Of a DNA stretch of 38,756 nt, positions 1 through 38,756 are shown piece by piece. Numbering within the stretch: position 1 is the stretch's first letter; every line of letters begins with the position of its first letter. The position numbers were made by a program, and so were the translations under genes. The stretch covers positions 98,613 through 137,368 of the forward strand of contig NZ_CACWPP010000001.1 of NCBI RefSeq assembly GCF_902762735.1, written 5' to 3'. Source of the DNA: an uncultured Ruminococcus sp. Lineage in GTDB: Bacteria; Bacillota; Clostridia; Oscillospirales; Ruminococcaceae. The notes beneath the pieces are model-generated. The model saw only the letters and a list, made by a program, of their open reading frames with translations. It was not told the origin of the DNA and made no database searches.

Positions 1-1493
1 CGGGCTTTGAAAAGCTGATGCTTCCCGCATATATCGCGGCGGCAGTGTTCGTCATCGGTCTGGCAAAGCCCGAAAAAAAGCCGCGCAGGATAGCTTCCGT
101 CACGGCGGCGGTGCTGGGGCTGACAGCACTCCCCCTCTGCACCCTTGTCGGCGGCTACCGCACCCCCGATCTGGTGAAGAATTTCAATAACGGCTTTAAC
201 AAAATGAAAGCCCACTATGTTCTCTCGGAAGAAAAAGAGATAGACTGGGACGCACTCTACTCCAAATACCTCCCACAGTTCGAGGAAGCCGAAAAAGCCC
301 ACGACAAGGTGCGCAACGAGATAGTCTGGACGAAATTCTGCGCTGAGTTCCATGACCTGCATGTAAACTACATCACCGATGAAGAAACCAACAAAGCCGC
401 AAAAAAACGTGCAGGCGGAAATGACTACGGGCTGGTCATAACAAAGCTGGCTGACGGTTCTTTCGCGGCGGTGCAGGTAGATGACAGCCTGAAAGCTAAA
501 GGCATACACAACGGCACACCCGTCATCAGCTGGAACGGTATCTCCCCCGCCGAAGCCGACAAGCTGTCTGAACTTTATGAGATGCAGAACTATGCCGACG
601 AGGACAACGCAAAGTTCTACGAGGGATTTTTCGCCGCAGGCACAGGCGGCGAAACCGCAAAACTGGTCTTTACCGACGATGACGGCGTTCAGCAGACCAT
701 AATTCTGCCAAAGCTGAACGATGACTACTATTCGCGCTGTAAAGATGCTTATGAAACTATCAATCAGGGTCTTAACGTGGGTCACATGACTGTCACAAAG
801 CTGAATGACACCACCGCCTGCCTGCGCATAAAGACCATGTCATTTGACAGCATTTCCGAAAAAGATGATCACGCCGCCATGCAGAAAGAGCTGCGTGAGA
901 ACATTCTTGCGATGAAAGAACAGGGCGTTCGTGATATAGTAATTGATATTCGCGAGAACAACGGCGGTTCGGGCAGTATGGTCAAGGCGATAGCACAGCT
1001 GTTCGCCCCTGAGGGTGAACACTACTACGTGACCGATGCCTACTGGGATGACACCTCTCACAGCTACAAAAGTGAAGGCGGCGGCAAGTGGAAGACCGAC
1101 CACGATATAGTTTTTGACGGCGAAAATATTCTCGGTGACGAAGGCAGGATAGTCGTGCTGGTGACAGCCCATTCCGTCAGTGCCGCCGACCACATAACCA
1201 AGCTGATGTCGGACTTTGACAACACCACGATAATCGGCTTTACCGAAAGTTCAGGCTCGGCACAGGGCGTATCACCGACTGATCTCGACTTAGGAATGTT
1301 CAGCTTTTCAAGTTCCCTGATGCTGAATAAGGACGGCTCGGTATTCATCGACAGCGGCACAGACTATCAGTCGGGCATTGAGGTGGATATTAAAGTCCCC
1401 TACGACGATCAGGCGCTCACCGCCCTGTTTGATGACGGCAAAGACTACCTTATGGACTATTCCCTTGAATATCTGGCAGAATTGGAAAGATAA
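1..1493 (+). CDS. S41-family (C-terminal processing type) serine protease, 5' end cut by window
   Basis: The first ATG is at base 18, but the frame is open to the window edge, so the real start probably lies upstream. Numbered from that Met, residues 1-16 and about 26-44 are hydrophobic, suggesting membrane segments that anchor an extracytoplasmic protease. A long soluble part follows. The glycine-rich DIRENNGGSG stretch (about 310-319) and the Ser-containing HSVSAAD motif (385-391) match the S41 tail-specific protease core, in which a Ser in this position works with a downstream Lys. The PDZ-like region around 135-230 is weakly recognisable. Substrate is unknown. It converges with the thiamine operon and shares a bidirectional terminator with it. 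The family call is fairly secure; the role is not. Confidence 0.8.
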   Translation, partial: GFEKLMLPAYIAAAVFVIGLAKPEKKPRRIASVTAAVLGLTALPLCTLVGGYRTPDLVKNFNNGFNKMKAHYVLSEEKEIDWDALYSKYLPQFEEAEKAHDKVRNEIVWTKFCAEFHDLHVNYITDEETNKAAKKRAGGNDYGLVITKLADGSFAAVQVDDSLKAKGIHNGTPVISWNGISPAEADKLSELYEMQNYADEDNAKFYEGFFAAGTGGETAKLVFTDDDGVQQTIILPKLNDDYYSRCKDAYETINQGLNVGHMTVTKLNDTTACLRIKTMSFDSISEKDDHAAMQKELRENILAMKEQGVRDIVIDIRENNGGSGSMVKAIAQLFAPEGEHYYVTDAYWDDTSHSYKSEGGGKWKTDHDIVFDGENILGDEGRIVVLVTAHSVSAADHITKLMSDFDNTTIIGFTESSGSAQGVSPTDLDLGMFSFSSSLMLNKDGSVFIDSGTDYQSGIEVDIKVPYDDQALTALFDDGKDYLMDYSLEYLAELER

Positions 1494-1501
1494 ACGCAAA
1501 A

Positions 1502-1535
1502 CCCCCGCACTCAGCTGAGTACGGGGGCATTTTTT
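1502..1535. terminator. Bidirectional intrinsic terminator between the S41 protease gene and thiC
   Basis: A stem of CCCCCG pairing with CGGGGG around a CTCAGCTGAG-type inner palindrome is followed by TTTTTT on the plus strand. On the minus strand it is followed by a shorter T-run. It lies between two convergent genes and can end both transcripts. Confidence 0.85.
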
Positions 1536-1541
1536 GTACTG

Positions 1542-2855
1542 TTACTTTTCCGAGCAGAACTCTACGGTCTTGCCTTCGAGTATCATATTAGTGGTGCGAA
1601 CGGCGCACATCTTGCCGCACATCGAACATGTGTGTCTGTCAGCGGGCGGTGTGCTTTCAAAATACTCCCTTGCCTTTTCGGGGTCAAAAGCTATCTTGAA
1701 CATTTCCTCCCACTCGACCTTGTGCCTTGCTTCTGCCATAGCGTTGTCCTTGTCCCTTGCGTGAGGAACGCCCTTAGCTATGTCAGCGGCATGAGCGGCT
1801 ATCTTGCTGGCGATAATGCCCTCCTTAACATCGTTGACATCAGGCAGTCTTAGATGCTCTGCGGGTGTAACATAGCAGAGGAAATCCGCACCGCTGGAAG
1901 CCGCGATAGCACCGCCTATCGCAGTCGTGATGTGGTCGTAACCGGGAAAAATATCGGTAACAACAGGACCCAGCACGTAGAAAGGCGCATTGTGGCAGAT
2001 GCGCTTCTGCAAACGCATGTTTGCTTCTATCTCGTTCATAGCCATGTGACCGGGACCCTCGACCATTACCTGAACGTCTTTCTCCCAAGCCCTCTGTGTC
2101 AGGTGACCCAGTTCAATAAGTTCGGAGATCTGACCTGCATCGGTAGCATCATCTATACAGCCTGGACGCAGTGCATCGCCCAGACTGATAGTGCAGTCGA
2201 ACTCACGGAGTATCTCCAGCACTTCATCATAATGCTCGTAGAACGGGTTCTCGTTGCCTGTCATCATCATCCACGCAAAAAGCAGTGAGCCGCCGCGCGA
2301 AACTATGTTCATCTTTCTGCCCTCACGCATGAAAGCCTCAACAGCGCGTCTGTTTATACCTGCGTGAATGGTCATAAAGTCCACGCCCTCTTCTGCGTGT
2401 GCGCGTACAACTTTCAGGAAATCCTCAGCAGTTATCTCCAGCAGATCCTTCTCCAGATAGCCGATAGCATCGTACATCGGCACAGTGCCTATCATAGCGG
2501 GCGACTTAGCTATCAGTTCGCGCCTGAAAGTGTTGGTCTTACCGTAGTTTGAAAGATCCATGATCGCCTCAGCACCGAACTTGTGTGCCAGTTCGACTTT
2601 CTGCATTTCCTTTTCGTAGTCCTTAGCATCGCCCGATATGCCCAGATTTACGTTTATCTTGGTGCGCATCCTTGTGCCGATGCCCTCAGGGGAAATAGCC
2701 TTGTGGTTTATGTTGCAGGGTATAGCCACCTCGCCCTTAGCCACCAGTGCGCGGAGTTCTTCGGGGTCGATATACTCCTTTTCGGCTACGATCTTCATTT
2801 CGGGTGTTATGATGCCTTTCTTTGCGGCTTCCATCTGTGTTGCATATTCTCTCAT
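1542..2855 (-). CDS. thiC: Phosphomethylpyrimidine synthase ThiC
   Basis: Radical SAM enzyme that rearranges aminoimidazole ribotide to HMP-phosphate, the pyrimidine half of thiamine. The 437-aa product carries the family's unusual C-terminal cluster motif C410-x2-C413-x4-C418 (CSMCGKMC), and has the length typical of the short clostridial form without the extra N-terminal domain. The start is placed at the ATG at 2855, preceded by AAAGGA at good spacing. An in-frame ATG ten codons upstream lies inside thiD and lacks a ribosome site. It is the last gene of the thi operon, 1 bp after the thiD stop, and is followed by a strong terminator. Confidence 0.96.
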
Positions 2856-2856
2856 G

Positions 2857-3666
2857 TCAATTTTTCCTTTCTGCTGTAAATTCATTGTTTATCGCGAATG
2901 CGTGATCCATCGGTCCGCTGCCGTGCCCCAGATCGAGCATAGCCGCCAGCGCACCTGAGATATACCTCTTTGCTCTCTCAACAGCTTCGTCCAGCGCATA
3001 GCCCTTTGCAAGATTTGATACTATGGCACTTGAAAGCGTACAGCCTGTACCGTGAGTGTTGGGGTTGTCGATGCGTTTGCCCTCGAACCACTTTTTCACT
3101 CCCCTGCCCACCAGCAGGTCGTTGGCATCGTTGAGCTGATGACCGCCTTTTAAAAGCACGGCACAGCCGTACTCCGCGAATATCTGCTCTGCCGCTTTCT
3201 CCATATCATCAGCCGAACGTATCTCCAACCCCGCCAGCACTTCCGCTTCGGGAATGTTGGGCGTGATGACCTTAGCAAGGGGTATCAGCCTTTTTTTCAG
3301 CGTGTCGATAGCTTCCTCACTGATGAGCCTTGCCCCGCTGGTCGCCACCATAACAGGGTCAAGCACGATGTTCTTCGCCTTGTACTCTGTCAGCTTGTCG
3401 GCTATGGCTTCTATCAGCGCCGCCGATGATACCATGCCTATTTTTACAGCGTCGGGAAAAATATCCTCAAATACACGGTCGAGCTGTTCGGCAAGAAAAG
3501 CGGGAGTTACCTCCATTATCCCCGAAACGCCCGTCGTGTTCTGTGCAGTCAGGGCAGTAACGGCTGTCATGGCGAAAACGCCGTTTGCCGTCATTGTCTT
3601 GATGTCTGCCTGTATCCCGGCGCCTCCGCTGGAATCGCTTCCCGCGATGCTCAATGCTGTTCTCAT
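2857..3666 (-). CDS. thiD: Hydroxymethylpyrimidine/phosphomethylpyrimidine kinase ThiD
   Basis: Ribokinase-fold kinase that phosphorylates HMP and then HMP-P to HMP-PP for coupling to the thiazole. The product begins [17 protein letters not shown], the typical ThiD N-terminus, and contains [13 protein letters not shown] near the C-terminus, the anion-hole and catalytic Asp/Cys region of the family. The start at 3666 has GAGAGGAG about 8 bases upstream; nine further codons are open upstream but have no good ribosome site. thiC follows after 1 bp. A gap of 126 bp separates it from the tenI-thiE gene upstream; no clear hairpin or promoter was seen in that gap. Confidence 0.95.
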
Positions 3667-3792
3667 AGTATTACTCCTCTCGTTTACAAGCATTGGTTTT
3701 GTATAGCGACAGAAGGTGGTGCCCCCGATCTGCCGCTTGATTTATCCTGCGCAGAACGTTCCGCCGTCACGGCTGGTCATCTGCGCATTTTA

Positions 3793-5022
3793 TCAGACGA
3801 TCCCGCTTATGATCTCTTTCAGCTGAGCCGTCCTGCTTTCAATATCGTCAGCCCCGAACACCGCCGAGACCACTGCAAAGCCTTCTGCGCCCATGCCCGC
3901 AAGTGTGCCTATATTTTCAAGGCTTATGCCGCCGATGGCAACGCATGGTATGCTGACAGCGCCTGCTATCTCACTGAAAAGCGCCTTGCTGACAGGTATC
4001 GCATTTGTCTTTGTGGGCGACGGGAAAAGTGCCCCAACGCCTAAATAGTCAGCCCCTGCCGCCTGCGCGTTCTGCGCCTGCGCGACAGTCTTTGCAGTAG
4101 CCCCGATAATAAAGCCGCTGTCTGCTTTCGCCCTTATCTCGTCAACAGGTGCGTCCTCTATGCCCACGTGGACACCGTCTGCGCCCGCTTCTATGGCAGC
4201 CTGCCAGTCATCATTGACTATCAGCGGCGCACCGTACTTATGGCATACGGGCAGAAGTTCCCTTGCCTGCGCCACAAGCCCCTCATGGCCGCACTGCTTG
4301 TCCCTCAGCTGAATGATGTTCGCACCGCCTTTGAGCGCACTTTCCACACAGCTGACTATCCCCCGCTCTTTAACGAGTGCGGGGTCTGTAATGGCGTAAA
4401 GCCTCAGCTTATCGCCTGTTATCCTCATATTCATCACTTCCCTGAGTTTTTCTGTAAGCATGCGCGGTTCGCCCGACATGAAGCCGCTCATCACACACAC
4501 GCCGTCAGCGCCCGCGCGAATGACCTTCCCCGCATTTTCGGGCGAGATGCCGCCTATACCGTAGACAGGTATATCCACCGCTTCGCTGACTTTTCGCACA
4601 AAGTCAAGCCCGCGCCCCGCAAGACCTTTCTTGCAGTCGGTCTCAAAAACGTGACCTGCCGTCACATAACCTGCCCCCAGCGCCTGAGCTTCCAGCGCAT
4701 CTTCCGCCGAGTGACATGACGCGCCTATCAGCCTGAATTTCGACTTTGTGTCATCATCAAGCCCGCGCAGCACCCCCAGCGGCAGGTGTATGCAGTCCGC
4801 GCCAAGTTCCAGCGCCGCACCCACATAATTGTGAAGCACAACTTTCGTACTGCTTTCAGCGAACATCTCCATGACCCGCGCCGCCAGCTTTTTATACTCG
4901 TCCTCAGTCAGTTCTTTTGCCCGAAGCACCAGCATATCAGCGCCGCTCTCAGCTATCTTCTCAAGCTGTTTATCGGCGTTTTCGCAAAGTGTCAGCGCGG
5001 TGACACAGACTATCTTACACAT
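3793..5022 (-). CDS. thiE: TenI-ThiE fusion: TenI-like domain joined to thiamine phosphate synthase
   Basis: The 409-aa product is about twice the size of ThiE and contains two related TIM barrels. The C-terminal half (about 203-409) has the ThiE signatures RLYAITDP, IQLRDK, LIVNDD and FPSPTKTN and should couple HMP-PP to the thiazole phosphate. The N-terminal half (1 to about 195) has the same fold pattern (VLRAKEL, VVLHN, HLPLG, GHVFETDCKKGLAGRG), but with TenI-like residues. TenI is a thiazole tautomerase and regulator relative of ThiE. The start overlaps the end of thiH by 8 bp, so translation is probably coupled. An internal ATG at about 4428-4434, preceded by GGGAAGTG, sits exactly at the domain joint and could allow separate ThiE production. 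Confidence 0.9.
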   Translation of the reverse strand: MCKIVCVTALTLCENADKQLEKIAESGADMLVLRAKELTEDEYKKLAARVMEMFAESSTKVVLHNYVGAALELGADCIHLPLGVLRGLDDDTKSKFRLIGASCHSAEDALEAQALGAGYVTAGHVFETDCKKGLAGRGLDFVRKVSEAVDIPVYGIGGISPENAGKVIRAGADGVCVMSGFMSGEPRMLTEKLREVMNMRITGDKLRLYAITDPALVKERGIVSCVESALKGGANIIQLRDKQCGHEGLVAQARELLPVCHKYGAPLIVNDDWQAAIEAGADGVHVGIEDAPVDEIRAKADSGFIIGATAKTVAQAQNAQAAGADYLGVGALFPSPTKTNAIPVSKALFSEIAGAVSIPCVAIGGISLENIGTLAGMGAEGFAVVSAVFGADDIESRTAQLKEIISGIV

Positions 5023-6265
5023 ACAGATAATCGTTCAGCACAGGCTGAAGCCCCTCGTCCGACATATCCTTGTACATCGTTTCAAAACTGCGGGTGTCGG
5101 CTATCTCGAACTGCTCATCGCCCTCTTCGGCATTCTCCTTGCCTGTGTACTTGCTCTCATGGTCGCCGATACCTGTGGAAACGCCCGCAGAGATCTTAGT
5201 TGCGGCTATCTTAACTATGCCGTTGCGGAAACTCTTCGACTCTCTGGAAGATACTGTGATGCCTGCAAAAGGCAGGAAAAGTCTGTAAGCGCAAAGCACC
5301 TGACAGAGCTGTTTTTCACGAACGTCCAGCGGGTCTATCTTGTCGTTGTTGACTATCGGGCGCAGTCTGGGACATGACAGTGATATTTCAGCCTGCGGGT
5401 ACTTTCTTTGCAGATAGTACATGTGCAGTGCGGTGGCAAGTGCATCTTTCCTGAAATCTGAAAGTCCCAGCAGTGCCGAGCCTGCAACACCTCTCATGCC
5501 GCCCATGAGCGCCCTTTCCTGCGCCTCAAAGCGGTAAGGCCACACCCTCTTGTGACCTGCCAGATGCAGCGTTTCGTACTTGTCGCTGTCATAAGTCTCC
5601 TGAAAGACGGTGACATAGTCAACGCCGCATTCGTGGAGATAGCGGTAATCCTCAACATTGACGGGGTATATCTCAACGCCCACCATTCTGAAATACTTGC
5701 GTGCCAGCTTGCATGCTTCGCCGATGTACCTGACATCGCTCATCGCCTTGCTCTCACCTGTGAGTATAAGTATCTCTTCCATGCCGCTGTCAGCGATGAC
5801 TTTCATCTCATGCTCTATCTGCTCCATATTGAGCTTCATGCGGCGTATCTTATTATAGCAGTTGAAGCCGCAGTAAACGCAGTAATTCTCGCAGTAATTG
5901 GCAATATACAGCGGTGTGAACAGGTAGACCGTGTTGCCGAAATGCTTTCTTGTTTCAATCCTTGCACGTTCAGCCATCTGTTCAAGGAAAGGTTCAGCGG
6001 CGGGCGAAAGCAGTGCCTTGAACTCTTCAACGCCGATAGTTGCCTGCTGTAAGGCGCGTGAAACATCTTTTGCAGTGTAGGCAGAGGCATCATAGCTGTT
6101 AAAATGTGCCATGACTTTCTCGCGAATATCGCTCTTTATCTGCTCCTGACCTTCCATATACTGCATGTGGTCGGTGCGGCAGGAGGGGTCATTTTCCAGC
6201 TTGTGCTTGCGCCTCAGTGCTTCTTCCGAAAGCCCCTCAGAGTCGAAGATGTAATTGTTCTCCAT
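5015..6265 (-). CDS. thiH: 2-iminoacetate synthase ThiH (tyrosine lyase, radical SAM)
   Basis: Cleaves tyrosine to dehydroglycine and p-cresol, supplying the glycine-derived part of the thiazole under anaerobic conditions. The 416-aa product has the radical SAM motif C125-x3-C129-x2-C132 (CENYCVYC) and the ThiH/biotin-synthase-like C-terminal region (SCPRLRPI). ThiH in place of the oxygen-dependent ThiO fits a strict anaerobe. The gene lies 12 bp after thiG and overlaps the tenI-thiE gene at its 3' end. Confidence 0.95.
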   Translation of the reverse strand: MENNYIFDSEGLSEEALRRKHKLENDPSCRTDHMQYMEGQEQIKSDIREKVMAHFNSYDASAYTAKDVSRALQQATIGVEEFKALLSPAAEPFLEQMAERARIETRKHFGNTVYLFTPLYIANYCENYCVYCGFNCYNKIRRMKLNMEQIEHEMKVIADSGMEEILILTGESKAMSDVRYIGEACKLARKYFRMVGVEIYPVNVEDYRYLHECGVDYVTVFQETYDSDKYETLHLAGHKRVWPYRFEAQERALMGGMRGVAGSALLGLSDFRKDALATALHMYYLQRKYPQAEISLSCPRLRPIVNNDKIDPLDVREKQLCQVLCAYRLFLPFAGITVSSRESKSFRNGIVKIAATKISAGVSTGIGDHESKYTGKENAEEGDEQFEIADTRSFETMYKDMSDEGLQPVLNDYLYV

Positions 6266-6277
6266 GTCAGCGCCCCC

Positions 6278-7051
6278 TTAGTCCCTCAGGAAGCCCGTCA
6301 GCGTATCGGAGGGTGATGCGCCCCTGACAAGCACTCTGCCCAGACCCGAAAGGTAAGCCTGTCTGCCTGCTTCTATCGCCTTGCGGAAAGCGTCAGCCAT
6401 CATCGGCAGGTCGCCCGCAGTTGCAAGTGCGGTGTTGGACATTACAGCCGCCGCGCCCATCTCCATAGCTTCGCAAGCCTGCGATGGTCTGCCGATGCCT
6501 GCATCAACGATGATGGGCAGGTCTATCTCATCAATGAGTATCTGTATGAAATCCCTTGTGGCAAGACCCTTATTTGAGCCTATCGGCGATGCCAGCGGCA
6601 TTACCGAAGCCGCACCTGCGTTAACAAGGTCGCGGGCGGTATTGAGGTCGGGATACATGTAGGGCATTACCACAAAGCCCTCATTTGCCAGAATATCTGT
6701 CGCCTTTATAGTTTCAGCGTTATCGGGCAGGAGGTACTTTGTATCGCGCATTATCTCTATCTTTACGAAATTGCCGCAGCCAAGTTCACGGGCGAGCCTT
6801 GCTATACGCACAGCCTCTTCGGCATTTCTTGCACCCGAAGTATTCGGCAGAAGTGTGACACCTTCGGGTATATGGTCGAGTATGCTCTCGTGTTCTTTGG
6901 TGTTGGCGCGTCTGACTGCCAGCGTGATTATCTCAGCGCCTGCATTCTCGACAGCCGCTTTAATCAGTGAAAGCGAGTACTTGCCCGAACCGAGTATGAA
7001 TCTCGAATTGAACTCATGCCCGCCTATTATCAGCTTGTCATTGTTTTCCAT
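6278..7051 (-). CDS. thiG: Thiazole synthase ThiG
   Basis: Condenses deoxyxylulose phosphate, dehydroglycine and ThiS-thiocarboxylate sulfur into the thiazole phosphate. The 257-aa TIM-barrel protein starts [21 protein letters not shown], the standard ThiG opening. K97 in NFVKIEI corresponds to the Schiff-base lysine of the family. A ribosome site AAAGGA precedes the ATG. It follows thiF by 18 bp and precedes thiH by 12 bp. Confidence 0.96.
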
Positions 7052-7069
7052 ATTTATCTTATCCTTTCA

Positions 7070-7705
7070 TCAGGGCTTATATTCGCCCGCTATTATCCTT
7101 ATGACCATATTAGCTTGATGCGCCGCGCATACTGCCACCCTTGATGCGAACAGCGTGCCTGCTTCATTGACATCAGTGTGACCGTCGCCGCAGATATAGA
7201 AGCGCTCGGTTATTCGTTTTGTGCATATTTCGTTGGCACTGGAGATCCCTGCCATGCCCGAAGCGGCTACCATATACTTATCGGGAAAATTCTCCAGCAC
7301 GAAATTTACCAGCATAGCTTTCTGTTCTGCCTTGTCGAAGCATTCGCAGACTATATGGCAGCCTTTCAGAAGTTCAGCCATATTATCTTCGTTCAGCTTT
7401 ACCTCACGGGCAGTTATCTTGCAGTATGGCGCTATCCTGCCGAGTGTTTGGGCAAGTGCCGCCGCTTTCGGCTGACCCAGCTGGTCGGGGAAATACTGCT
7501 GGCGGTGGAGATTTGAAATATCCACTTTATCCATATCAAACAGCATCAATTCACCCACGCCCGCTCTCGCCAGATGCACAGATACATTAGAGCCCAAGCC
7601 GCCCAGTCCGCAGACTGCGACTTTGGTTTCAGACAGCTTATTTTGAAGCTCACTGCCGTGACGCGCCGCGAGCGCATCATACATATCCTCGCGCGAGGGT
7701 ATCAT
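7070..7705 (-). CDS. thiF: ThiF-family sulfur carrier protein adenylyltransferase
   Basis: E1-like enzyme that adenylates the C-terminal glycine of ThiS before sulfur transfer. The 211-aa product has the nucleotide-binding loop GLGGLGSN (33-40), the DMDKVDISNLHRQ region and the acidic metal-binding area of the MoeB/ThiF fold. It is shorter than E. coli ThiF and lacks a clear pair of C-terminal CxxC zinc motifs, which fits the short clostridial ThiF type. Its ATG follows the thiS stop codon directly, so the two are coupled. Confidence 0.92.
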   Translation of the reverse strand: MIPSREDMYDALAARHGSELQNKLSETKVAVCGLGGLGSNVSVHLARAGVGELMLFDMDKVDISNLHRQQYFPDQLGQPKAAALAQTLGRIAPYCKITAREVKLNEDNMAELLKGCHIVCECFDKAEQKAMLVNFVLENFPDKYMVAASGMAGISSANEICTKRITERFYICGDGHTDVNEAGTLFASRVAVCAAHQANMVIRIIAGEYKP

Positions 7706-7900
7706 CTAACCGCCCCCCACGAAGCTGACCACCTCTACACTGTCACCGTCTTTCAGCACAGTGCTGTCATACTGCGATTTCGGCACAATGTCCAGGTTCA
7801 GCTCAACAGCTACCCTTTTGGGATCGTAACCATTCTCAGCCAGCAGTTCACTGACAGTTTTTCCGTCCAGCGAAGTTTCGCTGCCGTTTACCTTTACCAT
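7706..7900 (-). CDS. thiS: Sulfur carrier protein ThiS
   Basis: A 64-aa ubiquitin-like protein that ends in Gly-Gly-Gly; the terminal Gly is the site of adenylation and thiocarboxylation. It starts MVKVNGSETSLDGKTVSELL, typical of ThiS, with a good GGAGG site 7 bases upstream of the ATG. It is the first gene of the thi operon, just downstream of the TPP riboswitch and its terminator. Confidence 0.95.
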   Translation of the reverse strand: MVKVNGSETSLDGKTVSELLAENGYDPKRVAVELNLDIVPKSQYDSTVLKDGDSVEVVSFVGGG

Positions 7901-7923
7901 TTCTTAACCTCCGATCAGCCAAC

Positions 7924-7956
7924 AAAAAGGGAGACTGCGCGCAAAAACAGTCTCCC
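7924..7956 (-). terminator. Intrinsic terminator of the TPP riboswitch
   Basis: On the minus strand GGGAGACTG pairs with CAGTCTCCC across a short loop and is followed by TTTTT, 24 bases before the thiS start. It is the expression platform of the riboswitch just upstream. Confidence 0.9.
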
Positions 7957-7974
7957 GGTATTTCGGTCTGCTAT

Positions 7975-8057
7975 GTCCCTACGTTGGCATTATCCAAATC
8001 AGGTTGCGGGTCGATAGCTCTCTCGCTATCCTCTCAGCCTGCCTACAAGCTCCCCGT
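7975..8057 (-). promoter_or_regulatory. TPP riboswitch (THI box) controlling the thiamine operon
   Basis: The minus strand reads GGGGAGC, then CTGAGAGG, ACCC and ACCTGATTTGGATAATGCCA followed by CGTAGGGA. These are the conserved THI-box blocks in the right order. Thiamine pyrophosphate binding is expected to favour the terminator at 7924-7956 and switch off the whole thi operon. Confidence 0.97.
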
Positions 8058-8076
8058 TTATCGAGTTTACCCTTGT

Positions 8077-8105
8077 ATTATATCACCCTTTCGCGCAAAT
8101 GTCAA
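8077..8105 (-). promoter_or_regulatory. Sigma-A promoter of the thiamine operon
   Basis: TTGACA (8105-8100) and TATAAT (8082-8077) on the minus strand are separated by exactly 17 bases, a perfect consensus match. It places the RNA start just upstream of the TPP aptamer. Confidence 0.92.
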
Positions 8106-8222
8106 GCACTTTTTCAAATTTTCGTGTATCTGCGATACACCTCAATGGCGGGAGTCATTTTTGGCGCATCTGCTAATACCGTGCAAAAATTTCTGCTGTC
8201 CGTTCAGATGTACTTAAAGCGC

Positions 8223-8251
8223 TTGAAATCAGAAAGATTTTGTGGTATAAT
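8223..8251 (+). promoter_or_regulatory. Strong promoter of the TerB/ATPase/helicase operon
   Basis: TTGAAA (8223-8228), a 17-base spacer and TATAAT (8246-8251), with a TGn extended -10 just before it. It diverges from the thi promoter about 120 bp away. The next gene starts at 8289, giving a leader of roughly 30 bases. Confidence 0.88.
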
Positions 8252-8288
8252 ATATATAAGTATATCTTCGATGCGGGAGGCGTTGTTT

Positions 8289-9803
8289 GTGAAGAATATT
8301 GATGACCTAATCGAGCTTATCATGGGCGACGGTGCTATGAAAGAACTCAGCAGCAAAGTCTACAAAGATGAACCTATCTTAAAACGGGCTTCCCAGCTGG
8401 TGCAGGACGTTATACCAAAGCAGGATACTCCCACAAAGCTGATGGAGATGCGCCGCATGGTCTACCTGCCCGAAGCACAGTGGAAATCGCGGGAATGGCT
8501 TTTTTACAAGCAGGGCAATTTCATGGCGGGATTTGAGGACGACTTTGACAGCTTTGTGCCGTTTGAAAAATACTATCCCACTTATGCTGACATGACACTC
8601 AGCCAGCAGCGCACTTTTTTCAGCTGGCGCACCCGCGTGCGGTGCGGCGAGTACCCCGACATAAGCCTGTCGTATATTTTCGTTTACTGCTATGAGATGA
8701 TAAACCTCATAGGCGTTGAGACACCGCTCGATGCATACAACAACATGAAGACCATTCTGGAAAAGTATGAGGAACGTCAGCCAAAGCTGAAAACAAACAT
8801 TGACAGATGGCTGTTCGATATGGTCATATATTACGATCTGGACTCATCTCTGCTGGAGGAGACTGACAGCGTCATTTTTGACAGCGCGCTTATAGTGATG
8901 AAAGCTCCCGCAGAACATACGGAAGAAGAGCTGTTTCGGGCGATAAACATGCTCAGCTCATATAACGCCGAAAGATCGTCTTTTTACAAGACCTGTCCCG
9001 AAGATTTTATGAAAGTCACAACAGGCACATATCTCGCGCTGGACGCTTACTATGCCGCAAACAGGCAGAACAGCCTGTTCAACAAGTTTTTCGGGAACAT
9101 GGCAGTCAGCACTTACACAATGTTCGCCATGTCGGTATTCTGCCACTACCGCTTTACCAGACACAACGTATATGATATTAACAGTGTGCGCGGATTTTCG
9201 CTGTCAAACGGCATCTGGTACTGCAGTGAGTATCTTGGCAAGCCGCACAGCAAAAAGCAGCTGGGCGATCTTCTCCGCGCCATAGACAGCATTATGAGAG
9301 AGCAGTGCGGCTTCAAAAAAGCCCTGAAATGCCCCGATATAACCAAACAGATGTACAAGGTGATAAATGAGCAGATAAAAATTCTGCAAGAGCGCAAAAA
9401 GCTGGAAGAAGCCGCAAAAGTCGAGATAGACCTCTCAAAGCTGGGAAGCATACGCCGTGCCGCCGCCATCACACGCGACAAGCTGATAGTGGAAGAAGAG
9501 ACTGATGATGAGCCGACAACTCAGCCTGAGCCGATCGTCACGGCAGAGGAGGAGCATGGTGATGCTGTGCAGAACAGCACTCCCCTGAATGACGGCGAAT
9601 ACGCTTTCATGCAGGCGCTTTTATACGGCGGCGACTGCCGCAAGGCGGCGCAGAAAGCGGGTTCTATGCCGTCGCTTTTGGCTGACAGCATAAATGAAAA
9701 GCTGTATGACGATTTCGCCGACACGGTACTGACATTTGACGGTGACACGCCTGTTGTCATAGAGGATTACGAAGAAGAACTGAAAGGAATGATACTTCCG
9801 TGA
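8289..9803 (+). CDS. TerB-N/TerB-C domain protein
   Basis: The start is taken as the GTG at 8289, with GGGAGG 8 bases upstream and a consensus promoter before that; the frame is open further upstream but runs back over the riboswitch. The 504-aa product has the TerB-N signature YPTYADMTLSQQR (about 96-108), followed by WRTRVR and DISLSYIFVY. A TerB-C type end begins at about 380 (IDLSKLGSIRR, ITRDKLI) and closes with FDGDTPVVIEDY (about 483-494). A charged low-complexity linker lies at about 400-430. In the family these domains surround TerB in predicted stress or DNA-processing assemblies; here no classic central TerB domain is obvious. The 3' end overlaps the ATPase start as GTGA. It probably serves as scaffold or adaptor for the downstream ATPase and helicase; that role is inference. 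Confidence 0.85.
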   Translation: MKNIDDLIELIMGDGAMKELSSKVYKDEPILKRASQLVQDVIPKQDTPTKLMEMRRMVYLPEAQWKSREWLFYKQGNFMAGFEDDFDSFVPFEKYYPTYADMTLSQQRTFFSWRTRVRCGEYPDISLSYIFVYCYEMINLIGVETPLDAYNNMKTILEKYEERQPKLKTNIDRWLFDMVIYYDLDSSLLEETDSVIFDSALIVMKAPAEHTEEELFRAINMLSSYNAERSSFYKTCPEDFMKVTTGTYLALDAYYAANRQNSLFNKFFGNMAVSTYTMFAMSVFCHYRFTRHNVYDINSVRGFSLSNGIWYCSEYLGKPHSKKQLGDLLRAIDSIMREQCGFKKALKCPDITKQMYKVINEQIKILQERKKLEEAAKVEIDLSKLGSIRRAAAITRDKLIVEEETDDEPTTQPEPIVTAEEEHGDAVQNSTPLNDGEYAFMQALLYGGDCRKAAQKAGSMPSLLADSINEKLYDDFADTVLTFDGDTPVVIEDYEEELKGMILP

Positions 9804-11116
9804 AGATACCAAAGAGGATAGCTTCGGCTGTGATAAATTCACTGAAAGGCGGCGTTGTGCCGAGAATAGGTCTGCCGTATATAACAGTGGGCAGAGAAGT
9901 CGAGATAGATGCGCTTCTGCACGATGTTGACATAATCGAGGACGGCGGTGCGTCTTTCAGGTTTATCGTGGGCAAATACGGCAGCGGCAAGAGTTTTCTT
10001 TTGCAGACCATCAGAAGTCATGTGATGGACAGGAACTTCGTGGTGGTAGATGCCGACCTTTCGCCCGAACGCCGCTTGCAGGGCACAAAGGGTCAGGGAC
10101 TTGCGACCTACAAGGAACTTATACGCAACATGTCCACCAAAACACGCCCCGACGGCGGTGCGCTGACGCTCATACTCGACCGCTGGATAAGCGGCGTGCA
10201 GGCAGAAGCGGCGGCTGACAGCGGACTCGAACCGACTTCGCCCGAATTTGCGGCAGAAGTGGAGAAGAAGATATATCAGGTCATAAACGCACTGAATGAG
10301 ATGGTACACGGTTTTGACTTTGCAAGACTGCTGACCATCTACTACCGCGCGGCTGTTTCGGGTGATGACGAACAGAAAGCAAAAGTCGTCAAGTGGTTCA
10401 GGGGCGAATACGTCAACAAGACAGAAGCTAAGGGCGAACTGGGTGTAAACATCATCATCACAGACGATGACTGGTATGAGTACATCAAGCTGTTTGCCAT
10501 GTTCCTGAAAATGGCGGGGTACAGCGGTCTGCTGGTGCTGGTGGACGAACTGGTGAACATCTACAAGATACCCAACGCCATCACCAGACAGTACAACTAT
10601 GAAAAGATACTTACGATGTACAACGACACTTTGCAGGGAAAAGCGAAGTATCTCGGCATAATAATGGGCGGCACTCCGCAGTGCATTGAGGACACAAGAC
10701 GGGGCGTATACAGCTATGAAGCACTGCGCTCGCGCCTTGCTGAGGGGCGCTTCGGGCGCGAGGGCATACGGGATATGCTCGCACCTGTGATACACCTTGT
10801 CCCGCTGACTTATGAGGAGATGCTGGTGCTGACCGAAAAGCTGGCTGACATACACGCACAGCTTTTCGGCTATGAACAGCGCATAACGCAGGAAGATATG
10901 ATAGTGTTCATCAAGACCGAATTCGGGCGGATAGGTGCTGACAGCCACATCACGCCCCGTGAGGTGATACGCGATTTCATCGAGCTTCTCGACATAGCAT
11001 TCCAGAACCCCGAGATAAACATTTCGGACACCATAACTTCGGGCGGCTTTGAATATTCAAAGCCTGCGGCGGAGGAAGAAACTGCGGGCGGCGACTTTGC
11101 CGAATTTGACATATGA
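9800..11116 (+). CDS. DUF2791-family (BrxD-like) P-loop ATPase
   Basis: The 438-aa product has a Walker A GKYGSGKS at 58-65 and a Walker B LLVLVDE at 244-250, plus a sensor-like IIMGGTP region. The RIASAVINSLKGGVVP opening and the overall plan match DUF2791 ATP-binding proteins, called BrxD in type 2 BREX loci. Start is the GTG at 9800, overlapping the terB-like stop, with AAAGGA upstream. Its own stop overlaps the next ATG as ATGA. In BREX, BrxD partners the helicase BrxHI; here it is likewise with an Lhr-like helicase, but no BREX methylase, PglZ or BrxC gene is present in this window. The biochemical role is unknown. Confidence 0.85.
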   Translation: MKIPKRIASAVINSLKGGVVPRIGLPYITVGREVEIDALLHDVDIIEDGGASFRFIVGKYGSGKSFLLQTIRSHVMDRNFVVVDADLSPERRLQGTKGQGLATYKELIRNMSTKTRPDGGALTLILDRWISGVQAEAAADSGLEPTSPEFAAEVEKKIYQVINALNEMVHGFDFARLLTIYYRAAVSGDDEQKAKVVKWFRGEYVNKTEAKGELGVNIIITDDDWYEYIKLFAMFLKMAGYSGLLVLVDELVNIYKIPNAITRQYNYEKILTMYNDTLQGKAKYLGIIMGGTPQCIEDTRRGVYSYEALRSRLAEGRFGREGIRDMLAPVIHLVPLTYEEMLVLTEKLADIHAQLFGYEQRITQEDMIVFIKTEFGRIGADSHITPREVIRDFIELLDIAFQNPEINISDTITSGGFEYSKPAAEEETAGGDFAEFDI

Positions 11117-11604
11117 ATAATGAGAGAGTAATAATTATAGGATGTCCCGGATCGGGAAAAAGCACGTTTGCAAGAAGATACGCGGTACTGACAGGGCTGA
11201 CGCTGTTCCACCTTGACCTTATCTACCACCGCCCCGACCGCACAACTGTTTCGCGGGAGGTCTTCGACCACAGGCTGGAAACTGTCTTGTGTACAAAAAG
11301 TTGGATAATAGACGGCAACTATCAGCGCACTATGGAAATGCGCATGAAAAAATGCGATAAGGTGTTCCTGTTTGACCTGCCAACAGAAGTCTGTCTGGCG
11401 GGCGCTAAGGAACGGCTGGGCACGCCGCGCCCCGATATGCCCTGGTTCGAGGAAAAACTTGACCCCGAGTTCGAGAACACGATAAAAGAATTCCGCGGAA
11501 AAAATCTGCCGAAGATATATGAACTGCTTGAAAAGTACAGTGATAAAGATGTTACGGTGTTCAGGTCGCGCAAAGAGGCTGATGAGTATTTATTCGGGCT
11601 TTAA
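11113..11604 (+). CDS. Small P-loop kinase-like protein (adenylate kinase/FlaR type)
   Basis: The 163-aa product opens with VIIIGCPGSGKST (Walker A about 10-17) and contains HLDLIYHRP and WIIDGNYQRT. These fit the 'AAA ATPase/FlaR topology modulation' family of adenylate-kinase-like proteins. Such proteins are predicted nucleotide or small-molecule kinases; the substrate is unknown. The ATG overlaps the stop of the ATPase gene, so it is translated from the same operon. It ends 72 bp before the helicase. It may be a passenger, since this family is common as a stand-alone gene; whether it belongs to the core system should be judged from related loci. Confidence 0.8.
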   Translation: MNNERVIIIGCPGSGKSTFARRYAVLTGLTLFHLDLIYHRPDRTTVSREVFDHRLETVLCTKSWIIDGNYQRTMEMRMKKCDKVFLFDLPTEVCLAGAKERLGTPRPDMPWFEEKLDPEFENTIKEFRGKNLPKIYELLEKYSDKDVTVFRSRKEADEYLFGL

Positions 11605-11676
11605 GCTGACGGCACAGGCAGAAGGGACTTCCGTGCAGGAAGAACAAAATACAGCTTTTAAAGGAAAGGGCAGAAA

Positions 11677-13917
11677 ATGAACGTTTTTGACCGCTACGCA
11701 CCATTCGTGCAGGACTTTATATACCGAAACAACTGGGAAAGCCTGCGTGCCATACAAGCGGCGGCAGGCGATGTGATATTCAACACCGATGACAATCTTC
11801 TGCTGACGGCATCTACGGCATCAGGCAAAACGGAAGCGGCGTTTTTCCCGATACTTACGCTGTTTTCTGAGGACATGCCGCGCTCGGTGGGGGCTATTTA
11901 CATCGGTCCGCTGAAAGCGCTGATAAACGACCAGTTCACCCGCCTTAACGACCTCTGCGAAGATGCGGGGATACCTGTGTGGCACTGGCACGGCGATGTG
12001 GCGCAGTCGCACAAGGCGCGCATGCTGAAAAAGCCGTCGGGGATATTGCAGATAACTCCCGAATCACTGGAAGCCATGCTGATGCGCAAGCACGCCGCCA
12101 TAGCAAAGCTGTTCGGCGACCTGCGGTTCATCGTGATAGATGAGGTGCATTCGCTGATGAGGGGCGACAGAGGCGGACAGACACTTTGCATAATAGAACG
12201 GCTTTGCAGACAGGCAGGGGTCAATCCCCGAAGGATAGGGCTTTCTGCCACGATAGGCGACCCCGAAGCGGCGGGAGAATTTCTGGGCGCGGGCAGCGGC
12301 AGGCGGACTGCGATACCTAAAATAGAAGCCAAAGGCGCACGCTGGCGGCTCTCGATGGAGCATTTCTATGTCAGCGATGTGCAGGCAGCGTCCAATAAAA
12401 AGGACATAAAAGCACTTCCCGAACTTGAAAAAGCCACCGACAAAGCACCTCAGCATGCCGATCCGGGCATCGGATATGTCTTTGAACACACGCGGGGGAA
12501 GAAGTGTCTGGTTTTTGTAAATTCGCGCGAGGAGTGCGAAGCAGTCACCACCACGCTGAGGTCTTACTGTGAAGCAAATCACGAGCGGGACAGGTTTCTG
12601 ATACATCACGGAAATCTGTCCGCATCATACCGTGAAACTGCCGAAGCCGCCATGAAAGATGATGACGTGCAGATGACCACTGTTACCACCGCTACCCTTG
12701 AACTCGGCATAGACATCGGCAGGCTGGAACGGGCTTTTCAGATAGATGCGCCTTTTACGGTATCATCATTTTTGCAGAGAATGGGGCGAACAGGCAGACG
12801 CGATCTGCCGCCTGAGATGTGGTTCGTGATGCGTGAGGATATGCCCGAACCGCGAACGATGCTGCCATCGACAGTCCCGTGGAAATTATTGCAGGGCATA
12901 GCGCTTGTGCAGGTATATCTGGAAGAAAGGTGGGTCGAACCGCCGAGATTTGACCGCCTGCCGTTCAGCCTGCTGTATCATCAGACCATGTCAACACTGG
13001 CTTCCTGCGGCGAACTGACACCCGCACAGCTGGCACAGCGGGTGCTTACGCTGAAATATTTCCACCGCATAACCGCCGACGACTACAAGATACTCCTGCG
13101 CCACCTGATGGAGAAAGAACACATACAGCGCACCGAAGAGGGCGGGCTGATAGTGGGTCTGGCTGGGGAACGGCTGGTGAACAACTTCAAATTCTACGCT
13201 GTTTTTCAGGAGAACGAGGAGTACACGGTCAGGTGCGAGTCACAGGAGTTGGGCACGCTGGTGATGCCGCCGCCCGTTGGTGAAAAAATAGCCATCGCGG
13301 GTCAGGTATGGATAGTCACTGAGCTTGACCACAAGCGTCATCTGGTATACTGCGAACCCGTCAAAGGCAAAGTCCCTGCGTATTTCGGGGACTGTCCCGG
13401 AGATATAAACACAAAGATATTACAGCGCATGAAACAGGTGCTGTGCGAGGACAAGAGTTATCCATACCTTATGAAGAACGCAGTGGCAAGGCTTGAACAG
13501 GCGCGTATCTCAGCAAGAAATTCGGGAGTCACCACCGATAATCTGATAAATCTTGGGGGCGACATGTGGGCGCTTTTCCCGTGGGTGGGGACTTATGCGT
13601 TTTTTGCGCTGGAGAGATTTCTGAATGTGCGGTGCAGAGAAAAGGTGAAGATGCGCGGACTGGATTCCTGCCGACCTTATTTTATCCAGTTCACGATGAA
13701 AGCCACCAAAGAAGAATTCTTCCGCACACTGAGGGAGGAAGCGAACAAGCCCATCGACCCGATGGAACTGGTCTACCCGAAAGAGATACCGATATTTGAG
13801 AAATATGACGAGCATCTGCCTGCCGAACTGGTGCGCAAGGGCTTTGCCTACGGCGTGCTTGACATTGACGGCATGCTGACGGCAGTCAACAGCTGGTGCG
13901 GCAAAGAGGGCTTCTGA
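11677..13917 (+). CDS. Lhr/BrxHI-like DEAD/DEAH superfamily 2 helicase
   Basis: The 746-aa product carries motif I TASTASGKT (44-52), motif II DEVH (155-158), motif III SAT (190-192), and a second RecA domain with TATLELGIDIG and motif VI QRMGRTGRR (367-375). The layout continues with a long C-terminal part as in Lhr-type helicases. It is about half the length of full Lhr and close to BrxHI size, so it is expected to be a DNA (possibly RNA:DNA) translocase. AAAGGAAAGGG precedes the ATG. It is the last gene of the operon and is followed by a terminator. Pairing with a BrxD-like ATPase recalls the brxD-brxHI pair of type 2 BREX. Confidence 0.9.
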   Translation: MNVFDRYAPFVQDFIYRNNWESLRAIQAAAGDVIFNTDDNLLLTASTASGKTEAAFFPILTLFSEDMPRSVGAIYIGPLKALINDQFTRLNDLCEDAGIPVWHWHGDVAQSHKARMLKKPSGILQITPESLEAMLMRKHAAIAKLFGDLRFIVIDEVHSLMRGDRGGQTLCIIERLCRQAGVNPRRIGLSATIGDPEAAGEFLGAGSGRRTAIPKIEAKGARWRLSMEHFYVSDVQAASNKKDIKALPELEKATDKAPQHADPGIGYVFEHTRGKKCLVFVNSREECEAVTTTLRSYCEANHERDRFLIHHGNLSASYRETAEAAMKDDDVQMTTVTTATLELGIDIGRLERAFQIDAPFTVSSFLQRMGRTGRRDLPPEMWFVMREDMPEPRTMLPSTVPWKLLQGIALVQVYLEERWVEPPRFDRLPFSLLYHQTMSTLASCGELTPAQLAQRVLTLKYFHRITADDYKILLRHLMEKEHIQRTEEGGLIVGLAGERLVNNFKFYAVFQENEEYTVRCESQELGTLVMPPPVGEKIAIAGQVWIVTELDHKRHLVYCEPVKGKVPAYFGDCPGDINTKILQRMKQVLCEDKSYPYLMKNAVARLEQARISARNSGVTTDNLINLGGDMWALFPWVGTYAFFALERFLNVRCREKVKMRGLDSCRPYFIQFTMKATKEEFFRTLREEANKPIDPMELVYPKEIPIFEKYDEHLPAELVRKGFAYGVLDIDGMLTAVNSWCGKEGF

Positions 13918-13920
13918 CAC

Positions 13921-13962
13921 AAAAAGCGCACACGGAGAATTTTCCGTGTGCGCTTGAATTTT
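13921..13962. terminator. Bidirectional terminator between helicase and sufB-like genes
   Basis: A 12-bp perfect stem (AGCGCACACGGA with TCCGTGTGCGCT) is flanked by A-rich sequence on the left and T-rich sequence on the right. It can terminate both convergent transcripts. Confidence 0.88.
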
Positions 13963-13965
13963 TGC

Positions 13966-14892
13966 TTATTTAAGGAAACCGTTGATTATCTGCTCTTCCG
14001 CCTCTGCTTCGGTAAGACCGAGAGTCATCAGCTTGATGAGCTGATCGCCTGCTATCTTGCCGATAGCCGCTTCGTGTACCAGTGCCGCATCAACGCTGTT
14101 GGCTTCCAGCGATGGCACTGCCAGTATCCTGCCGCTGTCCATGATGATAGAGTCACATTCGGTGTGACCGCTGCATGCCGCGTTGCCCTTAACGCAGAGG
14201 TCGAGTTTCTGGTAGGAATTATCCCTTGCCACCGAGCGTGAAACTACATCGGCGCTTGAACCGTCACCATTCAGCGAAACGTTGTAGGTGCTGAGCGCCT
14301 GCTGTTCGCCGTGTGTCATCAGTCTTTCGCGGACATTCAGCTTTGCGCCCGCCTTCAGCTCGGCTATGGTCTTTCTGTCGGTGTTGTCAACGCCCTTTAT
14401 CTGCACCATTTCCATGTCAACGACGCTGTTCTCTTCCTGATATACCTCAGTGACAGGGTTCAGCACCCTCTTGCCTGTGCCATTACCCGAACCGTAGTGC
14501 TTCTCAACATATCTCACCTTTGAATTCTTGCCTACGAAGAACCTGTGGATACCGTCATGTTCAGAATCCTGATTGCCGCAGTTGTCGATGCCGCAGCCCG
14601 CAACTATCAGCACATCGCAGTTCTCACCGACATAGAAATCATTGTATACGGTCTCTTTCAGACCGCTCTCACTCAGCACAACGGGAATGTGTACGCTCTC
14701 GTTTTTAGTGCCGTCTTTTATCTTTATGTCGATACCGCTCTTGTCGGTCTTGCCGATTATCTCAATATTGGCAGTGGAATTCCTGCCCACCGACTCACCG
14801 TTGGCGCGGAGATTGTATGCGCCTTCGGGAATATCGTGAAGTTCTGCAACTTCCTGTAAAAGCTGTTTCTGTACAGCGTCCATCTTCAACAT
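13966..14892 (-). CDS. Short SufB/SufD-type Fe-S assembly scaffold
   Basis: Member of the SufBD family, which builds Fe-S clusters together with the ATPase SufC. The roughly 308-aa product is much shorter than SufB or SufD of enterobacteria (about 420-495 aa) and has the beta-helix-like core with CGIDNCGNQDSEHDGIHRFF and the C-terminal ALVHEAAIGKIAGDQLIKLM region typical of the family. The ATG at 14892 has GGAGG at 8-base spacing and is preferred over the ATG two codons earlier, which lies only 2 bases from it. It follows sufC directly. The pair corresponds to the minimal SufBC type found in methanogens and many clostridia, probably acting as a SufB2C2 unit. Confidence 0.9.
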   Translation of the reverse strand: MLKMDAVQKQLLQEVAELHDIPEGAYNLRANGESVGRNSTANIEIIGKTDKSGIDIKIKDGTKNESVHIPVVLSESGLKETVYNDFYVGENCDVLIVAGCGIDNCGNQDSEHDGIHRFFVGKNSKVRYVEKHYGSGNGTGKRVLNPVTEVYQEENSVVDMEMVQIKGVDNTDRKTIAELKAGAKLNVRERLMTHGEQQALSTYNVSLNGDGSSADVVSRSVARDNSYQKLDLCVKGNAACSGHTECDSIIMDSGRILAVPSLEANSVDAALVHEAAIGKIAGDQLIKLMTLGLTEAEAEEQIINGFLK

Positions 14893-14905
14893 CTCCATCG
14901 CCTCC

Positions 14906-15637
14906 TTAATCTTCTATCTTCGGACAAATAGTCTGTGCATAGTTACTGCTCATTATCTCGGGCAGTATATCTGCCGCAGGACCCTGTTTTATCAGCTGAC
15001 CGTCTGACAGCACGATTATCTCGTCTGCTATTTTCAGCAGTCTTTCCTGATGGGAGATGACTACCACTGTCCTGCTCTGCTCTGCCTTGCGCATATTTTC
15101 AAAAATGCGTATCAGGTTATTGAAGCTCCACAGGTCGATGCCTGCTTCGGGTTCATCGAAAACAGCCAGCTTGACATCTCTTGCCATGACGGTAGCTATC
15201 TCTATCCTCTTCAGCTCACCGCCCGACAGCGAAGCGTTGACCTCGCGCCTGATGTAATCTTTGGCGCACAGACCTACTTCCGACAGATAAGTGCAGGCAT
15301 CTGAAACTGACAGATTTTTGCCTGCGGCTATCCTCAGCAAGTCAAGCACTGTCAGCCCCTTGAACCTTACGGGCTGCTGAAAAGCAAAGCCGATGCCTGC
15401 TCTCGCCCTTTCGGTTATGCTCATATCGGTTATATCGGTGCCGTTGAATATCAGCCTGCCGTCAGTGGGCTTGATTATGCCCGCGATTATCTTTGCAAGG
15501 GTGGATTTTCCGCCGCCGTTCGGTCCCGTTATAACTATAAATTTATCATCGGGGATCTCCAGACTTATCCCGCGGATTATGTCGGAAGCCTTTCCGCTGT
15601 CATCCGCGCTGAAAGTGATGTTTTTAAGCTCCAGCAT
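14906..15637 (-). CDS. sufC: SufC Fe-S cluster assembly ATPase
   Basis: ABC-type cytoplasmic ATPase that partners SufB-like scaffolds. The 243-aa product has Walker A GPNGGGKST, signature LSGGELKRIEIA, and Walker B LAVFDEPEAGID with the SufC-type glycine-isoleucine-aspartate ending. A ribosome site AAAGGA lies upstream of the ATG. It is the first gene of a two-gene operon; sufS, sufU and sufE are absent here. Confidence 0.92.
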   Translation of the reverse strand: MLELKNITFSADDSGKASDIIRGISLEIPDDKFIVITGPNGGGKSTLAKIIAGIIKPTDGRLIFNGTDITDMSITERARAGIGFAFQQPVRFKGLTVLDLLRIAAGKNLSVSDACTYLSEVGLCAKDYIRREVNASLSGGELKRIEIATVMARDVKLAVFDEPEAGIDLWSFNNLIRIFENMRKAEQSRTVVVISHQERLLKIADEIIVLSDGQLIKQGPAADILPEIMSSNYAQTICPKIED

Positions 15638-15864
15638 TTTAAAAATGTCCTTTCGTCTTTAATATATACTATTTTAGCATACTTTTTTCCTGATGTATGT
15701 TGCATTTGCAACAGAATAAAGTTTCTGCAAACTTACTTTTTTATTATATCACATTTTCTGACTTATTACAATAGTTTTTTTCTTAACAAGAGATCAGCAC
15801 GTCAAAATACAGCATGTAATTATATGAAAATAGTATAAAATTGTGGATAATCGTGAATATGTAC
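15638..15864. other. Intergenic region holding the suf leader
   Basis: A/T-rich, no gene. It contains the suf promoter (15743-15771). Inside the roughly 100-base suf leader lies the palindrome GTTGCATTTGCAAC (15699-15712), which is a candidate operator for a regulator of Fe-S assembly; no known binding site was recognised. Confidence 0.5.
15743..15771 (-). promoter_or_regulatory. Promoter of the sufC-sufB operon
   Basis: On the minus strand TTGTAA (15771-15766) and TATAAT (15748-15743) are separated by 17 bases. It predicts an RNA start about 100 bases before the sufC ATG. Confidence 0.78.
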
Positions 15865-15893
15865 TTGAAATTTCAGCAATATTATGTTATAAT
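15865..15893 (+). promoter_or_regulatory. Promoter upstream of the EAL gene
   Basis: TTGAAA (15865-15870), 17-base spacer, TATAAT (15888-15893). The expected start point, near 15900, coincides with the left end of the inverted-repeat element, so the RNA would begin with its hairpin. Confidence 0.82.
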
Positions 15894-15897
15894 GTAC

Positions 15898-16002
15898 TTA
15901 TAGCAATCCGCCTTAAAATTCAGACAAAATCCGGTCACAAAACCCATAGATCCTAGCTTTTGCGACTGGATTTTGTTAATTTAAACAGTTGGATTGCTAT
16001 AA
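15898..16002. repeat. 105-bp inverted-repeat (MITE-like) element, copy 1
   Basis: Ends are perfect 12-bp inverted repeats TTATAGCAATCC and GGATTGCTATAA. A second long inner stem pairs ACAAAATCCGGTCACAAAA with TTTTGCGACTGGATTTTGT around a short loop, with a G-T pair and a C-A mismatch. Another copy with the same plan lies at 38659-38756. It codes for nothing. It sits between the upstream promoter and the start of the EAL gene, in the 5' leader. The right end adds a TGC-TATAAT extended -10 (15995-16003) pointing towards the gene. Confidence 0.88.
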
Positions 16003-16058
16003 TTAGTTATACCCATTAGTTCTCTTCACATGATCCGCAATAAAGGCCGGGGGGTAGT

Positions 16059-17735
16059 ATGATAGAAGATATAGTTGTTGCTTTCAGGTATTTTATCAAT
16101 GTTATGAACAATGCAGAAGATGCTCTCGACCCCAACGTGGTGCGTGAAGCTGTCAGCAATATTTGCAGGCTCTCTGATGTGGCAAAGCTCGTTGTTACTT
16201 ATTATGAGCATGTTCAGCTGGAAGGTTCAGACAACAGGATAAGATACGACCTGTACGAAGATACGGACAGTGACGGTGAAGTTATCGTTGACCGCAGGAT
16301 GACTGACGGCAACGGTCTGGTGATATATGAGTTTTTCCATGCGGCGGGTACTGCACGCTGGTCTGAAAGGATACGTGACAGGCTGAACCTGATGATCTCC
16401 ATACTTTTTATGTTCAACAGCCGCCAGATGTTAAAGCAAGTCGCGAACCGCTTTGCATATATAGACGAAGCGGGCTACCACAATCTGCGCTATTTCAATG
16501 CACAGGTGAACAGGCTGGGGACGGAGAACGACCTTCACGGCAAGGTGGTGGCACACTTCAACCTGCGGCACTTTCAGGCTGTCAACAACCAGATAGGCAG
16601 AAAAAACGGCGACATCGTGATGCGCGGTTTTGTTGACGGCATTGAAGAACTTACAGGCAGTGATATACCCGTCTGCCGCATCGGCGGTGACAATTTCATC
16701 ACTATATTCACAGCCGACAAAACTGATGCGGTGGTCGATTTTCTTGGAAATGCGGTCGTTAGTTTTGGCGATGACTACGGCGAGAGCATAATGCTGAGCG
16801 CAACTGCGGGCATATTCGTCATACCCGACGACTACATATACACCAACATGAATGACCTTCTTGACAAGGTAATGCCCACCTCATTTATAGCCAAAAGCGC
16901 GGGGCGTGAGGACATCATGTTTTACAGCCCCGAACTTATCAATGCAAAAAAGCAGACTGCATGGGTACAGCATCTTTTCCCCGAAGCACTTAAAAACGAT
17001 GAATTTCTTGTTTACTATCAGCCCAAAGTCGATGTAAACAAGCGCAGGCTGGCAGGTGCTGAGGCATTGTGCAGGTGGAAGCATGACGGCAGACTGATAC
17101 CGCCAAATGATTTCATACCGATACTTGAACAGAACACAGACATCTGCAAACTGGATTTCTATATGATAGACCACGTCTGCCGCGATATACGGCAGTGGCT
17201 CGATGAGGGCAGACAGCTGCCGCGCATCTCTGTCAACCTTTCGCGCAAGCACATGCTTGATATTGACCTGGTGGAACATCTGATGGAAATAATAAACAGG
17301 CATAATGTTCCGCACGAGCTGATAGAGGTCGAACTGACTGAGACCACCACTGACGTTGAGTTCAAAGACCTGAAACGTGTTGTCAGGGATCTGCAAAAGG
17401 AGAATATCTCTGCATCGGTGGACGATTTCGGAAGCGGATATTCGTCGCTGAACCTCATAAAGGAAGTCCCCTGGAACGTTATCAAGATAGACAAGAGCAT
17501 CGTGCCGATAGATGAGGACGATGAATCAAGCGCAAGAACGGTCATGTTCAAATATGTGGTCGCGATGGCGCGTGAGATGGGGCTTGAATGTATCGCAGAG
17601 GGTGTTGAGACCGAAACTCAGGTCGAGGTGCTGAGGCGCTACGGCTGTGCCCTTGCACAGGGTTATTTCTTTGACAAAGCCCTGCCTAAAGACGAGTTTG
17701 AAAAACGTCTTGACGGCATCGGCATACGCGAATAA
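16059..17735 (+). CDS. Cyclic-di-GMP phosphodiesterase with degenerate GGDEF and intact EAL domain
   Basis: The 558-aa cytoplasmic protein has an N-terminal region of about 140 residues without recognised domain, then a GGDEF-like domain (about 150-290) and an EAL domain (about 305-555). The GGDEF signature is replaced by GGDNF (209-213), so cyclase activity is doubtful; it may bind GTP as a regulatory domain. The EAL catalytic set looks complete: E335 of EAL, N393 (SVNLSRK), E425/E428, DDFGSG (455-460), K476, and E514/E517 (AEGVE). It should hydrolyse cyclic di-GMP to pGpG. GGGGGTAGT precedes the ATG. Single-gene unit with its own terminator. Confidence 0.92.
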   Translation: MIEDIVVAFRYFINVMNNAEDALDPNVVREAVSNICRLSDVAKLVVTYYEHVQLEGSDNRIRYDLYEDTDSDGEVIVDRRMTDGNGLVIYEFFHAAGTARWSERIRDRLNLMISILFMFNSRQMLKQVANRFAYIDEAGYHNLRYFNAQVNRLGTENDLHGKVVAHFNLRHFQAVNNQIGRKNGDIVMRGFVDGIEELTGSDIPVCRIGGDNFITIFTADKTDAVVDFLGNAVVSFGDDYGESIMLSATAGIFVIPDDYIYTNMNDLLDKVMPTSFIAKSAGREDIMFYSPELINAKKQTAWVQHLFPEALKNDEFLVYYQPKVDVNKRRLAGAEALCRWKHDGRLIPPNDFIPILEQNTDICKLDFYMIDHVCRDIRQWLDEGRQLPRISVNLSRKHMLDIDLVEHLMEIINRHNVPHELIEVELTETTTDVEFKDLKRVVRDLQKENISASVDDFGSGYSSLNLIKEVPWNVIKIDKSIVPIDEDDESSARTVMFKYVVAMAREMGLECIAEGVETETQVEVLRRYGCALAQGYFFDKALPKDEFEKRLDGIGIRE

Positions 17736-17742
17736 AAACACA

Positions 17743-17772
17743 AAGACCTCTGCATTTTTTTGCAGAGGTCTT
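17743..17772. terminator. Bidirectional terminator between EAL gene and cyclophilin gene
   Basis: Stem AAGACCTCTGCA with TGCAGAGGTCTT around a T-run loop, followed by a T-rich stretch on the plus strand and an A-rich flank on the left. It lies between convergent genes. Confidence 0.82.
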
Positions 17773-17776
17773 ATTA

Positions 17777-18640
17777 TTACTCACCATCTGTTACGGTTTT
17801 GTCTGCCGATGTCAGAGTATCGCTTTTGGGATCAAAAAAGCTGTCATTCTTATGCTCGCCGTAGGTGGACATGTATGCACGCTCTATGGTGATGGTCTGC
17901 TTGGGGCGCAGGCTCTCGCTGTCGGTGACTTCCCTGCCGCAGATGGCATCGTAAGCCTCAAAGCCGTCATACACCTGCCCGAAAACAGTGTACATCTGTG
18001 AGAAATTGGGTATGCCGCCCTTTTTCTTGAAAGCCTCCACAAGGTCGCTGTTGCCGCCTGCCGAGTCAAGCTCTTTCACGAAATCTTTGGTAAATTCCAC
18101 CGTGTCAACGAACAGTATGCGGCTGCCTGACATTATCTTCCTGTCAAATACCGAGCCGCCCTTGTCGCCGTAGGAGATCAGTGAACCTTTGAAAGGCCAT
18201 AAATTCTTATGTATCTCGGGTTCAAGCTGTGTCTTTTCGGTGGCATCGGTATCAGAACCGTCAGATGCCTTTGCGCCGCCCATGAAGTACACACCCTCCT
18301 GCACTGCGAAAACATATGTGCCGTCGTAGTAGCCGTCATTCACAAGACCCTCAAAATACTTGCAGAATTTGGGAGCTTCATCGGGGTACAGCACCGCCGT
18401 GAAACTGCCCTCGCTGGTCTCAAAGACCACGACAGGCGCATCATCTTTCGGAAGCTGATACTGTATCAGCTCAACATCATCAGGGTCAAGCCCGCCGCCT
18501 TTTGCACGCTGGCAAGCCTGAAACAGCGTGAACACCAGCACAAAGCACATGGCTATCAGCGAGAACCTGAAATAGGTCTTGAAACGCTCACTGTGCTTGA
18601 CCTGATAGTAATTTTTCTTTTCCGTTTTCTTTTCCATCAT
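17777..18640 (-). CDS. Membrane-anchored cyclophilin-type peptidyl-prolyl isomerase
   Basis: The 287-aa product starts with a basic cytoplasmic stretch and a hydrophobic segment at about 25-43 ending in FQAC, so it is either anchored by this segment or is a lipoprotein with an imperfect lipobox. The cyclophilin domain begins at about residue 68 (VVVFETSEGSFTAVLYPDEAP) and shows divergence in the active-site loop: the usual FHR-x-I is replaced by YVFAVQEGVYFMGG. It may fold or chaperone exported proteins. GGGGTGGT precedes the double ATG. It lies 10 bp after cysS in the same operon. Confidence 0.82.
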   Translation of the reverse strand: MMEKKTEKKNYYQVKHSERFKTYFRFSLIAMCFVLVFTLFQACQRAKGGGLDPDDVELIQYQLPKDDAPVVVFETSEGSFTAVLYPDEAPKFCKYFEGLVNDGYYDGTYVFAVQEGVYFMGGAKASDGSDTDATEKTQLEPEIHKNLWPFKGSLISYGDKGGSVFDRKIMSGSRILFVDTVEFTKDFVKELDSAGGNSDLVEAFKKKGGIPNFSQMYTVFGQVYDGFEAYDAICGREVTDSESLRPKQTITIERAYMSTYGEHKNDSFFDPKSDTLTSADKTVTDGE

Positions 18641-18650
18641 ACCACCCCGA

Positions 18651-20063
18651 TCAGAGCTTGGTTATCTCAGTGCCCTGACGAGTTTCCTTTACTGCGTAGC
18701 CCAGTGCAGCGATCTTATCGCGTATCTCATCAGCCTTAGCGAAGTCCTTAGCTTTTCTCGCCGCCTGTCTTTCTTCGACCAGCGCCATTACCTCAGCGGG
18801 AACATCGCCGCCCGACTTCTCTTCGTTCTGCTTTTCAGCCGCCTTGATAAGACCGACAGACAGCACCTTGTCAAAGTCCTCTATCAGCGCCAGCTTGGTA
18901 GCGGGTGTGGTATCAGCCTTGATGACATCATACAGTGCGGTTATGCCGTTGGAAGTGTTTATATCATCGTCCATAGCGGCGGTGAACTTTGCTTTGAGCG
19001 CATCAAAGTCAGCAGAAACTACTTCGCCCTTGTCACCCGACATGAGTGAAGCGATACGCGCTGTCAGCTTTTCATAGGCAGTCTTTGCATTGTCGAGGTT
19101 TTCCCACGAGAATACCAGCGACTTTCTGTAATGGGACTGCAAGCAGAAGAACCTGTATACCAGCGGGTCATAGCCCTTCTCTTCCAGCAGGGAGACTGTC
19201 AGGAACTCGCCTTTTGACTTGGACATCTTGCCTGTATCGGTGTTGAGGTGGTGTACGTGGAACCAGTAGTTGCACCACTTGTGACCTAAATAAGCCTCAG
19301 ACTGTGCTATCTCGTTGGTGTGATGAGGGAAGATGTTGTCAACGCCGCCGCAGTGAATGTCCAGATATTCGCCCAGATTTTTCATGCTGATGCAGCTGCA
19401 CTCGATATGCCAGCCGGGATAGCCCACGCCCCAGGGAGATTCCCACTTCAGCTCCTGGTCATCGAACTTGGATTTTGTGAACCACAGCACGAAATCCGCC
19501 TTGTTGCGCTTGTTGGTATCTTCTTCAACACCCTCGCGCACGCCCACTTCCAGGTCTTCGGCGCTGAAATTGTGGAACACATAGTATTCGTCCAGCTTGG
19601 AAGTATCGAAGTAGATATTTCCGCCCGCCTCGTAAGCATAGCCTTTCTCTATAAGTGAAGAGATGACCTTGATGAATTCGTCGATGTAGGTGGTGGCAGG
19701 TGCGACCACATCAGGGGTCTTGATATTCAGCTTAGCGCAGTCGGTGAAGAAAGCATCTGTATAGAACTTTGCTATCTCCATGACGGTCTTATGCTCGCGC
19801 TTTGCACCTTTGAGCATTTTGTCATCGCCTGTATCGCCGTCAGATGTCAGGTGTCCCACATCGGTGATGTTCATAACGCGCTTGACATCAAGACCCTGCC
19901 AGCGCATGTACTTCTCCAGAACGTCCTCCATTATATAGCTTCTCAGGTTGCCGATGTGTGCGAAGTGGTACACGGTAGGTCCGCAGGTGTACATAGCCAC
20001 CTTTCCCGCTGTGTTCGGCACAAATTCTTCTACCTTGTGCGAAAGTGTGTTATAGATCCTCAT
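18651..20063 (-). CDS. cysS: Cysteinyl-tRNA synthetase
   Basis: Class I synthetase that charges tRNA-Cys. The 470-aa product has HIGN at 36-39 and KMSKSK at 279-284, the zinc ligand C27 in the CGPTVY motif, and further ligands in the WHIECS region (about 218-223) and PHHTNE (246-251). The length is typical. GGAGG precedes the ATG at 7-base spacing. It lies 2 bp after an unknown gene in the Cys T-box operon, so charging capacity and cysteine supply are controlled together. Confidence 0.97.
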   Translation of the reverse strand: MRIYNTLSHKVEEFVPNTAGKVAMYTCGPTVYHFAHIGNLRSYIMEDVLEKYMRWQGLDVKRVMNITDVGHLTSDGDTGDDKMLKGAKREHKTVMEIAKFYTDAFFTDCAKLNIKTPDVVAPATTYIDEFIKVISSLIEKGYAYEAGGNIYFDTSKLDEYYVFHNFSAEDLEVGVREGVEEDTNKRNKADFVLWFTKSKFDDQELKWESPWGVGYPGWHIECSCISMKNLGEYLDIHCGGVDNIFPHHTNEIAQSEAYLGHKWCNYWFHVHHLNTDTGKMSKSKGEFLTVSLLEEKGYDPLVYRFFCLQSHYRKSLVFSWENLDNAKTAYEKLTARIASLMSGDKGEVVSADFDALKAKFTAAMDDDINTSNGITALYDVIKADTTPATKLALIEDFDKVLSVGLIKAAEKQNEEKSGGDVPAEVMALVEERQAARKAKDFAKADEIRDKIAALGYAVKETRQGTEITKL

Positions 20064-20065
20064 AT

Positions 20066-20464
20066 TTAGTCCTCCTTATTAATTATCGCAAGATCTTCAA
20101 AAAAATGCTTGTCAGCACCTACATATCTCATTATCTCCATAAAGTCAGCCCACGCCTGCGAACTGTGGTCACTGCCGCATATCGCGGCTTTGAAGCTGTC
20201 AGTTTCGACTATCAGCCGCCAGCGGACTTTTTCGCCGCTGACACATTCACCGCCCTCACCGAACGCCGCCCTGTCAATAAGACCGCATATCTCGTCCATT
20301 TTGTCGGTTATCTCACGCCTGCCGCTCCTCCCGTGAGGCGAATAGTGCAGCCACCAACGCTCACCGCCGCTCCATTTTGCGCCCGACAGCATCACCCATC
20401 TTACCGAGTCTGCATCAGTATCGTTAAATTCCTCATAACGCAGACCTGTCAGCACGCGGCTCAC
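20066..20464 (-). CDS. Unknown protein, 132 aa, between cysE and cysS
   Basis: Not recognised. Starts with a GTG that overlaps the stop of the gene upstream (GTGA), and its stop is 2 bp from the cysS start, whose ribosome site lies within its last codons. The product is soluble, with no signal peptide or membrane segment. It is rich in Trp and charged residues, and has a central WRLIVETDSFKAAICGSDHSSQAW stretch broken by no obvious catalytic motif. The tight coupling supports real translation. Function unknown; the place in a Cys T-box operon gives a link to cysteine only by context. Confidence 0.72.
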   Translation of the reverse strand: MSRVLTGLRYEEFNDTDADSVRWVMLSGAKWSGGERWWLHYSPHGRSGRREITDKMDEICGLIDRAAFGEGGECVSGEKVRWRLIVETDSFKAAICGSDHSSQAWADFMEIMRYVGADKHFFEDLAIINKED

Positions 20465-21081
20465 ATCTTTTTCGGCAGTTCCAGCCGAACTTCTTTCTTA
20501 AAATGCAGTTTATCGACACCCGTTATCTCAAACCAGCTGAGTTCGCCGCCGAACATCTCTTTCGCCGCCGCCAGCACTTTATCTTCGCCGCTGAAGATAC
20601 ATCGCTGCTGCATTATCTCATCATCAAACTCCACCGCCGATAACCAGCCCACATGACCTTCTATCGAAGCTATATACATAGCACGCGGCACTCGCTTTGC
20701 GCCTGTCTGACTGATATAATGTGCCTGCTGTTCATCGTCAAGGCTCACCTTGCGATATGATCTCAGCTCTATCTTCCTGAAAGAATCGAAGTATCCCACG
20801 AACATGCGGTAGCCCTCTTTGTCGCCGAAATAGGTCATCAGTATATCATACCAGTCTGCTTTCGGCTCATTATAAGTCAGACTGCACCGCACGTAGTCGG
20901 TGAACAGCCGCCAGTCCACAGGCAAAAGTGAATACTTTGGCTCGGGCTTTTCAAGCATCATCTTTTCAAGCTGACAGAAAGCATAGCCGTTGAGAAAGAA
21001 TTTCAGTGCTGTAAGGCTTTCACCGCCTGTCATAACATACGGTTTTGCGAGCATCATCTCGATAAGCTCCATATTATTCAT
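20461..21081 (-). CDS. Unknown protein, about 206 aa, after cysE
   Basis: Not recognised. The ATG at 21081 has GGAGGG about 8 bases upstream and overlaps the cysE 3' end by 8 bp; a start 15 codons further upstream would lie inside cysE without a ribosome site. The product is soluble, with two Cys residues and a C-terminal part predicted alpha/beta from its alternating pattern (YIASIEGHVGWLSAVEFDDE). It overlaps the next unknown gene by GTGA. The two look like a co-inherited pair. Confidence 0.72.
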   Translation of the reverse strand: MNNMELIEMMLAKPYVMTGGESLTALKFFLNGYAFCQLEKMMLEKPEPKYSLLPVDWRLFTDYVRCSLTYNEPKADWYDILMTYFGDKEGYRMFVGYFDSFRKIELRSYRKVSLDDEQQAHYISQTGAKRVPRAMYIASIEGHVGWLSAVEFDDEIMQQRCIFSGEDKVLAAAKEMFGGELSWFEITGVDKLHFKKEVRLELPKKM

Positions 21082-21754
21082 CTCGTTCACCCTCCTGACC
21101 GATACGTTTTTCCAGTTCTTCCACACGTTTTCTTAACCGTTCAAGCTCCAAGCGGTCTTTGCAGAGTTCCTGCGAAACGGGATCGGGTATGTGTACCTGG
21201 TCAAGGTCCAGCGTGCGTCTGCCGTTCTGCCTGACTATCCTTGCGGGCACGCCCACAGCTGTACAGTTCGGGGGAACTGTCTCCAGCACCACCGCGTTCG
21301 CCGCAATTTTGGAGTTATCGCCCACCTTGAAAGGTCCAAGCACCTTAGCGCCGCACCCGACCATAACATTGTTGCCCAGTGTGGGGTGGCGCTTGCCCTG
21401 ATCCTTGCCCGTGCCGCCCAGCGTACACCCCTGATAAAGCAGGCAGTTATCACCTATCTCAGCGGTCTCGCCTATCACCACGCCTGCGCCGTGATCTATA
21501 AGCAGTCCTTTTCCTATCTTCGCACCCGGATGTATCTCGATGCCCGTCAGAAAGCGGGCGGTCTGCGAAATGACTCTGGCGACGAATTTCATATCCCTTA
21601 TATAGAACCAGTGCGCCACCCTGTACATAGCCACCGCATGCAGACCCGCGTAAGTCAGTATCTCCGCCGTGCTTGCAGCGGCAGGGTCTCTGTCCTTTAT
21701 GGACTGTATCTCTGCCTTATAACTTTTTATGATGCTTCCGATCATATTTCCCAT
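21074..21754 (-). CDS. cysE: Serine O-acetyltransferase
   Basis: Makes O-acetylserine from serine and acetyl-CoA, the first step of cysteine synthesis. The 226-aa product shows the left-handed beta-helix hexapeptide repeats from about 60 to 150 (IHPGAKIGKGLLIDHGAGVVIG), including the family's catalytic DHG, and the GKRHPTLGNNVMVGCGAKVLG run. The start at 21754 has GGAGG at 8-base spacing. An upstream TTG in frame lies within the terminator and is rejected. First gene behind the Cys T-box; sulfhydrylase cysK is not in the window. Confidence 0.96.
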   Translation of the reverse strand: MGNMIGSIIKSYKAEIQSIKDRDPAAASTAEILTYAGLHAVAMYRVAHWFYIRDMKFVARVISQTARFLTGIEIHPGAKIGKGLLIDHGAGVVIGETAEIGDNCLLYQGCTLGGTGKDQGKRHPTLGNNVMVGCGAKVLGPFKVGDNSKIAANAVVLETVPPNCTAVGVPARIVRQNGRRTLDLDQVHIPDPVSQELCKDRLELERLRKRVEELEKRIGQEGERDE

Positions 21755-21786
21755 AAGTGTTTCCTCCAAATGAGCTGAAAGCCGAA

Positions 21787-22048
21787 ACAAAAAGCCTCCG
21801 AACGCGCATGATCCTTACGCATTCGGAGGCGAATGATCTCTCAAACGCGGTCCCACTCCGCTTTGCTGTGCATTTCTTTGCACAGCCTTGTTTCCCCTTA
21901 ACGCGGGGTAACGGGGAGGAATACTCGTGATCTTTCCTCACTCCCTGCTGTCAGCCGCACTTCACCGCGCCCGAACGAAGCCTTGCACCGAACGGCTCCT
22001 CTCTGCATTCCGTAAACGCGGTTACTTTTGCTGATACGCATTTATTTA
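21787..22048 (-). promoter_or_regulatory. T-box leader, probably cysteine-specific
   Basis: The minus strand between pgsA and cysE has the conserved T-box core GGAGTGGGACCGCG (21859-21846), an upstream stem I region starting GCAGAGAGGAGCC with a GGTGCAAG loop, and a terminator just before cysE. A candidate specifier TGC (Cys codon, 21959-21957) lies in GAAGTGCGG, where the specifier loop is expected. Uncharged tRNA-Cys should stabilise the antiterminator and allow expression of cysE, two unknown genes, cysS and the isomerase gene. Confidence 0.88.
21789..21830 (-). terminator. T-box terminator
   Basis: GCCTCCGAATGCG pairs with CGCGTTCGGAGGC on the minus strand and is followed by TTTTT. It competes with the T-box antiterminator upstream. 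Confidence 0.88.
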
Positions 22049-22050
22049 TT

Positions 22051-22644
22051 CTATTCATTGGGGTCGATATACTTGCCGTAAGCCTTGAGATATATGCCGC
22101 CCGATACCACTGTCAGCACCACAGCTACCCATATCAGAGCCTCATTTATCAGGAATACGGGCGAATGCCAGTTAAGGTCGGGCGCACCTTTAAGTTCGGG
22201 ATAGATGATCTGAAGCATCATTATGACTATCATAGCCACCATAGTAAAAGCGGTCTTTGCCTTGCCCCAGAAGCCTGCGGCTACCACAACGCCCTCGCCC
22301 GCGACTACCAGTCTCAGACCCGTCACCATGAACTCTCTCGCCAGTATTATGACGACTGCTATGGGGTCTATCCACCTCTCAAAAGTAAAACTGATGAGCG
22401 CCACCATGACCAGCAGTTTATCAGCCAGCGGGTCAAGGAACTTGCCGAAAGTAGTCACCAGATTTTTCTTTCTTGCTATCTTGCCGTCCAGCATATCGGT
22501 CAGCGATGCCGCGATGAACACTATCAGCGCCAGTATGGTGTGCGTGCGCTCACCCAGCTCAAAACACAGCAGAAAGAACATAAAGAACGGTATCAGCACC
22601 ACTCTCATCACTGTCAGCTTATTTGGCAGATTCATACTCTTCAT
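22051..22644 (-). CDS. pgsA: CDP-diacylglycerol-glycerol-3-phosphate 3-phosphatidyltransferase
   Basis: Membrane enzyme of phosphatidylglycerol synthesis. The 197-aa product carries the complete CDP-alcohol phosphatidyltransferase motif D53-G54-x2-A57-R58-x8-G67-x3-D71-x3-D75, with several hydrophobic helices (about 10-28, 35-48, 80-100, 120-140 and near 170-190). GGGGGT precedes the ATG. It lies 13 bp after rimO. Confidence 0.93.
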   Translation of the reverse strand: MKSMNLPNKLTVMRVVLIPFFMFFLLCFELGERTHTILALIVFIAASLTDMLDGKIARKKNLVTTFGKFLDPLADKLLVMVALISFTFERWIDPIAVVIILAREFMVTGLRLVVAGEGVVVAAGFWGKAKTAFTMVAMIVIMMLQIIYPELKGAPDLNWHSPVFLINEALIWVAVVLTVVSGGIYLKAYGKYIDPNE

Positions 22645-22657
22645 ATTGATTTACCCC

Positions 22658-23989
22658 CTATTCTACCACTGTACCCAGCAGGTCATAATCAAGCGTGTCG
22701 AACAGTTCGACCTTGACATACTGACCCACCCTCACTTTATTTTCGGAGGTAAAGAATATCTTTCCGTCTATCTCGGGAGCATCAGCCGTACCTCTGCCGA
22801 AATAGCATTCAGCATAACGGTCAAATCCCTCACAGACGACCTCGATGGTCTTGCCCAGCTGTGCCTGATTATATCTGTCAGCCACCAGCATCTGCTCACG
22901 CATGATTATATCAGCGCGGCGCTCTTTGGTCTGTTCATCGACCTGACCATCCATCGAGAAAGCCTTAGTGCCCTCTTCGGGAGAGTAAGCAAAGCAGCCC
23001 AGCCGTTCAAATCCCACATTTTTCACGAACTCGCACAGCTCTTCAAACTGCGCCTCAGTTTCGCCGGGAAAACCTGCTATCAGTGTAGTCCTCAGCACAA
23101 CGCCCGGTATACGCGCCCTCAGCTTCTCTATCAGTTCAAGCAGGAAAGCCTCGTTGCCCGGACGGTTCATGGCTTTCAGCACATCGCCGTTGCAGTGCTG
23201 TATCGGCATGTCGATATATTTCACCAGCTTTTCCTCGCTTGCCAGCACATCTATGAACTCATCGCTGATGCGCTCGGGATAGCTGTAAAGCGTTCTTATC
23301 CACTTCAGACCCTCTATTTTGCAGAGTTCTCTCAGCAGTTCGGGCAGTTTTGACCTGCCGTAAATATCCTCGCCGTACCTGGTTGTATCCTGTGCGATGA
23401 CCACCAGTTCGGTAACACCGTTTTCAGCCAGCCACCTTGCTTCTTCCAGAATATCCTCCATCTTCCTGCTTCTGAACCTTCCTCTTATGGCAGGTATCGC
23501 GCAGTAGGTGCAGTTGTTTGAACAGCCCTCCGCTATCTTAATATATGCATAGAAAGGCTCGGTGGATATTATCCTTCCGCCCTCCATCGGCAGATCGGTC
23601 TTACTGCCGTAGGCACATATCTGCTCTTCACTGCGGTAAATTTCCCTGATTATCTCAGGCAGTTTTGAGTTTGAGCCAAGCCCGACTACCGCATCAAGCT
23701 CAGGTATCTCTTTTTTCATCTCATCGCGGTATCTTTCTGCCAGACAGCCTGTCGCGATAACTGCTTTGATCCTGCCCTCCTGCTTGAGAGTGCAGAACTC
23801 CAGAATAGTATCTATCGCCTCCTGCTTTGCGCTTTCAATAAAGCCGCAGGTGTTTACGACGACAACATCAGCCAGTGCCGCATCTGCGACTATCTGATAG
23901 CCCTCTTTTTTCAGGTCGTAAAGCATATGTTCAGCGTCCACCTGATTTTTAGGACATCCAAGTGATACCATACCCACTCTTGTAGCCAT
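22658..23989 (-). CDS. rimO: Ribosomal protein S12 methylthiotransferase RimO
   Basis: Radical SAM enzyme that methylthiolates Asp in ribosomal protein S12. With start at 23989 the 443-aa product has the N-terminal UPF0004 domain opening RVGMVSLGCPKNQVDAE with its three Cys, the radical SAM motif C156-x3-C160-x2-C163 (CSNNCTYC), and a C-terminal TRAM region (VVCEGFDRYAECYFGRGTADAPEIDG). The GCPKNQVD sequence favours RimO over MiaB. The start is chosen because GGAG lies at suitable spacing; nine more codons are open upstream. Confidence 0.95.
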   Translation of the reverse strand: MATRVGMVSLGCPKNQVDAEHMLYDLKKEGYQIVADAALADVVVVNTCGFIESAKQEAIDTILEFCTLKQEGRIKAVIATGCLAERYRDEMKKEIPELDAVVGLGSNSKLPEIIREIYRSEEQICAYGSKTDLPMEGGRIISTEPFYAYIKIAEGCSNNCTYCAIPAIRGRFRSRKMEDILEEARWLAENGVTELVVIAQDTTRYGEDIYGRSKLPELLRELCKIEGLKWIRTLYSYPERISDEFIDVLASEEKLVKYIDMPIQHCNGDVLKAMNRPGNEAFLLELIEKLRARIPGVVLRTTLIAGFPGETEAQFEELCEFVKNVGFERLGCFAYSPEEGTKAFSMDGQVDEQTKERRADIIMREQMLVADRYNQAQLGKTIEVVCEGFDRYAECYFGRGTADAPEIDGKIFFTSENKVRVGQYVKVELFDTLDYDLLGTVVE

Positions 23990-24035
23990 ACAATAAGAAC
24001 TCCAATCAAAAAACATTTAATCAATACATTCCTAT

Positions 24036-24064
24036 ATTATAGCACCATTTTCCCGATTTGTAAA
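24036..24064 (-). promoter_or_regulatory. Promoter of rimO-pgsA
   Basis: Minus strand TTTACA (24064-24059) and TATAAT (24041-24036) with a 17-base spacer, 47 bp before the rimO ATG. Confidence 0.85.
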
Positions 24065-24079
24065 GACCCACAGAAAATT

Positions 24080-24484
24080 TTACATCAATTTACCCTCAGC
24101 GGACACTTCCAGCGCCCCGTCTCCCAGCACTTCTACCATAACGCCCTCGCCCAGTGCGCCGTTTTTGGTGACGACCGTAGCGCCCAGCACCACACCGTCC
24201 TCGTCCATATCGACAAAAGCGCTCTCTATCTTCATCTGTGCTTCCAGCTCAGCAATAGTTATCAGCGGGAACTTCTTCTTGTCATAACAGCCGTCACGCT
24301 TGATGACCTCCGCTATCTTAGACTTGTTGCGGTCCAGCTTGCCCAGCTTATCGGCTATCTCGGAGATATTTTCGATTATCTCCTGCTGTTCTTCCATATA
24401 AAACAGCACCGTTACCTTCTGCCCCCACAGCTCGTAGTCTATCTCGAAGGCTTCCTGCTCTTCATTATACCTTATCTTATCCAT
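24080..24484 (-). CDS. Unknown protein, 134 aa, third gene of the recA-recX operon
   Basis: Not recognised with certainty. The acidic product starts IRYNEEQEAFEIDYELWGQKVTVLFYMEEQQEIIENI. This resembles small DUF-type proteins with a beta-rich N-terminus and helical middle; a DUF2262-like identity is possible but unproven. No signal peptide, membrane segment or zinc motif. It lies 3 bp after recX, with no terminator visible before the rimO promoter. The operon position does not by itself show a DNA-repair role. Confidence 0.75.
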   Translation of the reverse strand: MDKIRYNEEQEAFEIDYELWGQKVTVLFYMEEQQEIIENISEIADKLGKLDRNKSKIAEVIKRDGCYDKKKFPLITIAELEAQMKIESAFVDMDEDGVVLGATVVTKNGALGEGVMVEVLGDGALEVSAEGKLM

Positions 24485-24487
24485 ACC

Positions 24488-25123
24488 CTATTCCTCCTCG
24501 CCATACTCTTCTTCAATATCTTTCAGCACATCTTTTATCAGGTCATAGCTGTAACCGCAGCGCACCAGCGCATTTTTCACCCTGTTTACGCCTTTTTCGT
24601 CATCAAGATACCTGAGATACTTCTTTTCCACCAATTCGTAGAGCCTGTCATACCAGGTCGTTTCCTCGTCCTCATCGTAGACTGCCAGCGCACGCTTTAT
24701 TACCTCAGCGGTCAGACCCTTGCCGCGCATCTCCTGAAAAGCCCGTCTGCTGCCGAAGCACTTTACCTCGACATAATGCCTTGCCAGACCCTCAGCATAG
24801 CGGTTATCATTTATCGTGCCCATTTCCACCATTTTGTCAAGCACCCGATAACAGGTATCCTCGCTGTAATTCTTTTCCAGCTTATGGAACAGTTCAACAT
24901 AAGAATAATCGCGGTTATCCAGAAGATACAGCGCTCTTTCCCGTGCAGTGCGATACTCCTGCTCTGCCTTTATATCTTCCCATGCAGACAAAGGCAGACT
25001 TATGCCTGCCTTCAAATTATATCTGCGGACGATCTCCTGATTGAGGAACTCAGCGTCCCTGTCCTCAAACTCGATCATCATGGTCATTCCCTTATACTTG
25101 GAAACGTTTGTTATTTTAAGCAT
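24488..25123 (-). CDS. recX: Regulatory protein RecX
   Basis: Modulates RecA filaments. The 211-aa all-helical product contains the repeated three-helix pattern of the family (ALYLLDNRDYSYVELFHKL, and GSRRAFQEMRGKGLTAEVI). It lies 3 bp after recA on the same transcript, the common arrangement. Confidence 0.93.
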   Translation of the reverse strand: MLKITNVSKYKGMTMMIEFEDRDAEFLNQEIVRRYNLKAGISLPLSAWEDIKAEQEYRTARERALYLLDNRDYSYVELFHKLEKNYSEDTCYRVLDKMVEMGTINDNRYAEGLARHYVEVKCFGSRRAFQEMRGKGLTAEVIKRALAVYDEDEETTWYDRLYELVEKKYLRYLDDEKGVNRVKNALVRCGYSYDLIKDVLKDIEEEYGEEE

Positions 25124-25126
25124 TTA

Positions 25127-26341
25127 TCACTCACCGAAGCTGTCGATGTCAACAGGTGCGAACTCCTCAAAATTCTCCTCAGACGGAACTGAAGGCTCAT
25201 CAGCGAGGTCATCGCCGTTATCATCAGCCGCGCCCGCGCTCTCATTCGCTTTTTCTTCCAGCTTTGATTTTTTGTCCTTCTTCTTGTTAGCCGCCGCAAG
25301 TGCTTCTGCCGTCTGTACCTTGATCTTCTCCTCGATCTCAGCCATCACATCGGGGTGATCCAGCAGGTACTGCTTTGAATTATCGCGTCCCTGTCCCAGT
25401 TTAACGTCATTATAGCTGAACCATGCGCCGCCCTTCTTGGCGATGCCCAGATCCACCGCCGCATCAAGCACTTCGCCCACGCGGGATACGCCCTTGCCGT
25501 ACATTATATCGAACTCGCACTCCTTGAAAGGCGGTGCGACCTTGTTCTTGACTACCTTGCAGCGTGTGCGGTTGCCGATGACTTCGCCGCCGTCCTTTAT
25601 CTGCTCGCCGCGCCTTACTTCGATCCTTACGGAAGCATAGAACTTCAGCGCACGTCCGCCCGGAGTAGTCTCGGGGTTGCCGTACATAACGCCTATCTTC
25701 TCGCGCACCTGATTGATGAACACGCAGGTCGTGTTGGACTTTGATACAACGCCCGTCAGCTTTCTCATCGCCTGCGACATCAGCCTTGCCAGCTGACCTA
25801 CGTGAGTATCGCCCATCTCGCCGTCGATCTCAGCTTTCGTTACCATCGCCGCCACCGAGTCGATAACTATGCAGTCGATAGCGCCCGAACGTGCCAGCGC
25901 TTCGGCTATCTCCAGCGCCTGCTCGCCGCTGTCGGGCTGTGATACCAGCATACTGTCTATATCAACGCCCAGATTTTGCGCATATACAGGGTCAAGGGCA
26001 TGCTCAACGTCGATGAAAGCCACCTCGCCGCCCATCTTCTGCGTTTCAGCGATTATGTGCAGTGCAACAGTGGTCTTACCCGATGATTCGGGACCGTATA
26101 TCTCGATGATGCGTCCTCTCGGCACGCCGCCTATACCCAGCGCCATATCCAGTGTCATTGAACCTGTCGGGATAGCCTCAACGTCCATCGCCCTAGCGTC
26201 GCCCAGCTTCATTATCGCGCCCTTGCCGAACTGCTTCTCTATATACGCGATGGCAGTTTCAAGTGCCTTCTTCTTCTCCTCCGCATCTGTTATGTTGTGT
26301 ACCTGAGGTGCTTTTTCCTTCTTTTTCTTATCAATAGCCAT
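25127..26341 (-). CDS. recA: Recombinase RecA
   Basis: DNA strand exchange and SOS activation. The 404-aa product has Walker A GPESSGKT (83-90), the conserved core through [15 protein letters not shown] and the loop [22 protein letters not shown] (written here only as its position about 210-231), and an acidic C-terminal tail rich in Asp and Glu that is longer than in E. coli RecA (353 aa). AAAGGA precedes the ATG. First gene of recA-recX-unknown. Confidence 0.98.
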
Positions 26342-26490
26342 TTTCGATATTTCCTTTCAAACATATATTTTTTCGGAAATCTTTCTTTCCTGCTTATATT
26401 ATAACACATTACCTGTCCGCTTGTACGGACTGCAAGCGATAATTTCGATTTTTGCATGCTTGCGTACCAAAAAATGTACGCATTTCAAAT
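26342..26490. other. recA upstream region
   Basis: No gene. A TATAAT (26403-26398, minus) about 60 bp before recA is the likely -10; the -35 is poor. The palindrome CGCTTG-CAAGCG (26419-26439) overlaps the -35 area and may be an operator. No GAAC-n4-GTTC LexA box of the Bacillus/Clostridium type was found. A second hairpin, TGCGTAC/GTACGCA (26461-26482), lies just after the upstream operon end and may be a weak terminator. Confidence 0.5.
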
Positions 26491-26862
26491 TCAGGGAGTT
26501 TTATTGTACCTAAAACGCCTTTTTCTGTGTTTCACAGCGCCGTTCACCTTATGAAAATAGTTATCCTGCAAACTGCGCTTGCGGCGAAGCGCATGTGCCG
26601 CTGTCTGACAGCTCTCAAAATACACACCGAGCGGCGATGCAGGTCTTTTGCCGCACATGGGACGATCGGGGTCACCGCAGACATCTTCTGCCCAGCCGCC
26701 GCATTTCAAACAACCCCTCGCATCGTATGTCGGGAAGTCATACAGCTTTTCTCCGCATACCTCACAGACATACCCTGTTTCAAATGCAAAGCCTTCGTTT
26801 ATCAGCCGCCTGAGTCTTGCGCGGCGTTTAAGATATTTCTTTCGGTTCTTCAAAAGTTTCAC
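26491..26862 (-). CDS. Small zinc-ribbon-like protein, 123 aa
   Basis: Not recognised as a named family. The product begins with a basic stretch (KKYLKRRARLRR), followed by paired CxxC motifs CEVC and CLKC with a further C-x5-C pattern near 61-70, which suggests a zinc ribbon. The C-terminal end is basic. Start is a GTG at 26862 with a weak GGCGG site, 19 bp after the histidine phosphatase gene. The Cys arrangement supports a real protein; partner unknown, possibly nucleic acid. Confidence 0.62.
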   Translation of the reverse strand: MKLLKNRKKYLKRRARLRRLINEGFAFETGYVCEVCGEKLYDFPTYDARGCLKCGGWAEDVCGDPDRPMCGKRPASPLGVYFESCQTAAHALRRKRSLQDNYFHKVNGAVKHRKRRFRYNKTP

Positions 26863-26881
26863 CCGCCGACTTACGGCGATG

Positions 26882-27430
26882 TCATTTCAGTTTCATCAGC
26901 TTGCAGTTCTCAATGCCTGCACTCCAAAAATCTTTGCGTTCAAGCCCTCTCACCTGACATACTATCGACGAATTCATCGCGCCATGTCCGACTATCAGCA
27001 CATCTTTGCCCTGTTCCACCAGCGGGTACGCGACTTCTTTGAGAAAACTGCCTGTTCTTGCGAAAAGTTCGTCAAGCGTTTCGGCACTGCCTGCGCCCCT
27101 GTAATTTTCGGGGTCGTGGAAAAGCGTATTTATCGGGCTTTCGTTTGCAGAGAAGCTGTACTCAGCGCCCTCGTATTCACCAAAGCACATTTCCGCCAGC
27201 CTGTCATCGGCAATAATGGGGACTGACCTGCCTTTCAGCAGTATCTCGGCAGTTTCACGCGCCCTTACAAGCGGCGAACAGTAGCATACATCAAAATGCA
27301 CATCGCGGTACGCTTCCGCCGCTTCACGCGCCATCTGCCGCCCCTCTTCGTTCAGGGGAATATCCGTTCTGCCCTGCAATTTATGCACTAAGTTCCAGTC
27401 GGTCTTGCCATGTCTGATTATATAAAGCAT
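26882..27430 (-). CDS. Histidine phosphatase family protein
   Basis: The 182-aa product has the RHG motif at 6-8 (IIRHGKTDWN), the second catalytic His in VGHGAMNSS (about 150), and the phosphoglycerate-mutase-like fold pattern. It may be a phosphatase such as a CobC, GpmB or PhoE type. No cobalamin genes are nearby, so the substrate is undefined. It is downstream of prmC in the same operon. Confidence 0.88.
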   Translation of the reverse strand: MLYIIRHGKTDWNLVHKLQGRTDIPLNEEGRQMAREAAEAYRDVHFDVCYCSPLVRARETAEILLKGRSVPIIADDRLAEMCFGEYEGAEYSFSANESPINTLFHDPENYRGAGSAETLDELFARTGSFLKEVAYPLVEQGKDVLIVGHGAMNSSIVCQVRGLERKDFWSAGIENCKLMKLK

Positions 27431-27459
27431 TCAGCTATTCTGTCCTTTCGGTGAGGTGT

Positions 27460-28314
27460 TCATTTTTTTGTACCCATAACACAGCGCATTATCCCGCACG
27501 GGTCGGGTCTGCACCGCACATTTTCAAAGCCGTGCTGTACCATTATCTGCATAACGTCGTCCTCCTGACCCGCGCCTATCTCGTAAATAAGAGTACCGCC
27601 CTGTTTCAGGCGGTCTTTCCAGATGCGGGTGACAGCCCTGTAAAAGTCCAGACCGTCCTCGCCGCCGTAAAGGGCTTCTTTCGGTTCGTGGGTGACTTCG
27701 GTTTGCAGAGAAGCCATATCATCAGCTGTAAGATAAGGCGGGTTGCACACTATCAGGTCAGCCGCAGGTATCTTATTCGCGGTATCACTATCCAGCACAT
27801 CGCCCATGACAAGTTTCACCGCCGAATTGTTCAGCGCCAGATTTTCTTTTAGATAACCTGCCGCCGCTTCACTCTTCTCCACAGCCCAGACCTCGCGGCA
27901 TTTCAGGTGCTTTTCCAGCGCCAGCGCTATACACCCGCTGCCCGCACAAAGGTCTGCCGCAACTATGTTATCCGTTTTTTTGTACTTAGCAACTGCAATA
28001 TCTGCCAGTGTTTCGGTATCCTGTCGGGGGATCAGCACACCTTTACCGACTTTGATCGTCAGCCCGTAGAACTCCCACTCGCCCAGCAGGTACTGGAGCG
28101 GTTCACCATTCACACGTTTTTGGCAAAGCCCCTCAAACTCAGCTTTCACCGACGTTTCGGCTTCGCCCTCCAGCAGACGTTCAAATGCACCGCCCCGACA
28201 GTCAGCGCCCAGCGCCTTGCCCATCAGCTCACAGGCATCGAAAAGTGCGTTGTCGTTGCCCGCCTTTTCGAGAACAGCCGTCTGCGCTTTAAGAAGCTCT
28301 CTGTAAGTCACCAT
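27460..28314 (-). CDS. prmC: Release factor glutamine N5-methyltransferase
   Basis: Methylates the GGQ glutamine of release factors. The 284-aa product has the N-terminal helical domain, PRQDT at 96-100, the SAM-binding DLCAGSGC (121-128) and the catalytic NPPY (191-194). It overlaps the DUF1385 gene by 7 bp. In Firmicutes prmC often follows a DUF1385 gene and precedes or accompanies prfA; prfA is not in this window. Confidence 0.95.
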   Translation of the reverse strand: MVTYRELLKAQTAVLEKAGNDNALFDACELMGKALGADCRGGAFERLLEGEAETSVKAEFEGLCQKRVNGEPLQYLLGEWEFYGLTIKVGKGVLIPRQDTETLADIAVAKYKKTDNIVAADLCAGSGCIALALEKHLKCREVWAVEKSEAAAGYLKENLALNNSAVKLVMGDVLDSDTANKIPAADLIVCNPPYLTADDMASLQTEVTHEPKEALYGGEDGLDFYRAVTRIWKDRLKQGGTLIYEIGAGQEDDVMQIMVQHGFENVRCRPDPCGIMRCVMGTKK

Positions 28315-29285
28315 CTGTCTTCCTCTTTATTTTCGGGGATAACGGCTTTCAGCGCCGCGATAGCGCACTCTATCTCATCAGTTTCGGGTTCGCGGGTAGT
28401 TATGCGCTGTATCCACAGTCCGGGCGCTGAGAATATCCTTGTGCAGACGTTATTATATTTGCCTGCCAGCCTTATAAGCTCATAAGCGATGCCCGTCACC
28501 ACAGGCAGGAGCGCCAGCTTGCACAGCACCCTAAGCGGCAGACTTGCCCACGAGATGCGGAATATGGTATTGACGAATATGCTTGTGAACAGCACCAGAA
28601 AGATGAAGCTGGTGCCGCATCTCGGGTGGAAGCGCACGAACTTCTTGACATTTTCGGGTGTCAGCTCTGTTTCGGCTTCGTAGCAGGCTATGGTCTTATG
28701 CTCGGCACCGTGATATTCATACAGGCGCTTCATATCGGGCATAAGTGAAGTCAGCGCCGTGTAGCCCACGAAGATCGCTATTTTCAGCAGACCCTCTATG
28801 ATATTCTTGACCACCGCATTGAATTCAGTACCCGCGATATGCTCCGCCAGCTTTATGACAGCCGACGGCACCCACATGAACAGGAAAAGCGCCACCGCCA
28901 CGCCTATCACCATAGAAATGCCCGAAACTACGGGCATCAGCTTATCGCCCAGCTTTTCTTCCAGCCATTTCTCGAACTTTGTCGGCTCTTCTTCCTCCTC
29001 GCCGTCATCGGTCATCTGCTTATCGACCGAGCGGGAGATGCACTTGTAGCCGTCCAGCATCGAGGTCACAAAATTGAAGATACCGCGCACGAAAGGCGTT
29101 TTCCTGTACCACGCCTGATTTTTGCCGCCTTTTATCTCCCATATATCAATATCTATCTCGCCGTTGGGCAGGCGGTTCGCCATAGACATCTTGTCTATCC
29201 CGCGCATCATCACGCCTTCTATAACTGCCTGTCCGCCTATTTTTGACTTGAATTTTTCCTTGCCCGCATTAGCGTTATTGCTCAT
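28308..29285 (-). CDS. DUF1385 (YqhQ-like) membrane protein
   Basis: The 325-aa product opens IGGQAVIEGVMMRG, the hallmark of DUF1385, and has several membrane helices (about 110-135, 155-180 and 210-260) and the conserved YHGAEHKTIACYE. Function is unknown. AAAGGA precedes the ATG, which lies inside the 3' end of the histidine kinase gene, an 11-bp overlap. Confidence 0.92.
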   Translation of the reverse strand: MSNNANAGKEKFKSKIGGQAVIEGVMMRGIDKMSMANRLPNGEIDIDIWEIKGGKNQAWYRKTPFVRGIFNFVTSMLDGYKCISRSVDKQMTDDGEEEEEPTKFEKWLEEKLGDKLMPVVSGISMVIGVAVALFLFMWVPSAVIKLAEHIAGTEFNAVVKNIIEGLLKIAIFVGYTALTSLMPDMKRLYEYHGAEHKTIACYEAETELTPENVKKFVRFHPRCGTSFIFLVLFTSIFVNTIFRISWASLPLRVLCKLALLPVVTGIAYELIRLAGKYNNVCTRIFSAPGLWIQRITTREPETDEIECAIAALKAVIPENKEEDRW

Positions 29286-30816
29286 CGGTATTTTTCCTTT
29301 CTACTGCCCCGTCGGGCTTATCATCTGAGGATATAAGCTCCACATCGACTGTATCGCTCTCCTCCGAATTATGTTCCTGCTCGATAAACGGCAGAGTTAT
29401 CATTACCGTCGTACCCACGCCCTGTTCGCTGTCTATCGTCAGTGAACCGCCGTGTCTTGCGATTATCTCATCTGCCACCGCCAGACCGATGCCCGAGCCG
29501 CGCCGCGTGTGGTTAGCCTTGAAAAACTTCTGCTTTATGCGCGGCAGGTCGTCTTTTGATATGCCTATACCCGTATCGGAAACGGATATGCAGATGTCGC
29601 CCTCTTCCGCATAAGCCTCCACCGATACGGTGTCGCCCTTGTCGGAATACTTTATGGCGTTGTCCACCACGTTTATGAACACCTGCCTGAGCCTGTTCTT
29701 ATCACCGTAAACGAAAGGCAGCATATCAGGCTCAAAGTAGTTGAGCGTTATGCCCAGCGCCCTCGCCCTTTCCTGATATATCAGCACCGTTTCGCCCAGT
29801 TCAGCCAGTATATCTATGGTATCCATCTGCAAAAGCAGTCTGTTATCCTGTATTCGCGAGAAGTCCAGCAGTTCCTCCACCATCTGCGAAAGGCGCTCGG
29901 TCTCGCTGTTTATGACGCGCATGCCTTTTTTGAAAGTTTCCACATCGCCGTACATCGTTGCCACCGTTTCAGTCCAGCCCTTTATGGCTGTCAGCGGCGT
30001 TCTCAGCTCATGCGATACCGATGATATGAACTCGTTCTTCATCTGCTCGGTATTTGAAAGCTCTTCCGCCATGTTGTTTATCGAGTCGCAAAGCTCACCC
30101 AGCTCGTCCTCGCTCTTCTTCTCGATACGCTTTGAGAAATCGCCCTTAGCGTACTTGTGGGTAATATCCGCGATACCTCTTATAGGTATGACTATCTGCC
30201 TGATAAAATACATGCCCGTAAAGAACATCAGCAGTATTATGCCTGTGACTATCGCCGTTATCACCACGACTATCATGCCTATCTGACGGTCAACGTTCTT
30301 CATGGAGCTTAGCATTCTCAGCGCTTCATAGTCGCACCCTTTCGGCGAGATGACAGCTGTTACCGCCACCACCTTTTCGCCTGTGGACAGTCTGATTATC
30401 TGCGATGCAGTGCCTGCCGCTGAGGACTTTGCTTCTTTATAATCGCTCATGCTGTCGCCGCCCTGCAAAGAAAATCCCGATGATGTAACATCTACGCTGC
30501 CTTCGGCTGTTATCGCCATAAGCTCTATCCTGTCCTTATCCTCGTAAGTCTCAACGATATTGCGTATCTCGGCATTGTAGTTGGTGGTATCCCCCGCCGA
30601 GTTCATCACCGATGTGGTGATTATGTTCATCTTGGAAGTCACATACTGCTTTGCTGAACTGTAATAGTAACTTCGCACAATGAATATCAGCACTATCTCC
30701 ACCACCAGCAGTATCAGCGTGACTATGCCCATGCTGTTGACCAGCCAGTGTCTTGTTATGCTTTCTCCGCCGCGATATTTACGCTTTGCATCAACACTCA
30801 ATTTACGCAGACCCAT
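29275..30816 (-). CDS. Membrane histidine kinase of a two-component system
   Basis: The 513-aa product (start at 30816, in a TGATG overlap with the regulator stop) has two membrane segments (about 26-48 and 180-205) around an extracytoplasmic sensor domain. HAMP follows at about 206-260, then HisKA with phospho-acceptor His269 (SSVSHELRT) and HATPase with N-box DNAIKYS, G1 DTGIGIS and G2 GSGIGLA. It resembles WalK/PhoR/ResE-type kinases; signal unknown. The regulator gene lies immediately upstream. Confidence 0.93.
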   Translation of the reverse strand: MGLRKLSVDAKRKYRGGESITRHWLVNSMGIVTLILLVVEIVLIFIVRSYYYSSAKQYVTSKMNIITTSVMNSAGDTTNYNAEIRNIVETYEDKDRIELMAITAEGSVDVTSSGFSLQGGDSMSDYKEAKSSAAGTASQIIRLSTGEKVVAVTAVISPKGCDYEALRMLSSMKNVDRQIGMIVVVITAIVTGIILLMFFTGMYFIRQIVIPIRGIADITHKYAKGDFSKRIEKKSEDELGELCDSINNMAEELSNTEQMKNEFISSVSHELRTPLTAIKGWTETVATMYGDVETFKKGMRVINSETERLSQMVEELLDFSRIQDNRLLLQMDTIDILAELGETVLIYQERARALGITLNYFEPDMLPFVYGDKNRLRQVFINVVDNAIKYSDKGDTVSVEAYAEEGDICISVSDTGIGISKDDLPRIKQKFFKANHTRRGSGIGLAVADEIIARHGGSLTIDSEQGVGTTVMITLPFIEQEHNSEESDTVDVELISSDDKPDGAVERKNTDEQ

Positions 30817-31520
30817 CAACCGTTTCCGCCCGACCACTTATAGCCGAATCCCCATATAGTCAGTATATACTTGGGGTTGGAGGGTTCGTCCTCTATCTTC
30901 ATGCGGATACGCCTTATGTTAACATCGACTATCTTATCATCACCGTAATAGCTCTCGCCCCAGATGTGGTTGAGTATGCTGGAGCGGTCAAGTGCGGCGT
31001 TCTGGTTTTTGAAAAAGTATTCCATTATCTGGTATTCTACCTGTGTCAGGTCGATCTGTCTGCCGTTTTTCAGCACAGTGCGGCTCTTCAGATTAAGCAC
31101 GAAAGGACCTGATGTTATGGTAGATGCCTCTTCGGGCTTGACAGCCGAGCGGTTGACTCTTCTGCAAACCGCATCAACTCTCGCGATAAGTTCCGAGATC
31201 GAGAAAGGCTTGGTTATATAGTCATCAGCGCCGCTCATCAGGCAGGAGATCTTATCCATCTCCTGACTCTTCGCCGACAGCATGATTATGCCCATGCCCG
31301 AATTTTTCTCCCTTATCTTCTTGCAGACCTGCATGCCGTCGATACCGGGCATCATTATATCCAGCAGTGCCACATCGAAAGCACCCTCGTTCTCTTCATA
31401 AGCCTTGAGTGCGTCCTCGCCGCAGTTGACATCTACCACCTCGTAGCCGCTTCTCACCAGATTTATCACCACAAACTCGCGGATAGAATCTTCATCTTCG
31501 CAAACAAGCACTTTTTTCAT
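30816..31520 (-). CDS. OmpR/PhoB-family response regulator
   Basis: The 234-aa product has a receiver domain with phospho-acceptor D54 (LLDIMMPG) and acidic pair E8/D9/E10, followed by a winged-helix domain from about 135 (ending VDVNIRRIRMKIE and ILTIWGFGYKW). It pairs with the downstream kinase. GAGAGGAG precedes the ATG. In the 79-bp gap upstream a stem, CTGACA/TGTCAG (31582-31603), overlaps the stop of the lipoprotein gene; no clear promoter seen. Confidence 0.95.
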   Translation of the reverse strand: MKKVLVCEDEDSIREFVVINLVRSGYEVVDVNCGEDALKAYEENEGAFDVALLDIMMPGIDGMQVCKKIREKNSGMGIIMLSAKSQEMDKISCLMSGADDYITKPFSISELIARVDAVCRRVNRSAVKPEEASTITSGPFVLNLKSRTVLKNGRQIDLTQVEYQIMEYFFKNQNAALDRSSILNHIWGESYYGDDKIVDVNIRRIRMKIEDEPSNPKYILTIWGFGYKWSGGNG

Positions 31521-31599
31521 TGCAAACTCTCCTCTCGGTAAGTATCCAGTATATTTTTCCGTTATCGTATATCATAGTCACCTGACACCGAACGGGATG

Positions 31600-32943
31600 T
31601 CAGTCAACTATATAGAAATTGTTCTTTACCTCATCTATGGTAAGTATCAGCTGTTCGCGCTTATCTTCGGGCAGTTTGACATAATAATCCAGCTGACCTT
31701 TATTCGCTATCAGCCGATAGCCGTCGTCCACATACTCCTGACTGTCTCGCCTTGCCACCGCCGCGATGCGCATTATCTCGGTATTTGATGCATTAATATC
31801 TCCCTCATACTTGTAAAACACCAGTTCCGAATTATCAGCCTCGCGCTTGACAGTCACCAGATCGTTCCACCTGTTGGGGAACGCGAAGAAATAGCCGTTG
31901 GAAATAGAGTAATATCCGCGATACTTCTCTGTCAGGTCAAAGAAATCCTCATAGATGTTCCATGTGGTCATGTAGACCATCTCATCAATTATAGCATTCT
32001 CATATCCCGTCATCGGTCTGGTCGAGGGTATCTCAACTATGCCGTCGCCGTCCACATCAGTGCTGTAATATCCTGCGGGGCGCGTACACAGCGGCAGCAG
32101 CTTCTGCGGGCTTAACTGCATGGGGTTTTGCAGACTGGAATACCTGTAATAGACTATCTCGGTCTGCAAACTGCCGTCCTGATTCAAGCCGTCAATAAAA
32201 ATAGCTTCATGCTGTTTATTCAGCAGACCCGAACATGTGTTGACGTAGTTCTGCACATTAGCGCACATATCAATGCCCTCAGTCTTGACCAGTTCGCCGT
32301 CAGCCATATCCAGCAGAGATGCTTTTGCGGTGACAGCGCCTGTCTCAGCGTTGTTCTGCCGCTGGATAGTGACTATCTCGCGGTAGCCGTCATAATTTAT
32401 ATCCAGCGTATCCAGCACCGAATAGGTATCCGTGCCGACGCGCTTGAAATCGCCCTCATAGCAGCTGTATATCTCCAGCGTATTTTCGCCGCCCGTCACC
32501 GACTGATAGCCCACCAGCACGTTACAGCGGTTCTTCTCGCCCATCTGTGTGATTATTACCCTGTCCACCTCAGTACCTGCGCCCGCCAGTTCCTTTACCG
32601 AGTACCACTTGCCATCTTCGTCCTTATCCAGCAGGTTGACCCTTATGCCTTCATCAGAACCGCTGCCCGTGTTATATTCATAGAACACCAGCGCTTCGTC
32701 ACCGATCTCGCCATCAAGGTCAGCGATGACGAAAGCAGAGCGGTTTTCGCCGTTTCTGGGGTATTTGAGCGTAACGATGCCGCCGACAGCCGCAGTGAGC
32801 GCCTCATGTATCTCGCCCTGTTCTTCGGTGAGTTTTGGGGCATTCAGCAGACTGTCAACAGTAAAGCTGAACCCTGTACAGCCGCACATCACCATGCTGA
32901 CTGCCGTTGCCGCAGCCGCCAGACTTAAATGCATTCTGTGCAA
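31600..32943 (-). CDS. Lipoprotein with repeat-like extracellular domain
   Basis: Not a recognised enzyme. N-terminal signal with hydrophobic LSLAAAATAVSMVMCGC gives a lipid-anchor Cys, although the -3 residue is Met. The body has patterns like VIADLDGEIGDEALVF, LDINYDGYREIVTI and DVDGDGIVEI, which resemble FG-GAP/VCBS-type calcium-binding repeats found in surface proteins. About 447 aa. Start is uncertain: TTG at 32943 with GGGGGAG at 8-base spacing is preferred, and ATG at 32934 is the alternative. Own promoter at 33011-32983. The two-component genes follow, so it might be part of the sensing circuit; that is inference. Confidence 0.75.
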   Translation of the reverse strand: MHRMHLSLAAAATAVSMVMCGCTGFSFTVDSLLNAPKLTEEQGEIHEALTAAVGGIVTLKYPRNGENRSAFVIADLDGEIGDEALVFYEYNTGSGSDEGIRVNLLDKDEDGKWYSVKELAGAGTEVDRVIITQMGEKNRCNVLVGYQSVTGGENTLEIYSCYEGDFKRVGTDTYSVLDTLDINYDGYREIVTIQRQNNAETGAVTAKASLLDMADGELVKTEGIDMCANVQNYVNTCSGLLNKQHEAIFIDGLNQDGSLQTEIVYYRYSSLQNPMQLSPQKLLPLCTRPAGYYSTDVDGDGIVEIPSTRPMTGYENAIIDEMVYMTTWNIYEDFFDLTEKYRGYYSISNGYFFAFPNRWNDLVTVKREADNSELVFYKYEGDINASNTEIMRIAAVARRDSQEYVDDGYRLIANKGQLDYYVKLPEDKREQLILTIDEVKNNFYIVD

Positions 32944-32982
32944 CAGAACACTCCCCCTCAACGCAAAATTTCATACCTTATA

Positions 32983-33011
32983 ATTATAACACATTCACCG
33001 TCTCTTTGCAA
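32983..33011 (-). promoter_or_regulatory. Promoter of the lipoprotein gene
   Basis: Minus strand TTGCAA (33011-33006), 17-base spacer, TATAAT (32988-32983), about 40 bp before the chosen start. Confidence 0.82.
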
Positions 33012-33271
33012 GTGATTTCACCTATTTTTCGCACAGCGCTTCTGTTAATTCATAATTCATAATTCATAATTCATAATTATTGACACGGACAAAAGTTTGC
33101 CGTTCTATCGCGGGCGACTGCGCCACGCCCGCCGCGAAAGTTTGCCGTTCTTTCGCATTTCTGTGCGTGTCACACGGCGGGGGCAAGCCATCCGCACTAC
33201 AATTCGAGAGGTGTTTCCCGCAAGGGTGTGCATAGCAAGAGATGTTTCCCACAAGCGGGCGAATAACAAAA

Positions 33272-33291
33272 GGTGGGAGCAAGCTCCCACC
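33272..33291. repeat. Perfect 9-bp inverted repeat inside the element
   Basis: GGTGGGAGC and GCTCCCACC separated by AA. No T-run follows, so a terminator role is not supported. Confidence 0.8.
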
Positions 33292-33293
33292 CT

Positions 33294-33702
33294 ACAAATT
33301 GATCATATTCTGCCAAAACGCACGAAACTTTCGTTTATGTCAACAATTATGCATTATGAATTGTGAATTGTGAATTACAAATTAATCATATTCTGCCGAA
33401 ACGCACGAAACTTTTGTTTATGTCAACAATTATGCATTATGAATTATGAATTGTGAATTACAAATTGATCATATTCTGCCAAAGCGCACGAAACTTTCGT
33501 TTATGTCAACAATTATGCATTATGAATTATGAATTGTGAATTACAATTTGATCATATTCTGCCAAAACGCACGAAACTTTCGTTTATGTCAACAATTATG
33601 CATTGTGAATTATGAATTGTGAATTACAAATTATTCTGCCGAAACGCACGAAACTTTCGTTTATGTCAACAATTATGAATTATGAATTATGAATTGTGAA
33701 TT
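33294..33702. repeat. Five tandem 83-bp units
   Basis: Units start at 33294, 33377, 33460, 33543 and 33626. The first four are 83 bp; the fifth lacks GATCAT and is 77 bp. Each holds an ATATTCTGCC block, CGCACGAAACTTT and TGTCAACAATTATG followed by ATGAATT heptamers, i.e. each carries its own copy of the terminal repeat sequence. Units differ by only a few bases, so the array expanded recently. Confidence 0.93.
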
Positions 33703-33711
33703 AACGAAAGC

Positions 33712-34617
33712 TCAGTAGTATTTTTCATCAAAGAACTCGGGCACATATTTGTCCTCAGCCGCCGCCCGCTGCTGGAAATAGCCGTCAAATCCGCATTTTT
33801 CGACCATTTCGCAGATGGTGTTATACTCGAATGTGGAAGTGCGCCTTGACAGCGCTTTGATGTCAAGCGCCTTGTGCATCGGCACATACTGGCTCATAAG
33901 GCTTACAAGTATCTCCTGCGGAGCGAAATTGTCTGCCAGCCAGCCCACTATCTTTGCCGAGTCATGCCGACAGTTGGGCAGTACCAGATGTCTGACGATA
34001 ACGCCCTTTTTCAGCATGCCGTTCTCATCGAACTGCGGTGCGCCCACCAGTTCCCACATTTTGATGAGCGTCCTGCTCGCCCGCTCGAAATAGTCTGCCG
34101 CGCCCGAATACTCAGCCGAAAGTTCGCGCGAATAATATTTCAGGTCGGGCAGAAAAATATCCACCCGCCCGCGAAGCATTTCCAGCGTTTCAATGCTCTC
34201 ATAGCCGCCGCTGTTATAGACTATCGGGACAGTCAGCCTGTCCCCCGCTATATCCAGCGCATTGATGATCTGCGGCACATACGGTGCTGCCGTCACCAGA
34301 TTGATATTTTCAGCGCCCTTGTCCTGAAGCATGAGAAAAGTTTCCGCCAGTTCTTCATCGCTCAGTTCAAACCCCCTGCACCCTTCGGAGATCTCGTGGT
34401 TCTGGCAGAAACAGCACTGCAAATTACAGCCCGAGAAAAACACCGTTCCCGAGCCGTTTTTGCCGCTGATAGGCGGTTCTTCCCAGTAATGTAAGTCAGC
34501 GCGGGCTATCTTCACTTTTGCGCCCGCATGACAGAAACCTGTTTTGCCTGCAAGCCTGTCAGCACCGCATCTGCGCGGACAGAGCGTACATTTCCTCAAA
34601 ATATCGTTCGTGTTCAT
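33712..34617 (-). CDS. PflX-like radical SAM protein (COG1313 type)
   Basis: The 301-aa product has an N-terminal Cys cluster CTLCPRRCGADR and a radical SAM motif C-x3-C-x2-C in FSGCNLQCCFCQNHEIS (about 68-75), the layout of pyruvate-formate-lyase-activase-like 'PflX' proteins. Its target is unknown; no glycyl radical enzyme gene lies in this window. The ATG overlaps the stop of the zinc-ribbon membrane protein gene (ATGA). The stop lies 8 bp from the end of the repeat element. Confidence 0.88.
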   Translation of the reverse strand: MNTNDILRKCTLCPRRCGADRLAGKTGFCHAGAKVKIARADLHYWEEPPISGKNGSGTVFFSGCNLQCCFCQNHEISEGCRGFELSDEELAETFLMLQDKGAENINLVTAAPYVPQIINALDIAGDRLTVPIVYNSGGYESIETLEMLRGRVDIFLPDLKYYSRELSAEYSGAADYFERASRTLIKMWELVGAPQFDENGMLKKGVIVRHLVLPNCRHDSAKIVGWLADNFAPQEILVSLMSQYVPMHKALDIKALSRRTSTFEYNTICEMVEKCGFDGYFQQRAAAEDKYVPEFFDEKYY

Positions 34618-35579
34618 ATCTCAAAATCGTAGCTTACAGACTCGCCCTTGAACTCAGCATCAATAGTGATGGCGACACGGCTGCACTCAGAATCGCAAAG
34701 AAGCGTAGGTCTGATGCAAGACTGTGAACCTACTGTTATCAGCACCTTGTCAGACACAAATCCATCATAACTGCTTATGATATTGTCGTCATCATCGTAG
34801 GCGGCGCAGTGGACCTTTTTTACATCGAGGTCATCTGTGCTGACAGGCGAATTATCTTCATACATAAAGCGGAATTCGCAACGGTATGAATACAGTTTCC
34901 TTGCAGAAGCATCGTTGCTGTTCACCATCTCACCGTTTTCGTTAAGAAAGAGATTATTCTTTGTAAAGAGAGTAAGATCCTCCGAGTCAGAGTCTATCTC
35001 ATCTCTGACAGTGCTGACAAAATAACAGCTCATCTCTCCCTGTTCTGTCTGAACGGTCTTTTCTGTGTTCAGCTTGTCGCTGAACATTTTCTCGACCACA
35101 TCGGGGTGGTCTGTCAGATAGACAAAGCCAAAGATCAAAATGACGATCAGTATGATAAACACCAGACAGCCCTTGCCGCACCCATTCTTCTTGCCCTGAC
35201 CGTTAGCGGGCGGGTTATAGCCGCGTTCGCTCGGTCTTATATTCTGTGAATCGTAACCGTAACCAAATGGCTGCGCCCTGCCTGTGTTCATCTCCATACT
35301 GATGTCGCCGCCGTTGCGCTTTTCGTACTTTGAAGCCGCAGTGCGGTTCTCGGCGCGGAGCTCGTCTTTCAGGAACTCCTCTCTGCCGTCACGGAAAGTG
35401 TCGTTGCGTGCATAAGTCTGTGAAGAAAAATATCTGTCATCATAGACCGCATGGCTGTGTTCGTCCTCACCGAAACTGCCGCAGGTAATGTCCTCTTCGC
35501 GGGCTGTCAGGCATTCGGGGCAGATCTGTTCGCCCTTGTCCTTAAATCTGTAACCGCAGAATTTGCATCTATTGTTCAT
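34614..35579 (-). CDS. Zinc-ribbon single-pass membrane protein
   Basis: The 321-aa product opens with a zinc ribbon (CKFC at 5-8, CPEC at 20-23), then a charged, Gly/Asn-rich disordered linker to about 130, a membrane helix at about 138-155 (GCLVFIILIVILIFGFVYL) and an outside domain of about 165 aa with no recognised motif. The ribbon is probably in the cytoplasm. Proteins of this plan are frequent in clostridia; function unknown. It sits 21 bp after ispE. Confidence 0.82.
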   Translation of the reverse strand: MNNRCKFCGYRFKDKGEQICPECLTAREEDITCGSFGEDEHSHAVYDDRYFSSQTYARNDTFRDGREEFLKDELRAENRTAASKYEKRNGGDISMEMNTGRAQPFGYGYDSQNIRPSERGYNPPANGQGKKNGCGKGCLVFIILIVILIFGFVYLTDHPDVVEKMFSDKLNTEKTVQTEQGEMSCYFVSTVRDEIDSDSEDLTLFTKNNLFLNENGEMVNSNDASARKLYSYRCEFRFMYEDNSPVSTDDLDVKKVHCAAYDDDDNIISSYDGFVSDKVLITVGSQSCIRPTLLCDSECSRVAITIDAEFKGESVSYDFEI

Positions 35580-35600
35580 CTTATTGCCGACCTTTCATGT

Positions 35601-36500
35601 TTATCTGTTGACCCACATCAGCTCATAAGAGCTTTTCAGCGGCTTGCAGACCTCGCAGTAAGCGTATCGGTCTTTCAGCTTTTGCGCCGCTGTCTTTGCA
35701 TATTCTTCAGTTTCAAACACGCCGAACACAGCCGACCCGCTGCCTGTCATCAGCGAATTGAGCGCACCTGCCTCCTTGAGCGCCTGCTTTGCCTGCGCTA
35801 TCTCGGGCAGGTCTATGGCAGTTTCAAAAACATTGAACAGGTATATGCTTGTCGAGAACACGCTGCCCGTTGACAGCGATCTCAGGAAATAATCGAGATT
35901 GCTTCTCGGAGGGTCTTTCAGCAGGTCATATCGCCTGTATGCTTCGGGCGTTGACACGCTCACATCAGGCTTTACTATGACAAATCCGCAGTCAAGCGAG
36001 GGCAGAAGGTTCATTATCTCGCCCACGCCCTGACACAGCCTTGTGCCGCCTTTTACGCAGAACGGCACGTCAGCCCCCAGCTTTGCACCCAGATCACAGA
36101 GATCGTCCTCGTCGATAAGTGTACCGAAAAACGTATTCATAGCCCTCAGCATAGCGGCGCAGTCAGCACTTCCGCCGCCCATGCCTGCCTGTGACGGCAA
36201 ATTCTTCTCGACTTTTACTATCAGCTTGCCGCCGAAGCGTATATGCGCAAACTCCTTAAAAAGCTCTGCCGCTTTCCAGATAAGGTTGTTTTCGTCCAGC
36301 GGAAAGCCCTCTTTATCGCAGACTATCTCTATGCCCTCAGGGGCAGACTCGTCCAGCGACAGTTCCAGCGTATCGTACAGGCTGACCGTCTGCATGACGG
36401 TATTGAGCATATGATAGCCGTCCTCACGCCTGCCGATTATATCCAGCAAGAGGTTCACCTTGCCGTAAGCCTTGACTTTCAGGTTATTGTACAGTGCCAT
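35601..36500 (-). CDS. ispE: 4-diphosphocytidyl-2-C-methyl-D-erythritol kinase
   Basis: GHMP kinase of the MEP isoprenoid pathway. The 299-aa product starts with KAYGKVNLLLDIIGRREDGYH and has the phosphate-binding LPSQAGMGGGSADCAAM (101-117). Length and motifs are typical. It overlaps the upstream aminotransferase gene by 17 bp, so translation is probably coupled. Confidence 0.95.
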   Translation of the reverse strand: MALYNNLKVKAYGKVNLLLDIIGRREDGYHMLNTVMQTVSLYDTLELSLDESAPEGIEIVCDKEGFPLDENNLIWKAAELFKEFAHIRFGGKLIVKVEKNLPSQAGMGGGSADCAAMLRAMNTFFGTLIDEDDLCDLGAKLGADVPFCVKGGTRLCQGVGEIMNLLPSLDCGFVIVKPDVSVSTPEAYRRYDLLKDPPRSNLDYFLRSLSTGSVFSTSIYLFNVFETAIDLPEIAQAKQALKEAGALNSLMTGSGSAVFGVFETEEYAKTAAQKLKDRYAYCEVCKPLKSSYELMWVNR

Positions 36501-37668
36501 TTTTAAGCTCCTCTAAAAACTCTCCTATACGCTTTATCGCTTCTCTCAGGTGGCTGAGGGAGTAGGCGTAAGATACGCGCACAAAGCCCTCTCCGCAGTC
36601 GCCGAAAGCGTTTCCGGGCACGACTGCCACCTTTTTGCTGTACACCAGCTTTTCGCAGAAATCGCTGCTGGAAAGCCCTGTGCTCCTGATACACGGGAAC
36701 ACATAGAAAGCACCCTGCGGCGTGAAGCAGTCAAGTCCCAGTTTATTGAAAGCGTCCACCAGATAGCGGCGGCGCATATCGTATTCATCGCGCATTTTAA
36801 CTATATCGTCATCGCACTGGCGCAGGGCGGTTATTGCCGCAAACTGGCTGACCGTCGGCGAGGACATGATGGCATACTGGTGCAGTTTGAGCATCTGCGA
36901 GATAAGTTCTCTCGGTGCGGCGGCGATGCCCAGCCGCCAGCCTGTCATGGCATACGCCTTTGAAAAGCCGTTTATCACTATGGTGCGCTCACGCATATCG
37001 GGCAGTGAAGCTATCGAAACATGCTTGCCGCTGTAAGTAAGTTCGGAGTATATCTCGTCAGAAAGCACCAGTATATTCGTATCGCGCAGGACTTCCGCTA
37101 TGGCTTCCAGATCCTCTTTGCGCATGATAGCGCCTGTGGGGTTGTTCGGGAAAGGCAGTACCAGCAGTTTTGTCCTGTCGGTGATCTTCCCGCGCAGTTC
37201 AGCGGCAGTCAGGCGGAACTCGTTCTCTGCCTTAGTTTCGATGGGCACGGGCACGCCTCCGCAGAGTGTGACTATGGGGCTGTAACAGACAAATGACGGC
37301 TGAACTATCAGCACTTCGTCACCCTGAGTCACCACCGAGCGCAGACAGAGATCAATGCCCTCAGAACCGCCGACGGTCACGATTATCTCATCTTTCGGGT
37401 CATAGTCAACGCCGATGCGCTTATGGAAATATTTTGCTATCTCCTCACGCAGTTCGGCAAGACCTGCATTGGCTGTATAAGAAGTCCTGCCCTTTTCAAG
37501 GACATTTATCGCCTCACGCCTGACTACATAAGGGGTCTTGAAATCGGGTTCGCCCACGCCCAGCGAGATGACACCCTCCAGCTGCTGTGCAATATCGAAA
37601 AACTTTCGTATGCCTGAGGGCTTCATGCCCATGATGGCAGGTGAAAGCACTTTATTATAATCTATCAT
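36484..37668 (-). CDS. Class I/II PLP-dependent aminotransferase
   Basis: The 394-aa product has the PLP Lys237 in NGFSKAYAMTGWR, NNPTG at 175-179, and the GEPDF and TANAGL motifs of fold-type I aspartate-aminotransferase relatives. It may act on aromatic or branched-chain or Asp/Ala-type amino acids; the sequence does not decide the substrate. It overlaps the Lrp-type regulator gene by ATGA, which suggests control by that regulator. Confidence 0.92.
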   Translation of the reverse strand: MIDYNKVLSPAIMGMKPSGIRKFFDIAQQLEGVISLGVGEPDFKTPYVVRREAINVLEKGRTSYTANAGLAELREEIAKYFHKRIGVDYDPKDEIIVTVGGSEGIDLCLRSVVTQGDEVLIVQPSFVCYSPIVTLCGGVPVPIETKAENEFRLTAAELRGKITDRTKLLVLPFPNNPTGAIMRKEDLEAIAEVLRDTNILVLSDEIYSELTYSGKHVSIASLPDMRERTIVINGFSKAYAMTGWRLGIAAAPRELISQMLKLHQYAIMSSPTVSQFAAITALRQCDDDIVKMRDEYDMRRRYLVDAFNKLGLDCFTPQGAFYVFPCIRSTGLSSSDFCEKLVYSKKVAVVPGNAFGDCGEGFVRVSYAYSLSHLREAIKRIGEFLEELKNGTVQ

Positions 37669-38144
37669 GGGAACATCAAGCCTCTCTCGTCTTTTTCATT
37701 TGCGGTAACGGATATGCCGTTTACCTTATAGCTTCTCAGCAGGAAGTGTGTCGCAGTGGACTGCACAGCATCTATGGCGGCGAGGTTCTCAGCCACAAAG
37801 CGGGATACTTCGCGGATATTTGTGCCTGTCACCGACACAAGTATGTCATACGCACCCGACATCAGGCGCACCGACTCGACCTGTTCGTATGCGGCGATAG
37901 CTTTTGCAATATCGTCATATCCCGACTGGGACTGCGGGGTAACTTTCAGTTCTATCAGCGCAGTCACGGAATTCGGGTCATAGACAGCTTCATCGACGAT
38001 GGCGGTATAGCCTGTGATGATGCCTTCCTTTTCCAGCTTTTCTATATCCGCCGCGACATCAGCCTCAGACTTGCCCAGCATCACAGCAAGTTCGGCATTC
38101 GACAGTCTGGCGTTGTTCTTCAACAGTTTGAGCAGTTTTTCCAT
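37665..38144 (-). CDS. Lrp/AsnC-family transcriptional regulator
   Basis: The 159-aa product has an N-terminal winged helix (about 1-50, NARLSNAELAVMLGKSEADVAADIEKL) and a C-terminal RAM ligand domain (from about 65). A strong AAGGAGG site precedes the ATG. Probably senses an amino acid and controls the aminotransferase downstream; that is inference. No clear promoter was seen in the 84 bp upstream. Confidence 0.93.
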   Translation of the reverse strand: MEKLLKLLKNNARLSNAELAVMLGKSEADVAADIEKLEKEGIITGYTAIVDEAVYDPNSVTALIELKVTPQSQSGYDDIAKAIAAYEQVESVRLMSGAYDILVSVTGTNIREVSRFVAENLAAIDAVQSTATHFLLRSYKVNGISVTANEKDERGLMFP

Positions 38145-38228
38145 TTGAAGTACCTCCTTTTTGGTACAGGCGATGCACTCACATTAAGCACTTTACCGCC
38201 GATATGATCGTTTAAATTTGTTCTTGGG

Positions 38229-38603
38229 TCATTCATAGCTCTCAAGTTCTTCGCAAAGAGCTATAAAATCTTTATATACGGTGATAGTCTGCAAATATCT
38301 GAAGTCTAATATAAAACCCGATGCGCGGTGTTTCAGAAAATCCGCGTCCCATAACGGCACGGAAATAAACCCATTTTTAAAGTCATATCGCATCGGTTCA
38401 AATTTACTGATATTTGCGCGGAAATATTTTACTTTGGCAGAGCAGAGTTTGTTGATGCGGAAAAGAAGACCCATCACATCATTTCTTTCATAAAAAACAT
38501 CTTTGAAGATAAGATGCTTATGTGAATTTTCCCTATCCGAGTACCATGCGTTGTTTTCATGTATCAGATGGTATTTTTCTACCAGCAGCTTTTTCTCGTC
38601 CAT
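38229..38603 (-). CDS. Unknown small protein, 124 aa
   Basis: Not recognised. The ATG at 38603 has GGTG about 8 bases upstream; a longer frame from 38708 would run through a terminator and the inverted-repeat element and is rejected. The product is soluble, rich in Phe, Tyr, Lys and His, with no known motif. The gene is visibly more A/T-rich than its neighbours, which may mean transfer. A terminator-like hairpin lies just upstream. Confidence 0.65.
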   Translation of the reverse strand: MDEKKLLVEKYHLIHENNAWYSDRENSHKHLIFKDVFYERNDVMGLLFRINKLCSAKVKYFRANISKFEPMRYDFKNGFISVPLWDADFLKHRASGFILDFRYLQTITVYKDFIALCEELESYE

Positions 38604-38620
38604 AAACATCACCCGTATGC

Positions 38621-38660
38621 TTAAAATCAAAAGGCAGCACCGCAAAAACGGTACTGCCTT
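38621..38660 (-). terminator. Intrinsic terminator upstream of the 124-aa gene
   Basis: On the minus strand AAGGCAGTACCG pairs with CGGTGCTGCCTT around TTTTTG and is followed by TTGATTTT. It probably ends a transcript from beyond the window, or attenuates the 124-aa gene. Confidence 0.7.
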
Positions 38661-38756
38661 ATAGCAATCCGCCTTAAAATTCAGACAAAATCCAGTCACA
38701 AAATCCATATATCCGAGCTTTTGCGACTGGATTTTGTGAATTTAAATAGTTGGATT
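38659..38756. repeat. Inverted-repeat (MITE-like) element, copy 2, cut by window edge
   Basis: Same plan as 15898-16002: left end TTATAGCAATCC, inner stem ACAAAATCCAGTCACAAAA with TTTTGCGACTGGATTTTGT. The sequence stops 7 bases before the expected right end. A few substitutions separate the copies; the changed stem base (A for G) keeps pairing with T. Confidence 0.88.

Follow-up and report, generated by a model that had tools for sequence, protein, structure and literature searches.

The four genes at 8223-13962 of the window (the whole 38,756-nucleotide stretch of Ruminococcus DNA analyzed here) encode a TerB-domain protein, an ATPase, a small kinase-like protein, and a helicase, and a sequence-only reading had put them forward as a candidate undescribed defense or DNA-processing system. 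Is this combination new, and if not, what is it and what might its parts do? Judging from profile matches and gene order, the operon is almost certainly a Shango system, composed of SngA, SngB, and SngC, and very probably a Shango anti-phage system with one passenger kinase gene. It is of an already described kind, the novelty being a member from the Ruminococcus albus group that carries a passenger gene. The candidate is settled as Shango and kept from being counted as new.

Layout of the operon

The operon is present at 8223-13962 with a promoter-like site, four genes at the positions read earlier, and a terminator. The promoter-like site (8223..8251, plus strand; TTGAAA-17-TATAAT, TG extended) is defined by its consensus match only; what had been called one strong promoter does match the consensus at 11/12, but the region holds 6 such sites and shuffled versions of it average 5.4, so that the site alone is not above chance. 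The sngA gene (8289..9803, plus strand) encodes a protein of 504 amino acids with TerB_N and TerB_C domains when counted from a GTG at 8289. This GTG is probably the start, with a GGGAGG ahead of it at 8275-8280 and the corresponding GTG opening the reading frame of a relative (L019); an alternative ATG lies at 8271. There follow, all on the plus strand, sngB (9800..11116), encoding a BrxC/BrxD-family (DUF2791) ATPase of 438 amino acids; the kinase-like gene (11113..11604), encoding a small P-loop protein of 163 amino acids and read here as a passenger; and sngC (11677..13917), encoding an SF2 helicase of the Lhr/BrxHI-like kind of 746 amino acids. Overlaps had been said to join all four genes. 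Two junctions are indeed of this type, the stop codon of sngA overlapping the GTG of sngB in GTGA (9800-9803) and that of sngB overlapping the ATG of the kinase gene in ATGA (11113-11116), whereas the kinase gene and sngC are separated by a 72-nt gap (11605-11676). The single terminator corresponds to a hairpin of 14 pairs with a T-rich tail at 13924..13955 (plus strand), for which the other strand matched too.

The three large proteins are those of Shango

The best PADLOC match of each large protein is a Shango model, with most of the profile covered in every case: 1.7e-73 for SngA, 3.1e-192 (637.5 bits) for SngB, and 3.3e-278 (923.3 bits) for SngC. The same models match all three proteins encoded by a yardstick operon from an E. 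coli plasmid. Pfam places TerB_N (1.5e-30) and TerB_C (1.2e-22) in SngA, BrxC_BrxD (5.7e-171) in SngB, and DEAD (1.2e-26) and Helicase_C (2.7e-17) in SngC. The ATPase motif residues of SngB are intact at 58-65 and at D249 E250, which we take to be Walker A and Walker B, as are the helicase motif residues of SngC at 48-52, 155-158 (DEVH), 190-192 (SAT), and 367-375 (QRMGRTGRR), presumably motifs I, II, III, and VI, respectively.

A TerB-domain protein, an ATPase, and a DEAD/DEAH helicase are encoded together here, and it is by these three genes that Shango is defined in the available text of PMC10250203. As far as that text goes, the Shango of Pseudomonas aeruginosa PA14 shifted phage plating 10-100-fold for many phages, not all; Shango protected P. 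aeruginosa PAO1 against many, not all, of the phages tested; and E. coli independently yielded the system as well (PMC10250203; the E. coli paper is reportedly that of Millman et al. 2022). Excerpts of two other papers list Shango among the systems detected in a rumen survey (PMC13356809) and group SngC with BrxHI, DruE, and DpdJ in a helicase tree (PMC12278908). A literature search over titles and abstract openings, with subscription journals mostly outside its coverage, returned no mechanistic study of Shango. The view that the system is undescribed has to be abandoned, since Shango had been named and phage-tested before, according to the same partial source (PMC10250203), and its PADLOC models are the best for all three proteins. 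The broader part of that view, a defense-type ATPase-helicase operon related to BrxD/BrxHI and including a TerB-domain protein, is upheld.

The E. coli SngA (769 amino acids) has a middle TerB domain, PF05099, which the accessible part of PMC10952713 lists for Shango and for which Pfam gave no match in the Ruminococcus SngA (504 amino acids). Among seven further SngA proteins scanned, three have a match above or near the cut-off of 24.4 bits (E. coli, 31.8; Sulfitobacter, 37.0; a haloarchaeon, 21.1 and thus below it), and no match was obtained in the four from Bacillota, including Paenibacillus (L101) and Sinanaerobacter (L093). PF05099 is probably not a defining domain of Shango.

Distribution and gene order

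A scan of genome contigs with SngB yielded 265 confirmed relatives. Among the best 80 of these 265, sngA was found in 79 loci and sngC in 75, gaps being counted irrespective of contig ends; sngA lies ahead of sngB on the same strand in all 79 loci with both genes, and sngC lies behind sngB, again on the same strand, in 73 of the 75 with both, the exceptions being L025 (A-C-B) and L094 (sngC reversed). The A-B-C order is also that of 14/17 loci fetched from plasmid and E. coli collections, and 13 of the 16 on plasmids, three of the 13 haloarchaeal, show it with nothing annotated between the genes. The order recurs in Clostridia, Escherichia, Paenibacillus, alphaproteobacteria, and haloarchaea; the co-occurrence proposed as a check on the operon is thus found far beyond close relatives, Archaea included.

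Various genes lie beside sngC on plasmids. In two of the three haloarchaeal loci (L102:9736-13305 and L106:8236-10275, not L107), sngC is followed by a metallophosphoesterase gene and an SMC-family gene. On Sulfitobacter and Paracoccus plasmids (L112:7988-10194 and L114:7988-10194), a gene annotated as PD-(D/E)XK nuclease family lies directly 3' of sngC, that of L112 with a Pfam match.

Within the genus, SngB is found in 9/29 genomes; the others are in part incomplete, so that the 20 absences are not all certain. The same nine genomes give a strong SngC match; at E 0.001, SngC matches extend to 21/29 genomes, the weaker ones being other helicases by score. At the level of the phylum, SngB occurs in 16/299 genomes at E 1e-60, the window genome counted. 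An SngB-like protein is encoded on 691 of 72,556 plasmid records, always at <60% identity and in some cases perhaps as BrxD, and no SngB match was obtained in 50,697 phage records.

An accessory operon beside thi and suf genes

To the left of the operon, a TPP riboswitch (7959-8066, minus strand; Rfam RF00059, 59.2 bits) lies ahead of a thi operon that is transcribed divergently from the Shango genes; to the right, a gene with a SufB/D core (sufB-like) faces it. The nearest named relatives include R. albus, and the SngB and SngC of R. albus 8 (L016) are 99.8% and 98.9% identical to those of the window. In the R. albus group, L016-L021 have thi genes upstream and, except for L017, where the contig ends, sufB downstream; L022 adjoins sufB, not thi. 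The site is empty in another genome of the genus (G015), where thiG and sufB are 1135 bases apart, versus 6915 in the window, and the interval contains thiF and part of the riboswitch stretch and no sng gene. When loci are linked by at least two shared flanking genes, the best 80 of 265 loci plus the window form 45 groups, the two largest with 12 members each, short contigs inflating the number of single-locus groups. At the edges of the cassette, the search for short repeats gave only two 9-base matches, one direct and one inverted, which we treated as chance. The operon is accessory and patchy, not a fixed core locus.

It is very improbable that the genes form a resident DNA-repair or stress operon and not a defense system. 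The operon does adjoin thi genes in six of the seven R. albus-group loci, and purifying selection on both SngB and SngC is strong (dN/dS, 0.006-0.062 in the R. albus-group pairs computed), as such residence would have it. Against this stand its apparent lack in 20/29 genus genomes, the empty site in G015, the differing flanks elsewhere, the complete operons on plasmids (13/16 plasmid loci fetched), and the phage protection published for a relative (PMC10250203, in the text available).

Residence in a defense island, another proposed check, gave no support to the Shango assignment. The neighbors of Shango loci match 13 PADLOC families, each in one of the 78 proteins scanned (of 155 listed) and compared only with 30 window proteins. 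Those 30 proteins themselves match 24 families, of which 22 are E1-E2 models, presumably all representing the ThiF protein. Since the neighbor matches are not clearly above those of the window's own genes, no defense island is shown.

A probable passenger gene at the sngB-sngC junction

The kinase-like protein is similar to the PRK08118 "DNA topology modulation protein" model but scores below its cut-off (123.8 versus 215 bits). The gene had been read as a fixed part of the operon, a view that does not survive comparison within the genus: among the nine Shango genomes, five have it intact, two have a remnant, a fragment carrying in-frame stops, and in the other two it was not found. It is present in six of the best 80 of 265 loci, in one of them as a fragment. 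Related genes (40-58% identity) lie elsewhere in four genus genomes without Shango, and the sngB-sngC junction of other loci is occupied by ArsC-like, dockerin, and CAAX protease genes. The kinase gene looks like a passenger. All this makes it very improbable that the kinase does a job, such as regulation, in a four-gene variant of the system, even though the ATGA overlap couples its gene to sngB and though the gene also lies between sngB and sngC in L056, where SngB is only 84% identical. Being a remnant or not found in 4/9 Shango genomes and having relatives in genomes without Shango, the kinase is rejected as a core part.

Several lineages have unrelated genes at the sngB-sngC junction; an ArsC-family gene, for instance, is located there in L076 (4989-5336) and L081 (11283-11672).

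SngA varies far more than SngB and SngC

In the 63 of 81 loci (the best 80 of 265 plus the window) that have full-length A, B, and C, mean identity over 1953 pairs is 42% for SngA, 81% for SngB, and 80% for SngC; the loci were chosen by SngB, which favors SngB in this comparison and not SngC, and SngA is below SngC in all 1953 pairs. A second set of 18 loci spans several phyla and consists of 14 of the 17 fetched from plasmid and E. coli collections, together with 4 others; here the identity of SngA is lower than that of SngC in 152/153 pairs and lower than that of SngB in 153/153. Left out of this set were L110 (sngA apparently interrupted), L115, which lacks annotation, and L103, whose sngC lies beyond the stretch. 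In L110 (1-4483), on a Mesorhizobium plasmid, it is an IS256-family transposase gene that apparently interrupts sngA.

Pairwise rates were computed on seven R. albus-group loci, a set without L017, whose sngC runs off the contig. The dN/dS of SngA is 0.06-0.16, far below 1, in every computable pair, so that positive selection on the whole gene is not shown. Compared with R. albus 8, most of positions 1-15500 of the window is 95-98% identical at the nucleotide level, except for 8251-9500, where identity drops to 71-82%; dS is 0.84 for sngA, versus 0.18 for sngB and 0.12 for sngC. Because dS itself is raised, this points to import of a divergent stretch and not to fast protein change alone. The tract also covers thiS (dS, 0.69) and thiF (dS, 0.36), a GGDEF-EAL gene near sufC (16059-17735) has a dS of 0.92 with 78% amino acid identity, several genes right of 20 kb have a dS of 0.5-0.7, and sngA ranks second among the 34 genes with a computed dS; the divergence is thus not specific to sngA. 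The EAL gene constitutes a second divergent tract, of higher dS than sngA.

SngA might be an exchangeable recognition part, its alleles exchanged through recombination while the SngB-SngC motor stays fixed, a proposal that we regard as speculative and somewhat doubtful. Weak constraint combined with ordinary patchwork recombination would also fit the variability of SngA. Were the exchange of SngA true, SngA would set the phage or DNA feature that is attacked. It is the rapid change of SngA that merits an experiment.

A proposed mechanism for Shango

Our working model is that SngA would sense phage or other foreign DNA, or recruit SngB and SngC to it, and would pass the DNA on to these two, a BrxD-like ATPase and an SF2 helicase, respectively, which together would make up a nearly invariant motor pair. 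This pair would translocate on or remodel the DNA and, by doing so, block replication of the phage or foreign DNA. That SngB and SngC act on nucleic acid is likely; the role of SngA as the recognizer is put forward tentatively, at somewhat less than even chances. Pfam detects no nuclease domain in SngA, SngB, or SngC, the matches of SngC being all of helicase type and some of them common to Cas3 and type III restriction enzymes; the block would then occur otherwise than by cutting, or the cutting would fall to a host nuclease or an unseen domain.

Sequence searches found no solved relative of SngA or SngB. The structure predicted for SngA is good (pLDDT, 86.4), yet a PDB comparison gave nothing at or below E 0.001. 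Its best matches, all weak (best E, 0.31), are mostly LysR-type winged-helix DNA-binding domains of which ~70 residues are covered and which, by our reading, align with a C-terminal H-H-H-E-E-H of the model. Such a likeness would suit a DNA-contacting SngA and proves nothing. The predicted structure of SngB is poor (pLDDT, 63.0), and its matches were set aside.

Comparison with known systems

BREX type 2 contains homologs of the SngB ATPase and the SngC helicase, namely BrxD and BrxHI, and these are the second-best PADLOC models here (3.9e-46 for SngB and 2e-129 for SngC) at far lower scores, which explains the earlier impression of BREX. That the operon is a minimal or degenerate BREX type 2 remnant, its core replaced by the TerB protein, is nonetheless highly improbable and was rejected, since the Shango models score far higher (637.5 versus 156.1 bits for SngB and 923.3 versus 430.9 bits for SngC), SngB falls under the NCBIfam BrxD cut-off (157.2 versus 350 bits), and no BREX family is matched by the 30 other window proteins (PADLOC, 1e-10). 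The same three-gene set moreover recurs in two domains of life. The usual BREX genes were rightly described as missing, at least within the window, where PglZ, BrxC/PglY, and PglX have no PADLOC match among the 34 proteins scanned.

Lhr and ligase-associated DEXH helicases share the SF2 core with SngC, which matches NCBIfam TIGR04121 at 4.1e-57, far under the cut-off (193.5 versus 850 bits), and PDB chain 5v9x_A, presumably an Lhr, at 4e-26. The role proposed for SngA may be likened to that of the specificity subunits of type I restriction systems. The closest likeness is to Shango itself, which has the same three proteins as the Ruminococcus operon, in the same order and with the same domain types and HMM scores, the differences being the kinase gene that here sits between sngB and sngC and a short SngA for which Pfam gives no TerB match in the middle.
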